Shown piece after piece: positions 1 through 64,000 of a DNA stretch of 64,000 bases. The notes under the pieces were generated by a model. The model was not told the DNA's origin. It searched no databases and saw only the letters and a list, made by a program, of their open reading frames with translations. This stretch comes from Aphanocapsa lilacina HA4352-LM1 (lineage in GTDB: Bacteria; Cyanobacteriota; Cyanobacteriia; Gloeobacterales; Gloeobacteraceae), in assembly GCA_019359725.1 (NCBI GenBank), contig JAHHGR010000008.1, positions 1-64,000 of the forward strand. Reading direction: 5' to 3'. The position numbers and the translations under genes are program-made. Every line of letters begins with the position of its first letter. Within the stretch, counting starts at the first letter, position 1.

Positions 1-126
1 GGCATTGACTACTTCGCGCATATCGACAAAACGCGGTCTGCCGCCGGGTTTAGCCTTTGGTAGTAGGGGTTCGAGGATGACCCACTGAGCATCTGTCAGC
101 TCGGTCTTGTAGGACTTGCGATCCAT
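1..126 (-). mobile_element. IS5-family transposase, N-terminal part, cut by window edge
   Basis: Reading the minus strand from an ATG at 126 gives about 42 residues with the pattern LTDAQW..LEPLLPK and GGRPR..DMREV. This is the DUF4096-type N-terminal domain that opens many IS5-family transposases. The reading frame is still open at the window edge, so the catalytic DDE part would lie outside. Whether the element is complete cannot be judged from here. No terminal inverted repeat could be identified between 127 and 230. Confidence 0.75.
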
Positions 127-311
127 CAGCTACTACGCACGCTTGCTGCCTCAACCCGAGCGCAAACGTACTGACAGCGCATAGTCTCTTAATACTCTTT
201 ACGAATCAGCTCTCAACGGAAGGCTCTCAAGCGTTGCACTTCATTTTTGAATCGGCGCAATTTCGAGGAGCGGGGAGATCGCTTCCGCACTCTGGTCGCT
301 GCACTCGCAAG

Positions 312-419
312 CTAGGACGGGTCGCGCTCGATGATAAAAAGCAGTGCCGCCGCCGCCATAAACGGCACCACCAGGGTGGTGATGATCACCAGGGCCGGGA
401 AGACGTTGTAGGACTGCAT
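312..419 (-). CDS. 35-residue single-helix membrane peptide, possible photosystem small subunit
   Basis: The protein begins MQSYNVFPAL, has one hydrophobic helix over about residues 6-30, and ends in a charged tail ERDPS. A strong Shine-Dalgarno AGGAGGT lies 5-6 bases before the ATG at 419, and a TATACT -10 box (minus strand of 451-456) lies about 32 bases upstream, so it looks like a real, separately transcribed gene. Size and topology match small photosystem or cytochrome b6f subunits. The tail resembles the PsaI ending, and Gloeobacter photosystem I is known for an unusual small subunit, PsaZ. Assignment to PsaZ or a PsaI-like subunit is an inference; another small membrane protein remains possible. 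Confidence 0.6.
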   Translation of the reverse strand: MQSYNVFPALVIITTLVVPFMAAAALLFIIERDPS

Positions 420-600
420 GGTAGACCTCCTGACGGTGCTTCAGCCTCAGAGTATAGCGCCTCGGGCACAGCAGGCCGCCTGCTTTACAACTTGTTAAGA
501 AGCTGCTGCCGCGAGTCCGGCAGGTGCGCCCTTGACCCGGTACCGCCACCTGTGGCATGCTCCCCTGAGCACTTAGGCAAGCACAGTCCAGGAGGAGCAC

Positions 601-1473
601 ATGGAGCCCCGTCATCCCGAGCGCTGGTCGATCCGGATAGCCCGTTCAGGGCGCGAAGCGGTGGTCATCGACGTGAGGCCGGCGGCGGCAGTGTGCGCGG
701 CGGTGCTGGCCCTGGTGGGGCTTTTTGCGGGAGTGCGTCTGGCACTTAACCATTTTGAACTGACCGTGAGCGGCTTTGAGCGCACGGTGAGCGGCGAGCG
801 CGAGCGCAACAGGGCGCTTGAGGCGCAGGCGGGCCGGCTGCTCGGTCGGCTCGAGCAACTCGAAGCGGAGGTGCGCTCCTTGCAGCGCCAGGCCAATCTC
901 GCCTCTACCATCGACGCTACCGGACAGGGCGGGGCGGGCGGCGCCGAACCGGGGGCTGGAGCGGGAATGATGCTTTCGATCGCCAATTTGCGCCTCGACA
1001 AACTCTCTAAGGCGATGCGCGCCAAAAAGACGATTGCCCTGGCGCTTGCGGAGCGCTCCGCCCGCCCGGCGGGATTGCCCGCGGCGGGGGCGCGCCTTAC
1101 CTCGGGCTTCGGGCCGCGCCGCGATCCAGTGATGGGCGGTGTCGAATTGCACAGCGGCCTCGATTTCGCCGGCCCCTACGGTCTACCCATTCGCGCCACC
1201 GCCCCCGGCCGGGTGAGCCGGGCGGGCTGGGGGGGCGGCTGGGGCCAGCATGTCGTCATCGATCATGGCTACGGCTTTGAGACGCTTTACGCGCACCTTG
1301 CGCGCCTTGAAGTGCACGCAGGCGACAGTGTGGCACGCGGTAAGGTAGTGGGGCGCATGGGCAGCACCGGTCGCTCTACAGGCACCCACCTGCACTACAC
1401 GGTCTACCTCGACGGCCAGGCGGTCGATCCAAGCCCGTACCTGGGCGAAGCGCCGAGCGCTCCTGCCCTATGA
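601..1473 (+). CDS. M23 family peptidoglycan endopeptidase, membrane anchored
   Basis: A 290-residue protein with a short cytoplasmic N-terminus, one transmembrane helix at about 28-48, a coiled coil at about 55-105 rich in Glu, Arg and Leu, and a C-terminal LytM/M23 domain from about 165 to 285. The zinc ligands are visible as H184-x3-D188 and the HLH motif at 263-265, so the domain should be an active Zn endopeptidase that cuts peptide cross-links in periplasmic peptidoglycan. The coiled coil plus M23 layout is shared with divisome-associated factors such as EnvC or NlpD-like proteins. The ATG start has GGAGGA 6 bases upstream. Its last six bases overlap the 3' end of the convergent HNH gene. 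Confidence 0.88.
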   Translation: MEPRHPERWSIRIARSGREAVVIDVRPAAAVCAAVLALVGLFAGVRLALNHFELTVSGFERTVSGERERNRALEAQAGRLLGRLEQLEAEVRSLQRQANLASTIDATGQGGAGGAEPGAGAGMMLSIANLRLDKLSKAMRAKKTIALALAERSARPAGLPAAGARLTSGFGPRRDPVMGGVELHSGLDFAGPYGLPIRATAPGRVSRAGWGGGWGQHVVIDHGYGFETLYAHLARLEVHAGDSVARGKVVGRMGSTGRSTGTHLHYTVYLDGQAVDPSPYLGEAPSAPAL

Positions 1474-1965
1474 CATGCCGATCACGTACTTGCGCCACTC
1501 TTCGTTGATGCCGCCGCGCAGGTGCTTGGTGATCTCAAAGTGCAAAGAACTGTGGGGCCGGCGCGGCATGGTGGTGAGGGGCATGGCCGCCTCCTTGGGG
1601 GTGCGGTTGCCTTTTTTGATGTTGCAGCGCACGCAGGCGGTTGTCACGTTCTCCCAGGCGTCCTCTCCCCCCTTCGAACGGGGCACGACGTGGTCGATGG
1701 TGAGATCCTCTTTGGAGCCGCAGTACTGGCAGGTGTGACCGTCGCGGTGCAACACGTTGCGGCGGGTGAGGGGAATTTCTTTATAGGGAACCTGTACGTA
1801 CTGCCTCAGGCGGATCACCGTGGGAAGCGGAAAACCGCTTTTGAGGATCCTGCCGTTGTGCTCGACCTGCTCCGCCTTCTCTTTGAGCAATAGAACCACC
1901 GCCCGACGCCAAATGGTAATATTCAGCGGTTCGTACGAAGCGTTGAGAACGAGCACTTTACCCAT
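1468..1965 (-). CDS. HNH endonuclease
   Basis: A 165-residue protein of the HNH nuclease family common in cyanobacteria. It opens with VLVLNASYEPLN, typical of the family. The HNH core has two zinc-binding pairs, C79xxC82 and C111xxC114, around the catalytic D91-H92 pair and N106. The family cleaves DNA using one metal ion; the in vivo target is unknown and these stand-alone copies are usually chromosomal housekeeping genes, not mobile-element genes. The start overlaps the stop of the upstream LysM-like gene by eight bases, so translation is probably coupled. Confidence 0.88.
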   Translation of the reverse strand: MGKVLVLNASYEPLNITIWRRAVVLLLKEKAEQVEHNGRILKSGFPLPTVIRLRQYVQVPYKEIPLTRRNVLHRDGHTCQYCGSKEDLTIDHVVPRSKGGEDAWENVTTACVRCNIKKGNRTPKEAAMPLTTMPRRPHSSLHFEITKHLRGGINEEWRKYVIGMS

Positions 1966-2557
1966 ATATGGATGTTAGAGCAGTGCTGTACAAGGTTTGC
2001 CAGATCTTAACATGTTGTCGAGCGAACCACGGCGCGGTCATCGATACACGGCCGCGCGCTTTACTTTTTGGCGATGGTCGCCTGGGCAGCGGCGGCAGCG
2101 CGGGCGGCGGCGGCAATTGCAATAAAGTCGGAACGCCCTTCACAGCAGCGGGGGGCGGCGAATCGGCGACGGGGGCGACAGGAGGCTTCCAGAGCACCCC
2201 GGGCACAAAAAGCCGCTCGCCCATCCGGCAGCCGTTCATCTCAAAAAGCACTTCGCCGCGCACGCGAAAGCGCGCCGCCACCTCCGGGAAGCCTTCACCC
2301 GGCTCCGGACGGTACAAGATGCCGTCGCGCGGCAAGATCACCAGCGCGTCGCCATGGCGCACGGGTCGCTGCTGGATGGCGGGATTCGCCCCCAGCAGGG
2401 TCTCGATCTTGAGGGCGCGGGCGCGGGCAATCGATGCGGCGCTCTCGCCCCGCGCGGCAGTGTAGGTTTCAATGGGCAAGCCGCTGCAGGCTGCCTCCGG
2501 CTGCACCTGGGCCAGCGCCGCCCACACCCCGATTGCCGCACCCCAGGCCCATTCCAT
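1958..2557 (-). CDS. Secreted LysM-like protein
   Basis: A 199-residue protein with a hydrophobic N-terminus ending near residue 24, followed by two segments with the LysM pattern. The first, about 28-78, contains YTAARGESAASIA..., NPAIQ... and GDALVILP. The second, about 80-117, contains GEGFPEVAARFRV and ends with LFVPGVLW. LysM modules bind N-acetylglucosamine polymers such as peptidoglycan. The rest is Pro-rich and then basic, with no recognisable enzyme domain. It lies 3 bases after the preceding minus-strand gene and overlaps the HNH gene, so the three are probably one transcript. The LysM call rests on pattern only. Confidence 0.65.
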   Translation of the reverse strand: MEWAWGAAIGVWAALAQVQPEAACSGLPIETYTAARGESAASIARARALKIETLLGANPAIQQRPVRHGDALVILPRDGILYRPEPGEGFPEVAARFRVRGEVLFEMNGCRMGERLFVPGVLWKPPVAPVADSPPPAAVKGVPTLLQLPPPPALPPLPRRPSPKSKARGRVSMTAPWFARQHVKIWQTLYSTALTSIYG

Positions 2558-2560
2558 CGG

Positions 2561-3157
2561 CTAGTTTTGCGGTGAGTCAGCTTCGTGCCACAGGCGCGTC
2601 AACTTCAGCCGCCAGACCTGCAGCGTCAGCTCGCGGTCCTCGCGCGTCGACTGCAAGGTGCCCAGCACCCCCTCGTCGTAGAGCCGCTCCAGCAGTTGCA
2701 ACGCCTCTTCGAGGCTCTTGGCCTGGTCCTGCAGGGCCAGCACAATCTGGCGCAGCTTGGCGTCGGCCAGATCTTCAAAAGCTTGCTGGAACCCCCGATC
2801 GTGCAGTTGTTGCAGTTGCTCGACGGCCGCTTGGAGATCTGCGCTGCCGATCGTGGAGAGGCGGTGCTGGTACATGCCCCACAACAGACCGTTCTGAAAG
2901 GCAAAGCGCGTCTCGCGCGTGCGGTCGAAATTGGCTTCCAACAGCTGCGCGGCCAGAGGCATCGCTTCCTCCTGGGGCACCAGCGGAATCATCATCCGCA
3001 GCCAGTCGCGCTCGACGCTGGTGAGCACCAACAGCCGCCATTGACCGGTTTCAATCTGCCACTGGCCGGGGGCCATCTCGCTGAGGGTGCCGCCGGCCGC
3101 CGCCAAGGTCTGTTGCAAGGCCGTCAAATCCAAAGGGCGCCACCAGAGAATACTCAC
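2561..3157 (-). CDS. Conserved hypothetical protein, first gene of a three-gene minus-strand set
   Basis: A 198-residue soluble protein. The N-terminal half (about 1-95) is mixed alpha/beta and resembles the compact fold of type III-secretion chaperone-like proteins common in cyanobacteria. The C-terminal half (about 105-190) is helical, Leu/Gln-rich and probably coiled coil. There are no signal peptide, transmembrane segment or catalytic motifs. It precedes the LysM-like and HNH genes with minimal spacing and is divergent from cobS across 71 bases. No function can be assigned. Confidence 0.7.
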   Translation of the reverse strand: MSILWWRPLDLTALQQTLAAAGGTLSEMAPGQWQIETGQWRLLVLTSVERDWLRMMIPLVPQEEAMPLAAQLLEANFDRTRETRFAFQNGLLWGMYQHRLSTIGSADLQAAVEQLQQLHDRGFQQAFEDLADAKLRQIVLALQDQAKSLEEALQLLERLYDEGVLGTLQSTREDRELTLQVWRLKLTRLWHEADSPQN

Positions 3158-3228
3158 CCAATTTTACCGCCCGGTAGTCGAACGGGCCTGCACAGGAGAC
3201 ACTGTAACCTGACCTTCGCCCTGGTCCG

Positions 3229-3957
3229 ATGCGCGACTGGCTTGCCGCTTTGTTGTTCTATACCGCTTTGCCATTGCCCCTGGGCTCTGTGTCCTTCGAT
3301 CGCATCGCCCGCTGGTTGCCGGCGGTGGGGCTGGTGGTGGGCAGCCTGAACGCCGGGGTGTACGCGCTGCTGTTGGCGCTGGGGTTTGCAGCCCACCTGG
3401 CCGCATTGCTGGCGGTCGTGGCGGGGTTGTGGATCACCGGCGGGCTGCACCTCGACGGGCTCATCGACACCGCCGACGGTTGGGCCGCAGGACCCGAGCG
3501 GCGTCTTGCCGCTATGGCCGACAGCGCCGTGGGTGCCTTCGGGGTGATGGCCGCCATTGCCCTGTTGGCCGCCAAGACCTTTGCCCTGGCCGAGCTGGCC
3601 GGTGCTGCCGCCCCCCTGGCCCTGGTGCTCGCGGCGGTCGCCGCCCGCTGGGGACAACTGGTCACCATCGGCTGGTTTCCCTATCTCAAAAGCGAGGGTA
3701 AGGGCAAGTTTTTGAAGGACTACACCCGCTGGCCCGCCGACGGCTGGTTCGGTACTGTCTGGTGGCTGGCGAGCCTGATCGCCCTGGGGAGCGTGCACCC
3801 GGCGGTGGCCCTTGCCGCCGGAATTGGAGGAGCACTTGGCGCCCTGCTGAGCGGGGCGCTCGTCGCCCGCCGCTTCGGAGGCCACACCGGCGACACCTAC
3901 GGAGCGGTGATCGAAGTGGGGGAGGCGGTGGCGCTGGTGCTTGCCACCCTCATCTAA
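3229..3957 (+). CDS. cobS: Adenosylcobinamide-GDP ribazoletransferase
   Basis: A 242-residue polytopic membrane protein that joins adenosylcobinamide-GDP to alpha-ribazole in the last assembly stage of cobalamin synthesis. The CobS signature GGLHLDGLIDTADG begins at about residue 71 and supplies acidic residues D76, D80 and D83 for Mg binding. The sequence opens with FYTALPLPLG, typical of the family, and has five to seven hydrophobic segments. Length is normal. It has no cobalamin gene next to it and overlaps the convergent downstream gene by four bases. cbiA lies about 33 kb away, so B12 genes are dispersed. No cobalamin riboswitch fits in the short leader. Confidence 0.93.
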   Translation: MRDWLAALLFYTALPLPLGSVSFDRIARWLPAVGLVVGSLNAGVYALLLALGFAAHLAALLAVVAGLWITGGLHLDGLIDTADGWAAGPERRLAAMADSAVGAFGVMAAIALLAAKTFALAELAGAAAPLALVLAAVAARWGQLVTIGWFPYLKSEGKGKFLKDYTRWPADGWFGTVWWLASLIALGSVHPAVALAAGIGGALGALLSGALVARRFGGHTGDTYGAVIEVGEAVALVLATLI

Positions 3958-4376
3958 CCGACCTGGGACAATCCCGCCAACGCCCTGAGTTTGCGTTCGC
4001 TGCGTGCAGTGGTGACATGACCCGCCGCTGCGAACCCGGTAGAGAACAGCGGTTCATCGGCAGGCGCATCGCTTACCGGAGTGACGATCGGCTGCCAGAC
4101 TTCCTTGAGCACCAGGCGCTGAAATTCGCGATCGAAACTGAGGCGAGGTTGGCCGCGCCGCTGCCAGCAACGCAAAATTTGACCGACAGAGGTCAGTTTG
4201 TAGCGGCCCTGGTGCAGCGATTCGACGATGGCGAGCAGTATCCACTCGCGCCCGTACTCCACTTCCCAGTCGGCCAGCACGATCCCCAACCGGCTGGAAT
4301 CGAACTCGAACCCGAAGGAGTGCAGTACTTCCTGGGCATCGGTATCCTGCAGTACAGGCTTGTTAGGAGTGAACAT
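3954..4376 (-). CDS. Conserved hypothetical protein (cyanobacterial)
   Basis: A 140-residue soluble protein. Residues about 40-95 form a helical core with a pattern like YGREWILLAIVESLHQGRY then ILRCWQRRGQP, which recalls the small C-terminal domain of DnaD-like or replication-associated proteins in cyanobacteria. The C-terminus from about 100 is low-complexity and likely disordered. No enzymatic motif is visible. It is convergent with cobS with a four-base overlap and divergent from the ureohydrolase-like gene. Function unknown. Confidence 0.65.
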   Translation of the reverse strand: MFTPNKPVLQDTDAQEVLHSFGFEFDSSRLGIVLADWEVEYGREWILLAIVESLHQGRYKLTSVGQILRCWQRRGQPRLSFDREFQRLVLKEVWQPIVTPVSDAPADEPLFSTGFAAAGHVTTARSERKLRALAGLSQVG

Positions 4377-4498
4377 ACGTTAAGGCATTTTTAATTCCAA
4401 GTATTTTAACACCGTTTTGCAAGGATGTTATCCACAAAACAGAGAATTGGCGCCCCCCAAACTGCTAGGCTTTGGGCGTTGTCGACGAGGGTAGGAGC

Positions 4499-5344
4499 AT
4501 GGTCCAGGCGGGTGCAGCGCGCCGGGCGAAAGTGGTGTTGATCCCGGTGGTTTCTGAGGGAGGGACGGAGGCAGCCCGGGGTATCCAGGCTGTGCTGGAG
4601 GCCAGCCTGGTCATCGAATGCTTCGATGAAGAATTGCGCGCCGATCCGTTCGCAGTCGGCATCGATGCGATGCGCGCCTTTTGGGACGAGCCGCCCTTTG
4701 CCAATGCCGAGCAGGCGGTCGGCATTGTGCTTGACCACCAACAATTTGCCCTGGTGCTGGCGGGGGAGCGCACCCTCAGCCTCGGAGCGGTGCGGGCCGC
4801 CTGGAAGCGCCACCGCGATCTGGCCGTGGTGCAGGTGGCCGCCCACGCCCAACTGCGCAGCGAGGTCGAAGGCGATCCCTATGGTCCCTGGTGCCTGGCG
4901 GCCCGGCTCGGGGACTGGGGGTTGCCGGTGGTGCAGGTGGGGGTCCGCTCCCTCAGCCGCGCGGAATGGGATTGGTACGCAGCCCAGGGCGAGGATCGCC
5001 ACCGTATCTTCTGGTCCCGGCAATTTCGTGCCCACTGCCTGGACGCCCAAAGTTGGGATGTGCCCGAGGTGCTCGCAGCGATTGAACCCGAACGTCCGCT
5101 CTACGTGAGCATCGACATTGGCGGCCTCGACGCTCCGATGGCGGCGATGGCCGAGCATCCTGAGCCCGGCGGGCTGGGTTGGTTTGCGCTGCTGCGACTC
5201 TTGCGCGCGCTTTTCGAGCGCCACGCAGTGGTGGCCTGCGACCTGAGCGGCTTTGGCGCTGAGGCTCCCCCAGCCGCCAGTGCCCCCCTCGCCCGTCTGT
5301 TGCACAAGATCGTCGGCTACAAGTTTTACGGCGGCCGAGGCTGA
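4499..5344 (+). CDS. Ureohydrolase (agmatinase/arginase)-fold protein with lost metal ligands
   Basis: A 281-residue protein aligning by motif order with agmatinase/arginase. The ATG at 4499 is preferred over an upstream TTG because GAGGGTAGGAG precedes it. In active enzymes two Mn ions are held by His of GGDH, three residues of DAHxD and two Asp of SxDxD. Here the first motif reads GERT (His replaced by Arg), the second AAHAQ (both Asp lost, His kept) and the third SIDIG (first Asp kept, second Gly). Four of six ligands are missing, so hydrolysis of agmatine or arginine is unlikely. The overall fold and length are kept, implying a non-catalytic or altered role. It stands alone, upstream of a transporter. 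Confidence 0.8.
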   Translation: MVQAGAARRAKVVLIPVVSEGGTEAARGIQAVLEASLVIECFDEELRADPFAVGIDAMRAFWDEPPFANAEQAVGIVLDHQQFALVLAGERTLSLGAVRAAWKRHRDLAVVQVAAHAQLRSEVEGDPYGPWCLAARLGDWGLPVVQVGVRSLSRAEWDWYAAQGEDRHRIFWSRQFRAHCLDAQSWDVPEVLAAIEPERPLYVSIDIGGLDAPMAAMAEHPEPGGLGWFALLRLLRALFERHAVVACDLSGFGAEAPPAASAPLARLLHKIVGYKFYGGRG

Positions 5345-5397
5345 CTTGACGGCGGCCGTCCGCGGACGCCATGCTGTGCCCAGCATTGAGATGACCT

Positions 5398-6723
5398 ATG
5401 AGCCGCGAAGCCGGAATGCCTCTGCATACGCGTATATTTATCGGTCTGGCCGTCGGGCTAGTGCTGGGGCTGCTGTGCAACATTGTGCTGCCCGAAGACC
5501 CGCGCGTGCAGTGGGTGGTGGCTAACGTCGCCTACCCGGCGGGCCAGATCTTTTTGCGCTCGATCTTTATGATCGTTATCCCTTTGATTTTCACCGCCAT
5601 CGTGCTGGGAATAGCCGATCTCGGCGACATCAAAAAAATCGGCCGCATTGGCCTCAAGACCCTGCTGTTTACAGTGGTGATTACCAGCATCTCGGTACTC
5701 ATCGGCCTGACGCTGGTCAATACCGTCAAGCCAGGCGTGGGCCTTTCTGAACAGAGCCGTACCGCCCTCATCAGTGCCCTCGGCAGCAACGAAAAAGTTT
5801 CGGGAATCGTTACTTCTGCAGGCGAAGCGAAGACGCCGATCCAAACGCTGGTCGAAATCATCCCCCGCAACCCGCTTGCCGATGCAGTCTACGCCTTTGA
5901 TCCCGAATACCGCGGCGGCGGGTTACTGTCGGTGATGTTCTTTTCGGTAGTCTTCGGTGTGGCGCTCGCCGTGAGCGATCCCCGGCGCACCGCACCCCTG
6001 GTGCAAGGGTTGCAGGGGCTCTACGACGTGATCATGAAGATCATCGAATTTGCCATGAACCTGGCGCCCTACGGCGTGGCGGCTCTTATCTTCACAACGG
6101 CCTCCCAGCTTGGTTTTGAAGTCATCCTGGTCCTGCTCAAGTACGTGCTGGTGGTGATCGCTGCCCTGGCCATCCACCAGTTCGTCACCTACGGTCTTAT
6201 CGTTCGTTTTTTCGCTCACCTCAATCCGATCAAATTCTTTCAAAGCATCCGTGAAGTGATGCTGACGGCTTTCTCCACCAGCTCCTCCAATGCCACACTC
6301 CCCACAGCTATCCGCGTTAGTTCCAACGAACTCAAACTCAACCGCGATATTGCCAACTTCGTGCTGACCGTCGGCTCGACCGCCAACCAAAATGGTACAG
6401 CTTTGTACGAAGGAATCACGGTTCTGTTTCTTGCCCAGTTCTACGGTGTGGAATTAACTATTGGCCAGCAGTTGACCGTCGTGCTCTTATCTATCCTGGC
6501 CGGAGTGGGCACGGCGGGCGTCCCCGGCGGCTCGCTGCCCCTGGTGGTCCTGGTGCTGCAGACGGTGGGAGTGCCCGCCGAAGGCATCGGCATCATTCTG
6601 GGGGTGGACCGCATTCTCGACATGTGCAGAACCGTGGTCAACGTCACCGGCGACATTACCCTGGCCGCCTGTGTCGACGCCAGTGAAAACATGGCCTCCG
6701 CCAAAGATACCGGTGTCGCCTGA
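5398..6723 (+). CDS. Dicarboxylate/amino acid:cation symporter (DAACS family)
   Basis: A 441-residue inner-membrane transporter of the GltP/DctA type. It has about eight transmembrane helices, the serine-rich re-entrant loop SSSNATLP near residue 300, NQNGT in place of the usual NMDGT cation-site motif, and the C-terminal substrate signature DRILDMCRTVVNVTGD. Family members import C4-dicarboxylates, glutamate or aspartate with Na+ or H+. The Asp-to-Asn change in NMDGT may affect ion coupling, though NMDGT varies between clades. The gene follows the ureohydrolase-like gene by 53 bases and could share its transcript. A hairpin at 6808-6839 may terminate it. Confidence 0.92.
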   Translation: MSREAGMPLHTRIFIGLAVGLVLGLLCNIVLPEDPRVQWVVANVAYPAGQIFLRSIFMIVIPLIFTAIVLGIADLGDIKKIGRIGLKTLLFTVVITSISVLIGLTLVNTVKPGVGLSEQSRTALISALGSNEKVSGIVTSAGEAKTPIQTLVEIIPRNPLADAVYAFDPEYRGGGLLSVMFFSVVFGVALAVSDPRRTAPLVQGLQGLYDVIMKIIEFAMNLAPYGVAALIFTTASQLGFEVILVLLKYVLVVIAALAIHQFVTYGLIVRFFAHLNPIKFFQSIREVMLTAFSTSSSNATLPTAIRVSSNELKLNRDIANFVLTVGSTANQNGTALYEGITVLFLAQFYGVELTIGQQLTVVLLSILAGVGTAGVPGGSLPLVVLVLQTVGVPAEGIGIILGVDRILDMCRTVVNVTGDITLAACVDASENMASAKDTGVA

Positions 6724-6807
6724 GATCCGCGCCTATCAGTCGCGTCCGCCGTACGCACCCCCCCCCACGGTCGCCTCCCCCACGTGTTCCCTCTTACTTT
6801 AAAAACA

Positions 6808-6842
6808 GAAAATGGCATTAGCCTATAAGTACCATTTTCACT
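6808..6842 (+). terminator. Possible bidirectional terminator hairpin
   Basis: An eight-base inverted repeat GAAAATGG (6808-6815) and CCATTTTC (6832-6839) with a 16-base loop lies about 85 bases after the symporter stop. The stem is AT-rich and the T run is only four bases, so termination is plausible but not strong. Confidence 0.35.
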
Positions 6843-7337
6843 AAAAGACTAGACAAGCTTGCGTATGTTGCTTAAGTATTGTTCTATCGGCAAGTCCAAA
6901 TCGCCCAGTGAAAGCTGCGGTTTCTGCCGAGCTCACTCGATATAGCCAGTGCAAGTTTTTGTTTGTTCATGCCCCGATGACTTCTTGAACAGGAGAGCGA
7001 TTGAGTTCGGCTTCTTTCTTCGTTGCACTACAAGCTGTCTTGTGTTTGCCGGCAACACCTTGTTGATCTGTCTTCCCATGTACTTTTTGTGATTATTCCG
7101 TGTTCTTCCAAAGCGTAAGAGGTGTGTTATGCGCCGAATATTTCTAGACAACTCCCTACTCTGTGCGCTTTTAACGGGCTTACACCGGTTTCTTTGCTCT
7201 GATAGGCAGCGGCTTTATATTGTGCCTGCTTCACTGTGGGAGGAGCCGGATATATGTCAGGTATGATTTATTTTTGGCCACGGATAGCTCGCTGTCGATA
7301 AAGTTCCGTCTGCGAGGAGCTGTCCACATCCTGTGTA

Positions 7338-7384
7338 TGTAGGGGCGGACTGCGTTGCAGGCAGTTCGCCCGGTAAAGCCTACA
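7338..7384 (+). other. Stem-loop with outer and inner helices
   Basis: TGTAG (7338-7342) pairs with CTACA (7380-7384). Inside, GGGCGGACTGC (7343-7353) pairs with GCAGTTCGCCC (7361-7371) over 11 base pairs with one G-U, leaving an eight-base asymmetric bulge on the 3' side. The strand is not determined. It could be part of a small RNA, a repeat element or an insertion-sequence end. Confidence 0.35.
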
Positions 7385-7470
7385 TTTTGCATCCTTCGGC
7401 CAGGCCGTCATCATTGCAGAACCCTCCTCCGGTGCGACCTTGTCGCCTATAACTGTTGCTTCGTCCGCCT

Positions 7471-7505
7471 AGATTGAACACCTTGAGTGCGCTGGGCAGG
7501 CAAGT
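7471..7505 (+). repeat. Diverged dispersed repeat, copy A
   Basis: This copy shares AGATTGAACACC and, two to three bases later, TGAGTGCGCTGG with the sequence at 8409-8445, in the same orientation. The pair flanks the zinc-ribbon gene. Confidence 0.45.
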
Positions 7506-7955
7506 TGACCGAAGCTTTCGGCAGATTTTCTGCCCGATAGCCTCGGCATAAGTGTTCAGCTCAAGTAGTTTGTAAGCTAATCTGTAATGTTAAATCATTC
7601 GGTTGTTTTAGTGCAAATTCGGCCCCACCTAACTAAGTATCACTTCGTAAACACCGGTAAAGAGTAGTACTTAGGTGCTAATTTCGCCATAGTACTGGAC
7701 AAAACGCGCTCAGCTGATTCAGTATTATCGCAGCGAGACAGGCATGGTTGGCATAGGATTCCACACCCACTTTTCGACAGCCTTTGCGGAAGTTCATCGA
7801 CTTGCACTCCAAGTTTGGGTGATGCCTATCTTTCAGAGCATGTGCCGTTACTGCTCGGTAGTGAGCGAACGCAGCATCGATTTTCGTCCCCAATGTTGAT
7901 TGAATTGCCAAGCGTAGGATGAGCTATTTGTTCCATCCAGACATGAGGAGTAGTC

Positions 7956-8357
7956 ATGCCCGGAAAAAGAGCGCATTACGCCCGAGCCCTCGTTGCTAAG
8001 TGTCCCTACTGCGGACAGCGCGTCCATCGACTCAACAGCCAGAAGTTCTATTTGCAGCCGGAGGAGACCGCGGACGCCGATGCCCCTGACGCCGATGCTG
8101 CGAAAACCCAGGCGCAAAAGGTCACCCCGGCCCGCAGTTGGATCGAGGAATTCTACTGTCCGGAACACGGCCGATTGTGGCTTCACATCGAGCGCCTTGC
8201 CGACGGGGCAGTGCGTTCCCGGTTGCCGGAGGCCTCGGAGTGGAAAAAGACAAAGCTCACGATCGACCCCGATCACATCAATCCCTCCGTCAGCGCCTAC
8301 ACGCTGCGCCACAGCCGACAGGCCAGTCCGCACCTGCTGCAGCGATATTTCTCCTGA
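7956..8357 (+). CDS. Small zinc-ribbon protein, unknown function
   Basis: A 133-residue basic protein with C16xxC19 (KCPYCGQ) and a second likely zinc pair at C68 and H71 (YCPEHG). Between them is an Asp/Ala-rich linker. Such spacing suggests one zinc ribbon, a nucleic-acid or protein-binding unit. GAGGAG precedes the ATG by six bases. The gene is GC-rich although it sits in an AT-richer tract, and it is bracketed by two diverged repeat copies. No operon partner is visible. Function unknown. Confidence 0.6.
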   Translation: MPGKRAHYARALVAKCPYCGQRVHRLNSQKFYLQPEETADADAPDADAAKTQAQKVTPARSWIEEFYCPEHGRLWLHIERLADGAVRSRLPEASEWKKTKLTIDPDHINPSVSAYTLRHSRQASPHLLQRYFS

Positions 8358-8408
8358 CTTTGGCAAGACCATCGCGGACTTCTTGAATGCTCAGTATCCT
8401 CGTCGGTT

Positions 8409-8445
8409 CAGATTGAACACCAGCTGAGTGCGCTGGACCGGCAGG
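8409..8445 (+). repeat. Diverged dispersed repeat, copy B
   Basis: This is the second copy of the repeat at 7471-7505. In this copy CCAGC and GCTGG form a five-base-pair hairpin around TGAGTGC. The copies are about 940 bases apart and flank the zinc-ribbon gene. Confidence 0.45.
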
Positions 8446-8573
8446 AGCGAACTTGCATCCGCAGGGATGGGGTTCTAGAAGTGCGCCGGAAATCTCTTTT
8501 GCCGAAGGAGGAGTCAGCCGACGGCTCTTTCTGCCGACACCGCCCTTGCGGTTGAACATTTTGATGCCCAATG

Positions 8574-8597
8574 CCGCCCCGAACAGGCGGTTTTTTT
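8574..8597 (+). terminator. Rho-independent terminator or attenuator
   Basis: CCGCC (8574-8578) pairs with GGCGG (8586-8590), followed directly by seven T. It ends only about 14 bases before the Shine-Dalgarno of the solo transposase-domain gene. It can therefore end transcripts from the zinc-ribbon gene or act as an attenuator for the downstream genes. Confidence 0.65.
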
Positions 8598-8624
8598 GTT
8601 GTTTTTGCCTTGGAGGAAATCGCC

Positions 8625-8918
8625 ATGGAAACCCAAGCGTACCTTTTTGATCTGTCGGAATATCAGTGGCAGTTGATTGCGTCGTGCATTCCGCCTGCCA
8701 GGTTCGGCGGCCGGCCGCGCTCCGCCGACACCCGCGCCGTCGTCAGCGCCATCTTCTACAAAGAGATGACGGGCTGCCCCTGGCGGCAACTTCCCGCCGA
8801 TCTGCCGCCGTGGCCCACGGTGTATGCGTATTTCCGCCAATGGCAGGACAGCGGTGTCTGGCGGCGCATCTGCAGTGTGCTCGACACACGCTTTGTACGG
8901 GAAAGCTCCGCAGCGTAG
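8625..8918 (+). CDS. Solo IS5-type transposase N-terminal domain (DUF4096)
   Basis: A 97-residue protein beginning METQAYLFDL, with GGRPRSADTRAVVSA and the TGCPWRQLP pattern, which is the N-terminal DUF4096 region of IS5-family transposases. The frame then stops about 30 residues later and no DDE catalytic domain follows in any frame. The ATG at 8625 has GGAGG nine bases upstream. It may be a truncated insertion sequence, or a retained DNA-binding domain reused near the head of the exopolysaccharide locus. It lies 64 bases before the priming sugar transferase, on the same strand. Confidence 0.7.
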   Translation: METQAYLFDLSEYQWQLIASCIPPARFGGRPRSADTRAVVSAIFYKEMTGCPWRQLPADLPPWPTVYAYFRQWQDSGVWRRICSVLDTRFVRESSAA

Positions 8919-8982
8919 CCCGAAACGGCCGGTGCATCGAACAGAGTTAGGTATTGATAATTACTGTATTGCCACACATCCC

Positions 8983-9642
8983 ATGGAAATTCTCACACGC
9001 AAATCCGAGTCGCGCGGCTTTGCTCCCTCGCCGGCGAACAAGCGCCTTCTCGATACGTTGGCGGCCCTGGTGGGCCTGGTGTTGCTGGCGCCCGTGTTTG
9101 CCTGCATCGCCATGGCCATTCGTCTCGATTCGCCCGGTCCGGTGTTTTTTCGCCAGGGGCGTCGAGGTCTCGGTGGCCGGACTTTTCGCGTCTGGAAATT
9201 CCGGACGATGGTCATTGACGCGGAGGCCCAACTGGGTCGCTTGGAGCAGTTCAACGAATCGGAAGGCGGGGTGCTTTTCAAGATGAAAGCGGACCCGCGC
9301 GTCACCCGTCTGGGGCAGTTCCTGCGGCGCACCAGCCTCGACGAGTTGCCGCAACTGCTCAATGTGCTGGCAGGCGAGATGAGCCTGGTGGGACCGCGAC
9401 CGCTGCAGGAGCGCGACTGCCGCAGAGCCGGCGCCGGTTTTGACAGCGAGCGCCTCGCTTTGCGCCAATCGGTCCGGCCGGGCATCACCGGCTTGTGGCA
9501 GGTGCGCGGCCGCAGTGAGCTGAGCTTTGAGCAGATGTTGCAACTGGATCTCGAATATATCGACAACTGGTGCCTCAGCCAGGATCTGGCGATTCTCTGG
9601 CAAACCGTCGTCGTGGTGCTGGCTAAAAAAGGCGCCTACTAG
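8983..9642 (+). CDS. Undecaprenyl-phosphate sugar-1-phosphate transferase (ExoY-like)
   Basis: A 219-residue priming enzyme that would load the first sugar phosphate onto undecaprenyl phosphate at the inner membrane. It has one N-terminal hydrophobic helix at about 19-44, followed by the bacterial sugar-transferase domain with PVFFRQGRRG, FRTM, the acidic RTSLDELPQL segment and SLVGPRP, then RPGITGLWQVRGR. Length fits the short ExoY class and not the five-helix WcaJ class. The ATG at 8983 is preferred since the longer open frame begins inside the transposase remnant. It opens the exopolysaccharide pathway in this locus. Confidence 0.9.
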   Translation: MEILTRKSESRGFAPSPANKRLLDTLAALVGLVLLAPVFACIAMAIRLDSPGPVFFRQGRRGLGGRTFRVWKFRTMVIDAEAQLGRLEQFNESEGGVLFKMKADPRVTRLGQFLRRTSLDELPQLLNVLAGEMSLVGPRPLQERDCRRAGAGFDSERLALRQSVRPGITGLWQVRGRSELSFEQMLQLDLEYIDNWCLSQDLAILWQTVVVVLAKKGAY

Positions 9643-9654
9643 GAAAAACCTGCC

Positions 9655-10089
9655 ATGAACGATGTGCAACTCGGCGATTGGCGCAACCGCTATCTGCTCG
9701 AATGCATTCCGCAAATCAGTTGGATGGCGGGTGCGGACGGCTGCTTCGAGTGCGGCAACGGCCGCTGCTTGGAGTTTACCGGTCTGAACTTGGAACAACT
9801 GCGGGGCTCGGGCTGGCGCTCGGTGGTGCACCCGGAGGATCTGAGCCGATGGATGGTGCACTGGCAAGCCGCGTTGCGGCTCGGCGAACCTTACCGGTTG
9901 AACTACCGCCTCAGGCGCCGCGACGGTGTTTACCGCTGGCATCTGCTGCTGGCTCAACCGGTTTACGACGGCGACGGCCTGGTGATCCGCTGGTTCGGCA
10001 CCTGCACCGATATCCACCGCTATAAACTTCTCGAACTGTCGTTGCACGATCGCGAAATTGGGCCTGGGTTTTCTGACGACCCTCTCTAA
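9655..10089 (+). CDS. Stand-alone PAS domain protein
   Basis: A 144-residue protein that is essentially one PAS_3-type sensor domain (about 15-125). It carries HPEDL at the FG turn, LNYRLRRRDGVYRW typical of PAC motifs, and ends DIHRYK. There is no kinase, cyclase or DNA-binding output. It starts 12 bases after the priming transferase and 62 bases before ugd, so it is probably cotranscribed with exopolysaccharide genes. It may be a cut-down sensor kinase or a small regulator acting through a partner protein. The ligand cannot be deduced. Confidence 0.75.
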   Translation: MNDVQLGDWRNRYLLECIPQISWMAGADGCFECGNGRCLEFTGLNLEQLRGSGWRSVVHPEDLSRWMVHWQAALRLGEPYRLNYRLRRRDGVYRWHLLLAQPVYDGDGLVIRWFGTCTDIHRYKLLELSLHDREIGPGFSDDPL

Positions 10090-10151
10090 AATAGCGAGCC
10101 GAACCGATTTGTCCATGTCCACATTATTTATGCCCATCGCAAGGAGCATCC

Positions 10152-11540
10152 ATGAAAGTAGGGGTTATCGGCACCGGTTACGTCGGCCTGGTCACAGGCG
10201 CCTGCCTGGCCACCATCGGCCATCATGTCGTGTGCATGGACAACAACACCGCCAAAGTCGAAGGCTTGCGCCAGGGCGTCATGCCCATTTACGAACCTGG
10301 GCTCGATGAGTTGGTCGCCGCGGCCGTGGCCGCGGGGCAGCTGCAGTTCACCACCGAGATGGCCGAGACCGTTCAAGCCAGTGACGTGGTTTTTATTACC
10401 GTCGGCACCCCCTCCAGGGCGGACGGCTCGCCGGATCTTTCCGCCGTGCGCGCCGTGGCCCGCTCCATCGGCGCCCACCTGGACGGACGCTTCCGGGTGA
10501 TTGTGAATAAATCGACCGTGCCGGTCGGTTCGGGCAACTGGGTGCGCATGCTGGTCGAAGACGGGGCGAACCTGGCTGCCGCCACCGCCAGAAGCAGCCA
10601 CCACACGGGCAACGGGGTGGCGTTGCTCTCGCCCGCGGAGCCGCCGAATTTTAGTGTGGCGAGCAACCCGGAATTCTTGCGCGAAGGCAGCGCGGTCTGG
10701 GACACCTTCAACCCCGACCGCATCGTCATCGGTGCGGAAGATGTCAAAGCGATCGCCGTCATGCGCAAACTCTATGCTTACTGGCTTGCCCCCGAGCAAG
10801 CCGATCGCGAGCCGGTGCCGATGGTGGTGACGGACCTCGCCTCCGCCGAGATGATTAAGTACGCCGCGAATGCCTTTCTGGCCACCAAAATCAGCTTCAT
10901 CAACGAAATCGCCAACATCTGCGAACGGGTGGGCGCCGATGTGACCCGCATCGCCGAGGCGATCGGACTCGACAAACGCATCGGCCGCTCGTTTCTCAAT
11001 GCCGGGGCGGGTTGGGGCGGTTCGTGCTTTCCCAAGGACGTCTCGGCCCTAGTCTCCACTGCCGCCGAGTACGGCCACGACTGCGCCTTGCTGAAGGCGA
11101 CTTTGTCGGTCAACGAGCACCAAAGGCAACTGGTGATCGAGAAATTGCAGCGGGAACTGCGCATCCTCAAAGGCCGCACCGTGGCGCTGTGGGGACTGGC
11201 CTTCAAACCGCAGACCGACGACATTCGCTGCTCGCCGGCTTTGGCGGTGGCGGAGCATCTGCTCAATCTCGGCTGCCGGGTGGTGGCCCACGACCCGGTG
11301 GTGACGCAGAAGCAGGCCCAAGGGCAACTGCCGGACTTGCAAGTGGCGGCCGGTGCGGTGGAGGCGGTGCAGGGAGCCGATGCGCTGTTGGTGATGACCG
11401 AGTGGCCCGAGTATACGTGGGTGAATCTGGGGGTGGTGGCTGCGGCTTTGCGCCAGCCCATCGTCATCGACGCACGCAACTGCCTCGACCCGCAGCAGGT
11501 AGTACAGGCGGGTATGCGCTACTCGGGCATTGGTCGCTAG
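10152..11540 (+). CDS. ugd: UDP-glucose 6-dehydrogenase
   Basis: A 462-residue cytosolic enzyme making UDP-glucuronate from UDP-glucose with two NAD+. The N-terminal Rossmann motif GTGYVG is at about residues 7-12. The catalytic cysteine is in GWGGSCFPKD at about 285, and the C-terminal UDP-binding domain contains LWGLAFKPQTDD. A short insertion of about 18 residues near 140-158 makes it slightly longer than average. AAGGAG lies just before the start. It supplies glucuronate for the nearby PssD/PssE-like transferase. Confidence 0.95.
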   Translation: MKVGVIGTGYVGLVTGACLATIGHHVVCMDNNTAKVEGLRQGVMPIYEPGLDELVAAAVAAGQLQFTTEMAETVQASDVVFITVGTPSRADGSPDLSAVRAVARSIGAHLDGRFRVIVNKSTVPVGSGNWVRMLVEDGANLAAATARSSHHTGNGVALLSPAEPPNFSVASNPEFLREGSAVWDTFNPDRIVIGAEDVKAIAVMRKLYAYWLAPEQADREPVPMVVTDLASAEMIKYAANAFLATKISFINEIANICERVGADVTRIAEAIGLDKRIGRSFLNAGAGWGGSCFPKDVSALVSTAAEYGHDCALLKATLSVNEHQRQLVIEKLQRELRILKGRTVALWGLAFKPQTDDIRCSPALAVAEHLLNLGCRVVAHDPVVTQKQAQGQLPDLQVAAGAVEAVQGADALLVMTEWPEYTWVNLGVVAAALRQPIVIDARNCLDPQQVVQAGMRYSGIGR

Positions 11541-11570
11541 CCACAGGCATCAATCAAGGGAGCGAAATCC

Positions 11571-12629
11571 ATGACGATATTTAGGCAAGCGCGCTTTCCG
11601 GCGGCCCATCGGCCACCTTCCAGTAGCGGCGAACCGCTGGTCAGCGTGCTCATCTGCAATTACAACTACGGCCGCTTCGTCGGTGAAGCGATCGGCAGTG
11701 TCCTGGAGCAGACCTATCGCAATATCGAACTCATCGTGGTAGACGATGGTTCCACCGACGACTCCCGCCAAGTCATCGGTGCGTACAGCGACAGGCTGAG
11801 GGCCATCTTTCAGCAAAACGGCGGCCAGGGCGCAGCCTTCAACAGCGGGCTGGCCGAGGCCCGCGGCGAGATTGTCTGTTTTTTGGACGCGGACGATTAC
11901 TTTCACCGCGAAAAAGTGGCCCGGGTCGTGCGGGCTTTTGCCGAGCACCCCGAATGGGTGCAGCTGGCCCACAACTGGATATCCGTCGACATCGACGGCC
12001 GGCCGATGGGCCGCAACCCGGTGCGGCGCTTCACCCGCGGCGATATCCGCACGCTGTTGTTGCGCTGGGGCCGCTACGGTTGGGGGATCACCTCCGGCCT
12101 GAGCTACCGGCGCGTGGTGCTCGAACGGGTGCTGCCCATTCCCAAGCGTCCGCGCGCTGCAGATACCTATCTGACGGCGACGGTGCCTTTTTATGGCCAG
12201 GTGGGCGGGATCGCCGACCAGCTGATGTACTACCGGGTGCACGGCAAGAACCGGCGCGCCCGCAGCGACAACCTGCCCTACTTACTCCAGCAGCGCGAGG
12301 ACACCTGCGTCTGCATCAACACCGCCGCCCGCGACTCGGGGCTGGCGGAGCGCTTCGACATCCGCTGCGACGGAGATTATCGGGGCTTCAAGGCCCTCGA
12401 AAGCGGCGGCGGCTCCTGGGGCGATGCCTTCGGAATTTGCTGGTTGTCGCTGCGAGAATTTGTCGCACTGCGGCGCAAGCCGGCCGAAGCACTCGTCAGA
12501 CTCGCCCAGCGCCTCGGTTGTGTGCTGTTGCCGCCCGAGCAGGCCCGGGCGCTGTTGCGCCTCGGGTTGCAGGGCTATGTGCGCTCGCGGCTATTCGGTG
12601 CGCAGGCGCCTTCAGGAAAAAGCTCCTGA
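11571..12629 (+). CDS. Glycosyltransferase family 2
   Basis: A 352-residue GT-A fold enzyme. The N-terminal nucleotide-binding region reads VSVLICNYNYG at about 24-34, VVDDGSTD follows near 60, and the metal-binding DADDYF motif is near 106. The C-terminal half is variable, as expected for acceptor specificity. No transmembrane helix is evident, so it should act at the cytoplasmic face of the membrane on lipid-linked intermediates. It follows ugd by 30 bases. The donor sugar is unknown. Confidence 0.9.
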   Translation: MTIFRQARFPAAHRPPSSSGEPLVSVLICNYNYGRFVGEAIGSVLEQTYRNIELIVVDDGSTDDSRQVIGAYSDRLRAIFQQNGGQGAAFNSGLAEARGEIVCFLDADDYFHREKVARVVRAFAEHPEWVQLAHNWISVDIDGRPMGRNPVRRFTRGDIRTLLLRWGRYGWGITSGLSYRRVVLERVLPIPKRPRAADTYLTATVPFYGQVGGIADQLMYYRVHGKNRRARSDNLPYLLQQREDTCVCINTAARDSGLAERFDIRCDGDYRGFKALESGGGSWGDAFGICWLSLREFVALRRKPAEALVRLAQRLGCVLLPPEQARALLRLGLQGYVRSRLFGAQAPSGKSS

Positions 12630-12683
12630 ACTTTCCGCCAGGACGAACCACCCAACCGCTTCATTTATTCATGAGGAACAGTC

Positions 12684-13655
12684 ATGGTCAAACGCTTTGC
12701 TGCCGCTCTGCTCGCCGGTGTGCTGGGCGGCGCCTGCCTGGCTCCCGGAGCCGTCGCAAGCACCCTCAGCGCCTTCGACCGCATCTCGGTGATCGTCACC
12801 AACGGCGAAGAATTCAGTTCCCAAAGAGGTGGTCGGGCCGATGAAGGCTACCTGGTCGGCGCGGACGGCAACATCTTTATTTATCGGCTGGGCAGCATCC
12901 CGGCCGCCGGCCGTGAGGAGGCCGAACTGCAGCAGGAGATCACCGAGCGCCTGCGCGAGTACTTTAAGGTGCCCGAGGTTACCGTGCGTTTGATCGGCGT
13001 GAGCCCGATCAACGTCGACGTGGCGGGGGCCGTCTACCGGCCGGGGCTGATCACCGTCAAGGCCAACGGCGACACCCCGAGCGGCGCGTCCTCGCGGACG
13101 GTCTTCAACGCCATCCAGAGCGCCGGCGGTGTGCGGCCGGACGCGGATCTGTCGCGCATTCGCCTGGAGCGCTCGGGCCAGTCGCTGGTCTTAGCTCCCG
13201 GGCAGGACACCCCGGTGATCTCCGGCGACCGCATCGTCATCGAGCGGCTCGCCGCCGGGCAGGTGCCGATCTACCACGTCTCCACCCAGCTGACCCCGGC
13301 GGAGATCACGGTCTACGTCTCCGGTACCGATGCGCGCGAAAATCAGGGGCCGGTGAAGGTCAAGCCCGGCACGACCCTATCGGGGGCTTTAACCGCCGCC
13401 GGCATCTCGGGAGAGTCTTACCTGCGCGAGGGCCGCAAAGTGGCGCTCATTCGCCGCGACCCGGTCGAAGGCAAGCGCGAAGTGACGTCCTACGAATTCG
13501 CCAAAGTGATCGGCGGCGAGAGCGACCCACCGCTGTGGGACGGCGACGCCATCGCGATCACCGCCGGTCCTGCCCAGAACACCATGGGCTTTTTGGATAT
13601 GCTCAGTCCCCTGCTCAATCCTTTGGGATTCATGCTTCGCGCCTTTATCCGCTGA
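12684..13655 (+). CDS. Polysaccharide export protein (Wza-like, SLBB domains)
   Basis: A 323-residue secreted protein with a signal peptide (VKRFAAALLAGVLGGACLA). The polysaccharide biosynthesis/export domain spans about 30-120 (VGADGNIFIYRLGSIPAAG and EYFKVPEVTVRLIG), followed by SLBB-type beta-grasp segments at about 120-200 and 210-290. The C-terminus ends in an amphipathic segment resembling the region that forms the Wza outer-membrane helix. A Cys sits at the end of the signal region, so lipidation is possible. Length is near Wza. It precedes the Wzc-like kinase by 13 bases. Confidence 0.9.
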   Translation: MVKRFAAALLAGVLGGACLAPGAVASTLSAFDRISVIVTNGEEFSSQRGGRADEGYLVGADGNIFIYRLGSIPAAGREEAELQQEITERLREYFKVPEVTVRLIGVSPINVDVAGAVYRPGLITVKANGDTPSGASSRTVFNAIQSAGGVRPDADLSRIRLERSGQSLVLAPGQDTPVISGDRIVIERLAAGQVPIYHVSTQLTPAEITVYVSGTDARENQGPVKVKPGTTLSGALTAAGISGESYLREGRKVALIRRDPVEGKREVTSYEFAKVIGGESDPPLWDGDAIAITAGPAQNTMGFLDMLSPLLNPLGFMLRAFIR

Positions 13656-13668
13656 CGGAGAAACAACT

Positions 13669-15720
13669 ATGCACGTAATTCAGGTTCTCAAGCGGCACTG
13701 GCGGCCGTTGCTGGTGCTCAACGGCCTGGTGCTGGCAGCCACGATCGGGGTGGCCTGCTACTACCCGCGCACCTGGACGGCCACCACCCAGATCATTCTC
13801 CCCAGCACCAACAAAAACGCCGAGATCAGTCTGGGGGAGCTAGGCGAAGTGCGCGAGACCGGCACGTCGTTTTCGAGTGAAGTGAACGCCCTCAAGGTGC
13901 AATCGGCGATTCTGACCAGCAGCGAAGTACTCTCCAAAGCCTGGCAAAAGGATCCGCAGCGCGAGAAGTACCCCGACTTGGGGGGCTATGAGAAGTTGTT
14001 CAAGGCCGTTCCCCAAAGCCAGACGACGATCCTGGCGGTGGAAGCCAAAGGCAATGCGCCCGAGGTTGCCGAGGCGCGGGCGGACCTGCTGGTACGCTCC
14101 TACGTGGCCCGGCTGGAGGAGTTGCGCGATGCCTACGCAGCTTCGCGCGACACACTGTCGCAAAAAGAACTCGATCGCGCCCGCCGCGAACTGACCAAGG
14201 CGGAAGCTGCCCTGGCCCGCTTCAAGCGTTCGACCGGACTGGTCAATACCGATCAGCAGACCGGCGGGTTGGTGGCGGTAATCAGTTCTCTGACCACCAG
14301 CCAAGCCCAGGCCGTCGCCGAGGGCACCGCCGATCAGGCGCGCGCCCAGATGCTCACCGCCCGCCTGGGCATGGATGCCCCCCAGGCGATGCGCGCCCTG
14401 CGCCTGGGCGAAAGCAAAGAGTACCAGGCGATGCGCCTGAAACTCAGCTCCCTCGATACGGCCCTGGCGGAGGCCAGGGGGCTCTACACCGAAAAACACG
14501 CCCGGGTGCAGTCGCTGCTGGTGCAGCGCGCGGAACTGCAACGCTCGCTGCGCGAGCTGTTGGCGAAGGTCGTTCCGGCAAGCCGCACCGAGCCTGCCCT
14601 GGACGATTCGCTCGCCGGCGGCGGCAACCGCGACAGCCGCATCGACTTAATTTTGTCGCTGCTTGAAGCCGAGCGCGCCGCCGAGGCCCGCTCACGCCAG
14701 AGCGCCCAGTTGGGCCGCACCATCGATCAAGCCACCGAGCGGCTGAGCGCGATCTCGACCCGCCAGGCGACCTTGCTGGATCTGCAGCGGCGCTACGAAC
14801 TGGCGGAGGCGGCCTACAAAGCGGTCGTCGCCCAGATGCAGCAGGCCCGCCTGAGCGCCTTCAACGCCTTCCCGGATATCGAAGTGCTCGATAAAGCCTA
14901 CTCCAACCCGAAAGAAGCCAACCCGAGGACGCTGCTTATCGCCCTGGGCGGGCTGGTCGCCGCCGCCTTCGGCAGCCTGGGACTGATCTTGCGCAAAGAA
15001 GCGATCAATCCGCTCCTGGGCCCCAAAGATTTACAAAGTGTCGAATTGCCGGTGCTTGCGCGCCTGCCCCGCACCAAGGGCTTGTTGCCGTCGGGCGATC
15101 CGCCCCGGCTCGAATCGCAGCAGCTTGCCTCCACCGTCAGCCTGATGGATCTGCCCAATCGCCGATTGATGATCACCAGTTCCACCGCCGGCGAAGGCAA
15201 GACGACCCTCACCCTCGGGCTGGCAAATGCCCTGCGGGAGATGGGTTTTCGGGTATTGCTGGTCGATGCCGATTTCCGCCAGGCGAGCCTCAGCCGCCTG
15301 CTGGGCCATGGTCCCCAGGCGGAAGGTGCCCGGGCGGAGCCTGTTTCGGTCACGACCGATCTCGATCTGGTCCCGGCGCTCGCCCTCGAGGACACCTCGA
15401 CCGCCTTTTTCGTGCAGGGTGGTTTTGAACGCCACCTCGACGATGTGCAGACCGACGGCTACGACTATGTGCTGGTGGATAGCCCGCCCATCAGCCTGAC
15501 CAGTGAAGCGGCCTTGATGATCCCGGCGGTGCGCAATGTGTTGTTTGTCGTCCGCCCCGGGGTGAGCGGCCGCGACGCGGTGAGTGAGAGCCTCGATCGC
15601 CTCGTCCGCCACAATGCTCGTCTGGTGGGGCTGGTGGTCAACGACGTGACGACCCGCCAGGAGGGCTACCGCTACAGTTACGGGCGCTATGGGCGGCAGA
15701 GCATCGAGGTGGTCACATGA
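13669..15720 (+). CDS. Wzc-like chain-length regulator and bacterial tyrosine kinase
   Basis: A 683-residue inner-membrane protein. An N-terminal Wzz domain has a first transmembrane helix at about 15-35, a long periplasmic coiled coil, and a second helix at about 420-440. The cytoplasmic BY-kinase domain has Walker A TAGEGKTT, Walker A' LLVDADFR and Walker B VLVDSPP. The C-terminus carries the tyrosine cluster YRYSYGRYG whose phosphorylation cycle controls polymerisation in Wzc and CapB proteins. The stop codon overlaps the start of the polymerase gene (ATGA), so synthesis is coupled. Confidence 0.93.
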   Translation: MHVIQVLKRHWRPLLVLNGLVLAATIGVACYYPRTWTATTQIILPSTNKNAEISLGELGEVRETGTSFSSEVNALKVQSAILTSSEVLSKAWQKDPQREKYPDLGGYEKLFKAVPQSQTTILAVEAKGNAPEVAEARADLLVRSYVARLEELRDAYAASRDTLSQKELDRARRELTKAEAALARFKRSTGLVNTDQQTGGLVAVISSLTTSQAQAVAEGTADQARAQMLTARLGMDAPQAMRALRLGESKEYQAMRLKLSSLDTALAEARGLYTEKHARVQSLLVQRAELQRSLRELLAKVVPASRTEPALDDSLAGGGNRDSRIDLILSLLEAERAAEARSRQSAQLGRTIDQATERLSAISTRQATLLDLQRRYELAEAAYKAVVAQMQQARLSAFNAFPDIEVLDKAYSNPKEANPRTLLIALGGLVAAAFGSLGLILRKEAINPLLGPKDLQSVELPVLARLPRTKGLLPSGDPPRLESQQLASTVSLMDLPNRRLMITSSTAGEGKTTLTLGLANALREMGFRVLLVDADFRQASLSRLLGHGPQAEGARAEPVSVTTDLDLVPALALEDTSTAFFVQGGFERHLDDVQTDGYDYVLVDSPPISLTSEAALMIPAVRNVLFVVRPGVSGRDAVSESLDRLVRHNARLVGLVVNDVTTRQEGYRYSYGRYGRQSIEVVT

Positions 15721-17075
15721 ATCAGGCCCTCTCCACCGCCATCCGCCGCCGGCCCTGGCAGGAGATCAAACTGCCGGGTCTGGGGCTCAGCTGGTCGATG
15801 CTCTCCGCCGCCGAGCGGCTGGTGATGCTCTATATCGCCCTGCTGCCGGCCTGGTGGGTGAGCGGTCTGTACCGCTATATGCCCGCATTGACCCTGGCGG
15901 GGGTGCTGTATTTCACCATTCGCCGGGAGGGCCGCTGGCCCTTTGGGCGTCCGAGTCTGGCGGTGGTGGCCCTGCTGGCCTTCGCCGGTTATCAGTTGCT
16001 CTTTCCCGCCCTGGGCGGCACCCTCGCGCCTGGTTTCGTCCTGCAGACGGTACTGTTTTATGTGATGCCGGCTCTGCTGCTCTGGTGCGTCCAGGGCAGT
16101 GGGGTCAAAGTCCGCTTCCCGGTTGCCGCCTGGGCACTTTCGGTGAGCGTCCTGCAGATGGTCTTGATCTGGTTGGTCTTTCACTTTGGGCTGGGGGAGC
16201 CCAGCTTCGCCCCGCCGCGCACGCTGCTTGCCACCCTTAACGACAAACCCACCGACTACGACTTTCACGACTACGGCGAGGGCAGCGGCAAGGCGAACTA
16301 CCTGTACCTCTACAGCGCCGGGGACCGGGCCTTCGCCGGGTTGACCCGCTACATGTTCTTCTTTTTGACCCCGGAAATTTTTGGTCTGGTGGCGGGGTAC
16401 CTGGTGCTGGTCGCCCTGGATCTGAAAAATCGCCTCTGGTCGCTGGCGCTTTTGGGCGGCAGCCTGTTTTTGCTGCTGCTCAGCGGATCGCGGGCGGTGC
16501 TGCTCGCGATGCCGCTGGTGCTGCTGGTGCGCTACGCGGTTTCCCTGGGCAAAGAGCGCGGTCCGGCACTTTTGTGCATACTGGCAGCGGCACTGGGCTT
16601 CACCTGCCTGGCGGTGCCGCCGGTGACCAATTTTCTGGTCGACACGACCGTCGGCACCGTCGAAGCGGCCAACGACTTTCGGGCCGGTTCGACCCGCGTG
16701 CGCATGCTGATCTACGAGCGCACCCTCGATCGCATCCCCGAGCAGCTGTGGACCGGCCATACCGAGCCGGGCGAGCCGGTGTTTTCCTCCTTCAGCCTGG
16801 GCCGGGTGGGCAGCCACAGTTTTATCCTGGGCAATTTGCTTTACCGCTCCGGGGTACTGGGTACAGCCCTGTTTGTCCTCTTCTGGTCGGCGCTGTGCTG
16901 GTGGTTTTTTCGCACCCGCCGGGGACGACCGCTTTCCAGCCACGCGCTGTTGTTGCTGCTGGTATTGCTCTCGCCGCTGATGGTCTTCGGCTCCGAGCTG
17001 GTGGGCATGCTCATTTTGCTTGCGGCTACGGTTCACACACCTTCCACTTCCCCAGGAGGGACCCGCCGTGGATAA
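15717..17075 (+). CDS. O-antigen ligase/polymerase-like membrane protein (Wzy)
   Basis: A 452-residue protein with about ten to twelve transmembrane helices and a large periplasmic loop at about 300-380 (SFSLGRVGSHSF), the layout of Wzy polymerases and O-antigen ligases. SGSRAVLLAMP at about 260-270 fits the family. It would polymerise the flipped repeat unit on the periplasmic side. The gene overlaps both neighbours: ATGA with the kinase upstream and eight bases with the glycosyltransferase downstream. Sequence in this family is poorly conserved, so ligase versus polymerase is inferred from the locus. Confidence 0.83.
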   Translation: MNQALSTAIRRRPWQEIKLPGLGLSWSMLSAAERLVMLYIALLPAWWVSGLYRYMPALTLAGVLYFTIRREGRWPFGRPSLAVVALLAFAGYQLLFPALGGTLAPGFVLQTVLFYVMPALLLWCVQGSGVKVRFPVAAWALSVSVLQMVLIWLVFHFGLGEPSFAPPRTLLATLNDKPTDYDFHDYGEGSGKANYLYLYSAGDRAFAGLTRYMFFFLTPEIFGLVAGYLVLVALDLKNRLWSLALLGGSLFLLLLSGSRAVLLAMPLVLLVRYAVSLGKERGPALLCILAAALGFTCLAVPPVTNFLVDTTVGTVEAANDFRAGSTRVRMLIYERTLDRIPEQLWTGHTEPGEPVFSSFSLGRVGSHSFILGNLLYRSGVLGTALFVLFWSALCWWFFRTRRGRPLSSHALLLLLVLLSPLMVFGSELVGMLILLAATVHTPSTSPGGTRRG

Positions 17076-18270
17076 ACCCTCGGCCCTACCACGCAAATTG
17101 TTGATCCTGCCTGGTTATTGCGATTCGCTCGGCGGCACGATGGTGACGCTGGAGGCAATCTTGACGGGATTTCGAGCGGTCCGCGCCGAAGGACGGCTGT
17201 GTGTGCTGGTCCGCGCCGGCTCGTTTATGGAGCAGTACCTTCGAGACCGGGGTCACACCTGTATAGTCGCCCTGCCCTCGGCGGACCAACCGCGCTTCTG
17301 GCTTGACGCCCTTGGGTGGGCGATGGCCCAGCCCAGCGATCACCCGCTGCTGTTGGAGCACTGGGTGGATCGGCGCATGCTGCCCTTGCTCGCCTCGGTG
17401 GCGTTGCGCCTGCGCTTGAGCGGCAGGCTGGTGCTGCACTCCTGCCACGACCTGGCCCTTTCTTTTCAGCCGTTGGGTTTCTGGGCGCGCCGGCTGACCT
17501 TCGCGCTGCTTGCCCCCCGGGTGATCTGCAATTCGCTCTATACCGCCAAACACGTGCGGGTGCTCATGCCCCGGATCGAAGGAATTTTGCACCCACCCAT
17601 CGACACCGAGCGCTTCAGCTGCCGGCCTGTCCCGGTTGTACCACCGGAACTACTGCCTATCCTCCGCCCAGGGGTGCGGTTGATGCTTACCCCTTCGCGC
17701 ATCAGCTCCGCAAGCCGGATGAACGACAAGAACCTGCGCGCCCTGCCGCGGGTGCTGGCAAGCCTCAAAGCCGCCGACCGGCACTACCACGGGGTGGTGG
17801 TCGGCGACGATTTGTCCCCCGGTAGGGTGCAGACGCAACTGCTCATCGAGCAGGCCGCCCACGAGGGGGTGGGCGATCGCTTTACGGTGCTGCCGCGTAC
17901 CACCGCCATCGAGCGGTACTTCCAGTGCGCCGATGTCGTGGTCACCCTCGCCCCGCGCGAACCGTTCGGGCGGACGGTGGCGGAGGCGGTGGCCTGCGGG
18001 GTGCCCGTCGTGGGCAGCAACAGCGGCGGTATCCAGGAAATCCTTCACCACTTCGCCCCCGAGTGGACGGCGGATCCCGGCGATCCGGTGCAGGTCGCCC
18101 GGACCATTCTCACCGTGGCGAGCGACCCCGCCACCCCCGAGCGGCTGGCCCGGGGTCGGCGATGGGTAGAACAAAACTGCAGCGCCGTCCACTACGCCCG
18201 CCGTCTGTTGGCCCTTACGAATCTGGCCACCGGCGAGGACCGTCCCGTCCCGGCGGTCACCCGCCGCTGA
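17068..18270 (+). CDS. Glycosyltransferase family 4
   Basis: A 400-residue GT-B fold enzyme. The GTG at 17068 is chosen because AGGAGGG lies eight bases upstream; a longer frame begins inside the polymerase gene. The C-terminal donor-binding domain has the GT4 E-x7-E pattern in EPFGRTVAEAVACG followed by PVVGSNSGGIQEI. The N-terminal acceptor domain begins LLILPGYCDSLGGT. Donor and linkage unknown. Translation is probably coupled to the polymerase gene. Confidence 0.88.
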   Translation: MDKPSALPRKLLILPGYCDSLGGTMVTLEAILTGFRAVRAEGRLCVLVRAGSFMEQYLRDRGHTCIVALPSADQPRFWLDALGWAMAQPSDHPLLLEHWVDRRMLPLLASVALRLRLSGRLVLHSCHDLALSFQPLGFWARRLTFALLAPRVICNSLYTAKHVRVLMPRIEGILHPPIDTERFSCRPVPVVPPELLPILRPGVRLMLTPSRISSASRMNDKNLRALPRVLASLKAADRHYHGVVVGDDLSPGRVQTQLLIEQAAHEGVGDRFTVLPRTTAIERYFQCADVVVTLAPREPFGRTVAEAVACGVPVVGSNSGGIQEILHHFAPEWTADPGDPVQVARTILTVASDPATPERLARGRRWVEQNCSAVHYARRLLALTNLATGEDRPVPAVTRR

Positions 18271-18293
18271 CCCACCGACAGAGAATCGCCCCG

Positions 18294-19430
18294 ATGCTGA
18301 CCAAAACCCAGTCCAGGCTCCGCGAAGTGGGTATTTACCGCCGGGTCTACCCACTCGCCTCCGAAGCGTTCATCACCGAACAGGCCGGCAGCCTGGTGCG
18401 CTACCGGCCGACGTTCATTCTGTGCACGCAGCTGGCAAACGCCGCCTTCCCGAGCGTCGCCCTCAGCCGGCGCGACCGGTGGGGGCTGCGCCAGGCGCTG
18501 TTTTTGCTCACCCGCTCGCCGCATTTATTTGAAGGCCGCGATTTTGGACGATTGGATCTGCTGCACGCCCACTTCGGACCGGACGGCATCTACAGCCTGC
18601 CTCTGGCCGAGCAACTGGCCATTCCGCTCCTGGTCACCTTTCACGGCTACGACATTACCGTGGAGCGCAACTGGCTGGCCTTCCGCAGCCCGCTGTTCTA
18701 TCAGCTGATGCTGCACGAGCAGGAATTGCAGCGCAAGGCGGCGGGCTTCATCGCCGTCTCCCGCTTTATCCGCGAGAAGCTGATAGCGGGCGGCTACCCG
18801 GCGCAGCGCGTCGTCCAGCACTACATCGGGGTGGACACCGCCAAATTTGCCCCCGGCTGCGGGCGGCCCACCGAGCGCTATATCCTCTGCGTCGGACGGC
18901 ACACCGAGAAAAAGGGCCTCGACACGTTGCTTGCCGCCTTCGCCCGCATCGCCCATCGCCACCCCAATGTCTCGCTGGTGCAGGTGGGTACCGGTGCCCT
19001 CACCCGCCAGTTGCACGCGCAAAGTGCCGCCCTCGGGCTCGCGGGACGGGTGCGTTTTTTAGGAGCCTTGCCCCACGCCGAAATCTTGCGCTGGATGCGC
19101 GGGGCGGAGATCTTTGCCCTGCCCAGCCAGACCGCCCGCGACGGCGACAGCGAAGCGCTCGGCATCGTCTTCAACGAGGCGGCGGCCTGTGCCGTACCGG
19201 TGGTCGCCACCCGCCACGGCGGCATCCCCGAAGCGGTCCTGGACGGCCAGACCGGATTTTTGGTCCCCGAGCGCGACAGCGCAGCACTTGCCGATCGGCT
19301 CGAAACCCTGTTGGCCGACCGCGTCCTGGCCCGGACGATGGGGCGCCGTGCCCGCGAGTTCGCCTGCGAGATGTTCGATATTCGCAAACAGGCCAAAAAG
19401 CTGGAACTCATCTACGACAGCCTGAAGTAG
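18294..19430 (+). CDS. Glycosyltransferase family 4 (WcaL/AmsK-like)
   Basis: A 378-residue GT-B enzyme beginning at the ATG at 18294, 23 bases after the preceding stop. The N-terminal domain has YPLASEAFITEQ and LLHAHFGPDG, typical of colanic-acid WcaL and amylovoran AmsK enzymes. The donor domain has ALGIVFNEAAACAVPVVAT and HGGIPEAV. These relatives transfer galactose or similar sugars to lipid-linked intermediates, but the donor here is not established. It sits between another GT4 and the split glucuronosyltransferase genes. Confidence 0.9.
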   Translation: MLTKTQSRLREVGIYRRVYPLASEAFITEQAGSLVRYRPTFILCTQLANAAFPSVALSRRDRWGLRQALFLLTRSPHLFEGRDFGRLDLLHAHFGPDGIYSLPLAEQLAIPLLVTFHGYDITVERNWLAFRSPLFYQLMLHEQELQRKAAGFIAVSRFIREKLIAGGYPAQRVVQHYIGVDTAKFAPGCGRPTERYILCVGRHTEKKGLDTLLAAFARIAHRHPNVSLVQVGTGALTRQLHAQSAALGLAGRVRFLGALPHAEILRWMRGAEIFALPSQTARDGDSEALGIVFNEAAACAVPVVATRHGGIPEAVLDGQTGFLVPERDSAALADRLETLLADRVLARTMGRRAREFACEMFDIRKQAKKLELIYDSLK

Positions 19431-19479
19431 AACCGTTCGGCTTAAAAAAATAGTATTTCTAATCTGCGAGGAGGTTGCG

Positions 19480-19929
19480 GTGAAGATACTGCTGGTCTGC
19501 AATCCGGGTGGGCATTTTGCGACGATGCAGTCGTTGCGCAAGTTCTGGTCGGCCCACCAACGCGAGTGGGTCACCTACGAGCGCTTCGATACCCTGCAGT
19601 TGCGGGACAAAGAACAGGTGCACTGGGTGATCAAGCAGGAGGCTCGCGAAGTCTGGCGGGCCTTCGCCAATTTTGGCAAGGCTCTGGCCATCCTGCGCCG
19701 GAGTCGGCCGGAGCTGATCGTCTCCACCGGCGCCGGTCTGGCGGTGCCCTTCGTGTTGGCGGGCAAGCTGCTTGGGATCAAGAGCGTCTTTATCGAGAGC
19801 ATTTCCCGCGCGGAGGATCTGAGCATGAGCGGCAAACTCATCTACAACCTCGTCGATGAATTGTACGTGCAGTGGCCCGAGTGCACCGTGCGCTACCCGC
19901 GCGCCCGCTACATGGGGGTCGCCCTATGA
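19480..19929 (+). CDS. Alg14/PssD-like glycosyltransferase subunit
   Basis: A 149-residue protein with the acceptor-domain features of Alg14 and PssD: an N-terminal LLVCNPGGHFATM carrying the GGH motif, a STGAGLAVPFVLAGKLLG membrane-associated segment near 85-105, and an FIESISR segment. In rhizobia PssD and PssE together form a glucuronosyltransferase. A GTG start with GAGGAGG upstream is used. The stop overlaps the next start (ATGA), as expected for two halves of one enzyme made together. UDP-glucuronate from ugd is the likely donor by analogy. Confidence 0.88.
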   Translation: MKILLVCNPGGHFATMQSLRKFWSAHQREWVTYERFDTLQLRDKEQVHWVIKQEAREVWRAFANFGKALAILRRSRPELIVSTGAGLAVPFVLAGKLLGIKSVFIESISRAEDLSMSGKLIYNLVDELYVQWPECTVRYPRARYMGVAL

Positions 19930-20402
19930 TTCTGGTGACGCTGGGGACGCAGTTTTTTCCGTTCGATCGCTCGGTGCGCTGGATCGATGAACTGTTGGCG
20001 CAAGGGGTGATCGACGAACCGGTCCTGCTGCAGCACGGAGAGACCACCCCCACTCGGTCTATGCATCCGCTGGTGACGGCGGTCTATTCGCTCGAAATCG
20101 GCGAGATGCAGGAGGCGGTGCGCCGTTCTTCGCTGGTGGTCTCCCACGCCGGGCAAGGTTCCGCCCGCATGCTGGCCCGCCTCGGGGCGCGCTTTGTCCT
20201 GCTGCCGCGGCTGAAGCGCCACGGCGAGCACATCGACGATCACCAGTTGCACTTTGCCCAGGCCGTCGCCCGCCTCGGTGTGCCCCACTGCACCAGCCGC
20301 ACCGAACTGGCGCGCTATATCCTGCAGCCGCCCGCCCCCTTCGAAGGCGAATTGTTCAAAGCCCCTTCGCTGGCCGACCACCTGGTGGTGCGCTTCGGCT
20401 AG
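19926..20402 (+). CDS. Alg13/PssE-like glycosyltransferase catalytic subunit
   Basis: A 158-residue C-terminal GT-B half. It opens MILVTLGTQFFPF, carries VVSHAGQGS for nucleotide-sugar binding at about 77-85, and KRHGEHIDDHQ near 105, all typical of Alg13, PssE and the C-domain of MurG. It works with the overlapping Alg14-like gene. By analogy with rhizobial PssDE it would add glucuronate to the growing lipid-linked repeat unit. The start at 19926 is fixed by the four-base overlap. Confidence 0.88.
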   Translation: MILVTLGTQFFPFDRSVRWIDELLAQGVIDEPVLLQHGETTPTRSMHPLVTAVYSLEIGEMQEAVRRSSLVVSHAGQGSARMLARLGARFVLLPRLKRHGEHIDDHQLHFAQAVARLGVPHCTSRTELARYILQPPAPFEGELFKAPSLADHLVVRFG

Positions 20403-20476
20403 AGGGGCCTTCCCGGCAAGGTTGCCTGCTTATCCAGTCCCGATTACCGCCGTTCCATACTTTTTGAGCATCGCCC

Positions 20477-21535
20477 ATGAACCCGCTCTCGCGCGTCCTG
20501 CCTTTTCTGCCGCCCGAATTTGCCGAAGCGATCCACTGGCTAGGCTGGGCTACCGATCATTTTTTCCCCCTCAAGATGGCGGCGCTGCTGGCCCTGCCGC
20601 TGGCGATCGCCGGCGCGATCCTGGCGCTGCAGGTGCACGTCGCCCGCACGCACAGCTGGCCAAAAATTTGGGCCGACCTGCGCCAGGCTCACCAACTGAC
20701 GCCCTCGTTTCGGGTCGAATTGGGGCTGATGGCTCTGGGGATGGTGGGCATCGTGGGCTGGGCCACCGCCCTGGGCGATCAGGGCCGCCGGGTCACCCAG
20801 GGCGCGGTCGCCCAGTTTCTGCATCAGTTCTACCCGGAGCAGTGGACCCTGGCCGCTTTGGGTCACCGCTCCTTTGGGGGCACTTTGCTGGCGCTGGTGT
20901 TCTACATCGCGCTGTTCGATCTGATTTTGTATGCCTCCCACCGCATCAAGCACAGCCGGCTGCTCTGGGACCTCCACAAGATCCACCACTCGCCGACGTC
21001 GTTCAATCTGGTCTTTGCCGTCTACAACCGGGATCGATCGATTATCCCCACCTACGCGCTGCTCGATTGGATTCCCTTTGCCCTGCTGTTGCCTTTGGGC
21101 ACGCCGGTGGGGGAGGCGACGATCTATTTCGCCATCTACAAAGTCCTCGACAAAGCGCGCAATATCTGGATCCACATGCCCTTTTACACCAGCTTCGGCT
21201 GGCTCGATTACCTGTTCGTTTCTCCCGCGGTGCACCAGTGCCACCACGGCGCCGACACGATTTATCACGGCAAGAATTTCGGATCGCTGCTCTCGGTGTG
21301 GGATGTGCTCTTTGGCACCTACGCCAAACCGCCGGCCGAGCCCCCGGCGCTTGGCATCGGCGAAGACGGCGAGCGGTTGCACCGCAACCTGTTCGCCTTT
21401 TTGTGGCTGCCAATCCACGATCTGGGCCGCACCTGGGTCCGCATGGCCGGATCGCTATTGCCCACACGGCGTCACCCGCCGAAAACGGCAGCCCCGGTGC
21501 CGCCTGTCCCCTCGAAGGAGCCTTCCCTCAAATGA
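20477..21535 (+). CDS. Fatty acid hydroxylase/sterol desaturase family membrane protein
   Basis: A 352-residue integral membrane protein with about four or five transmembrane helices. The di-iron histidine motifs are visible in order: HRIKH near 155, HKIHH near 167 and HQCHH near 255. The family uses O2 to hydroxylate or desaturate lipid chains, sterols or carotenoids. Its stop overlaps the start of the flippase gene (ATGA), and the gene sits amid glycosyltransferases, so it probably acts on a lipid linked to this polysaccharide or on the polymer. The substrate cannot be told from sequence. Confidence 0.85.
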   Translation: MNPLSRVLPFLPPEFAEAIHWLGWATDHFFPLKMAALLALPLAIAGAILALQVHVARTHSWPKIWADLRQAHQLTPSFRVELGLMALGMVGIVGWATALGDQGRRVTQGAVAQFLHQFYPEQWTLAALGHRSFGGTLLALVFYIALFDLILYASHRIKHSRLLWDLHKIHHSPTSFNLVFAVYNRDRSIIPTYALLDWIPFALLLPLGTPVGEATIYFAIYKVLDKARNIWIHMPFYTSFGWLDYLFVSPAVHQCHHGADTIYHGKNFGSLLSVWDVLFGTYAKPPAEPPALGIGEDGERLHRNLFAFLWLPIHDLGRTWVRMAGSLLPTRRHPPKTAAPVPPVPSKEPSLK

Positions 21536-23001
21536 ACTTGCGCCAGAAAGCCGTCAAAGGTGTGGGTTGGTCCGCCATCCGCAACCTGGGCAGCCAGGGT
21601 ATTTCGCTGGGTGTCTACTTTGTGCTGGCCCGCCTGCTGGGCCCGGAAGCCTTTGGCCTGGTCGCCCTCGCAGCCATCTTCGTCTCCTTTGTCCAGATTT
21701 TCCTGGAACAGGGCCTGCCCCAGGCGATCGTCCAGAGGTCGCAGCTCGAAAAAGCCCATCTGGACACGGCCTTCTGGGCCAACCTGGCGGTGGGGACGCT
21801 GCTGACCGCACTGTGCTTCGCCAGCAGCGGTCCGGTGGCAAACTTTTTCCACGAGCCGCGGGTGGGTCCGGTGGTCTGCTGGCTCTCGTTCAGCCTGTTC
21901 ATCGGCTCGTTCAACGCTGTGCAGCAGGGCATTCTGACGCGCGAATTCGCCTTCAAGTCCCTGGCCGTTCGCTCCTTGATCGCCACTGCCGTCGGCGGGA
22001 TCGTCGGCATCGCCATGGCACTGAGCGGCTGCGGTGTCTGGAGCCTGGTGGGACAGCAACTGGTCAGCCAATTGATCGGGGTGGTGACTCTGTGGCAGGT
22101 GAGTTCGTGGCGGCCGGGTTTTGCCGTCTCGCTCAGGCACCTCGGCGAACTGCTCAGCTTTGGGGTCAACGTGACGGCGTTCAACTTGTCCAACTTCTTC
22201 AACCGGCGCGCCGACAGTTTTTTGATCGGCTACTTTCTCGGTCCGGTGGCCCTGGGCTACTACACCATTGCCTATAACATTCTGCTGGCGATGACCCAGC
22301 TTTTGACGGCGACCACCACCCAGGTGGCCCTACCGACGTTCTCACGGCTGCAGCACGCGCCGGAGCGACTCCTCTCGGCCTTTTACACCGTTACGCAGTT
22401 TACCAGTCTCATCTCGTTTCCGGCCTTTCTGGGGGTTGCCGTTCTCGCCCCCGAACTGGTCGCGGTCTTGTTCGGCGAGCAATGGACCGCCAGCGTGCCG
22501 GTGATGCAAGTACTCTCGTTGGTCGGCATCCAGCAGTCGGTGTTCTTCTTCAACGGTACGGTGCTTATGGCGATGGGCAAGCCGTCCTGGCGGCTGTGGC
22601 TCAACGTGCTCAACTCCATCGTCGGGGTGGTCACTTTTGCCATCGCCGTGCCCTGGGGGATCGTGGCGGTGGCCGCCGCCTACGTCGTCAGGGTCTACTT
22701 GCTCTCGCCGGTGGCCCTCTGGGCGGTCAACCGGTTGATGCCCATCGATCTGGGCAAGTACCTGCGCCAGTTCGCCCCGGCCCTGGTCAGTTCGCTGGGA
22801 GTGGTCTGCACCATCTGGGCCGTCCGGGTGGTGTTTGGGAGCGTGCTTTCGCCGCTGGCGCTGCTCACCCTGGCCAGTGTCGTCGGGGCGGCGGTCTACG
22901 CCCTCGCCCTGCGGCTGAGCGCGCCGGAGCTGTTCGCGCGCGCCCTCGATTATGCGCGCCTGTTGGTGCCGCTCGGTGCGGGCAGCCGGGCGCCGTCTTA
23001 A
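21532..23001 (+). CDS. Wzx-like oligosaccharide flippase
   Basis: A 489-residue membrane protein of the MOP superfamily (polysaccharide transport family). It has about 12-14 transmembrane helices, opens with MNLRQKAVKGVGWSAIRNLG, and has FNRRADSFLIGYFLG in the middle, a typical signature of Wzx and LpsE-type lipopolysaccharide exporters. It would flip the undecaprenyl-linked repeat unit to the periplasm for the Wzy-like polymerase. It overlaps the hydroxylase gene by four bases, so translation is coupled. Confidence 0.92.
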   Translation: MNLRQKAVKGVGWSAIRNLGSQGISLGVYFVLARLLGPEAFGLVALAAIFVSFVQIFLEQGLPQAIVQRSQLEKAHLDTAFWANLAVGTLLTALCFASSGPVANFFHEPRVGPVVCWLSFSLFIGSFNAVQQGILTREFAFKSLAVRSLIATAVGGIVGIAMALSGCGVWSLVGQQLVSQLIGVVTLWQVSSWRPGFAVSLRHLGELLSFGVNVTAFNLSNFFNRRADSFLIGYFLGPVALGYYTIAYNILLAMTQLLTATTTQVALPTFSRLQHAPERLLSAFYTVTQFTSLISFPAFLGVAVLAPELVAVLFGEQWTASVPVMQVLSLVGIQQSVFFFNGTVLMAMGKPSWRLWLNVLNSIVGVVTFAIAVPWGIVAVAAAYVVRVYLLSPVALWAVNRLMPIDLGKYLRQFAPALVSSLGVVCTIWAVRVVFGSVLSPLALLTLASVVGAAVYALALRLSAPELFARALDYARLLVPLGAGSRAPS

Positions 23002-23028
23002 GCGTCTTTATTTTGGAGTGCCTTGCGT

Positions 23029-23868
23029 ATGATCGCCGTTACTGCCTTCGACACCAGCCAACTTTCGACGTTCCGAACCCACCACCACTTCGAGCGCTAC
23101 GGTGAATTCAAAAGCGCCGAAGAATTCGCCGAGTACTGCCGTTGGGCGGACGAACACAGCGCCCGGGTTTATATTCTGGGCAACGGCTCCAATACCCTGT
23201 TTGCCCGACCCTCGGTGCGCTCGCTGGTGCTCAAAAACAGCCTGCCCAGAACGATTCGATCGCTGGGCAACGGTCGGGTGGAAGTGTCCTCGACCGTGCA
23301 GATCAACGAAGTGTTGAACTATTGCTATCAGCACGCCCTCGATTCGTTTTACTACCTGGCCTCGGTGCCCGCTTCGATCGGTGGGGCGCTCGCGATGAAT
23401 GCCGGCCGGGGTAAAACCCACAACTGTACGATCTACGATTTTGTCGAAAGTGTCACTTACCTTCACGAAGGTGCGGTGAAGACCCTCTCGAACGCCGAGA
23501 TCCAACGGGGTTACCGCAGGACGATGTTCACCGGTATCCAACGCAGCTTGATCCTCAGTGCGGTTCTGCGCTTCGACGCGGCGCACTTCGAGCACAATCC
23601 GCTCACCGAAAGGCGGCAGTGGGCCAAAGAACACCAGGACAACACCCTGCCCAACTGCGGCACAGTCTTCAAGTACGCGAGCTACCCGATCATGAACCGC
23701 CTGCGCGGTCTGCGCATCGGCGATGCCTACTTTTCTGCGAAGACGAGCAACTGGATATTGAATAAATCCACCAGCAGCGCTCCGATTCTCACTTTGATCA
23801 AAGTCGCCAAAATTCTGCATTATTTGAGTTTCAAAAAAATCGACCTCGAAGTGATCGAAGTCGATTAG
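23029..23868 (+). CDS. MurB-like FAD-binding reductase paralogue
   Basis: A 279-residue protein with the fold order of UDP-N-acetylenolpyruvoylglucosamine reductase. FAD-binding features are GNGSN at 51-55 and SVPASIGGALAMNAG at about 112-126. YRRTMF at 162-167 matches the MurB YR-S-F segment with the active-site Arg. NCGTVF at 209-214 replaces the usual AGS/C-F, so the proton-donating Ser is Thr212. SAKTSNWILNK at 236-246 matches the domain 3 motif, and a C-terminal Glu remains. It is probably a paralogue acting on the exopolysaccharide, since it lies between the flippase and a pyruvyl transferase. GGAG precedes the ATG; an in-frame TTG is six bases upstream. Confidence 0.82.
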   Translation: MIAVTAFDTSQLSTFRTHHHFERYGEFKSAEEFAEYCRWADEHSARVYILGNGSNTLFARPSVRSLVLKNSLPRTIRSLGNGRVEVSSTVQINEVLNYCYQHALDSFYYLASVPASIGGALAMNAGRGKTHNCTIYDFVESVTYLHEGAVKTLSNAEIQRGYRRTMFTGIQRSLILSAVLRFDAAHFEHNPLTERRQWAKEHQDNTLPNCGTVFKYASYPIMNRLRGLRIGDAYFSAKTSNWILNKSTSSAPILTLIKVAKILHYLSFKKIDLEVIEVD

Positions 23869-23904
23869 CGGTTGTTTTGGATTCTTTTCGAGCGAGCACA
23901 CAGC

Positions 23905-25011
23905 ATGAAAATCGGTATTGTCACGTTCCACCACACCACCAACTACGGCGCCACTCTGCAGACTTACGCGCTGTGGAAGACCCTGAGCTGCCAGGGACAT
24001 GCAGTCGAAATCATCGACTATCAACCGACCGCAGCGGTCAAGTACTACCTCAAAGAGTTTTTGCCCGGCCGGCCGGTGCTCAGCAACCTGCAAAAGGCCT
24101 GGAAGATGAGCGCCTTCTTGCGCTCACAGATGCGCCTGGGTGCGAAGACCTGCTACACGCGCGAACAGTTGAAGCGTCACCACGGGCAGTACGATGCGGT
24201 GATCTGCGGCAGCGATCAAATCTGGTGCATCGACGCCTTTCGTGGGTACGATCCGTCGTTCTTTCTCGACTTTGTCGATGCGCGCACGACGCGCAAAATC
24301 AGCTACGCGGCGAGCGCCGGCTATACCCGGACGCTCGGGGAGCGTCAGGGGGCTGTGCGCGATTTGTTGGGGGATTTCTGGGCGCTTTCGGTGCGCGACG
24401 CCAATACCGCCGGCCTCGTCGAGCGCGAATGCGGGCTCACCTCGACCCACGTGCTCGATCCGACTTTTCTGGTCGATTATGGCGAGTTCCTCGCGCAGCC
24501 GGCGGCGGGCAATTATCTGCTTATCTACAAGATGGGTCCGATGTCGCGGCCCGAAGAGCACTCGATTCTGGCCCTGGCAAAGGCGCGGGGACTGGAAATT
24601 GTCTCGATAGGCTTTGAGCACCGCATCGCCGACCAGAATCTGATCGGGGCCGGCCCGGTGGAGTGGATCAACGGTTTTGCCGGTGCCCGGTACGTCTTCA
24701 CCGACACCTTCCACGGCACGATCTTCTCGATTATCTTCCGCAAACCTTTCTACACCTTTATTTCCAAGAACAAGGCGGCCAAGATCGGCGACTTGCTGCA
24801 CAACCTCGGCCTCGCCGAGCGGATGATCGATGCCCAATCCGAACCGGTGGTCGACTTTGGAGATCTCGATTACACCGCCGTCAACCCGCAGCTCGAAGAG
24901 CGTATCGCCGGGTCGAAAGCTTTTTTGCGGCAGGCTCTGACCAGCACCAGACCTCTTTTGCTCCCGCGCACCCACCCGGCCGAAGCGCTCTACCGGCCGG
25001 CACTGGGCTAA
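23905..25011 (+). CDS. Polysaccharide pyruvyl transferase family protein
   Basis: A 368-residue GT-B-like enzyme of the CsaB/WcaK family. The N-terminus MKIGIVTFHHTTNYGATLQTYALW is the usual family opening, followed by CGSDQIWC and the C-terminal FTDTFHGTIFS motif with conserved His. Family members add ketal pyruvate from phosphoenolpyruvate to sugars in capsules and S-layer-anchoring polymers. It follows the MurB-like gene by 36 bases. The ATG at 23905 is preferred to an upstream alternative because the family sequence starts there. Confidence 0.9.
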   Translation: MKIGIVTFHHTTNYGATLQTYALWKTLSCQGHAVEIIDYQPTAAVKYYLKEFLPGRPVLSNLQKAWKMSAFLRSQMRLGAKTCYTREQLKRHHGQYDAVICGSDQIWCIDAFRGYDPSFFLDFVDARTTRKISYAASAGYTRTLGERQGAVRDLLGDFWALSVRDANTAGLVERECGLTSTHVLDPTFLVDYGEFLAQPAAGNYLLIYKMGPMSRPEEHSILALAKARGLEIVSIGFEHRIADQNLIGAGPVEWINGFAGARYVFTDTFHGTIFSIIFRKPFYTFISKNKAAKIGDLLHNLGLAERMIDAQSEPVVDFGDLDYTAVNPQLEERIAGSKAFLRQALTSTRPLLLPRTHPAEALYRPALG

Positions 25012-25103
25012 AGCGCCTAACTACTCCAGCGTGTCCGAGTTTTCCCCTCCACCTTCGACCCACCCCGGTGTCGTTCCATTCATTTCGTTAGGAGAGTCGA
25101 GTC

Positions 25104-27077
25104 ATGTTGAAACGACTGGGTTACACCTTAGTGGTACCGCTACTGGCCTGCTTGCAGGCGGTGCCCGGTTCTGCCGAGCCCCGGCCGGCGGCCGTCAGGG
25201 CCGCCGGCGGCGGCAGGATTCTGGTGGAGACGCTTGCCCCCGACGCGAATGTCGTCAAAGGGCGCCTCGTCTTCAGCACCGTCAACGAAGAGATTCGTCC
25301 GGCCAAAACCGTGCGGATCAGCAATACCGGCACCGCCACACTGCAGGTGAGCAGCCTCAGCCTCGGGCAATCGCTGGATATGGTCAATGCCGTCGCGGGC
25401 CGCTCGAAGGATCACACGCGGGAGGAAGATTTTATCCTGGTCGATCCGCCCGCCCTGCCCCTCGCGCTCGCTCCGGGGACATCCTACGACCTGGCGGTGC
25501 AGTATGCCCCGCAGCGGACCGCCACCTTGCACAGCTCCGGGCAGCCCACCCACACCGAGGACGGCGAGAGCTACGCCGCCCTCACGATTGCAAGCAATGA
25601 TCCGAAAGCCTCGGCAGTCGTCCTCGGCCTGGCCGGGATCAATTCCTACGACTTCGAAGGCAAAAACGAAAACTCCCTGGCCGAGATTGCCCGAGCCTTC
25701 GGCTGGACCACCGACATCGGTTCGGAAAAAAGCGACATCGGCGGGCAAAAAACGCTGATGGGCGATGAGGTCTACTCGCCCTACTGGCTGCGCGCCGATA
25801 CCAGCCGGCCGGTGTTGCTGTGGCCCCTGGCCCGATACTCCGGCCGCAGCGACGGTGCCGGCGGTTCGCAGCGGTGGGAAGCAAAAGCGGGCAGCGGCGG
25901 CAATCTCTACCAGTTCGCCGGCCGCGACCAGGACGACTCGCCCGAGGGCTGGGAGGTGCCGGGCAGCGACGATCTCAGCGGCGGCGAAAACCAGAAGGTG
26001 CTGCTGAAGATTCTGCCGTTCAACAGCGGCAGCTACAGCAAGACCAACACGGTCCCCAGTCAGGATGCGGTCGACTTCAAACCCTCGGCGGCCTTTTCAC
26101 TCAAGAACACCGGCGGTGGTTCTTCCACCGACGACAGCCTCAACGGCGCAGAGCAACTGCATAACTGGCGGCTCTATCCCGTGCGCGACGGCAACGGCCA
26201 GTTGGTTGCCAACACCTGGCTGGCCGCGCAGGACAACGGCATCGACGGCGAGTTCACCAAAAACTTCGACTACAACGACGCTGTCTTTTTGTTGACCAAT
26301 GCCAAACCCGAGCAGGCCGAACTCGATCCGGCCGTACCGGCCGCCGCTCCGGGTGCCGCGGCCGTCAAACTCTACTTCAGCTCTACCTACACTGGCACCC
26401 TCACCGACAACAACGGCGACACCCTCGGATTCACCGATGTTCAACTCAACGGACAGGACGGCTATACCCACTCGGCTTCTTACCGCCCCGATCTGCTGGA
26501 TCTGACCCGCGGCGATCCCGGCACCCTCAAGGTCACCACGACCGAAGGGACCAACGAAGGAGACTCCAACTCGCTGGTCAATGGCTTGCAACTCAAATTC
26601 GACGGACGCAACACCAAATTCAAGGTCTCCGCCCGTCTGCTGGGACCGTTAAGCCAGATCAACATTCCCAACCAGCGCGCCGGGATCATGGTCGGCCCCA
26701 ACCAGGACAACTACCTCCGGCTGACCGCCTCGGCGCGCAGCAACGGCAGCCTGGCGCTGCAGTTCGTCTTCGAGCACAAAGGCGATCCCGTCTATGTCGG
26801 ATCGAGCGTCTACATCCGCGATCCCGACAAACTCCAGTACCTGGAACTATTTTTGCTGGGCGATCCGAAAGCCGCCCGGGTGCAGGCCGCCTACCGGGCG
26901 GTGTACACCACCGGCGAGGATAGCGGTCAGGTGGCCCTGGCCACGCCGGTCACCCTGGCGGGCGGGCAGGTCGGTCACTTCTTCGCCGCCCAAAGCAAAG
27001 CGGGCATTTTTGCCAGCAGCAAGGACGCCCCCGCCATCACCATCACCTACGACAACTTTGCAGTGAGTGCCAACTGA
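25104..27077 (+). CDS. Large secreted beta-sandwich protein, unknown function
   Basis: A 657-residue protein with a signal peptide ending near residue 24 (ACLQAVPGSAEP). Residues about 45-175 form an ASH/choice-of-anchor-type beta domain: VFSTVNEEIRPAKTVRISNTG, then ALTIASNDPKASAVVLGLAG. Residues about 200-410 contain NFDYNDAVFLLTN, seen in secreted adhesin or DUF4114-like domains. The last 200 residues look like a concanavalin/LamG-like sandwich (GIMVGPNQDNYLRL, YLELFLLGDP). There is no enzyme motif. It is probably an extracellular, polysaccharide-associated structural protein. AGGAGAG precedes the start. Confidence 0.7.
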   Translation: MLKRLGYTLVVPLLACLQAVPGSAEPRPAAVRAAGGGRILVETLAPDANVVKGRLVFSTVNEEIRPAKTVRISNTGTATLQVSSLSLGQSLDMVNAVAGRSKDHTREEDFILVDPPALPLALAPGTSYDLAVQYAPQRTATLHSSGQPTHTEDGESYAALTIASNDPKASAVVLGLAGINSYDFEGKNENSLAEIARAFGWTTDIGSEKSDIGGQKTLMGDEVYSPYWLRADTSRPVLLWPLARYSGRSDGAGGSQRWEAKAGSGGNLYQFAGRDQDDSPEGWEVPGSDDLSGGENQKVLLKILPFNSGSYSKTNTVPSQDAVDFKPSAAFSLKNTGGGSSTDDSLNGAEQLHNWRLYPVRDGNGQLVANTWLAAQDNGIDGEFTKNFDYNDAVFLLTNAKPEQAELDPAVPAAAPGAAAVKLYFSSTYTGTLTDNNGDTLGFTDVQLNGQDGYTHSASYRPDLLDLTRGDPGTLKVTTTEGTNEGDSNSLVNGLQLKFDGRNTKFKVSARLLGPLSQINIPNQRAGIMVGPNQDNYLRLTASARSNGSLALQFVFEHKGDPVYVGSSVYIRDPDKLQYLELFLLGDPKAARVQAAYRAVYTTGEDSGQVALATPVTLAGGQVGHFFAAQSKAGIFASSKDAPAITITYDNFAVSAN

Positions 27078-27082
27078 AGGGC

Positions 27083-27108
27083 GAACCCGTACGCCTTCGC
27101 ACGGGTTC
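27083..27108 (+). terminator. Hairpin after the secreted protein gene
   Basis: GAACCCGT (27083-27090) and ACGGGTTC (27101-27108) form an eight-base-pair stem with a ten-base loop, six bases after the stop codon. No T run follows, so it may be an RNA-stabilising hairpin and not a true terminator. Confidence 0.35.
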
Positions 27109-27317
27109 AGAAACCAACCCGCCGCACAAACCCAGGCAACTGTATTTGCGCAAGAATGTGCATTTCCCCTGTTTGGGGGGTATATAAGTGAGGTAGAGCA
27201 AAGTAGCATCTCGGTGGACTTCGCCTTCCGGAAAGTATACGTCGCTCAGACGGCTCCAGATTGGGCCTGCTTGGACGATCGTCTTTTCAGATTTCATCAC
27301 AAATTCCACCGAGAACT

Positions 27318-29927
27318 ATGATGCCGACATTTCAGCCCCGGGCCGGGCGTCTGGCCGCGGGCGGATGCATTGTACTTGTACTGTCTTTTTTTTTGGTGAG
27401 TCCGGCCTCGGCCGCCCGCAACTGGTGGGTGTTTCTTTCACCCACTGAGGCCGAACTGCTCTACAAAGCTGCGAGTTTCAGCGCGCTTAAAAGCGAAGTG
27501 GACAACGATTATCTGGACGGTCTGAGTGAACCCAAGACCTGCCTGGACACCCGTTCGCCCTGGGTGCAGCAGATGGCCGCCGCCCAGGAGATGCTCTCAG
27601 CCACCTACCTCGCCCTCAAATGGGGCAAATACGGCGGCGCCGACAACGCTGAACTTACCCCCTACCGCGAACAGATCGCAGCCAACTGGAAAGCAATCCT
27701 CGAAGCCGGACCGATCAACCTCTGGCAGGACAACTTCGACGGTGTCACGCGCCAGTTCGTCGCCGGCGGCTGCGACTACACCAAATCCTACCAACCTGGT
27801 TGGTATGAAGGGGACATCGCTCTGCGCTTCTGGATATTTGGCGCCTTGCCTTCTTATGATGCGGTGCGCGACGAGCTGAGCACTGCTGAGCGCGAGGCGA
27901 TCGACGCGTGGCTGCGGGGATTGGCAGACCAGCTGTGGTCGGGCCGCGATTTTGGTCGGGAGCACAACCGGGGGGCGAGCGCGGTGGCCCAGGCGCACGT
28001 GATTGCCCTGGTGCTGCAGGAGCGTTCGCGCTTCGAGTCGTACTATTTTCATTCGACGGGAGGTCTGAAAGATTACTACCGGCAGATGAACTACGCGCCG
28101 CTGGCCGGGTGTGACTTTCCCAAACAGCCCGGACTGACCTCTGAGCTGGCAAGCCGCGACGGCATTCACGGCAGCCAAACGGTGATGCACAGCTTCGGCG
28201 CCCTCGCAGTGATCGCCCACGCGGGGCACATGGGGGGCAACGTCGACTGGAACATCTACAACACCACCGGGGATCCGAATCTACTGGCCGCTGTCCTGGG
28301 TACCTGGTACGACATTGAAGAGACATTGCGCGATGAATTCAACGCCTATATCACCTGTCTGGAGAACGAGACAGACGCTTCGGACAGCTTCGAGGACACG
28401 AGCCTCGACGAGCGCGTCTGGGCGCCGCTGGCGTTTTTTCAGACCCGCTTTCAAAATGTCGATTCGTGGGGACTGGGCAACCTGCGCGCCCTGAGAAAGG
28501 AGCGCGCCTCGCTGCACGCCCAGACCCGGCTGGCCAATCAGAAGCCGACCGTCGAGCTGACTGCGCCCGCCTCCGGCGCACAGTTCACGGCGCCGGCCAC
28601 GGTCACCCTGAATGCCAATGCCCGCGACAACAACGGTGCAGTGAGCAAGGTCGAGTTTTTCCGCGACAGCACCAAAATTGGCGAGGACCTTACCAGCCCC
28701 TACTCCGCCACCTGGAAGCTCGCAGAAGCTGGAACCTATGCGCTGAAGGCCAAAGTGACCGACAGCCAGGGTGTCACCGCCGATTCCGCCTCCCGGACGA
28801 TCACGGTCTCCCAGCCTTCGGGGTTGTCGGTGTACCTGGTACAACCCCTCGACGGGGCGTTCGTGGCCAGCGGTTCGGATGCGAAGCTGCAGGCGGTGGC
28901 CGCCCACAGTTCCGGCAGCGTCAGCAAGGTGGAATTTTATCAAGGTTCCACCAAACTCGGTTCCGACTCGGCCAGCCCCTACTTCTACACCTGGGTCAAG
29001 CCCCCGTCGGGCAGCTACTCGCTGACGGCCAAGGCGATCAGCAGCACTGGGGCCACAATCACCTCCAGTGCAATCGACCTGAGCGTCGGATCGCCCAATG
29101 CCGCGCCGACCGCGGGCATGGTCGATCCGGAGGACGGCGCCCAGGTGACGGCCCCTTCGGCGCTCAGCCTCCACGCCGAAGCTGACGACAGCGACGGCAC
29201 CATCGGCAATGTCGAGTTTTTCAGCGGCGGCGTCAAACTCGGCCAGGACACCACATCGCCTTACTACTTCAGCTGGAAGGGCATGGCGGCGGGCAAGTAC
29301 TCGATTGCGGCGGTGGCCACGGACAACCGGGGGGCTGTGTTTACCTCCCCTGCGGTGGGTGTCACCGTGTCGCTGCCGACTCCCTGGCAACTTAAAGACA
29401 TCGGCAATGTCGGCCTGACTGGCAATGTGGCCTTCAACCCCGACAGCGGCACCTTCACGATCAAAGCCGCCGGGGCGGACATCTGGGGCGATGCCGACGG
29501 CTTTATGTATGTCTACCAGCCGCTGTCCGGAGATGGGCAGATCGTCGCGCGGGTTTCGAGCTTGGCCGACACCGATGCCTGGGCCAAGGGGGGGGTGATG
29601 ATCCGCGACGGCTTTACCTCCAGTGCCCGCAACGTGTTTGTCGGTCTCACCCCGAGCAAAGGGGTCACCTTTCAGTACCGGACCAAGACCGGCGGGGACA
29701 GCGGCTCCAAGACCGTCGCCGGCTACAAAGCGCCCTACTGGCTCAAACTGGTGCGCACGGGCGACACGATCAAAGGCTACTACTCCAGCAACGGCGGCAG
29801 TTGGGTCTGGATCGGCACCCAGAGCATCTCAATGGCGACGGACCTGTTCATGGGTCTGGCCGTCACCAGCCACGACAGCGCCGAGTTGACGACGGCTGCT
29901 TTCACCAATGTGAGCGCCAGCAAGTAA
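27318..29927 (+). CDS. Secreted alginate-lyase-like protein with three Ig-like domains and a sandwich domain
   Basis: An 869-residue protein with a signal peptide (cleavage near 33, after SPASAA). Residues about 35-400 resemble the alpha/alpha-toroid of alginate lyases and heparinases: NWWVFLSPTEAELL, EHNRGASAVAQAH near 215 and SRDGIHGSQTVMHSFGAL near 278 in the place of the catalytic loop. Three Ig-like repeats follow at about 408-500, 501-592 and 593-688, then a concanavalin-like domain at 689-869. The secreted lyase would cut a uronic-acid polymer, perhaps the locus product. Bases 27547-28111 are identical to the paralogue 2,688 bases downstream. Confidence 0.78.
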   Translation: MMPTFQPRAGRLAAGGCIVLVLSFFLVSPASAARNWWVFLSPTEAELLYKAASFSALKSEVDNDYLDGLSEPKTCLDTRSPWVQQMAAAQEMLSATYLALKWGKYGGADNAELTPYREQIAANWKAILEAGPINLWQDNFDGVTRQFVAGGCDYTKSYQPGWYEGDIALRFWIFGALPSYDAVRDELSTAEREAIDAWLRGLADQLWSGRDFGREHNRGASAVAQAHVIALVLQERSRFESYYFHSTGGLKDYYRQMNYAPLAGCDFPKQPGLTSELASRDGIHGSQTVMHSFGALAVIAHAGHMGGNVDWNIYNTTGDPNLLAAVLGTWYDIEETLRDEFNAYITCLENETDASDSFEDTSLDERVWAPLAFFQTRFQNVDSWGLGNLRALRKERASLHAQTRLANQKPTVELTAPASGAQFTAPATVTLNANARDNNGAVSKVEFFRDSTKIGEDLTSPYSATWKLAEAGTYALKAKVTDSQGVTADSASRTITVSQPSGLSVYLVQPLDGAFVASGSDAKLQAVAAHSSGSVSKVEFYQGSTKLGSDSASPYFYTWVKPPSGSYSLTAKAISSTGATITSSAIDLSVGSPNAAPTAGMVDPEDGAQVTAPSALSLHAEADDSDGTIGNVEFFSGGVKLGQDTTSPYYFSWKGMAAGKYSIAAVATDNRGAVFTSPAVGVTVSLPTPWQLKDIGNVGLTGNVAFNPDSGTFTIKAAGADIWGDADGFMYVYQPLSGDGQIVARVSSLADTDAWAKGGVMIRDGFTSSARNVFVGLTPSKGVTFQYRTKTGGDSGSKTVAGYKAPYWLKLVRTGDTIKGYYSSNGGSWVWIGTQSISMATDLFMGLAVTSHDSAELTTAAFTNVSASK
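27547..28111 (+). repeat. 565-bp perfect direct repeat, copy 1
   Basis: Every base of 27547-28111 equals the base 2,688 positions downstream (30235-30799). The identity ends at C/T 28112 versus 30800, then nine further matching bases. Sequence on either side is far more diverged. The segment encodes residues about 77-265 of the lyase domain. Confidence 0.95.
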
Positions 29928-29957
29928 CCTCGCTTACACCAGAACCGAAAACGTTGA

Positions 29958-29999
29958 AGCGCCGTCTTGGCTACCGAGGCCGGGGCGGCGCTATTTTTT
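29958..29999 (+). terminator. Rho-independent terminator after first lyase gene
   Basis: AGCGCCG (29958-29964) pairs with CGGCGCT (29986-29992), followed by ATTTTTT. It lies 31 bases after the stop codon and about 21 bases before the second lyase start, so the second gene may be read at a lower level or only by readthrough. Confidence 0.65.
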
Positions 30000-30020
30000 G
30001 TCGCCACGTGGGCTATACCG

Positions 30021-31220
30021 ATGCGCTTGTTCTTGGTGCTTCCGTTGCTTATGTCAGTGTGGGTCCTGCTAATCTGCCCGGTTCAGTCGGCGTCCACCGC
30101 GGCCCGCCGCTGGTGGGCCTACTTGAGCCCGGCCGAAGCCCGGCAACTTTATACCTCCCCTGTCTTCGCCGCGATCAAATCCGAGGCGCAGAGCACCTAT
30201 CTGGGAGGCTTGCGGACCCCCAGAACTTGCTTGCACACCCGTTCGCCCTGGGTGCAGCAGATGGCCGCCGCCCAGGAGATGCTCTCAGCCACCTACCTCG
30301 CCCTCAAATGGGGCAAATACGGCGGCGCCGACAACGCTGAACTTACCCCCTACCGCGAACAGATCGCAGCCAACTGGAAAGCAATCCTCGAAGCCGGACC
30401 GATCAACCTCTGGCAGGACAACTTCGACGGTGTCACGCGCCAGTTCGTCGCCGGCGGCTGCGACTACACCAAATCCTACCAACCTGGTTGGTATGAAGGG
30501 GACATCGCTCTGCGCTTCTGGATATTTGGCGCCTTGCCTTCTTATGATGCGGTGCGCGACGAGCTGAGCACTGCTGAGCGCGAGGCGATCGACGCGTGGC
30601 TGCGGGGATTGGCAGACCAGCTGTGGTCGGGCCGCGATTTTGGTCGGGAGCACAACCGGGGGGCGAGCGCGGTGGCCCAGGCGCACGTGATTGCCCTGGT
30701 GCTGCAGGAGCGTTCGCGCTTCGAGTCGTACTATTTTCATTCGACGGGAGGTCTGAAAGATTACTACCGGCAGATGAACTACGCGCCGCTGGCCGGGTGC
30801 GACTTTCCCGACCGACCCGGACTGACGCGCGAACTGAGCTACCGCGACGGAGCCCATGGCATCCATCCGGTGATCCACGGTTTTGGGGCGCTCGCGGTGG
30901 CCGCCCATGCCGCCCGCACCGGCGGGAGCGCCGATTGGAACGTTGCGCGCACCGGCGATCCTGCCGGGTTGCGGGCTGTACTCGATACCTGGTATGCCAT
31001 CTCAGGCCCGCTGCGCCGCCGCTTCACCGCCTATGCCCATTGTCTGGAGCGCCGCTCCGGAGCTACCACCGCATTCAAAGAAGCGGCCCTCGATGGGCGC
31101 TTGTGGAGCCCGCTCGCCTTTATCGATCCGCGCTTTGCGGAGGTGGCCAAGCAGGGCCGCGGCAGTAGGCGCCTGCTCTGGCAGGCGCGCTCGCGGTTGT
31201 TTGCCCGCGGCACCCAGTAG
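30021..31220 (+). CDS. Secreted alginate-lyase-like protein, short paralogue
   Basis: A 399-residue protein with a clear signal peptide starting MRLFLVLPLLMSVWVLLICP. The start at 30021 is used since the longer frame adds no signal-like sequence. It contains only the lyase-like domain, without the Ig-like and sandwich domains of the upstream paralogue. The loop motif reads SYRDGAHGIHPVIHGFGAL, with the RDG and two His positions retained. Residues about 72-260 are identical to the paralogue by a 565-bp DNA identity, while flanking parts share roughly half their residues. Substrate unknown. Confidence 0.78.
   Translation: MRLFLVLPLLMSVWVLLICPVQSASTAARRWWAYLSPAEARQLYTSPVFAAIKSEAQSTYLGGLRTPRTCLHTRSPWVQQMAAAQEMLSATYLALKWGKYGGADNAELTPYREQIAANWKAILEAGPINLWQDNFDGVTRQFVAGGCDYTKSYQPGWYEGDIALRFWIFGALPSYDAVRDELSTAEREAIDAWLRGLADQLWSGRDFGREHNRGASAVAQAHVIALVLQERSRFESYYFHSTGGLKDYYRQMNYAPLAGCDFPDRPGLTRELSYRDGAHGIHPVIHGFGALAVAAHAARTGGSADWNVARTGDPAGLRAVLDTWYAISGPLRRRFTAYAHCLERRSGATTAFKEAALDGRLWSPLAFIDPRFAEVAKQGRGSRRLLWQARSRLFARGTQ
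30235..30799 (+). repeat. 565-bp perfect direct repeat, copy 2
   Basis: This is the partner of 27547-28111, same orientation. The perfect identity inside two otherwise diverged genes points to recent gene conversion, not to a fresh duplication of whole genes. Confidence 0.95.
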
Positions 31221-31308
31221 CCACAACCTTCCTGTTTCCCGCCATCCTGCAAGACAAGATTGATACCGTTTTTGCTTTGCATTACTGTCAAACATCTGGA
31301 GGAAACCG

Positions 31309-32292
31309 ATGAAAGCATTCGTGCTCGCCGCCGGCAAGGGTACGCGCCTGCGCCCCTTCACCGACGCCCTGCCCAAGCCGCTGATGCCCGTGATGAACAA
31401 GCCCGTCATGGCCCACATCCTGGGACTGTGCCGCAAACACGGCCTCGACGAGGTCGTTGCAAACCTGCACTACAAAGGCGAAAAGATCAGCGAGTACTTC
31501 GGCAACGGCTCCCAGTACCAGGTGTCGCTGGGCTACTCCCGCGAGGAGCAACTGTTGGGCACCGCGGGCGGTGTGCGCCGCCAGGCGGACTTTTTGGCCG
31601 GCGGCCCTTTTTTGGTCATCTCCGGCGACGTGATGACCGATCTGGATCTGACTGCCCTGCTGCAGTTCCACAAACAATCCGGCGCCGTCGCCACCATGGC
31701 CGTCAAAGAAGTCGGAGACCCGAGCCGCTTCGGGGTTGTGGTGAGCGACAGCCACGGCAAAGTTGAAAGTTTTCAAGAAAAACCCACCCGGGGCACCGAG
31801 CGCTCGCGGTGGGCCAACACCGGCATCTATGTGCTGGAGCCTGAGGTGTTCAATTACATCCCCGAGGCGACCTTCTTCGACTTCGGCAACGACTTGTTTC
31901 CGATGCTGGTGGCCAAGGGAGCACCGGTCTTTGCGATGCGCACGGGAGCCTACTGGTCGGATGTCGGTACCCTGGCGCAGTACCTGTACACGCATTGGGA
32001 ATTGTTGACCCATCCCGAGATTGTCCAGCGCATCGGCGAAGGGACGGTCGTAGAACCGGGGGCGGTGATCTCCGAACAGGCGCTCATCGGCCGCCACTGC
32101 ACCATCGAAAAAGGGGCGCGGGTGCTGGGCTACAGCTGCGTGAGCGACGAGTGCGTGATTCGTGCCGGCTCGGTCGTGGTCGACAGTGTGATGTGGACGA
32201 GTGAGCAGCTGGGCGAGCGGCTCAGCGGCGACCTGGTGCGCTCGATCTGGGGCGACGGCAAGCACGTCTGCCTCGGCATCCCCAACCTCTAG
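31309..32292 (+). CDS. Sugar-phosphate nucleotidyltransferase
   Basis: A 327-residue enzyme that makes an NDP-sugar from NTP and a sugar 1-phosphate. The N-terminal signature is LAAGKGTRLRPFTDALPKPLMPV, with GTAGGVR near 82 and the metal-binding FLVISGDV near 100. A left-handed beta-helix-like C-terminus at about 245-310 fits the mannose-1-phosphate guanylyltransferase or glucose-1-phosphate transferase group. The base and sugar specificity are not clear. GGAGGAAACC precedes the ATG. It probably feeds the exopolysaccharide pathway. Confidence 0.9.
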   Translation: MKAFVLAAGKGTRLRPFTDALPKPLMPVMNKPVMAHILGLCRKHGLDEVVANLHYKGEKISEYFGNGSQYQVSLGYSREEQLLGTAGGVRRQADFLAGGPFLVISGDVMTDLDLTALLQFHKQSGAVATMAVKEVGDPSRFGVVVSDSHGKVESFQEKPTRGTERSRWANTGIYVLEPEVFNYIPEATFFDFGNDLFPMLVAKGAPVFAMRTGAYWSDVGTLAQYLYTHWELLTHPEIVQRIGEGTVVEPGAVISEQALIGRHCTIEKGARVLGYSCVSDECVIRAGSVVVDSVMWTSEQLGERLSGDLVRSIWGDGKHVCLGIPNL

Positions 32293-32371
32293 CTGCGAAG
32301 TGGGCGCTGCGCCCGACCCCGCTCCTCCCTTGCCGCCAAATTACGGTATATCTGGTAAGGCTCCAGCCTAA

Positions 32372-32953
32372 ATGCACAAAGGGGAAAGTCGGGTGCAACG
32401 CATCGAAACCGCGCTTCCGGGCGTCTATGTGATTGAACCGAAGGTCTTCGGCGACGCCCGGGGTTTTTTTTATGAGTCCTACCACCGGGCCAAATTCACC
32501 GAGTTGGGGATCGCGGACGAGTTTGTGCAGGACAATTGCTCGCGCTCGGCGCGGGGCGTCCTGCGCGGCCTCCATTACCAGCTGCGTTTCCCCCAGGCCA
32601 AACTTTGCCGGGTCGTGGAGGGCGAAGTCTTCGATGTGGCCGTCGATATCCGCAAAGGTTCACCCACCTTCGGCCAGTGGGCGGGTGTGGTCCTCTCCGC
32701 CGAAAATAAGTGCCAGATCTATGTTCCGGCCGGTTTTGCCCACGGCTTCGCGGTGCTCTCGGAATCGGCGGAATTTCTTTACAAATGCAGCGATTTCTAT
32801 CATCCCGAGGATGAGCAGGGAGTGCTCTGGAACGATCCGGACGTCGGCATTCCCTGGCCAGTGGAGGCCCCCATTCTCTCGGGCAAGGATCAGAAATACT
32901 TGCCGCTCAACCAGACGGACCCGGAGCGGCTGCCGGTGTACCACCAGAAATAA
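32372..32953 (+). CDS. rfbC: dTDP-4-dehydrorhamnose 3,5-epimerase
   Basis: A 193-residue cupin epimerase of the dTDP-L-rhamnose pathway. It has TALPGVYVIEPKVFGDARGFFYE at the start of the fold and RGVLRGLHYQ with the catalytic His. An alternative GTG start at 32393, preceded by GGGGAAAG, would give 186 residues, closer to the usual length, and may be the true start. The other rml genes are not in the window. It ends the + strand run of the exopolysaccharide locus and is convergent with psaD. Confidence 0.92.
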   Translation: MHKGESRVQRIETALPGVYVIEPKVFGDARGFFYESYHRAKFTELGIADEFVQDNCSRSARGVLRGLHYQLRFPQAKLCRVVEGEVFDVAVDIRKGSPTFGQWAGVVLSAENKCQIYVPAGFAHGFAVLSESAEFLYKCSDFYHPEDEQGVLWNDPDVGIPWPVEAPILSGKDQKYLPLNQTDPERLPVYHQK

Positions 32954-32960
32954 TGGGCAC

Positions 32961-32993
32961 GGGGGCACGCCGAAGGGTGCCCCCCGCTTTTAC
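32961..32993. terminator. Terminator between rfbC and psaD
   Basis: GGGGGCAC (32961-32968) pairs with GTGCCCCC (32977-32984) followed by CGCTTTT on the + strand. It lies between two convergent genes and overlaps the psaD stop by a few bases. Confidence 0.5.
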
Positions 32994-33424
32994 ACGTCGA
33001 AGGTTTCTTTGCCGGTGAACTTGACATCGACCGGGTTAGGATTGTCGCCTATTTTGCGAGGCACGTAGCCGACCACCTCGCGGCCGGGATTGGACTTCTC
33101 CGAGGGGACGCCGTCCATCGGGAAAATCAGCACCTGTTCGCCGTTGGGATAGACCCGGTAAATCTTCGAATCGCGAATTTTGAAAGTGGAGACCAACTGC
33201 CGGTGCAGGGCGTGGCACTGCTCCTTGCGCGCCAGGTACAGGACGTTGGTGCCGGCGACCATCGTCGCCGCCCCGCCGGTCGGCATCTCGAAGACCTGCT
33301 CCTCTTTGCTGTTCCAGACGATCAAATATTTTTCTTCGATCTGGGCTTTGCGGAGCAACCCCCCGGTGCTGCCACCGAACAAAGGCGTGCTGCCGCCGAA
33401 AGGCAATTCCTTGACGTCCGCCAT
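32990..33424 (-). CDS. psaD: Photosystem I reaction centre subunit II
   Basis: A 144-residue stromal/cytoplasmic extrinsic subunit of photosystem I that docks ferredoxin and stabilises PsaC. Diagnostic segments are [41 protein letters not shown] and the C-terminal [17 protein letters not shown]. The ATG at 33424 is the family start; GAGGAG lies ten bases upstream, and the longer open frame upstream is not supported. It is divergent from petN across 175 bases. It proves that the host is an oxygenic phototroph. Confidence 0.97.
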
Positions 33425-33555
33425 AGCGTGGTTTCTCCTCGGGATATTGCGCCATGATAGGTCGCCCCAGATCGCGCTGGCAAGGGCGCGACAGGCGCTC
33501 GAACCACCGGCGGCGTAAAGAAATATGTCGAGGGATCGGCCGTGTGTTGCCCGGT

Positions 33556-33584
33556 TTGCAACTGTGGCATGATGAGTCTGTAAC
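33556..33584 (+). promoter_or_regulatory. Possible promoter of petN
   Basis: TTGCAA (33556-33561) and TGTAAC (33579-33584) are separated by 17 bases and lie 16 bases before the petN start. The hexamers are imperfect. Confidence 0.4.
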
Positions 33585-33599
33585 GTTCTGTATTGCTTG

Positions 33600-33686
33600 A
33601 TGGATCCCACCGTTGGCTGGATTGCTCTTTTGGCGTTTTTCGTCGTCTCCATCGCACTGGTGGTGTGGGGACGCAACGGTTTTTAG
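33600..33686 (+). CDS. petN: Cytochrome b6f complex subunit VIII
   Basis: A 28-residue single-helix subunit of cytochrome b6f. The sequence begins [14 protein letters not shown] and ends LVVWGRNGF, which matches the conserved PetN ending VVWGR-G. PetN is needed for assembly and stability of the b6f complex in cyanobacteria and chloroplasts. It is easily missed because of its length. It is divergent from psaD and six bases upstream of a second small membrane-protein gene, so two photosynthetic electron-transport genes share one regulatory region. Confidence 0.93.
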
Positions 33687-33692
33687 ACAAGC

Positions 33693-33857
33693 ATGCTTGA
33701 ACAGATTCTGGTGGTGTTGCTGTTTGTGATGCTGGCGGCGATCACCGGCGGTATCGCCTATATCACCTGGGTTGATTTTCGCGACAGGCGTCGGCGAGCC
33801 GCTCCCAAAGCGCCCCAGGCGTCTCCCTCGACCCGCAGGCGCAAAGCCAAACGCTGA
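33693..33857 (+). CDS. 54-residue single-helix membrane protein downstream of petN
   Basis: Starting at an ATG six bases after petN, the protein has one helix at about 4-26 (EQILVVLLFVMLAAITGGIAY), then a WVDFRDRRRR motif and a basic Pro/Ala tail. Positive charges on the C-terminal side suggest the tail is cytoplasmic. It ends just before a strong terminator and so is probably cotranscribed with petN. Small proteins of this type are found in cyanobacteria, but no function is assigned. It may be a thylakoid or plasma-membrane accessory factor. Confidence 0.7.
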   Translation: MLEQILVVLLFVMLAAITGGIAYITWVDFRDRRRRAAPKAPQASPSTRRRKAKR

Positions 33858-33870
33858 AAAGGCCATTTAA

Positions 33871-33908
33871 AACAACAAAGGGCAGGATCACTCCTGCCCT
33901 TTGTTGTT
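33871..33908. terminator. Strong bidirectional terminator
   Basis: A perfect 17-base-pair stem (33871-33887 with 33892-33908) with a TCAC loop. It lies between petN with its partner on the + strand and cp12 on the - strand. A/T-rich stem ends give a T run on either strand, so it can end both transcripts. Confidence 0.9.
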
Positions 33909-33923
33909 GGAATGGTGCAAAAT

Positions 33924-34151
33924 TTAGTCTTCGTAGATGCGGCACTCGGCGGCTTCGGGATTGTCGGCACAGTAGCTCTGTAAAGAATTCATCTTCTTAT
34001 CTTTGCCGCCCGCGTGGGAGGCGGCCGCCTGCACTTCTTCAACAGCGTCCCAGGCGGCTGCGCACTGGGCGGACCCGTCGCCGTTGATCGAGCAAATTTC
34101 CTTGGCTTCGGCCTTTTCCTGTTGAATCAGTTTGTTGTAGTCGGTCGTCAT
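33924..34151 (-). CDS. cp12: CP12, regulator of the Calvin-Benson cycle
   Basis: A 75-residue intrinsically disordered protein that ties phosphoribulokinase and GAPDH into an inactive complex in the dark. Both redox cysteine pairs are present: C20 and C30 at the N-side, and C61 and C70 in the C-terminal YCADNPEAAECRIYED signature, which binds GAPDH. Thioredoxin reduces these disulfides in the light. Length and motifs are canonical. The neighbours psaD and petN make this a photosynthesis cluster. Confidence 0.96.
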   Translation of the reverse strand: MTTDYNKLIQQEKAEAKEICSINGDGSAQCAAAWDAVEEVQAAASHAGGKDKKMNSLQSYCADNPEAAECRIYED

Positions 34152-34256
34152 AGTTTCGCCTTCGTGAATGCAGGACGGATGGATAGCCCTGTACGCTCCT
34201 CAGTATCGCTGAGAGGTCCGGCTTCCTGAGCTATTCGTAACATTTTTTTGAAGGTT

Positions 34257-34811
34257 TCAGCCTGTCTCCGGAGGGGGAGAAATCAGCTCAGAAAGAATCT
34301 GGGCGTAGCTTTTAACCTCCTGCCAGGTGGGGTCGAGCCCCAGCCGCTCTTCCCAGGTACGCAGTCGGCTGAGGGCCGCCGCCTGGTCGGAGGCCAGAAT
34401 TTCCAGTTCTACAAAGGGTTCTTCAGGCAGTGCATCGAGGTCATCCAGCACCACTTCCGCGTCCTCACCGAGCTTCCAGACCGAGCGGGTCCGCCGCATG
34501 GCGGGTAGAGCGTCGGTGGCGATCAGTTGCACCAGCGAGCGGGCGGCGTCGAGCACCTGCGGCGAGAGGGGAACTTCGATTTCCCGGCGGCTGCGGATGC
34601 CGTCGGCGCTCAGTTGGGTCGGTCCTTTCGCGATGAGCTTGAGGCTGTCGCCGCTTGCACGCAGTCGCAGGTAATGCTTCTCGGGGCTGGTAAACCCGTG
34701 CACGTCCTCCTCGCGCAGCACCCGAGGCGGGCCGTAGCACTCAGTGAGCTTGTGTTGCAGGGCGTCTCGCTGCGCTCGGGGCAGGCGGTACTTTTTTTCG
34801 ACCTCGAACAT
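34257..34811 (-). CDS. CYTH domain protein (triphosphatase-like)
   Basis: A 184-residue CYTH (CyaB/thiamine-triphosphatase) protein. The ExExK signature is at residues 3-7 (EVEKK). Charged strands such as YLRLRASGD, LKLIAKGP and RSRREIEV line the triphosphate tunnel, and the C-terminal FVELEIL supplies acidic metal ligands. Bacterial CYTH proteins usually cleave inorganic or organic triphosphates with Mg or Mn. Substrate not determined. It lies 105 bases from cp12 and 48 bases after a membrane protein gene on the same strand. Confidence 0.88.
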   Translation of the reverse strand: MFEVEKKYRLPRAQRDALQHKLTECYGPPRVLREEDVHGFTSPEKHYLRLRASGDSLKLIAKGPTQLSADGIRSRREIEVPLSPQVLDAARSLVQLIATDALPAMRRTRSVWKLGEDAEVVLDDLDALPEEPFVELEILASDQAAALSRLRTWEERLGLDPTWQEVKSYAQILSELISPPPETG

Positions 34812-34859
34812 GGGTGCCGGGTGTCGGGTGTCCGGTGTCAGTATCCCCCGAAACCGGAC

Positions 34860-35555
34860 CTACGCGCAGGTCGCCGGCTGCCGGGCGCGGTCGACCGCCG
34901 CCAGCAACGCGTCGAGCGGAACGTGGCGGCGCATGCCGTCCGCTACCTGCTCGATCAGCGGCGCGTCGACTTTGAGCAGTTGGCGAGCCTCCGCCTCGCA
35001 GGTCTGCTGCCAAAACCCGGCTCCCACGGGAGAACGGCCCTGGGCTTCGAGTCCGGCGTCGATGAGCGCAGCCCACTGCGCCAGTGTGCGCAAATCATGA
35101 CCGGCTCCCACCGACTTCCCGAGCACCAGTTCTTCGCTCACTTTGCCGGCCACCAGTACAGTCAGGGTGCGCAGCAACTGTCTTGGATTGCGTGCGTCGG
35201 GGTGGTGCTCGAAGTAAGTGGCGCCACAGTGCTGGTGGAGGTAACTTGCCGCCGGGGTAAGCGCGTAGCCTGCGACCGGTACCCCAAGGCGGTGGGCGAC
35301 GATGAGGTGACCCGCCTCGTGCACCGAGGCCACCCGTCGCCAGACGGGCCACTCGATCCACTGGTTGAAGCGCAGATGCATCCGACCGGCGAGCCTGGCC
35401 CAAACCGGCCGCATCAGCCGCAGTGCGCCAATCACCGTGGCTACCAGCAGGGCGGTCAGCTCGATCGGGCACTGCCACATCGCCCAGAACAAAAAGCTCA
35501 GCACCACAGCGAGCAGGCCATCGGCGACTACTTCCCGCAGGATCGATAGGAGCAC
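34860..35555 (-). CDS. Membrane HEAGH protein, FtsH-peptidase-like without AAA domain
   Basis: A 231-residue protein with two N-terminal transmembrane helices (about 10-28 and 30-48) and a soluble region containing H79-E-A-G-H83, the zinc-binding core of the FtsH M41 peptidase. Downstream are LTVLVAGKVSEELVLG and a helical end, as in M41 domains. There is no AAA+ ATPase domain, Walker motif or second-region homology, so unlike FtsH it cannot unfold substrates itself. Similar short proteins occur in cyanobacteria. It may be a protease working with FtsH or a non-ATP-dependent peptidase. Confidence 0.75.
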   Translation of the reverse strand: MLLSILREVVADGLLAVVLSFLFWAMWQCPIELTALLVATVIGALRLMRPVWARLAGRMHLRFNQWIEWPVWRRVASVHEAGHLIVAHRLGVPVAGYALTPAASYLHQHCGATYFEHHPDARNPRQLLRTLTVLVAGKVSEELVLGKSVGAGHDLRTLAQWAALIDAGLEAQGRSPVGAGFWQQTCEAEARQLLKVDAPLIEQVADGMRRHVPLDALLAAVDRARQPATCA

Positions 35556-35610
35556 CCGGGCCTCCGCTCAGTGCAAACTGTTTGGCGACTATCCTATCAA
35601 CCGGTGGCCT

Positions 35611-36969
35611 TCAGAAGCGGGCCGGGGTGGATTTTCCCTCGAAAGCGACCGCCAGACAGCGGCGCACGAAGCGGCGGGCCGCCCACGCCTGGGTGCCCCA
35701 GTGCAGGTGCAGATACGAAGCGTGCAGATTGCCGCGCACCCAGCCTTCTTGCCCGTCGTCGTCGAGTTGCCACAGCGGCGCGCCCGGCTGGGGTTCCATG
35801 CGCGAGCGGTGAAACAGGTGGCCGCGCAACTGTCTGCCGGCTTCGACGGCGCAGGAACTGTGCAAAGCCGTGGCCACCCGGTAGCCCAGTACCGTGCGTT
35901 TGCCCATCCAGCAACTGGCCTCCAGGATGCCCGCCATCGGGTGGGAGCGGCCCTCAAAGGTGCGTAGCGCTTCGCCCAGCACCATCAACCCGCCGCACTC
36001 GGCATAAAGGGGCACCCCACGGGCCACCGCCCCCCGCAGTCCTGCCCAGAAGCGGGTTTTTTCGCTGAGTTCGCCCGCGCACAGCTCGGGAAAACCACCT
36101 CCCAACAGGTAGCCCCGGCAATCGGGCCACTCGCCGGCCAAAGGCGAAAAGGTCTCCAGCTGCGCCCCCAGGGCTGCGAGCAACTCCAGATTGTCCTGGT
36201 AGTAGAAGCTGAAGGCCCGGTCGCGGGCGACGGCGATGCGCACCGGCGGCAGTGGCTCCGCTTCCCAGCGCGGCAGGACGGGAGCAGCAGGCTGGATAGC
36301 CACCAGCGGCAGCAATTTCTGCCAGTCGAAGGAGCGCTCGGCGAGGGCAGCCAACTGCTGCTGGGTGCGCCGAAAGTCGGACAGTTCCTCCACCGGCAAC
36401 AATCCCAGGTGGCGGTGCGGCAGGGCGATCGTTTCGTCTTTGTAGACGGTTCCCAATAGTTCCAGACCCTGGCTGCGCACCGCCTCGGCGAGGATCTGGG
36501 CGTGGCGCTCGGAGCCCACCCGGTTGAGGATCACCCCGGCGATGCGCACGCGCGGGTCGAAGTGGCGAAATCCGTAGAGGGTGGCCGCCACCGAAAAGCC
36601 GGCCCCCGCTCCATCGATGACCAGGATCACCGGCAAGCGCAACAGGCGGGCGACGTGGGCGGTGCTGGCAAAATCGCCCTGACCCGCCCGTCCGTCGAAT
36701 AGCCCCATCACCCCTTCGATGACGGCCGCCTGCTGGGCCTGGCAGTGGTGGTGGTAGGTGGCGCGCACGAACGGTTCGTCGGTCAAAAACAGGTCGAGGT
36801 TGACGCAGCCCTGGCCGGTGACGGCGGCGTGGAACATCGGGTCGATATAGTCGGGGCCGACTTTGAACGAGCGCACCCGCAGGCGGTGGGCCTTGAGGTA
36901 GGCAAGCAGAGCGAGGGTAATCGTCGTCTTGCCGGTGCCGCTTGCCGGGGCTGCAATGATGACCGCCAT
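35611..36969 (-). CDS. cbiA: Cobyrinic acid a,c-diamide synthase
   Basis: A 452-residue amidotransferase that converts cobyrinate to its a,c-diamide with ATP and glutamine. The N-terminal P-loop reads APASGTGKTT; KVGPDYIDP and VEGVMGLFDG-type signatures follow. The C-terminal class I glutamine amidotransferase-like domain has YAECGGLMVLG, with the nucleophile Cys, and near the end LHASYLHLHW with conserved His. The start at 36969 (MAVIIAAP) matches the family; a longer ORF begins 30 bases upstream. It is divergent from the EndoU-like gene. It and cobS show that the host makes cobalamin. Confidence 0.93.
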   Translation of the reverse strand: MAVIIAAPASGTGKTTITLALLAYLKAHRLRVRSFKVGPDYIDPMFHAAVTGQGCVNLDLFLTDEPFVRATYHHHCQAQQAAVIEGVMGLFDGRAGQGDFASTAHVARLLRLPVILVIDGAGAGFSVAATLYGFRHFDPRVRIAGVILNRVGSERHAQILAEAVRSQGLELLGTVYKDETIALPHRHLGLLPVEELSDFRRTQQQLAALAERSFDWQKLLPLVAIQPAAPVLPRWEAEPLPPVRIAVARDRAFSFYYQDNLELLAALGAQLETFSPLAGEWPDCRGYLLGGGFPELCAGELSEKTRFWAGLRGAVARGVPLYAECGGLMVLGEALRTFEGRSHPMAGILEASCWMGKRTVLGYRVATALHSSCAVEAGRQLRGHLFHRSRMEPQPGAPLWQLDDDGQEGWVRGNLHASYLHLHWGTQAWAARRFVRRCLAVAFEGKSTPARF

Positions 36970-37161
36970 GGAGCCTGTCGTCCAGTAAAAAAACCGCATT
37001 TCAGTCTATAGGCAAAATCCGGGTGGCTGCTACGTTGAACGGGGAGACAGGTGGTCCAAATTGTTGCGCACCCATGGCCGACCCGGCATATTCGCACTGC
37101 AATGTCGCTAGAAAGAGGCAATGGCGGTGAAATACATCCACCGTGCGGGAGGCGGCAAACC

Positions 37162-38502
37162 ATGACTATCTATCAAAAGCTCTGGGACAGCGACGAGAAC
37201 CGATTCACGGTTACTCAGCGCAATGGGGCGGGCGAATGGGCGGACCCACAGGCCGAAGTGTTCTTGGACGCGCAGGTGCGCGCCAGCGGCAAGCGCAGTC
37301 TGGATCTGGCGGCCGGACCGCTGTTTGCAAAAGTGGAGGAGGCTAAACTGCGCAAGCCGACCTACGGGGCGTTTATTGCGCTGTTGGACAACTACGTGAC
37401 CACCGCCCGGGCGGCGGAATCCTACGACGCGGGTGAAGAAGAAGAAATCCAGAACTACCTGGAGGTGATCCGTGAGACGGCGCCGGTAGCCCTGGCGCGT
37501 GAATACATCAACGGGGATCTAGGCCGCAACCTGAGCGAGGTGCAGTTTATGGCCGCCTTGCGGCGCATCTGGTTTGAGCTGTTTACCAACTATTTCCAGG
37601 GCAAATCCCAGGAATATTGCAGCGGTTTCGAGCACGTATTCGTAGGCGAGGCCAAGTACGACACGCGCTTTGGCGGGGCTGAAAATTTGGGAGAAATTTC
37701 CGGCTACCACAACTGGATCAAGTTCTATCTGGATGAAAAGTTCGGGCGGGTGAATTTTTTGGGCTACAAGTACGACCTGCAGGGCGAGGAGACCCCCGAC
37801 AACCCGAACGTCGTGACGCTGCAGATGGCATGGGAACTCAAGAGTATGGGCGGCGAAACCCTCGCCCGCCTATTCAAGAAAAAGGGCGGCTTTTTCGTAG
37901 GTACCAGCCCGGAGTGTGAAATCGCCATGGGGACGGTCGCCTTCTACGAAAGTGAGCAGGGTCTGCTGCGCCAGGAAAAGCGTCAGACGACGATCAGCGG
38001 CGCGCGCTACAACCTGGTGCTCTACCGTAGTACGACCCCCCAGGGCAGCCGTGGCGACTTTATCCGCTCGTTTTATCCCGAATTTTTGGGCGATGAGGAC
38101 GGGCGCGAAGACCCGATGGATCGCACGGTTGTCCGCCCGCGCGCCGCGGCGCGCAAAGCCGATGGGCCGCTGGTGATCGTGGCGGCGCTGCCCAATCCCG
38201 GCCGGGGCGATTCCGACGAGGAGTGGGTGGAACTGCAGAACGTCTCAGCCGGGCCTATCGAGCTCACCGGTTGGCAACTGCGCGACCGGGCGAACCGCCC
38301 CGAGCCGCTCGCAGGGACGATCGCCCCCGGCGAGACCCGCCGGATCCTCGTGATGCGCGCCCGGCCCGATTCGATGCAGTTGGGCAACCGCGCCGGTCTG
38401 ATTGCTCTGTTCGACGCTCAAGATGCGTTGGTGGCGGCGGTCGACTACCGCCGCACCCGCTCCGGGCAGGTATTGCGTTTCGAGGGTGGGCAGGGGGGCT
38501 AA
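37162..38502 (+). CDS. EndoU-like endoribonuclease fused to a lamin-tail domain
   Basis: A 446-residue protein. Residues about 1-310 align by motif with the XendoU/EndoU fold: FEHVFVGE with the first catalytic His at 158, SGYHNWIKFYL with the second at 183, and FFVGTSPECEIAMGTVAF near 250-270. EndoU enzymes cleave RNA at uridines with Mn-dependent chemistry. Residues about 333-446 form an LTD beta-sandwich (DEEWVELQNVS, LTGWQLRDRANR, GETRRILV). No signal peptide is visible. The start at 37162 has GGGAGG nearby. The combination suggests an RNase tethered by the LTD. The cellular role is unknown. Confidence 0.8.
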   Translation: MTIYQKLWDSDENRFTVTQRNGAGEWADPQAEVFLDAQVRASGKRSLDLAAGPLFAKVEEAKLRKPTYGAFIALLDNYVTTARAAESYDAGEEEEIQNYLEVIRETAPVALAREYINGDLGRNLSEVQFMAALRRIWFELFTNYFQGKSQEYCSGFEHVFVGEAKYDTRFGGAENLGEISGYHNWIKFYLDEKFGRVNFLGYKYDLQGEETPDNPNVVTLQMAWELKSMGGETLARLFKKKGGFFVGTSPECEIAMGTVAFYESEQGLLRQEKRQTTISGARYNLVLYRSTTPQGSRGDFIRSFYPEFLGDEDGREDPMDRTVVRPRAAARKADGPLVIVAALPNPGRGDSDEEWVELQNVSAGPIELTGWQLRDRANRPEPLAGTIAPGETRRILVMRARPDSMQLGNRAGLIALFDAQDALVAAVDYRRTRSGQVLRFEGGQGG

Positions 38503-38660
38503 TCACCGCCGACGATGCGGGTGGTGAGCTGGGTCTTGGCGGTCTGGCCCAGTTGGAAAGTGCTTCAAGGCACTGAGATTGCCAGTGTTATATCTGTCCT
38601 GCTCCCTGGAGCTGCTCGCTTCTACCTGCCACCGACGGCGTCGCCGCTTCGCATCCTACA

Positions 38661-40565
38661 ATGAGGTTAGGATTTCGCTCTGCGACTGTGCATTATCTTG
38701 CTGAATTTGACGTCGTCGTCGTCGGCGCCGGCCACAGCGGCTGCGAAGCGGCCCTCGCCTCCGCTCGCCTCGGCTGTCGAACACTCCTGGTCACCATGAA
38801 CCTCGACACGATCGCCTGGCAACCCTGCAATCCGGCGGTGGGCGGCCCGGCCAAGTCGCAGCTGGTCCACGAGGTCGATGCCCTCGGCGGCGAGATGGCC
38901 AAAATCACCGACCGTACCTATTTGCAAAAACGTGTCCTCAATAGTTCCCGCGGACCGGCAGTCTGGGCGCTTCGGGCGCAGACTGACAAGCGCGAGTATG
39001 CCCGCGAGATGAAGCAGGTGCTCGAAACCACCTCCAACCTCACCCTGCGCCAGGGGCAGATTACCGATATTCACCTGGGCCCTCACGACGAAATTTGCGG
39101 CGTCAGCACGTTTTTTGATGTGCATTTTGCCTGCCGGGCGGTGATCTTGACCACCGGCACGTTTTTGGGCGGGCGCATCTGGATTGGCCGCAAGTCGATG
39201 AGCGCCGGGCGGGCGGGCGAATTTGCCGCGGAGGGTTTGACTGCGACCCTGGAGCGATTGGGTTTTGAGACCGGGCGGCTCAAGACGGGCACCCCCGCCC
39301 GCGTCGATCGGCGCACGGTCGATTTTGGCGTTATGGAGGCGCAGCCGCCCGATCCCGAGTTGCGCTGGTTTTCGTTCGATCCGCGCGCCTGGGTGGAGCG
39401 CGAGCAGCTCAATTGCTATCTGACGCGCACTACCGCCGCGACCCACCAAGTGATCCGCGACAATCTGCACCTCTCGCCGCTGTACAGCGGCGACATCGAC
39501 GCACGTGGGCCGCGCTATTGTCCCAGCATCGAGGACAAGATCGTCCGCTTCGCCGACAAAGAAAGCCACCAGATTTTTATCGAGCCGGAGGGCCGCGATA
39601 CCCCCGAACTCTACGTCCAGGGCTTTTCGACCTCGCTGCCGGAAGCTGTCCAAATCGCTATGCTGCGCACCCTACCGGGTCTGGAAGCGTGTGCCGTACT
39701 GCGGCCCGCCTACGCGGTCGAGTACGACTACCTGCCTGCCACCCAGTGCCATCCGACCCTGATGACCAAGCGGGTGGAGGGGCTTTTTTGCGCCGGGCAG
39801 ATCAACGGTACCACCGGTTACGAGGAGGCTGCCGCCCAGGGGATCGTAGCGGGGATCAACGCCGCGCGCCTTGTGCGCGGCGAAGCGCTCGTGACCTTGC
39901 CCCGCGAGGGCTCCTACATCGGCACGCTCATCGACGATCTGGTCACCAAGGAGATCCGCGAGCCGTACCGGATGCTCACCAGTCGCTCGGAATATCGCCT
40001 GGTGCTGCGCTCCGACAACGCCGACCGGCGGCTTACCCCGCTAGGCCGCGAAATCGGCCTGGTGAACAACGAGCGCTGGGGGTTGTACCAGCAAAAAATT
40101 GCCGCGATTACCTGCGAGCGCCAACGCCTGGAGACGATGCGCCTCAATGCCCGCGATCTGCCTGTCCACCTCGCCGCCAAACCAGGATCGATCACCCTGG
40201 CGGACTTGCTCCGTCGGCCGGGGTTGCACTACGGCGATCTGGAGAGTCTGAACCAGGCGGTCCTCCTCGATGCGCAGGTGCGCGAGGGCGTCGAAATTGA
40301 AGTGAAGTACAGTGGCTACATCGAGCGCCAGAACGAGCAAATTGAGCGAATGAGCGCCCAACACGCCCGGGCGATCCCCGCTGATCTCGACTACGAGCGG
40401 CTGAGCACCCTCTCCAAAGAATCCCGCGAGAAATTAAACCGAATGCGCCCCCAGACCATCGGCCAGGCCAGCCGCATCGGTGGGGTGAGCCCGGCGGATG
40501 TCAGCGCGCTTTTGGTGTATCTGGAACTAGCTCAGGCTGGGCGTTTGACCCCTGCTGCCCTCTGA
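38661..40565 (+). CDS. mnmG: tRNA uridine 5-carboxymethylaminomethyl modification enzyme
   Basis: A 634-residue FAD enzyme that, with MnmE, forms cmnm5U at the wobble position of certain tRNAs. The N-terminal FAD motif is [15 protein letters not shown]; then come [36 protein letters not shown] and the C-terminal helical domain ending [18 protein letters not shown]. Length is typical. The ATG at 38661 is used; a GTG about 30 bases downstream is possible. It ends just before an independently promoted small RNA. Confidence 0.96.
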
Positions 40566-40590
40566 AATGTGGAGAAAGACTACCGTGGGG

Positions 40591-40619
40591 TTTACAGACT
40601 ATGCTGCTCGTCGTATACT
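40591..40619 (+). promoter_or_regulatory. Strong sigma70-type promoter of the structured RNA
   Basis: TTTACA (40591-40596) and TATACT (40614-40619) are separated by exactly 17 bases. This is the best consensus promoter noticed in the window and predicts a transcript start near 40626, just ahead of the RNA closing stem. Confidence 0.75.
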
Positions 40620-40625
40620 TCAGAA

Positions 40626-40804
40626 CTAGTGAGGGGTGAATGGAAGAAGGGCTCAGGACGAAACGCGGACAGTCCTGCAGCCCTTCTTTATTTGGGAAGA
40701 TTTTTGAATAGGTCGGGCATCGCATAGAATGAAGAAAGCGGAGACGCATGTTTCCGTTCACTCCTCACACCATGTTCCGCCCGGTCGCTCCGGGCGGTTT
40801 CTTT
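40626..40804 (+). ncRNA. Structured ~178-nt RNA, possible 6S RNA
   Basis: The predicted transcript from 40626 closes on itself. GTGAGGGGTGAATGG (40629-40643) pairs with CCGTTCACTCCTCAC (40754-40768) over 15 base pairs with two G-U, extended to about 18 by AAG. Inside, a second hairpin pairs 40644-40659 with 40672-40688 over 16 base pairs with one bulged C and a 12-base loop. A strong terminator follows. No open frame on this strand fits. A long terminal stem, size near 180 nt and own promoter recall 6S RNA (ssrS), but the central bubble has not been verified, so another stable RNA or an RNA leader of trxA remains possible. Confidence 0.6.
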
Positions 40805-40805
40805 G
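40777..40805 (+). terminator. Rho-independent terminator of the structured RNA
   Basis: CCGCCCGG (40777-40784) pairs perfectly with CCGGGCGG (40790-40797) around TCGCT, followed by TTTCTTT. It separates the RNA gene from trxA, whose start is 89 bases further on. Confidence 0.85.
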
Positions 40806-40893
40806 TGCCGGGGCCTTGATCCCCGCTGCGAGCGCAGGCCGAAGGCCCATGGTACACTGAGGTAAAACCCTTGTATCAGGAGCACCCTCAGAT

Positions 40894-41226
40894 ATGTCAG
40901 CTGCAGTGCCGGTTGGTGATTCGAACTTCAAAACCGAAGTTCTCGACAGCGAATTGCCAGTGCTGGTCGATTTTTGGGCTCCCTGGTGCGGGCCGTGCCG
41001 CATGGTGGCGCCGGTGGTCGACGAGATTGCCCAGCAGTACAGTGGCAAGCTCAAGGTGGTCAAGGTCAACACCGACGAAAATCCCCAGGTGGCAAGCCAG
41101 TACGGCATCCGTAGCATTCCGACGCTGATGGTCTTTAAGTCCGGCTCCAAGGTGGACATGGTCGTCGGTGCCGTTCCGAAGACGACGCTGGCCACCACCC
41201 TCGAAAAGCATATCGATATCAAATAG
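40894..41226 (+). CDS. trxA: Thioredoxin
   Basis: A 110-residue thioredoxin with the active site W-C-G-P-C at about 31-35, preceded by VLVDFWAP, and the conserved cis-Pro loop [12 protein letters not shown]. It reduces disulfides in target proteins including, in phototrophs, Calvin-cycle regulators such as CP12. AGGAGCACC is about ten bases upstream of the ATG. It is followed 12 bases later by a carboxyltransferase gene. Its own leader starts beyond the terminator of the structured RNA. Confidence 0.96.
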
Positions 41227-41238
41227 CGCAGGTGTGCT

Positions 41239-42762
41239 TTGACCTCCATTGCGGTTGATCCCCACAGCGAGTGGCAACTATCGACCGGGTCCACTGCCCG
41301 GGTTGGCGTCACCGATACCACCTTTCGCGACGCCCATCAGTCGCTTTTGGCCACGCGCATGACCACAGCCCAGATGCTGCCGGTCGCGTCGCGGATGAAC
41401 CGCATCGGTTTTCATTCGATGGAGGTCTGGGGCGGCGCCACCTTCGACGCCTGCATCCGGTTTTTGGGCGAAGATCCGTGGGAGCGCCTAAAAGTTCTGC
41501 GCCGCGAGATGCCCGACACCCGCCTGCAAATGCTGGTGCGCGGACAGAATTTGCTCGGTTACCGCCATTATCCCGACGACATCGTCGAGCGCTTCATTCG
41601 CCGCTCGGTGGCCAACGGCATCGATATCCTCCGCACCTTCGACGCCCTCAACGACGTGCGCAACATGCGCAAAACGATCGAGACGGGCAAGGAGTGCGGT
41701 GCCCACGTGCAGGGCACCCTAGTCTACACCGTAAGCCCCGTGCACGACCTTGATCATTACACGGCGGTTGCCCGTGACCTGGTGGCTTTGGGTATCGACT
41801 CGCTGTGCATCAAGGACATGGCGGGCCTGCTGAAGCCTGACGCCGCCGGCCGCCTCGTGCGCGCTCTGCGCCCGGTGGTGGGTACCCTGCCTATCCAGAT
41901 GCACGCCCATTCGCTCTCGGGTATGGCCTCAATGGCGTACTGGGAAGCCATCCAGATGGGAGCCAACGCCGTCGACACGGCCATTTCGCCCCTGGCCCTA
42001 GGATCGAGCCAGCCGGCCACCGAGACGATGGTGGTGGTACTGCGCGATACGCCCTTCGACACGGGCCTCGACATCGACGCTTTAGTCGACGTGGCCGAAT
42101 CTATTGAGCGCATCTTCCGCGACGCGGGCAACGCCCCGATTCGCCAGACGATCATCGACACGCGCGTACTCTCGCACCAGGTGCCCGGCGGCATGATCAC
42201 CAACTTGCTCGCCCAACTCGACCAGCAGCGCGCTTCGCATCGCCTCCAGGAGGTGCTGCGCGAATTGCCGCGGGTGCGCGCCGATTTTGGCTATCCGCCC
42301 CTGGTCACCCCCACCAGCCAGATCGTGGGCACTCAGGCGGTGCTCAACGTGCTGATGGGCGAGCGCTACAAGATTATCCCGGCTGAGGCGTGCGACTATC
42401 TCTTGGGGCGCTACGGCCGCCCGCCCCATCCGATCGCCGAGTATCTGTTCGAGCGCGTCTCCGCAGGCCAGCAACCGATCACCCACCGACCCGCCGACGA
42501 TCTCGAACCGGGTTGGGAGCCAGCGCTGGCCGAAAGTGCACCCTGGGCCGGTTCGGAGGAAGATGTGCTCACCTATGCGATGTTTCCGCAGGTGGCTACT
42601 AACTACTTCAAAGCTCGGGCGCGCAAGCTTTCCGGCGAGCGTCGGCCCTTCCCGGTCGCACTGCACCAGGTGAAGGAAATGGTACGCGGTTTTGCCGAGG
42701 CGACTGCCCTCGATTGCTTTGAGTGCGAAGTGAACGGTCTGCGCCTTCGACTTGTCCGCTAA
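41239..42762 (+). CDS. Pyruvate carboxylase/oxaloacetate decarboxylase carboxyltransferase subunit, no biotin domain
   Basis: A 507-residue HMGL-like carboxyltransferase. It has GVTDTTFRDAHQSLLATRM with the first metal Asp, the catalytic KDMAGLL lysine, and MHAHSLSG metal histidines, followed by the PYC/OADA domain (GGMITNLLAQL, FPQVATNYF). The C-terminal biotinyl domain with AMKM that is usual in OadA and PycB is missing. It would need a separate biotin carrier, or act on a small substrate. A TTG start is used because needed upstream residues precede any ATG; the weak start leaves the exact N-terminus uncertain. Confidence 0.83.
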   Translation: MTSIAVDPHSEWQLSTGSTARVGVTDTTFRDAHQSLLATRMTTAQMLPVASRMNRIGFHSMEVWGGATFDACIRFLGEDPWERLKVLRREMPDTRLQMLVRGQNLLGYRHYPDDIVERFIRRSVANGIDILRTFDALNDVRNMRKTIETGKECGAHVQGTLVYTVSPVHDLDHYTAVARDLVALGIDSLCIKDMAGLLKPDAAGRLVRALRPVVGTLPIQMHAHSLSGMASMAYWEAIQMGANAVDTAISPLALGSSQPATETMVVVLRDTPFDTGLDIDALVDVAESIERIFRDAGNAPIRQTIIDTRVLSHQVPGGMITNLLAQLDQQRASHRLQEVLRELPRVRADFGYPPLVTPTSQIVGTQAVLNVLMGERYKIIPAEACDYLLGRYGRPPHPIAEYLFERVSAGQQPITHRPADDLEPGWEPALAESAPWAGSEEDVLTYAMFPQVATNYFKARARKLSGERRPFPVALHQVKEMVRGFAEATALDCFECEVNGLRLRLVR

Positions 42763-43059
42763 TTGTCGGTGATTGCCAGCATTTGTTGCGATCGTTAGCG
42801 GCTCAAGCCAGGTGCTGGTCGGCATCTTTTTCGTATTTACTTATGCCAGCATCCAGGAGAAGCGTCTCGGTGATTTTGCTGGGCATCAATTGACTGGTGT
42901 ACGATCACGTTCGTTTGGAGACTTTGCCCGGTTTTCCGGCCTGCGTTGGGAAAACCCACTGTGTTGAGTTGTCGTCCAAACTCAAGCAAGCCCGACACGG
43001 CTCTGGGTGTTCCTGCTTTGCTGCGCTACACTGCTAGCGACTCAACCGTGGCAAGTCCG

Positions 43060-44223
43060 ATGCACCCGAAGCCCAAGAACCGGCCCGCCCTGGAACTGTG
43101 CAGCGAGTGCGGGCTGTGCGACACTAGCTATCTTCGCTACGCCAAGTGGGCCTGCGCCTTTATCACCCAGCACATGGACGAGCTGGAAAGCGAAGCCCAC
43201 GGCCGCGAGCGCGACCTCGACAACGAGCGCGAACTGTACTTTGGGGTGCACCGGCAGATGTACGCCGCCCGTAAGCGCAAGCCCGTCGAAGGGGCGCAGT
43301 GGACCGGCATCGTGAGCACCATCGGTGTCAAGGCCCTCGAAAGTGGCCTGGTGGACGCGGTGCTGTGCGTGGGTGCCGACAAAATCGACCGATTTACCCC
43401 CCGGCCGCTGCTTGCCCGCACTCCCGAAGCAGTGCTCGCCGCCCGCGTCAACAAACCCACCCTCAGCCCCAATCTCTCGGTACTCGACGAGATCCCCAAG
43501 CTCGGGATCAAGCGATTGCTTGCCATCGGCGTGGGCTGCCAGATTCAGGCTTTGCGCACGGTACAGGACAAACTGGGCCTCGAAGCACTCTACGTACTGG
43601 GTACCCCTTGTGTGGACAACGTCACCCGCCAGGGTCTGCAAACCTTTCTCGACAGCACCAGCCGCTCGCCCGCCACAGTGGTGCATTACGAGTTTATGCA
43701 GGACTTTCGCATCCACTTCAGACACGAGGACGGCTCGATCGAGAAGGTACCCTTTTTTGGTCTGGATACCAAAGCCCTCAAAGAAGTCTTTGCTCCTTCC
43801 TGCTTGAGTTGCTTTGATTACGTGAACGGCCTCGCCGATCTGGTGGTGGGCTATATGGGCGCCCAGTTCGGCTGGCAGTGGATTGTCGAGCGCAACGACA
43901 AAGGACGGGTGCTGCTGGAGCTGGTGCGAAGCGAACTGGAATTTACCGACATCGTCGAATCGGGTAAGCGCTTCGCCGCTGTGCAGCAGGGCATTGAAGC
44001 CTACGACAAAGCGGTGACGCTGCCGATGTGGGCGGCGAAGGTCATGGGCGTGGTGATCGACAAGATCGGTCCGCGCGGCCTGGAATATGCCCGCTTCTCG
44101 ATCGATTCGCACTTTGCCCGCAACTCCCTCTACGTGCGCCGCCGCTATCCCGGTAAGTTCGACCGGCACATTCCGCGCTACGCCAAAAAAATTGTCTCCC
44201 GATACAGGCTGCCGACCGACTAG
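43060..44223 (+). CDS. bciB: Divinyl (proto)chlorophyllide 8-vinyl reductase, BciB/Slr1923 type
   Basis: A 387-residue protein of the F420H2 dehydrogenase beta-subunit family that uses FAD and Fe-S clusters. The N-terminal cysteines C14, C17 and C20 (CSECGLC) and SCLSCFDY further on provide Fe-S ligands. VGADKIDRFTPRPLLA and GVGCQIQALR fit the cyanobacterial Slr1923-type enzyme, which reduces the 8-vinyl group in chlorophyll synthesis. The start at 43060 is the best ATG; an in-frame GTG is at 43048. The 297-base upstream gap holds no gene. Confidence 0.85.
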   Translation: MHPKPKNRPALELCSECGLCDTSYLRYAKWACAFITQHMDELESEAHGRERDLDNERELYFGVHRQMYAARKRKPVEGAQWTGIVSTIGVKALESGLVDAVLCVGADKIDRFTPRPLLARTPEAVLAARVNKPTLSPNLSVLDEIPKLGIKRLLAIGVGCQIQALRTVQDKLGLEALYVLGTPCVDNVTRQGLQTFLDSTSRSPATVVHYEFMQDFRIHFRHEDGSIEKVPFFGLDTKALKEVFAPSCLSCFDYVNGLADLVVGYMGAQFGWQWIVERNDKGRVLLELVRSELEFTDIVESGKRFAAVQQGIEAYDKAVTLPMWAAKVMGVVIDKIGPRGLEYARFSIDSHFARNSLYVRRRYPGKFDRHIPRYAKKIVSRYRLPTD

Positions 44224-44342
44224 CACACTCTCCAACCGGCGCCACCGCCAAATAGCAAACAGAGATCTTTAACCACCGTAGGGGAGCGGGTGACGCTCGC
44301 GGCTGTTAAATTCTACTCACGGCTTCGAAAATCCGAACCCCT

Positions 44343-44630
44343 TCAGCGGGCGGCGCGGCCGGACAGGCTTGCAAGCAAAGCGTTCAGCAGTTTCTGGTTG
44401 AGGGAGACGTACTTGCTCTGTCCCTCCTTGCGCTTGTTGACAAGTCCCACGTCCACGAGCAGCTTCGTATGGTGGCAGGCCAGAGGTAGGCTGATTCCCA
44501 GCCGCTCCGCCACCTCCGAAGTGCTCGACTCGCCGCCGGAGCCCAGCAGTTCGACGATTTGCAGCCGCGTCGGGTCGGAAAGGGCCATGAAGGCCCGCGC
44601 CCGCTGTTCGTAGTCCGATTGCCCGTCCAT
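44343..44630 (-). CDS. ArsR-family repressor
   Basis: A 95-residue winged-helix repressor. It opens with RARAFMALSDPTRLQIVELL, includes the recognition helix SEVAERLGISLPLACHHTKLL and the wing KRKEGQSKYVSL. No typical metal-binding Cys motif (CxC or ELCVCDL) is visible, so the inducer may not be a metal. It is divergent from the RND pump genes and its likely operator sits in the shared 223-base region. Confidence 0.9.
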   Translation of the reverse strand: MDGQSDYEQRARAFMALSDPTRLQIVELLGSGGESSTSEVAERLGISLPLACHHTKLLVDVGLVNKRKEGQSKYVSLNQKLLNALLASLSGRAAR

Positions 44631-44662
44631 GGCTTCTTAACGTACCACTACCCTCCTGGATG

Positions 44663-44688
44663 GTCAAATGCTCAAATCAGTGTTTGAC
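44663..44688. promoter_or_regulatory. Likely ArsR operator
   Basis: GTCAAA (44663-44668) and TTTGAC (44683-44688) form a perfect inverted repeat with 14 bases between, centred 45 bases from the repressor start. ArsR repressors bind imperfect palindromes of this type. The right arm overlaps the -35 box of the pump promoter. Confidence 0.5.
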
Positions 44689-44712
44689 TAACCAAACCGT
44701 TTCCCGTACTCT
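44684..44712 (+). promoter_or_regulatory. Likely promoter of the RND pump genes
   Basis: TTGACT (44684-44689) and TACTCT (44707-44712) with 17 bases between. The -35 overlaps the right arm of the putative ArsR operator, so repressor binding would block polymerase. Confidence 0.45.
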
Positions 44713-44853
44713 AGTCATAGATTTCCACACGTACAGCGCTCCCGGTTGGTTTTTCAATGGACTGGGTGAGCGCTTCGGTTCCACCAATTTCAGTTACCAG
44801 TCGGACGACTTTGGTCGGCTGCGCTTTTCGTTGCTGTTGCTGTGGGTGGCTCT

Positions 44854-47800
44854 ATGTGGATTGTCCGGTTGGCCCTGCGCCGTCCCTACACGTTTATCGT
44901 CGCCAGTTTGCTTGTCGTGCTGTTGGGGGTGGTGACCATCCGCCGCATGGCTACCGACATCCTGCCGGAAATCGACGTGCCGGTGGTGAGCGTCATTTGG
45001 GCGTATCCCGGGGTGAGCCCTGAGGACATGGAAAAGCGGATCGTCACGGTCGCCGAGCGGGCCTACACCACCACGGTCAACGACATCGAGCGCATGGAAT
45101 CGCAGTCGATGAACGGGGTGAGCGTCATCAAGGTCTTCTTCCAGCCGGGGGCGAAAGTCGAGGCGGCGGTCGCCCAGCTCACGTCAATCTCCCAGACGGT
45201 TCTGCGCATATTACCGCCGGGGATCACCCCGCCGCTGATTATTCGCTACAGCGCCGCGAGCGTACCGGTTCTACAGGTGGGTATCGGCAGCAAAACGCTT
45301 TCTGAGCAGGAACTGTACGACTACAACCTCAACTTTGTGCGCACGCAGCTGGCCACGGTGCAGGGGGCGTCGATTCCGCTTCCCTACGGCGGCAAACCGC
45401 GGCAGGTGATGATCGACCTCGATCCGGAGGCACTGTTTGCCCGTGGGCTCTCGGCGACCGACGTCACCGCCGCCATCAACGCCCAGAATCTCATCCTCCC
45501 CGCCGGTACCGCCAAGATCGGCGACCGCGAGTACAACGTGCAGATCAATTCCAGTCCCGAGGTGCTGGCCCAACTGGCGGACCTGCCCATCCGCGAGGTG
45601 AACGGCAGCACGGTCTACATCCGGGACGTGGCGCAGGTGCGCGACGGCTACGCCGTGCAGGCCAACGTCGTGCGCCAGGACGGGCGGCGCTCCAGCCTGC
45701 TCACGGTGATCAAAAACGGCGGCGCTTCGACGCTCGATGTGGTCGAGCGCATCCAGGCGGCCCTGCCGCGCATCCAGGCCACCTTGCCGCCGGAACTGGA
45801 AGTCAAGCTGCTGTTCGATCAATCGGTTTTCGTGCGTGCGGCTGTCGATGGCGTCGTCAAAGAAGCGCTCATCGCCGCCCTGCTCACCGGCACGATGATC
45901 TTGTTGTTTTTGGGCTCCTGGCGCAGTACCCTCATCATCACCATTTCGATTCCGCTGTCGATTCTCGGCTCGATCGTCGCCTTGAGCGCCCTCGGCCAGA
46001 CCCTCAACGTCATGACCCTGGGCGGGTTGGCCCTGGCGGTGGGCATCCTGGTGGACGACGCGACGGTTGAAATCGAAAACATCCACCGCAACCTGGGCCA
46101 GGGTAAACCGCTTCAGCAAGCGATCCTCGATGGAGCGCAGCAGATTGCCACCCCCGCGTTCGTCTCGACCCTGTGCATCTGCATCGTCTTTGTGCCGGTA
46201 TTCTTTTTAAGCGGAGCGGCCCGCTCGCTGTTCGTGCCCCTGGGGATGGCGGTGGTCTTTGCGATGCTCGCTTCGTACCTGCTCTCGCGCACGCTGGTGC
46301 CGGTACTGGTGCGCTACTTGCTCAAGCCTGAAGTCGAGCTTTACGTCACCCCCGAGCAGGCCCAGGGCGGCTGGATCTGGCGAATCCATCAGGGCTTCGA
46401 CCGGGGCTTCGAGCGTTTTCGCGGCGGGTATCGGGGAGTCCTTGCCTGGGCGCTCGGCCGTCGGGGCGCCGTCTTTGCGCTGTTTGGCGGCTTTTTTGGG
46501 CTTTCGGCACTGCTTTATCCGCTATTGGGCCAGGACTTCTTTCCGAGGGTGGACGGCGGCCAGTTTCGCCTGCACGTGCGCGCCCCAGCGGGGACGCGCA
46601 TCGAACAAACCGAAGTGTACTTTGCCAGGGTAGAGGCGGCGATCCGGCGGACGGTGCCCGAGCGCGAACTGGCGCTGATCATCGACAATATTGGTTTACC
46701 CGTGGGCGGGGTCAACCTCGCCTTTAGCGACAGCGCCACGATCGGCGCGGCCGACGGCGAAATTCTCGTCTCCCTCGAAGAGGGGCACAGCCCCACCCAC
46801 CGGTACGTCGAGCGCCTGCGCCGGACGCTCAAAACCGAATTTCCGGAATTGACCTTTTTCTTCCAGCCCAGCGACATCGTCACCCAGATTCTCAACTTCG
46901 GCCTGCCCGCCCCCATCGATGTGCAGGTGAGCGGCCCACCGCGCAATCAGGCCGAAAACTATCGCATCGCCAGAAAGCTCGAGCGCGAAATCGCCCGCAT
47001 CCCCGGCGCAGCGGACGTGCACCTGCACCAGATAGTCGATTCTCCGGCCCTGCGCGTCAACGTCGATCGCACCCGGGCGGCCCAAATGGGCCTCAGCCAG
47101 CGCGACGTCGCGAACACTTTGCTCTATTCGCTCGCCTCCAGCGGCCAATCGGCACCCAACTACTGGCTTAATCCCAAAAACGGCGTCAACTATCTGGTGG
47201 CCGTCCAAACCCCTCAGTCCCGGGTCAATTCGGCGGCGGCCCTCGAAAACACACCCATCACCGCCGCCGGGCTGAGTTCCCCCCAGCTGCTGAGCAACCT
47301 GGCTTCACTGGAGCGGCGCAACCAGATGCAGGTGATCAACCACTACAACGTCCAGCCCACCTTCAACGTCTACGCGAACGTCCAGAACCGCGACCTGGGG
47401 GGGGTCGCCTCTGAAATCGGCGCCGTCGTCGCCCGGGCCGAAAAAGAACTGCCCAGGGGCAGCCGCATCGCCGTGCGCGGCCAGGTGGAGAGCATGAATA
47501 CGGCCTTTACCAGCCTCGCCCTGGGTCTGGTGTTTGCCATCGTGCTGGTCTACTGCCTGATGGTGGTGAACTTTCAGTCCTGGGTCGATCCGCTGGTGAT
47601 TATCGCCGCCCTGCCCGGGGCGCTCGCGGGCATCTGCTGGATGCTCTTCGTCACCCAGACCACCGTAAGCGTACCCGCCCTGATGGGGGCGATTATGGCC
47701 ATCGGCGTGGCCACCGCCAACAGCATTTTGCTGGTCACCTTCGCCAATGACCGGCGCCATGAGGGCGACGACGCCACCGCCGCCGCCCTCGCCGCCGGTT

Positions 47801-48084
47801 ACACCCGCCTGAGGCCGGTATTGATGACGGCGCTGGCGATGATCCTGGGCATGCTGCCGATGGCGCTCGGCTTCGGCGAAGGGGGCGAGCAGAACGCACC
47901 CCTGGGCCGGGCGGTGATTGGCGGCCTGCTGGTGGCGACTTTCGCGACCCTCTTTTTTGTGCCGGTGGTCTACAGCGTCCTGCGGCGCAAGCCGCCCCAC
48001 GACCCGGAGGCCGAGGACAGCGAAGCTGCCGAGTCCCCGATGCGTCCCGCCTACTCAGCCCTACCGCAGCAACAGCAGGAGTAG
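44854..48084 (+). CDS. RND efflux transporter, inner-membrane pump
   Basis: A 1,076-residue RND protein with the usual layout of 12 transmembrane helices and two large periplasmic loops. MWIVRLALRRPYTFIVAS starts the first helix; VGILVDDATVEIENIHRNL carries the two adjacent Asp of the proton pathway in helix 4. The class is closer to AcrB/MdtB-type (HAE1) than to heavy-metal CzcA pumps, since the CzcA DFG motif is not seen. The start ATG at 44854 opens the first helix. It precedes its adaptor gene by six bases; usually the adaptor comes first. Confidence 0.92.
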   Translation: MWIVRLALRRPYTFIVASLLVVLLGVVTIRRMATDILPEIDVPVVSVIWAYPGVSPEDMEKRIVTVAERAYTTTVNDIERMESQSMNGVSVIKVFFQPGAKVEAAVAQLTSISQTVLRILPPGITPPLIIRYSAASVPVLQVGIGSKTLSEQELYDYNLNFVRTQLATVQGASIPLPYGGKPRQVMIDLDPEALFARGLSATDVTAAINAQNLILPAGTAKIGDREYNVQINSSPEVLAQLADLPIREVNGSTVYIRDVAQVRDGYAVQANVVRQDGRRSSLLTVIKNGGASTLDVVERIQAALPRIQATLPPELEVKLLFDQSVFVRAAVDGVVKEALIAALLTGTMILLFLGSWRSTLIITISIPLSILGSIVALSALGQTLNVMTLGGLALAVGILVDDATVEIENIHRNLGQGKPLQQAILDGAQQIATPAFVSTLCICIVFVPVFFLSGAARSLFVPLGMAVVFAMLASYLLSRTLVPVLVRYLLKPEVELYVTPEQAQGGWIWRIHQGFDRGFERFRGGYRGVLAWALGRRGAVFALFGGFFGLSALLYPLLGQDFFPRVDGGQFRLHVRAPAGTRIEQTEVYFARVEAAIRRTVPERELALIIDNIGLPVGGVNLAFSDSATIGAADGEILVSLEEGHSPTHRYVERLRRTLKTEFPELTFFFQPSDIVTQILNFGLPAPIDVQVSGPPRNQAENYRIARKLEREIARIPGAADVHLHQIVDSPALRVNVDRTRAAQMGLSQRDVANTLLYSLASSGQSAPNYWLNPKNGVNYLVAVQTPQSRVNSAAALENTPITAAGLSSPQLLSNLASLERRNQMQVINHYNVQPTFNVYANVQNRDLGGVASEIGAVVARAEKELPRGSRIAVRGQVESMNTAFTSLALGLVFAIVLVYCLMVVNFQSWVDPLVIIAALPGALAGICWMLFVTQTTVSVPALMGAIMAIGVATANSILLVTFANDRRHEGDDATAAALAAGYTRLRPVLMTALAMILGMLPMALGFGEGGEQNAPLGRAVIGGLLVATFATLFFVPVVYSVLRRKPPHDPEAEDSEAAESPMRPAYSALPQQQQE

Positions 48085-48090
48085 CCCGCT

Positions 48091-49272
48091 ATGCCTTCTT
48101 CGACAGCGCCCAAGGTTATTGCCGGTCTCGTCGCAGGCGGTCTGCTGATTGGGGGGCTGTTTGCCCTGGGCCTGCTTCCCCGCCTCACCCGACAGCAGGA
48201 GTTGCTGGCTGCCGCAAACGAAGCGGCAAGCGAGACCAGCACCGTAACGCTGGCCCAACCGACCCGCGCGACCGCCCCGGCTCCTCTGCGCCTCCCCGGC
48301 AACATCCAGGCGCTGCAGGAAACGGTGATCAACGCCCGCTCCGAAGGCTACCTGCGCCGCCGCCTGGTCGATATCGGCGATCGGGTGCGCTCGGGCCAAC
48401 TGCTGGCCGAGATCGACACCCCCGAACTCGATCAGCAAGTCAGTGAACTGCGCTCGACCGTCGCCCAGGCCCGCGCCGATCTCCAGCAGCAGCAGGCCAA
48501 TTTGTCCCTGGCGCGCATCACCTTCGAGCGCTGGCGCACTCTGCGCGAGGAGCGGGCCGTCTCCCAACAGGATGTCGATGAGCGCGAATCGGCCTACCGG
48601 GCGCAGATGGCGACGGTCGAAGCCCGGCGCGCCAACCTGCGCGCCCGCCAGGCGGATCTCGACCGGCAGGTGGCCCTACAAAACTTCAAGCAGGTGCGCT
48701 CCCCTTTTTCGGGCATCGTCACCGCCCGCAACGTCGATACCGGGGCGCTCATTGCCGCGGGCAGCAGCCAGAATGGCTTGTTTCGGGTCGCCAAGACCGA
48801 GCGGTTGCGCATCTTTATCGATGTGCCCCAGACCTTCGCTCCAGCCATCCGTCCCGGCCAGAGCGCCCGGATCTTTGTCCAGGAGTACCCGCGCCCCTTC
48901 GAAGGTCGGGTGACGCGCGCGGCGGGTGCTCTCGACCCGGCAGCACGCACGCTGCGCACCGAGGTGCAACTCGACAACCGCGACGGACGGCTGCTGCCGG
49001 GCATGTACGCCCAGGTGGAGATCGCAGGCCGGCAGGTCAGCCCACCGCTCACCGTCCCGGCCAATACGCTGCTGGTGCGCACCGGCAGTACGCAGGTAGC
49101 GGTGGTGGGCGCCGACCATGTCGTGCGCTTTCGCCGGGTGGGTCTCGGGCGCGATCTCGGTGAGACGATAGAGGTCGTTTCGGGCCTTACCGGCAACGAG
49201 CGGCTGGTGGTCAATCCGGGCGACGACATCACCGAGGGCAAAAAAGTTGAGGTTACCCCGACGCGGGCGTAG
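48091..49272 (+). CDS. RND efflux periplasmic adaptor (membrane fusion protein)
   Basis: A 393-residue adaptor with an N-terminal anchor (about 8-30), a lipoyl half-motif before (PLRLPGNIQALQETVINARSEG) and after (QVRSPFSGIVTARNVDTG) a helical hairpin, then beta-barrel and membrane-proximal domains. It links the RND pump to an outer-membrane channel. No TolC-type gene follows, so a channel encoded elsewhere must be used. It lies six bases after the pump gene. Confidence 0.92.
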   Translation: MPSSTAPKVIAGLVAGGLLIGGLFALGLLPRLTRQQELLAAANEAASETSTVTLAQPTRATAPAPLRLPGNIQALQETVINARSEGYLRRRLVDIGDRVRSGQLLAEIDTPELDQQVSELRSTVAQARADLQQQQANLSLARITFERWRTLREERAVSQQDVDERESAYRAQMATVEARRANLRARQADLDRQVALQNFKQVRSPFSGIVTARNVDTGALIAAGSSQNGLFRVAKTERLRIFIDVPQTFAPAIRPGQSARIFVQEYPRPFEGRVTRAAGALDPAARTLRTEVQLDNRDGRLLPGMYAQVEIAGRQVSPPLTVPANTLLVRTGSTQVAVVGADHVVRFRRVGLGRDLGETIEVVSGLTGNERLVVNPGDDITEGKKVEVTPTRA

Positions 49273-49281
49273 CCGCCCTGA

Positions 49282-49310
49282 AGGCCGAAAGCGCCTTGAA
49301 TATTTTTTGT
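49282..49310 (+). terminator. Weak terminator after the adaptor gene
   Basis: AAGGC and GCCTT form a five-base-pair hairpin followed by GAATATTTTTT. It lies ten bases after the adaptor stop and just before the convergent phoH end. Confidence 0.4.
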
Positions 49311-49319
49311 GAATAAGCG

Positions 49320-50291
49320 TCACGATTTGCTTGACCGGATCGCTTCGAATTGTTCGTAAGCTTCGACGATGCGCTGCACAAGCGGGTGGCGCACGACATC
49401 TTCGCGGCCGAACTCACAAAAGGCGATCCCCCGCACCCCCGAGAGGATGCGCCGGGCGAGGGCGAGCCCCGAGCGGCTGCCCGCGGGCAGATCCGTCTGG
49501 GTCAGATCGCCGGTGACGACCATCTTCGAGGCGTTGCCGAGCCGGGTGAGCATCATCTTCATCTGCTCGGCGGTCGTGTTCTGGGCTTCATCGAGAATCA
49601 CAAAGGCATTACTCAGTGTCCGGCCGCGCATGTAGGCGAGGGGAGCGACCTCGATGGTGCCTTTTTCCATCAGCTGCATCAGCCGCTCGGGTTCCATAAA
49701 GTCGTAGAGCGCGTCGTAGAGGGGGCGCAGGTAGGGACTGACCTTTGCCTGCAGATCCCCCGGCAAAAACCCCAGCCGTTCGCCCGCCTCCACCGCCGGG
49801 CGGGTGAGGATGATGCGCTCGACGCGCCGCTCCTGCAGGGCGAGCACCGCCTGCACCGCCGCCAGATAGGTCTTGCCGGTGCCCGCCGGACCGATGCCGA
49901 AGGTGAGATCGTTGCGGGCAATGGCCTGCACGTAGTGCCACTGGCCGAAGGTGCGGGTATAGAGGGGCTCGCCGCGGCGGTTGACGGCCACCACGGTGCG
50001 CTGCAGACGCTGGAGTTCCTCGGTGCGACCGGTGCTCACCGCCCGCTCCGCATTGGCAAGATCGATGTTGCCGATGCGCCTGCCGCGCTGCCAAAGATTT
50101 TCGAGATTCTGGATAATCTGCTGCGAGCGCTGGATCTGCTCGTCCGTTCCGGCAATGACTAGATCCTGACCGCGCAACACCAGTTGGGCTCCCGTTTTTG
50201 CCTCCAGTAGACGCAAATTTTCTTCGGCGGGACCGGCCAGGTTGAGCGTACTTGGGATATCGGGCAGGTGGATGGTCAGGCTGTCGGGCAT
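49320..50291 (-). CDS. phoH: PhoH-like ATPase
   Basis: A 323-residue cytosolic ATPase of the PhoH/YbeZ type. Walker A reads [11 protein letters not shown] near residue 140, Walker [13 protein letters not shown] near 230, and [10 protein letters not shown] is the family sensor motif. An N-terminal domain of about 100 residues resembles a KH-like fold ([14 protein letters not shown]). PhoH proteins take part in RNA metabolism and ribosome maturation with YbeY. The start at 50291 ([11 protein letters not shown]) is the family start; the open frame extends further only by chance through rnhA. Confidence 0.93.
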
Positions 50292-50317
50292 GCAAAAATT
50301 CCGGGATGCCGCAGATC

Positions 50318-50947
50318 TTAACCTTCCAGCTGTACGAGTGCCGCGGGCGGCAGTCCCCAAGCCACAACTGCGTCCAATTCCTCCGCCCGGTTGCGGCACT
50401 TTTTGTAGCGCGCCCCCGATACGCCCTGCACCAACGCCTGGCAGGCGCTCCAGCTGGCCGAGCGGCTGAGATGCCCATCCACCAGGCTCAGATAGGTCGT
50501 TCCGTTTGCGGGCGCAGCCCGCGGAGCACCGCCGCGGGCTGCCGTCTGGGCGAGGGTGTTGGCCCGCTCGTTCTCGGGGTGGCCGGTGTGGCCGCGCACG
50601 TGCTCCCAGAGCACGCGCCTTCCTGCCGCCCGCTCCAGCGCTTCCCATAGATCCTGGTTCTCGACGGGTTTGCCGGCGGCGGTGATCCAACCGCGCCGCT
50701 TCCAGCCGGGCAGCCACTCGCTCATGCCTTTAATCACGTACTGGCTGTCGGTGAGCACCTTGACCCTGGCGTCTGCGGGTACGCGCGCCAGACCTTCGAT
50801 GACGGCGCGCATTTCCATGCGGTTGTTGGTGGTGTGCGGCTCAAAACCGAACACTTCCTCGTAGGTGCCCTCCCCCACCACCAGGGCCGCCCATCCCCCG
50901 GGGCCGGGGTTACCGGTGCAGGCCCCGTCGGTCGCTATCCGAAACAT
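50318..50947 (-). CDS. rnhA: Ribonuclease HI with C-terminal extension
   Basis: A 209-residue protein. Residues 1-140 are RNase HI, removing RNA from RNA-DNA hybrids. The active-site carboxylates are D7 (TDGA), E45 (NNRMEM) and D66 (TDSQY), with H119 of the HTGHPENER loop. The fourth acidic residue, Asp134 in E. coli, is Asn129 here. About 60 further residues ([21 protein letters not shown]) make a cyanobacterial-type C-terminal extension that may bind nucleic acid. phoH starts 26 bases after this stop, so the two may be cotranscribed. Confidence 0.92.
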
Positions 50948-51051
50948 CCGTACTTCCTAGTTACAAACATTCCACACGATACCGGATCGAGGCGGTTGAC
51001 GGTGGCGAGGCAAAAGCGCACAGTAGAGTCTGATCAAAAGCGGAGAAGCCC

Positions 51052-51849
51052 ATGAAGCGCTGGGTGCAGGGATTGGCGGCGGCCGTCCTGGTGAGTTCAA
51101 CCGTCTGGAGTCCAGGAGCTTCGGCGCTCACCCAGGAACAGATCATGGAAAAGCTCAAGCCGGTGGTGCTCTTTACTATCGCCACCGCCGACGGCAAACC
51201 GCTGTTGTCGCTGCCGCCGGACGGCTCCAAAGGGCCGCTGGTGGCTGGGGTCTATTTCTCTCCCCAGGACGCCGAGGCATTTGTCGCCGCGTTCAAGAAA
51301 AAAGACGCCGCCCGCGGCGCCCAGTTGCGCGTACAGCCGGTTTCGCTTGGCAACCTCTACCGGCTGCGCCTCGAAAGCCGCGGCACCGAGGACGAAGTCA
51401 CCCTCGCCTTCTTCGCAAACCGCACCGAAGTTGAGTGGGCGCTGTCGCTATTGCAAGCCGCCGGGCGCAAACCCGAAGATTTGCAGGGGGCGCCGCTGTT
51501 TGCCGCCACGGTCAATGCCGTCAAGAAACAGTACCTGACCCTCCAGCAAAACAACCGCACCGTCGTACCGGTGTACTTCACCAAACAGGACGTGACGGCC
51601 TTTGTCGACCGATACCGCCGCCAGCAAACCAACCCGAGCGCCCCTGTCACCGTGGAAGTGCTCGATCTCGAAGGCATTCTGGAATCACTGCAAGAACCCA
51701 CCGACACCCAGATCGAAAAAGTGATGCTCGTCACCCCCAAAGCTTCCCTCGACTATATCCGCTCCCCATCCGACAGCCCAGCTCCGGCGGCGCAACCGCC
51801 CAAGTCCACTCCCGCCGAAGGTCTCGCCCCGACCGCGGACCCGCACTAA
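51052..51849 (+). CDS. Tic22-family protein
   Basis: A 265-residue exported protein with a signal peptide ending ASALTQ at about residue 25. The body has two repeated sections each containing VYFSPQDAEAFVAAFKK or VYFTKQDVTAFVDRYRR, characteristic of Tic22 proteins. Cyanobacterial Tic22 works in the periplasm as a chaperone for outer-membrane protein assembly; the chloroplast relative is part of the import apparatus. The C-terminal 30 residues are Pro/Ala-rich. It is divergent from rnhA. Confidence 0.88.
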   Translation: MKRWVQGLAAAVLVSSTVWSPGASALTQEQIMEKLKPVVLFTIATADGKPLLSLPPDGSKGPLVAGVYFSPQDAEAFVAAFKKKDAARGAQLRVQPVSLGNLYRLRLESRGTEDEVTLAFFANRTEVEWALSLLQAAGRKPEDLQGAPLFAATVNAVKKQYLTLQQNNRTVVPVYFTKQDVTAFVDRYRRQQTNPSAPVTVEVLDLEGILESLQEPTDTQIEKVMLVTPKASLDYIRSPSDSPAPAAQPPKSTPAEGLAPTADPH

Positions 51850-52026
51850 CCCTCAAGCCTGTTCTGTTGTCCAACCCTTACCCCGGCGAAAGGACTGATG
51901 CTCCCCTGCCGCCGAGAGTGCACCGCAGTCGCCGGTGCGGCGGCAGCCGTTTGGCCTGGAGCGCGCCGCCTGCAAACCCGGCACCCAAAACCTGCTATCT
52001 TCGTCTGCATCTGTCAGGAGCAGGCA

Positions 52027-53766
52027 ATGCAGAGCAGCAAGGCAAGCCGGTGGGCAAGGGCGAGCGGGTGGGCAGCGGCGGCAACTTTTGCTGTGGGAGG
52101 GCCGGCTCCCGCCGCCCCCGCAGCCTACCCCCAGCTTGTAGATGCGTACTTCAAGGCCACCTTCGAGGTCAACCCCAGTTTCGGCACCTCCGCGGGCTTC
52201 CACGAGTACGACAGCCGGCTGGAAAATTTTGCACCGGCCGCCCGCACCGCCTGGATCGCCAAGCTCAAGGCATTGATGCAAGCTTTTGAGGCCATCGACC
52301 CGGCGAGCCTCAATCCGGCCGAGCGCAACGACCGCGAGATCGTCCTTGCGTCGATCCGCTCGAATTTGCTCGAACTGGAGCGCATCCAGATGTGGAAGCG
52401 CAACCCGGACCTGTACCCGAGCTCCGTCACCGGCAGCATCTTCAACCTGGTCAAACGCAACTTCGCCCCTCCCGAGGAGCGGCTGCGCTCGGTGATCGCC
52501 CGTGAAGATCAGATTCCCGCCGCCCTGGAAGCGGCCCGCGCGTTGCTGGTCAACCCGCCGCGCATCTACACCGAAATTGCTCTGCAGCAACTGCCGGGGA
52601 ATGTCGAATTTTTCAAGACCACCGTGCCGGAGGCTTTTGCCCAGGTCAAAGACCCGGCCCTGCTTGCGCGCTTCAAGCGCGCCAATGCCCGCACGATCGC
52701 CGCCTTGCGCCGCTACGAACTGTTTCTCAAAAAAGATTTGCTCCCCCGCTCAAAAGGCAACTTCGCCATCGGGGCTGAGAGTTATCGCCTGAAATTGCTC
52801 TACAACGAGATGGTCGACATTCCCCTCGACCGGATGCTGGAAATCGGCTACGCCCAACTGCGCAAGGACCAGCAGGCACTGGTCGAGGCCGCCAGGCGCA
52901 TCGATCCCGCCAAATCCGTGCGCGAGGTGCTCGCCCTGGTCGAAGACGACCATCCCACCGCCAAAGAGCTGATCCCCGCCGCCCAAAAGCAACTCGACGC
53001 GCTGCGCCAGTTTCTGGTGGATAAGCGGATCATCACCGTGCCCGGCGACGTGCAGGCCCAGGTGACCGAGACGCCGCCATTCTTGCGCGCCCTCACGTTC
53101 GCATCGATGGACACCCCTGGCCCCTACGAGAGCAAAGCGACCGAGGCTTACTACAACATCACCCTGCCCGATCCGAAATGGCCCGCCAAGCGCCAGGAGG
53201 ACTACCTGCGCGGCTACAACTATCCGCTGCTCAACACCGTTTCGGTGCACGAGGTCTGGCCCGGCCATTACACCCAATTTTTGTGGGTCAAAAACAACCC
53301 GGATCTCTCGAAGGTGCGCAAGTTGCTTGCGGCCGGCTCCAACGCCGAGGGCTGGGCGCACTACACCGAGCAGATGATGCTCGACGAAGGCTACGGTGGC
53401 GGCGATCCGAAATTGCGCTTCGGCCAACTCATCGACGCGCTGTTGCGCGACTGCCGCTACATCGTGGGCATCCAGATGCACACCCAGGGCATGACCTACG
53501 ATCAGGCGGTCGACTTTTTCGTCAAAGAAGGTTTCCAGCAGCGGGTGAACGGCGAAATCGAAAGCAAGCGCGGCACCGCCGACCCGACCTTTCTTATCTA
53601 TACCCTCGGCAAGCTGCAAATTCTCAAGCTGCGCGACGATTACCGCCAGAAAATGGGGGACCAATTTACGCTGCTCGAGTTCCACGACCGCTACATCAAG
53701 GCCGGCTCGCCGCCCATCAAGATCGTGCGGCGCGAACTGCTCGGCGACGACAGCCCGAGTCTTTGA
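52027..53766 (+). CDS. DUF885 family protein (putative metallopeptidase)
   Basis: A 579-residue exported protein with a hydrophobic N-terminal segment at about 9-30. The motif VHEVWPGHYTQF contains HExxPGH, a zinc-binding site like that of M-type peptidases and the DUF885 family. Upstream is AYYNITLPDPKWPAK and downstream AEGWAHYTEQMM, both typical. The family has few characterised members. The ATG at 52027 is preferred, with AGGAG upstream and a signal-like N-terminus. The next gene begins nine bases downstream of the stop. Confidence 0.85.
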   Translation: MQSSKASRWARASGWAAAATFAVGGPAPAAPAAYPQLVDAYFKATFEVNPSFGTSAGFHEYDSRLENFAPAARTAWIAKLKALMQAFEAIDPASLNPAERNDREIVLASIRSNLLELERIQMWKRNPDLYPSSVTGSIFNLVKRNFAPPEERLRSVIAREDQIPAALEAARALLVNPPRIYTEIALQQLPGNVEFFKTTVPEAFAQVKDPALLARFKRANARTIAALRRYELFLKKDLLPRSKGNFAIGAESYRLKLLYNEMVDIPLDRMLEIGYAQLRKDQQALVEAARRIDPAKSVREVLALVEDDHPTAKELIPAAQKQLDALRQFLVDKRIITVPGDVQAQVTETPPFLRALTFASMDTPGPYESKATEAYYNITLPDPKWPAKRQEDYLRGYNYPLLNTVSVHEVWPGHYTQFLWVKNNPDLSKVRKLLAAGSNAEGWAHYTEQMMLDEGYGGGDPKLRFGQLIDALLRDCRYIVGIQMHTQGMTYDQAVDFFVKEGFQQRVNGEIESKRGTADPTFLIYTLGKLQILKLRDDYRQKMGDQFTLLEFHDRYIKAGSPPIKIVRRELLGDDSPSL

Positions 53767-53775
53767 AATTTACGA

Positions 53776-54117
53776 ATGCTGATTCCCGAACCGCTGCGCA
53801 GGGACATTTTCGAGCAGCTCGACCGTTTGTTGAGACTCATTGACGACAGTGCCGCTTGCGGCAGAACCCTGTTCGGTGAGCACGGGGAGAACACCCAAAC
53901 CATTGCCGATCTCGCCGCTCTGGACAATATCGTCGAAGAAGCCCAGGATACTTACCGACGCCTGTGGGGTCTGATGGCCAGAATTGCCCGCGACTCCGCA
54001 CAGCAGGCAGCAGATAATATGAGGTTGTTGGAGCAGGCGCATCTGCGGACTCGCGAGCGACTAGACGCTCTGTCTCGCAGCGTTCGAGAGATCAAAACCG
54101 ACTGGGGACTGCCATGA
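53776..54117 (+). CDS. Small helical hypothetical protein
   Basis: A 113-residue acidic, all-helical protein with heptad patterns at about 10-35 and 65-105. No motif, signal or membrane segment is present. Its stop overlaps the next start by four bases (ATGA), implying coupled synthesis of a heteromeric pair. It follows the DUF885 gene by nine bases. Function unknown. Confidence 0.6.
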   Translation: MLIPEPLRRDIFEQLDRLLRLIDDSAACGRTLFGEHGENTQTIADLAALDNIVEEAQDTYRRLWGLMARIARDSAQQAADNMRLLEQAHLRTRERLDALSRSVREIKTDWGLP

Positions 54118-54326
54118 GCCAGGAACCGATCAAACTGCTTGTCGATGACAAGACCCACGAGCGGCATCTGGAGAATCTGCGGCAAGCTACCGAAGGTCTG
54201 CGTGCACTCAATGCCGAACTGGCATTGATAGAAGCTGAACTCGACCGCCGCTACGAAGACAGCCCCATTGGCCAATTCCATGCCCGCCGCCGCCGCGGTA
54301 ATGGCGCCCCACCAGTTCAAGAGTAA
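54114..54326 (+). CDS. Small coiled-coil hypothetical protein
   Basis: A 70-residue protein with one long amphipathic helix at about 16-48 and a basic Arg-rich tail (HARRRRGNG). It overlaps the upstream helical gene by four bases and the hisIE gene by about 25 bases. It may pair with its neighbour. Function unknown. Confidence 0.55.
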
Positions 54327-54957
54327 GGGAGCACCCACTTTGGTCCACGTACGGGAAGCTGCCCGCTTCGACCGCGACGGGCTTATCCCCGCCGTTGTGC
54401 AGGATATGCTGGATGGCACGGTGCTGATGGTGGCCTGGATGAACCGCGAGGCGCTCGAACGCACGCTCGAAACCGGCGAGAGCTGGTTCTGGAGCCGCTC
54501 GCGCCAGGAACTCTGGCACAAAGGCGCCACCTCCGGCCACCGGCAAAAAATCAAAGCGCTGCGCTACGACTGCGACAGCGATGTGCTGCTGCTCACCGTC
54601 GAGCAGCAGGGCGACATCGCCTGCCACCTGGGGGAGCGCAGTTGCTTTCACCGCGACGCGGCGGGCGACTACGAGCCGCCCCCGGCCGACACCCTCTCCC
54701 AGGTCTTCCGGGTCGTGGAGGAGCGCAAAGCCCATCCCAATCCCGATTCTTATACCAGCCGCCTGCTCGAAGCCGGATCCAACCAGATCCTCAAGAAAAT
54801 CGGCGAGGAGGCGACCGAGGTGGTGATGGCCGCCAAAGACGGCGAGCGGGTGGCCGAAGAAGTGGCCGACCTCTGGTACCACACCCTGGTGCTGTTGGCC
54901 CACGCCGATGTCGATATCCTCGATGTTTATCGGGCGCTCCAGCAGCGGCGGCGCTGA
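54301..54957 (+). CDS. hisIE: Bifunctional phosphoribosyl-AMP cyclohydrolase/phosphoribosyl-ATP diphosphatase
   Basis: A 218-residue protein for steps two and three of histidine synthesis. The N-terminal HisI domain has [21 protein letters not shown] and the zinc/magnesium site RYDCDSD with CHLGERSCF. The C-terminal HisE domain has [20 protein letters not shown] and [13 protein letters not shown]. The start is not certain: ATG 54301 is used, but a TTG at 54340 with GGGAG upstream is equally good and would avoid overlap. No other his gene is nearby. Confidence 0.92.
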
Positions 54958-54993
54958 GCAGATGCCCCCTGCAACCCGCTGCGCTGCCCCTCT

Positions 54994-55224
54994 CTAGATC
55001 TGTTTTCTACTGAGCGAGAATCGGGTGGACAAGGCTTTGATGGCCCGGTAGCTGTCGACCGCCGCCGCTTGCTGCAAAGATACTGCGCCCGGCTCCGCGG
55101 CGTTGCCCGATACCGGACGCGAATGTCCTGGGGCGTTTCTCATGAGCGGATCCTGCTTGGGACGACTGGCACTATCATGCTGCCAACTGGCACACACGAC
55201 TAGTAGTTCGGTTCGAAGCGACAT
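54994..55224 (-). CDS. Possible small protein after the receiver gene
   Basis: A 76-codon frame starts five bases after the stop of the response-regulator gene on the same strand. It is Ala/Ser-rich and has no motif. Spacing hints at coupling, but there is no strong Shine-Dalgarno, so it may be spurious. Confidence 0.25.
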   Translation of the reverse strand: MSLRTELLVVCASWQHDSASRPKQDPLMRNAPGHSRPVSGNAAEPGAVSLQQAAAVDSYRAIKALSTRFSLSRKQI

Positions 55225-55228
55225 GTTG

Positions 55229-55672
55229 TCACCCAGTTTCGCGACCGGCCAGGTGGGCTGCCAACTCCACCAGTTGTTCCAAATCCACGGGCTTGGTCAG
55301 GTGCGCCTGGAAACCGGCCGAGCGCGAGCGCGCCGCATCCCCCGGCTGGGTAAAGGCGGTGACCGCCACCGCCGGCACCCGCCCGCCCTGCTCGGGAGGC
55401 AGAGCGCGCACCTTGGCGATCAGCACGTAGCCGTCCTCGCCGGGCATCGCGATGTTGCTGATGAGCACATCCGGCCGCCAGCACCGAAACAGCGAATACG
55501 CCTCGCTGCCGGAAGCCACCGCCCGCACCTCCGCCCCGGAGGATTCGAAAACCAGCACCAGCAATTCGCGAAGGTCTTCCGAATCTTCGGCGAGCAGCAC
55601 CCGAACGCGATCGAGCAGAACAAAGGTAGTGACAAATTGATTTTTATTGCTCAATGCGACTCCAGACTGCAA
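55229..55672 (-). CDS. Single-domain response regulator with altered phosphoacceptor
   Basis: A 147-residue CheY-like receiver. The acidic pair is at E29-D30 (AEDSED), the conserved Thr at 105 (VTAF) and Lys at 127 (LTKPV). The phosphoacceptor Asp of the usual D-x-x-M-P motif is Asn73 (ISNIAMP). It cannot be phosphorylated in the normal way, so it is probably a pseudo-receiver that binds partners constitutively. The TTG start is weak; a downstream alternative exists. It lies 360 bases from a hybrid kinase gene, in opposite orientation. Confidence 0.8.
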   Translation of the reverse strand: MQSGVALSNKNQFVTTFVLLDRVRVLLAEDSEDLRELLVLVFESSGAEVRAVASGSEAYSLFRCWRPDVLISNIAMPGEDGYVLIAKVRALPPEQGGRVPAVAVTAFTQPGDAARSRSAGFQAHLTKPVDLEQLVELAAHLAGRETG

Positions 55673-56031
55673 GCATTGATCCAGAAGGTCCGTCCAACCT
55701 CAGTAGAGCGACAGCTCCATCTCTTTTTCTTGGGGAGGGAGCCTCCAGCCAAAGACAACCATATCTCACCAGTTCCGCGCCGTTACGCATTTTTGGATTG
55801 TCTTCTGCCCATCGAGAGAATGACAGTTCAATTTTTGTAGACTATGTTTGCAATTATTGGCATAGAGAAAAAGGTTAGTCGTGACTGTGTATGACAGAAG
55901 TGAGCAGATCGCGGTCGGCGGTGGATGCAAAAGCGATGTAGCCTGCCGTTTATAATTTTCCCAATCCGGCCTTCGCCTTCCCCGGCTGTCTGTCCAGGTA
56001 GCGTCCGTCTATAGAGTCACCGGAGTTACCC

Positions 56032-57591
56032 ATGCCTCCGTCCTTATCAGTGACCGGCTATCTCATCGCCGTAGGCGCCACTTTGCTGGCCTTGCTGGTG
56101 ACATCACTGATATGGCCGATCCTGGAGGGCGGCCCGTTCATCATATTTTTCTCGGCCGTGCTCGTCAGTGCCTGGTACGGCGGGTTGGGACCGGGGTTGC
56201 TTACGATCGCCCTCACGATATTGCTGATGGCCTATTTCTTTGCGGTGCCAGCGCATTCTCTGCTCGTCCACGATCCGGCGGTCATTGCCCGCCTCGGGGT
56301 GTTCGGTTTGGCGGCGGGGCTCGTTACTTTGTTCAGCAATTCGCGCAGGCAAGCCCTGGTGGATTTGCAGCGCATCCAGCAGGAGCGGCTCGAATTGCTG
56401 GAGCGCGAAAGGCAGGCCCGTTTGGAGGCGGAGGCGGCCAACCGCGCCAAGGACGTGTTTCTGGCCACCGTCTCCCACGAACTGCGCAATCCGCTCAGCG
56501 CCATGCTGGGTTGGGTGCAGGTGCTGCGCAGACGCAGCGCGGATCGAGCCACCACCGAACGCGCGCTCGAGATTATCGAGCGCAACGCCAAGCTGCAAGA
56601 TAAGCTCATCGAAGATTTGCTCGATGTCTCGCGCATCGTCTCCGGCAAGTTGCGCCTCGACGCCTGCCCGAGCGACCTGCTGCCGGTGGTTGAGGCGGCC
56701 GTGGATGTCGTGCAGCCCTCAGCCCAGGCCAAGTCCATCCGGCTGTTGCGCATGCTCGACCCGGCCGCCGGTCCGGTGCTCGCCGATGCCACGCGCATCC
56801 AGCAGGTGGTCTGGAACCTGCTCTCCAATGCGATCAAATTCACCCCCCAGGGCGGGCGCGTCGAGGTCCGCCTGGTCCGCACCGACGGCCATGTCGAACT
56901 TTCGGTAAGCGACACCGGCCAAGGCATCGCCGCCGAAGCGCTGCCCCGACTGTTCGAGCCTTTCTGGCAGGTCGACGCAGGCACCTCGAAGCGCCACGGC
57001 GGCTTGGGATTGGGGCTGGCTATCACCCGCAAACTGGTGGAGATGCACGGCGGTGAGATCCGCGCCGCCAGCGACGGGGTAGGGCAGGGGACGACCTTTA
57101 CCCTGACGCTGCCTTTGATCGACACCGCCCGGCAAGGCTCCCACCGCGTCGTCGGCGCGGCTGCGGCCGAGCGGCCGATGCTGCTCAAAGATCTGTCGGT
57201 GCTGGTGGTCGACGCCGAGCCGGGTATTTGCACTCTGGTGCGCAGCATTCTGGAGGAGCATGGAGCACAGGTGACGACGGCCGCCTCCGCCTCCGAGGCC
57301 CTCGCTGCCCTCCGGAGCACCGCCCCCCATATCCTGATTGCCGACCTCGCGCTGCCCGACACCGACGGGTGCACTTTGATCCGCAAACTGCGCGATTCCT
57401 ACCAAAGCGCTATCCCGGCGGTCGCCCTCACCGCCCTCGCCAGGGCTGAAGATTCCGAGCGGATCTTGGCAGCGGGTTTCCAGGTGCACATAAGCAAGCC
57501 GGTGCAGCCGGTGCGGCTGGCCGCCGCCGTGGTGAACTTGACCAGACGGGTCGCGGGCAAAACCGACGGTGTCGAACCGCTCAGCAGTTGA
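56032..57591 (+). CDS. Hybrid histidine kinase with DUF4118 membrane sensor
   Basis: A 519-residue protein. Three or four helices at about 8-105 form a DUF4118-like membrane sensor (GYLIAVGATLLALL, FSAVLVSAWYGGLGPGLL). A coiled coil precedes the HisKA domain with the phosphorylated His149 in TVSHELRNP. The HATPase domain has the N box LLSNAIKF, then SDTGQGIA and GLGLGLAI. A C-terminal receiver carries phosphoacceptor Asp438 (IADLALP) and K of ISKPV. A full internal phosphorelay to D438 is possible; the signal is unknown. It begins after a 160-base gap and has no output gene next to it. Confidence 0.92.
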   Translation: MPPSLSVTGYLIAVGATLLALLVTSLIWPILEGGPFIIFFSAVLVSAWYGGLGPGLLTIALTILLMAYFFAVPAHSLLVHDPAVIARLGVFGLAAGLVTLFSNSRRQALVDLQRIQQERLELLERERQARLEAEAANRAKDVFLATVSHELRNPLSAMLGWVQVLRRRSADRATTERALEIIERNAKLQDKLIEDLLDVSRIVSGKLRLDACPSDLLPVVEAAVDVVQPSAQAKSIRLLRMLDPAAGPVLADATRIQQVVWNLLSNAIKFTPQGGRVEVRLVRTDGHVELSVSDTGQGIAAEALPRLFEPFWQVDAGTSKRHGGLGLGLAITRKLVEMHGGEIRAASDGVGQGTTFTLTLPLIDTARQGSHRVVGAAAAERPMLLKDLSVLVVDAEPGICTLVRSILEEHGAQVTTAASASEALAALRSTAPHILIADLALPDTDGCTLIRKLRDSYQSAIPAVALTALARAEDSERILAAGFQVHISKPVQPVRLAAAVVNLTRRVAGKTDGVEPLSS

Positions 57592-57640
57592 AGGCCGGGG
57601 ACACCTGCAGGCGCATAGGTCTGCCCCACCGCCCGCCGGG

Positions 57641-58705
57641 CTAAGTTTGCACCAGAAATTCTTCCGGATCGGTGCCCCGGTTGGCCCACTGGGCGGCGGT
57701 GCGGGCGGTGGTGAATTCCGGCGGCACCCTGAGAACCTGGACGATCCCGGTGCCGGGACAGCTCGTCTGCAGCAGGTGGACCGGCTCCACATCGATGTGC
57801 TCGACTTTGAGCAGGCTGTACTCGCGCCAGCGGTCGAGGGGACGGGCCTGCAACTGCCGACAGATGCGTTCGTAACCGATACCCTCGATCAAGACCCGGC
57901 GCAATTCGGCGTCGTTTTCTTCGAGAATCCAATGGGGCCGCCACTCGGCGGGGGGCACCCGGCCGTAGCTTTCAGGCAGCGTCACCCCGTGCCAGGAGTA
58001 GATGGCAAAACCGTCGGCAAAGCGCAGGGCCGGTGTCCCCTCGGCGTGCAGTCGCTCGCGCCGGTCGAGGTGCAACGATACCGGTCGCTCGCTGACCAGA
58101 CACACCCGACGGTACGGAAAGAGCCAGCCACAGCTTTGGACCACCGCACAAAACGTTTGCCACTGGCTGCGGTCGTGGGGACAACCGAGCACGGTGTGGC
58201 AGTAATCAAAGTAGCAGCACAGGGCCGTCCAACCTTCCGGTGAGATGCTGTTGGCCGAGAGCCCCCACACCCGAGCGTCCAGGGTGGCCACCAACTGGTT
58301 TTCGAGGCTGCGCCACACCTGGCCTGCCAGGTGCTTTTTGAGGTTGTCTTCGAGCTGTTTGCGCAGCCGCTCGATATAGCCACGGCGCATCCGCCGGGCT
58401 AGCTCGTCTCCCAGCGCCCAGCTGAGGCGGTGCCAGAGGGTGCCTGCCTGGGGAACTTCGCTGCCGCTTTGAAAAATCTCGCTCTGGGTGGCCGCGTAGG
58501 GGCTCGGACAAAAGACAATCTCCGGTTCGCCCAAATCCGCAAGTGCGTAGATGGCCCGGACAGCTTCGCAGGCTGTCTGCCGGTCCAGCGGCTCGCAACG
58601 GAGCGCTATGCGCCGCCACTTTTCGCAGTACACCGAGATCAAGGCTTCCTGGTCGGGAGTGAGACTCTCCAGCCGGCTCGGCCGCTCGCCGGTTCCGTTG
58701 CCCAT
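57641..58705 (-). CDS. DUF6745 family protein, unknown function
   Basis: A 354-residue protein starting at the ATG at 58705. The C-terminal part has RERLHAEGTPALRFADGFAIYSWHGV, the typical DUF6745 repeat-like motif with paired Trp and His, and an adjacent GWLFPYRRVCLVSERP segment. The N-terminal half is helical with a conserved WHRLSWALGDELARRM. Members are often found near pentapeptide or repeat proteins in cyanobacteria; here a decayed pentapeptide gene lies upstream. Function unknown. Confidence 0.78.
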   Translation of the reverse strand: MGNGTGERPSRLESLTPDQEALISVYCEKWRRIALRCEPLDRQTACEAVRAIYALADLGEPEIVFCPSPYAATQSEIFQSGSEVPQAGTLWHRLSWALGDELARRMRRGYIERLRKQLEDNLKKHLAGQVWRSLENQLVATLDARVWGLSANSISPEGWTALCCYFDYCHTVLGCPHDRSQWQTFCAVVQSCGWLFPYRRVCLVSERPVSLHLDRRERLHAEGTPALRFADGFAIYSWHGVTLPESYGRVPPAEWRPHWILEENDAELRRVLIEGIGYERICRQLQARPLDRWREYSLLKVEHIDVEPVHLLQTSCPGTGIVQVLRVPPEFTTARTAAQWANRGTDPEEFLVQT

Positions 58706-58789
58706 GCGGATACTCGAAGCGTGGGCACATCGTATCACGCAGGCGGACGGGGGCCGGTCGGCCGCGAGACGCTATGTCTGTCTTTATCG

Positions 58790-59187
58790 CTACCACCAGC
58801 TCGGTTGTTTCTGGCTGTAGCGCACCCTATCGGGCAACACCGTCTGGCGAATCTGGGTGTTGAGGCGGCGGCAACCGTCGTAGGCGGCCCCTTACAAATT
58901 GGCGTGGCCGAGGTTGGCGCCGTCGAGAATCGCAAAGCGCAAATCGGCCCGGCCGAGTTCGGCGCTAAAGCAGTTGGCGCGGGCGAGGTCGGCTTGCTGG
59001 AAATTGGCTGGACCGGCATTAGCGTACTCCAGCTCGGCCCCGGTCAAATTCGCGCCCCACCAACCGGCTCCAGCGCAGGTCCGCTCCGCTCAAATCCGCC
59101 CCGGCCAGATTCGCCCGCTCTAGATTGGCCTGGCGCAGGCCCGCCTCTTCCCGGGCCGCGGCGGTGCGCTACTGGCTCAGCGCCGAA
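58790..59187 (-). pseudogene. Pentapeptide-repeat protein, frameshifted and with stops
   Basis: Minus-strand translation gives the A(D/N)LxxA pattern in two frames. LRQANLERANLAGADLSGADL is read first, then after a frameshift near 59055 the series resumes as LTGAELEYAN...ADLARANC...GRADLRFA...GANLGHANL. A TAG lies before the first repeats (59170-59172), and a TAA (58893-58895) is followed in frame by GAAYDGCRR, the usual continuation of such proteins. At least three disabling changes are therefore visible. It lies directly after the alpha/beta hydrolase stop. Confidence 0.75.
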
Positions 59188-59189
59188 GA

Positions 59190-60062
59190 CTACCGGGCGC
59201 CCCAGGCGAGCAGGTGGGCGTTGACTTCTTCGGGTGCTTCGTCCTGCGGGCAGTGGCCCGCCCGCTCGATCGGCACAAATTTCTCGACGCACGGGTAGTC
59301 CGCGAGAGCGCAGCCCAGGGTAAAGGGCTCCCAGGGGTCGTCTTTACCCCAGAGGATAAGCACCGGCGAGCGCACCCTGGGCAGCAAATCCTCGGCGAGA
59401 GGCCCGCTCGCGTAGTTGATAAAAGCCAGAAACACCGCCGCTGCCCCTTGATCGGCAGCCGGGCGGGTGAGCATTTCCACCAGTTCGTCGGTAACCGCCT
59501 CGCGGCGCACGTAGGCTTGCTGGAGGATCTTGCGCACGCTCTCGGGGCGGCGCAGCCGGTTAAAAAAGAAGCACCCCACCGCCGGTACCGAGAGCAGCCG
59601 CTGCAATAGCGGCGTCCCGGCGCGGCGCAGCCAGGGGAGCGTCCGGCGCTTGCGCTCGTGCAGGAGTCGCAACGAACAGTTGATCAGTACAACGCTGTCG
59701 GTCCGCTCGGGCGCACCCACCGCCGCCTGCAGCGCCACGATGGCGCCGATCGAGTTGCCGACCAGGATGGCCGGCCGGCCCACCACTTCGCGCACAAAAT
59801 CGCCGACCTGCCGACCCCAGGTCTCGAAGGTGTAGGCCAGTTCGGCAGGGCTCGGTTTGGCACTCGCCCCAAAGCCCACCAGATCGAGCGCAAAAACAGG
59901 ATGCTCCTGCGCCAGGACCGGCAGGTTGCGGCGCCAGTGGCCCAGCGAGGCGCCGAAGCCGTGAATGAGCACCATCGGCGGCCGGTCGCTGTTGGCTTCC
60001 CCGGCGCTGCGGTAGGCCACCGGGTAACCGCGCCAGGACCACTGTGTTACGGAAGATTGCAT
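59190..60062 (-). CDS. Alpha/beta hydrolase
   Basis: A 290-residue alpha/beta-hydrolase. The oxyanion motif is LIHGFGAS at about 32-39, the nucleophile elbow GNSIG at about 102-106, the acidic residue is in LWGKDDPWEP, and the catalytic His is in ERAGHCPQ near 267. The cap has FFFNRLRRP. Cyanobacterial relatives include chlorophyll dephytylase-like and pheophytinase-like enzymes, but the substrate here is not established. It is divergent from hemA by 89 bases. Confidence 0.88.
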   Translation of the reverse strand: MQSSVTQWSWRGYPVAYRSAGEANSDRPPMVLIHGFGASLGHWRRNLPVLAQEHPVFALDLVGFGASAKPSPAELAYTFETWGRQVGDFVREVVGRPAILVGNSIGAIVALQAAVGAPERTDSVVLINCSLRLLHERKRRTLPWLRRAGTPLLQRLLSVPAVGCFFFNRLRRPESVRKILQQAYVRREAVTDELVEMLTRPAADQGAAAVFLAFINYASGPLAEDLLPRVRSPVLILWGKDDPWEPFTLGCALADYPCVEKFVPIERAGHCPQDEAPEEVNAHLLAWGAR

Positions 60063-60151
60063 AGCCTACCATCTAACACTCTGCGCGGTTGTGCGCAAAG
60101 TGCAATGTGCTACAGTATGAGGCGCTACGAACGCGCAGTGGGAGAGCGTGG

Positions 60152-61444
60152 ATGCAGATCGCGGTCATCGGATTGAGTCACCGAACTGCACCAGTCGAAA
60201 TTCGCGAACGGGTCAGCATTGCCGAGGGGCAGGTTCCCGAATACGTGTCTCGGTTGCGAAGCTGCTCACAAGTTGCCGAATGCGCGATTTTGAGCACCTG
60301 TAATCGTCTAGAAATTTATACAGTCCTGCGCGACAGCGAGCACGGTCTGCGGGAGGTGACCCGCTTTTTGGCCGAGAGCAAAGGGGTGCTGCTGCCGACG
60401 CTCCAGCGCCACCTGTTCGTGCTGTTGCACCAGGATGCGGTGATGCATCTGATGCGCGTGGCGGCCGGGCTCGATTCGATCGTCCTGGGCGAAGGGCAGA
60501 TTCTTGCCCAGGTGAAGATGACCCAGAGCCTCGCCCAGCAGGGCAAGGGCGTGGACCGCGTCCTCAACCAGCTGTTCAAGACGGCGATCACCGCCGGTAA
60601 GCGGGTGCGCAGCGACACCAACATCGGCACCGGCGCGGTCTCGGTCTCCTCAGCGGCGGTCGAGATGGCCCTGCGCAAAAAAGGTCCCCTGCACCACCAG
60701 CGCTGTCTGGTGGTGGGGGCGGGCAAGATGGGCGAACTGTTGGTGCGCCATCTGCTCGCCAAGGGAGCGCGCCAGATCATCGTGCTCAACCGCTCCCTCG
60801 AAAAGGCGGCCCAGATGGTCGAGCAGTTCGGGCTGATGCTGCCGGTGGCCACGGTCGACGAATTGACCAACTACGTGCCCTGCTCCGATTTGATCTTCAC
60901 CTGCACAGGCGCTACCGAACCGCTGCTGACGCTGGAGAAGATGAGCGCCCTGCGCCGCGACCAGTCGCTGATGATCTTCGACATCGCCGTGCCGCGCAAC
61001 GTCGCGACCGAAGTGGATGAGTTGCCGAACGTGCAACTATTCAACGTCGATCACCTCAAGCAGGTGGTCGAGGAGAATCGTGCCTACCGGCAGTTGATGG
61101 TCACCCAGTGCGAGGAGATCCTGCTGGAGCAGCTCGACGAATTTCTCGATTGGTGGCGCGGCCTGGAGGCGGTACCCACGATCAACCAATTGCGCCAAAA
61201 AGTCGAAACCATCCGCGAGCAGGAACTCGAAAAAGCCCTCTCGCGCCTGGGAACCGAATTCGCCGAGAAGCACCAGGGCATCATCGATTCGCTCACCCGC
61301 GCCATCGTCAACAAAATCCTGCACGACCCGATGGTACAACTGAGAGCCCAGCGCGACATCGAAGCGCGCCGCCGTGCCCTGCAGACCCTGCAGACGCTCT
61401 TCAACCTCGAAGCGCAGAGCAATCCCGAGCCTCCGACGCTTTAG
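60152..61444 (+). CDS. hemA: Glutamyl-tRNA reductase
   Basis: A 430-residue NADPH enzyme that reduces glutamyl-tRNA to glutamate-1-semialdehyde, the first committed step of chlorophyll, heme and B12 synthesis. The catalytic Cys50 is in LSTCNRLE, with [10 protein letters not shown] near the N-terminus, GEGQILAQV in the middle and the NADPH-binding VGAGKMGEL near 190. The C-terminal dimerisation helices are intact. The ATG at 60152 ([11 protein letters not shown]) is the family start. Length is typical. Confidence 0.97.
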
Positions 61445-61449
61445 GCGAT

Positions 61450-61713
61450 TTACTTCGCGCCGTTAGCGACGAATACCCAGCCGTTGAGGGCCAGTCCCAG
61501 GCAGATGAAGCCGAGTGTGGTCAGCGACGGGCTGAATTTGCCCGTCTGGAAGGCGCGAAAGGGCAGCGCAAAGAAGACCATCGACCCGACGACGGCCGCG
61601 ATCATCTGCCAGCTCGCCCCGTGGTAGACCATCGTCATCGGAGCCACCGGCAACATCAGCCCGATCGAGACAGCCAGAAAAAAGGTCAGCAGCGAGTAGA
61701 ACACCCAGAGCAC
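61450..61713 (-). CDS. Small membrane protein, hypothetical
   Basis: An 87-residue protein with three hydrophobic helices at about 2-22, 38-55 and 63-82 (LTFFLAVSIGLMLP, MIAAVVGSMVFFALP, LGFICLGLALNGWVFV). No other motif is visible. It is convergent with hemA with five bases between stops, and divergent from the peroxiredoxin. Function unknown. Confidence 0.65.
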   Translation of the reverse strand: MLWVFYSLLTFFLAVSIGLMLPVAPMTMVYHGASWQMIAAVVGSMVFFALPFRAFQTGKFSPSLTTLGFICLGLALNGWVFVANGAK

Positions 61714-61777
61714 CGAAACGCTTCTACCAGTCTAGAGGGCGGCGGTTATGGTGGGTGAAGCAGCACTGGAGGTCATC

Positions 61778-62224
61778 ATGGCAATCGACGTCGGCCAGCA
61801 GGCACCCGATTTTACCCTCGACGGTTCCCAGGGACCGGTCACCCTCTCGCAGTACCGGGGCAAAAACAACGTTTTGCTCGCCTTCTACCCCGGCGATTTT
61901 ACGCCCGTGTGCACTAAGGAACTGACCTGCTTTGTCGAGGACTGGTCGAAGTTCCAGGGCAAGGACACGGTGATTCTGGGCATCAGCAGCGGCTCGGTCG
62001 ACTCGAAGAGCAAGTTTGCCCAATCGCTGGGAGCCCAGTTTCCCCTGCTCAGCGACGGCGAGAAGCGCGTGGCGGGCCTTTACGACGTCTCGGGATTTCT
62101 GGGAGTCGCCCGCGCCTACTTCATCGTCGACAAGCAAGGCGTGCTGCGCTACAAGCATGTGGAAGCGCTCCCGTTTTTCAAGCGCGAGGACGAGGAGTTG
62201 TTGGGCGTGCTGGCGGGGTTGTGA
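61778..62224 (+). CDS. Peroxiredoxin (AhpC/BCP type)
   Basis: A 148-residue thiol peroxidase. The active site PGDFTPVC has the peroxidatic Cys45 with conserved Thr and Pro, followed by a second Cys at 51 (five residues later, as in BCP/PrxQ enzymes), which may be the resolving Cys. The conserved Arg of the family is likely in FLGVARAYFIVD. The start is the ATG at 61778, with GGAGGT 6 bases upstream; an earlier in-frame start adds ten residues without support. It detoxifies peroxides using thioredoxin. Confidence 0.92.
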   Translation: MAIDVGQQAPDFTLDGSQGPVTLSQYRGKNNVLLAFYPGDFTPVCTKELTCFVEDWSKFQGKDTVILGISSGSVDSKSKFAQSLGAQFPLLSDGEKRVAGLYDVSGFLGVARAYFIVDKQGVLRYKHVEALPFFKREDEELLGVLAGL

Positions 62225-62266
62225 TGCCCCTGACTTACCGGACTTTGATTAAGTAAGGGAATATCC

Positions 62267-62986
62267 TCAGCTGACCATCGACTCGCCCAGATAGCTCCGG
62301 CGCACCTCTTCGCAGATCAGTAGTTCATCTGCCGGCCCTTCGAGGGCGATGCGGCCGTTTTCGAGCACGTAGCCCCGGTCGGCCAGTTTCAATGCTTGCA
62401 GAGCGTTCTGTTCAACCAGGAGCACCATCACCCCCTGGGAGCGGATGCGCTCGATGATCTGAAAAATGCTCTGCACAATCAGCGGGGCGAGGCCCATGCT
62501 CGGTTCGTCGAGCACCAGCAGGCGCGGCTTGCCAAGCAACGCCCGGCCGATGGCGAGCATCTGCTGCTCGCCCCCGGAAAGCGTACCGGCGCGCTGGTAG
62601 CGGCGCTCTTTGAGAATCGGAAAGAGATGAAAGATCTCTTCGAGGTCCGCCTCGATGCGGTCGTTGCGGGTGTAAGCGCCCATCTCCAGGTTTTCGAGCA
62701 CCGTGAGGCGCGAGAAGATGCGCCGCCCCTCCGGAACGTGCATCAGCCCGGTGCGGACAATCAAGTCGGCTGAGAGCCGGTCGAGGCGACGGTTGTCCAA
62801 GAGCACCTCCCCGGCGGTGGGCCGAATCAGACCCGAGATGGTGCGCAGCAAGGTCGATTTGCCGGCGCCGTTGGGGCCAATCACCGTCACCAATTCCCCC
62901 GCTCCTACGTGCAGGTTCACCTGGTGCAGCACTTCAATTTGCCCGTAGCCCGCCGTCAACCCCCGCACTTCCAGACCTGTACCCAT
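62267..62986 (-). CDS. livF: Branched-chain amino acid ABC transporter ATP-binding protein LivF
   Basis: A 239-residue ABC ATPase. Walker A is GPNGAGKST near residue 35, the signature LSGGEQQML near 135 and Walker B LLVLDEPSMGLAP. The GLAPLIVQSIFQIIE ending is characteristic of LivF. The ATG at 62986 is the family start. It would couple with LivG, LivH, LivM and a binding protein encoded elsewhere; none is in this window. A strong hairpin separates it from groEL. Confidence 0.9.
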   Translation of the reverse strand: MGTGLEVRGLTAGYGQIEVLHQVNLHVGAGELVTVIGPNGAGKSTLLRTISGLIRPTAGEVLLDNRRLDRLSADLIVRTGLMHVPEGRRIFSRLTVLENLEMGAYTRNDRIEADLEEIFHLFPILKERRYQRAGTLSGGEQQMLAIGRALLGKPRLLVLDEPSMGLAPLIVQSIFQIIERIRSQGVMVLLVEQNALQALKLADRGYVLENGRIALEGPADELLICEEVRRSYLGESMVS

Positions 62987-63058
62987 GCTGTCGCTCGTTT
63001 GCTCTCTGCCTATTAATACACGGCGCACAGCCTTTGGCTGATTGCCCCACCAAAGGCA

Positions 63059-63086
63059 AAGCCTGCACCATTACTGGTGCAGGCTT
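63059..63086 (-). terminator. groEL terminator
   Basis: AAGCCTGCACC (63059-63069) pairs with GGTGCAGGCTT (63076-63086), an 11-base-pair perfect stem with a six-base loop, located 21 bases after the groEL stop on the minus strand and ahead of livF. Confidence 0.85.
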
Positions 63087-63107
63087 CGCGGGCGCAATTC
63101 GGCCGGA

Positions 63108-64000
<893 letters not shown>

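Follow-up and report, generated by a model that had tools for sequence, protein, structure and literature searches.

The locus described here raises the question of what a relative of the murein enzyme MurB does next to a polysaccharide pyruvyl transferase in a set of exopolysaccharide genes. The two ORFs, referred to as MurB-L and PST, are located in the window, by which we mean the whole 64,000-nucleotide stretch of Aphanocapsa lilacina HA4352-LM1 that was analyzed. We consider it likely that they form a dedicated two-step module for the synthesis of a lactyl (1-carboxyethyl) ether on a sugar of a surface polysaccharide. That diverse microbes keep a MurB relative together with a sugar pyruvyl transferase among their slime-polymer genes points to a second route, hardly studied so far, by which surface sugars are decorated with lactic acid.

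The exopolysaccharide genes form a same-strand run from the priming sugar transferase gene (position 8824) to the gene of an RmlC-type epimerase (position 32372) (Table 1). Within this run, MurB-L and PST lie directly 3' of the flippase gene, on the same strand and 36 bp apart, with ugd and the PssD/PssE genes upstream on that strand. A reading of the DNA made from the sequence alone had placed a MurB paralogue beside a pyruvyl transferase, downstream of ugd and PssDE-like genes, and the ORFs agree with this coordinate for coordinate. The PssD protein scored above its NCBIfam cut-off (146.4 versus 110 bits), and PssE scored below (61.4 versus 120 bits). The PssD/PssE pair is linked to glucuronosyl transfer, and the NCBIfam name PssD/Cps14F leaves the sugar open. 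The PssE-like ORF, as called from position 19872, overlaps PssD, and its true start may lie further downstream. Both MurB-L and PST are under purifying selection, with NG86 dN/dS ratios of 0.11 for MurB-L and 0.13 to 0.17 for PST when the window was compared with loci L036 and L037.

Table 1. Features of the exopolysaccharide gene run in the window
Feature	Position	Strand	Profile or remark
Priming sugar transferase	8824..9642	+	PF02397 Bac_transf
ugd, UDP-glucose/GDP-mannose dehydrogenase family	10152..11540	+	
Family 2 glycosyltransferase	11571..12629	+	PF00535
Wza-like export protein	12684..13655	+	PF02563
Wzc-like chain-length/ATPase protein	13669..15720	+	
O-antigen ligase/polymerase family	15717..17075	+	PF04932
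GT4 glycosyltransferase	17020..18270	+	
GT4 glycosyltransferase	18294..19430	+	
PssD-type glycosyltransferase subunit, Alg14-like	19480..19929	+	NCBIfam PssD, over cut-off
PssE-like glycosyltransferase subunit	19872..20402	+	PF04101; NCBIfam PssE under cut-off
Fatty-acid-hydroxylase family protein, between PssE and flippase	20477..21535	+	PF04116
Wzx-type flippase	21532..23001	+	PF13440, PF01943
MurB-like FAD reductase (MurB-L), 279 aa	23029..23868	+	ATG start; stop at 23868
PF04230 polysaccharide pyruvyl transferase (PST), MurB-L partner, 368 aa	23905..25011	+	ATG start; stop at 25011
Sugar-1-phosphate nucleotidyltransferase	31309..32292	+	PF00483
RmlC-type epimerase	32372..32953	+	PF00908

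MurB-L and the murein MurB of the same genome

MurB-L matched PF01565 with an E value of 9e-13, and its match to MurB_C (PF02873) reached 21.8 bits, below the 27-bit cut-off. It also scored below the cut-offs of two NCBIfam murB equivalog models (120.2 versus 259 bits and 81.8 versus 144.5 bits). The AlphaFold model (pLDDT 89.3) has the full MurB fold, including the C-terminal MurB domain, and its best match was 3tx1 (TM score of 0.83 over the query). The top 18 rows of the Foldseek search were MurB structures (17 by title, and 1mbb, titled 'oxidoreductase'); an S229A mutant structure was present among the matches, and DprE1 and cholesterol oxidase appeared in lower rows.

Residues R163, T212, and E274 of MurB-L align with R159, S229, and E325 of E. 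coli MurB, which we take to be catalytic. When 14 MurB-L rows were aligned with 34 comparison MurBs, the Arg and the Glu were kept in every row of both sets, and the proton-donor position held Ser (11/14) or Thr (3/14) in MurB-L and Ser (27/34) or Cys (7/34) in the comparison MurBs. The sequence-only reading had pointed to a replacement of Ser by Thr at this site, which is correct for the window protein but is not a family trait; as a diagnostic mark of MurB-L it was rejected, being local to Gloeobacter-type rows. The two sets are separated by the Pro after FxN and the His of SxKHxNF, found in 34/34 comparison MurBs and 0/14 MurB-L rows, and one loop is shorter in MurB-L. The pocket His is not a universal mark, because E. 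coli MurB, which is outside the 34, carries Gln there; a five-residue check of the Natrinema, Cetobacterium, and Paracoccus relatives described below gave Gly, Thr, and Gln at this position. A changed pocket together with kept chemistry is what would be expected for a reductase acting on another enolpyruvyl ether.

The source genome contains three matches to MurB-L, namely, MurB-L itself, a 74% identical copy on contig 85 that also adjoins a PST, and a 30% match on contig 14. The gene on contig 14 lies directly after murC, with an overlap of a few bases, and passes both NCBIfam murB cut-offs (307.7 versus 259 bits and 248.7 versus 144.5 bits). Since a murC-linked murB on another contig passes the curated cut-offs and the 74% copy of MurB-L is PST linked, MurB-L is not the murein MurB but a MurB-fold accessory protein. 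The sequence-only reading was to be given up if MurB-L were the only MurB of the genome, which it is not. Among 59 related genomes, the source genome included, all had a murB-type match, whereas MurB-L at 53% identity or more was found in 6, and all 6 Gloeobacter-side genomes also had a separate murB. In the genomes of loci L042 to L055, a second, weak murB-type match was present in 14 of 14 cases, although it is partial in one (G067).

Association of MurB-L with one PST subfamily

PST matched PF04230 with 111.6 bits (gathering cut-off, 25.3). The CsaB equivalog model TIGR03609 gave no match to the window PST, and a Nostoc PST partner obtained 26.2 bits against the cut-off of 213.1. The PST structure model retrieved only GT-B-like folds with TM scores of about 0.4, with no pyruvyl transferase among the 50 matches listed, and a search by sequence for a solved PST relative returned none that was credible. 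Across 15 genomes, PF04230 was matched 36 times, and loci were assigned to 30 of the matches. Thirteen of the 30 fall into the partner subfamily (at least 370 bits), 12 of which adjoin MurB-L, whereas none of the remaining 17 (at most 11.5 bits) does so. PST shares with the ketal pyruvyltransferases CsaB and Pvg1p that it reaches the PF04230 family cut-off, but its subfamily separates from the CsaB-type copies in the same genomes. The subfamily also occurs alone, as in a Nostoc PST (L169, 375.7 bits) without MurB-L within 1.5 kb, and 1 of the 18 Nostoc-genus genomes with the pair has an extra, divergent PST (44% identity) with no MurB-L nearby.

A PST of this one subfamily adjoins 36 of 38 close MurB-L loci, defined by at least 395 bits on a profile built partly from those loci, versus 0 of 99 other murB-type loci, and the pairing therefore exceeds chance. 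The link between a MurB-like protein and a pyruvyl transferase, as claimed from the window, is thus real and is conserved in many lineages. The 38 close loci comprise 8 Gloeobacter-side loci, 18 of the Nostoc genus, L044, L050 to L055, L150, and L199 to L202, with G894 treated as the same genome as G208 because of identical coordinates. The 99 others are L003, L012 to L035, L056 to L121, L125 to L131, and L153, of which L125, L126, and L127 represent almost the same region, while L012 to L035 have at most about 1.5 kb per side. PST neighbors among the 99 were sought with the partner-subfamily profile, which detects divergent partners (at least 88.5 bits) but not CsaB-type proteins. Both exceptions among the 38 lie at contig ends: the contig of L050 ends 211 bp past MurB-L, and L041 has 588 bp without PST between MurB-L and the contig end, while a PF04230 fragment ends another contig of that genome. 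Loci L197 and L198 score above one of the murB equivalog cut-offs, which counts against the reading as a dedicated module.

The hosts of close MurB-L loci are Gloeobacter-side bacteria, Nostocaceae, other cyanobacteria, one Peribacteraceae bacterium, and one planctomycete. MurB-L precedes PST in the window, L004, L036 to L039, L051, and L053, whereas PST comes first in L040, Nostoc, L052, L054, L055, L199 to L202, and the archaeal and fusobacterial loci. In the Nostoc genus (that of Nostoc desertorum, as delimited by the search tool), MurB-L (E value of 1e-40) and PST were found in the same 18 of 53 genomes, and the other 35 had neither. MurB-L was present in 25 of 217 genomes of the family, 18 of these 25 being Nostoc, in 2 of 386 genomes of the phylum sample (source genome counted), and in 2 of 392 of the planctomycete phylum sample. 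Among 369 gammaproteobacteria there was no clear MurB-L; a single match (E value of 1e-38, 134.5 bits) had no PST neighbor and was counted as ordinary. The search of phage records gave 20 matches, all below 60% identity.

Five divergent relatives of MurB-L are also PST linked. Two are in G944 (Nostocaceae) and G1368 (a planctomycete), and three were found by tblastn searches of plasmids from Natrinema, Cetobacterium, and Paracoccus; of 22 plasmid matches, 10 were examined, of which 3 were PST linked, 2 MurA linked, and 5 neither. In the plasmid of Natrinema, a haloarchaeon, the PST and MurB-like genes overlap by 17 bp and lie beside genes for a flippase and a UDP-glucose dehydrogenase. The Cetobacterium plasmid has the same pair, with a UDP-sugar dehydrogenase in the locus, and in Paracoccus a single chain of 845 aa contains PF04230 (residues 50 to 257) and both MurB domains (residues 559 to 679 and 724 to 820). 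In a 58-row tree, which is unrooted and has long branches, 20 of 21 PST-linked MurBs fell on one side of a branch with support of 100/100. Without constraint, the tree placed the Paracoccus fusion with ordinary MurBs, and a single clade of all 21 was not rejected (AU P value of 0.28). The two MurA-linked cases, on plasmids of Agrobacterium MA01 and Haematobacter, each combine paralogues of murB and murA with a sugar dehydrogenase gene in a locus for exopolysaccharide; these MurBs group with ordinary MurBs, pass the TIGR00179 cut-off, and retain the pocket His.

Lactyl ethers in published polymers

Excerpts of PMC4616057 give 46 Klebsiella types from which pyruvate is absent, 4 of which (K8, K22, K37, and K66) have pyruvyltransferase genes. 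In the table of PMC6856556, O-lactyl groups are listed for three types only, K22, K37 (GlcA), and K66 (Glc), and K8 is listed with pyruvate. On the basis of these partial sources, a pyruvyltransferase gene occurs in 3/3 lactyl types versus 1/43 of the other non-ketal types, with a probability of 4/15180. The cps clusters of K22 and K37 are described as near-identical, differing by an acetyltransferase gene; since they thus share one cps, there are two loci, and 3/990 is the fairer figure. Ketal-free Klebsiella types with a pyruvyltransferase gene are accordingly tied to lactyl-ether capsules, in a comparison that consists of pyruvyltransferase genes and sugar tables as excerpted.

Lactyl ethers of this kind also occur outside Klebsiella. 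An excerpt of PMC5983295 describes a polymer of Vibrio alginolyticus (strain CNCM I-5034) with lactate on O-3 of glucuronic acid and the same residue in Nostoc commune DRH-1. The sequence-only reading had named nosturonic acid, the 3-O-lactyl glucuronic acid of N. commune, and support for this Nostoc link is partial and at the level of the genus: the pair is present in a third of the Nostoc-genus genomes, which would be compatible with nosturonic acid as a product. A 2006 title, cited in PMC5643014, concerns Shigella boydii type 17 and a pair of genes for its glucolactilic acid. This system, compared by title only, resembles the present one in that two genes are proposed for a lactyl ether of a hexose, and because a route to a lactyl sugar through two genes has been published before, the gene families need to be compared. 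In the open-licence literature, as far as accessible in part and with most subscription papers outside it, we found no report that ties a MurB-like protein to a PF04230 protein or to lactyl ethers of polysaccharides.

In muramic acid, the ether is (R) and located at O-3. The lactyl ether of K22, which is (S) at O-4 according to a cited title, differs from this in configuration and position, and its reductase may therefore differ as well.

Proposed route and competing explanations

In the module that we favor, PST would attach phosphoenolpyruvate to one sugar hydroxyl, probably on the lipid-linked repeat unit, to form an enolpyruvyl ether rather than the cyclic pyruvate ketal made by other PF04230 enzymes. 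The flavoprotein MurB-L, judging from its kept catalytic set, would then reduce this enolpyruvyl ether to the lactyl ether, and the finished unit would be moved out by the flippase and the products of the export genes. Enolpyruvyl transfer followed by reduction is what the sequence-only reading had proposed, and such chemistry would fit both the conserved catalytic residues and, by analogy, the Klebsiella comparison. The two-step logic parallels that of MurA and MurB, in which an enolpyruvyl ether derived from phosphoenolpyruvate is reduced by a flavoenzyme to a lactyl ether, and MurB-L shares the MurB fold and the catalytic Arg, Ser (Thr), and Glu. The differences are that the window transferase is a PF04230 protein, whereas MurA has the EPSP-synthase fold, and that MurB-L is below the murB equivalog cut-offs and lacks the pocket positions of all 34 compared MurBs. 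The murA and murB paralogue pairs of Agrobacterium MA01 and Haematobacter are alike in that a non-murein MurB paralogue accompanies a sugar dehydrogenase and a transferase of enolpyruvyl groups, but use a MurA-like transferase and MurBs that pass the TIGR00179 cut-off.

A broader proposal, for and against which we see the balance as even, is that both prokaryotic domains have a second way of making lactyl ethers, one independent of MurA, in which PF04230 proteins stop at the enolpyruvyl ether and a MurB-derived reductase family traps it as the lactyl ether. If this holds, nosturonic acid, synthesized independently of murein, would correspond to muramic acid on the glucuronate side, and lactyl-ether sugars would also be produced by haloarchaea, which are not known to contain murein. 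The module itself, if confirmed, would provide candidate genes for the lactyl-ether sugars of surface polymers, making these predictable from genomes; among such polymers would be the one linked to desiccation in Nostoc and, possibly, the capsules of Klebsiella and Vibrio. It would also mean that the chemistry of MurB was redeployed beyond murein, archaea included, and that the annotation 'pyruvyl transferase' (PF04230) does not always stand for a pyruvate ketal. Because MurB-L and PST occur together, the question can be addressed directly with the two proteins in purified form.

As to the acceptor, glucuronic acid is favored in the window because of the upstream ugd and PssDE genes, in which case the product would be a lactyl-glucuronate like nosturonic acid, a narrower claim that we consider less likely than not. 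A strong competitor, which we rate somewhat short of an even chance, is the same chemistry on another acceptor, in which a neutral hexose or another sugar carries the lactyl ether. The lactyl group of Klebsiella K66 is on glucose in the table of PMC6856556, and a ugd relative lies within the fetched stretch of only 3 of 25 loci, so that a glucuronate context finds no support as a general rule. The other partner genes of the pair differ by lineage and encode WecG-type transferases, ABC exporters, and hexapeptide or sulfotransferase proteins. Glucuronate is in turn supported by the presence of ugd and PssD/PssE in the window run and of a UDP-sugar dehydrogenase in the Natrinema and Cetobacterium loci. 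The original interpretation is thus partly supported, being right in kind and unproven in substrate.

It is unlikely that PST makes an ordinary pyruvate ketal while MurB-L carries out a different flavin-dependent reaction on the same unit of the polymer. The PF04230 enzymes of known product do make ketals, using phosphoenolpyruvate, according to excerpts of PMC10435577 and PMC6801904, and MurB is part of the broad FAD_binding_4 superfamily, to which the later Foldseek rows with DprE1 and cholesterol oxidase bear witness. Against a different flavin reaction, the catalytic set of an enolpyruvyl reductase is present in 14/14 rows, and the model covers the C-terminal MurB domain; the Klebsiella lactyl types, as far as the sources extend, combine a pyruvyltransferase gene with the absence of a ketal. 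We infer that the PST subfamily of the module halts at the enolpyruvyl ether.

We see even less room for MurA as the supplier of the enolpyruvyl group, with PST a bystander acting on another sugar. Although three of the eight named Nostoc-type loci (L042, L046, and L047) have a murA 6 to 8 kb upstream of MurB-L and PST and two plasmids carry the above murB/murA paralogue pairs, MurA was set aside as the source because no murA-like ORF is present in the window, nor is one in the other MurB-L stretches compared. Furthermore, the MurA-linked MurBs cluster with ordinary ones and retain the His, whereas the PST-linked ones do not, and PST is the neighbor retained across every lineage. Least probable by our estimate is that MurB-L is a spare murein MurB present in a polysaccharide locus by chance, as its MurB fold and catalytic residues might suggest; we rejected it as the sole or a spare murein enzyme given the separate murB above the equivalog cut-offs that MurB-L does not reach, its relative in a haloarchaeon, and its long separate branch in the tree.

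murA near the pair and on plasmids

In three Nostoc loci (L042, L046 and L047), the pair formed by the pyruvyl transferase (PST) and the MurB-like protein (MurB-L) is preceded by murA at a distance of 6 to 8 kb (table below). Two plasmid loci carry murA together with a murB paralogue, and these genes share their exopolysaccharide loci with a sugar dehydrogenase. The two plasmid-borne pairs may represent a parallel, MurA-based lactyl route. For two further plasmid loci, L126 and L127, whose records give Stenotrophomonas rhizophila and Lysinibacillus fusiformis as hosts, the gene order around a murB was identical; the same surroundings under two differently named hosts hint at a misassigned or contaminated record.

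Features at the window and comparison loci
Feature	Locus	Positions	Strand	Source or basis
Plasmid murA + murB paralogue	L128	5929-8289		Agrobacterium sp. MA01
Same	L130	4539-6882		Haematobacter massiliensis
murA upstream of pair	L042	1456-2757
Same	L046	1-870
Same	L047	546-1853
Partner-subfamily PST	L169	1459-2553		Nostoc sp. ATCC 43529; 375.7 bits
Hexapeptide-transferase domain adjoining pair	L004	8581-10125
Same	L039	11708-13189
Same	L051	9307-10020
Adjacent genes with common stretch	Window	27261-29927; 29967-31220	+	Sequence comparison, Pfam
Fatty-acid-hydroxylase family gene	Window	20477-21535	+

Neighbors of the transferase

A hexapeptide-transferase domain adjoins the pair in three loci, accompanied in two of them by a weak sulfotransferase-like part, and these neighbors possibly add a further decoration to the sugar on which the pair would act. 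No MurB-L was found within 1.5 kb of the L169 PST, which belongs to the subfamily that adjoins MurB-L (370 bits or more on its profile) and lies next to a gene whose start appears flippase-like.

Adjacent genes with a common stretch in the polysaccharide run

Downstream of PST, two adjacent genes have in common a long, near-identical part (approximately 70% identity across some 390 amino acids between the orthologue of one and the orthologue of the other), which no Pfam family covers. The product of the first gene contains three additional Big_7 domains beyond this part, and counterparts of both genes are retained in L036 and L037. The run also includes a fatty-acid-hydroxylase family gene, as does L037.
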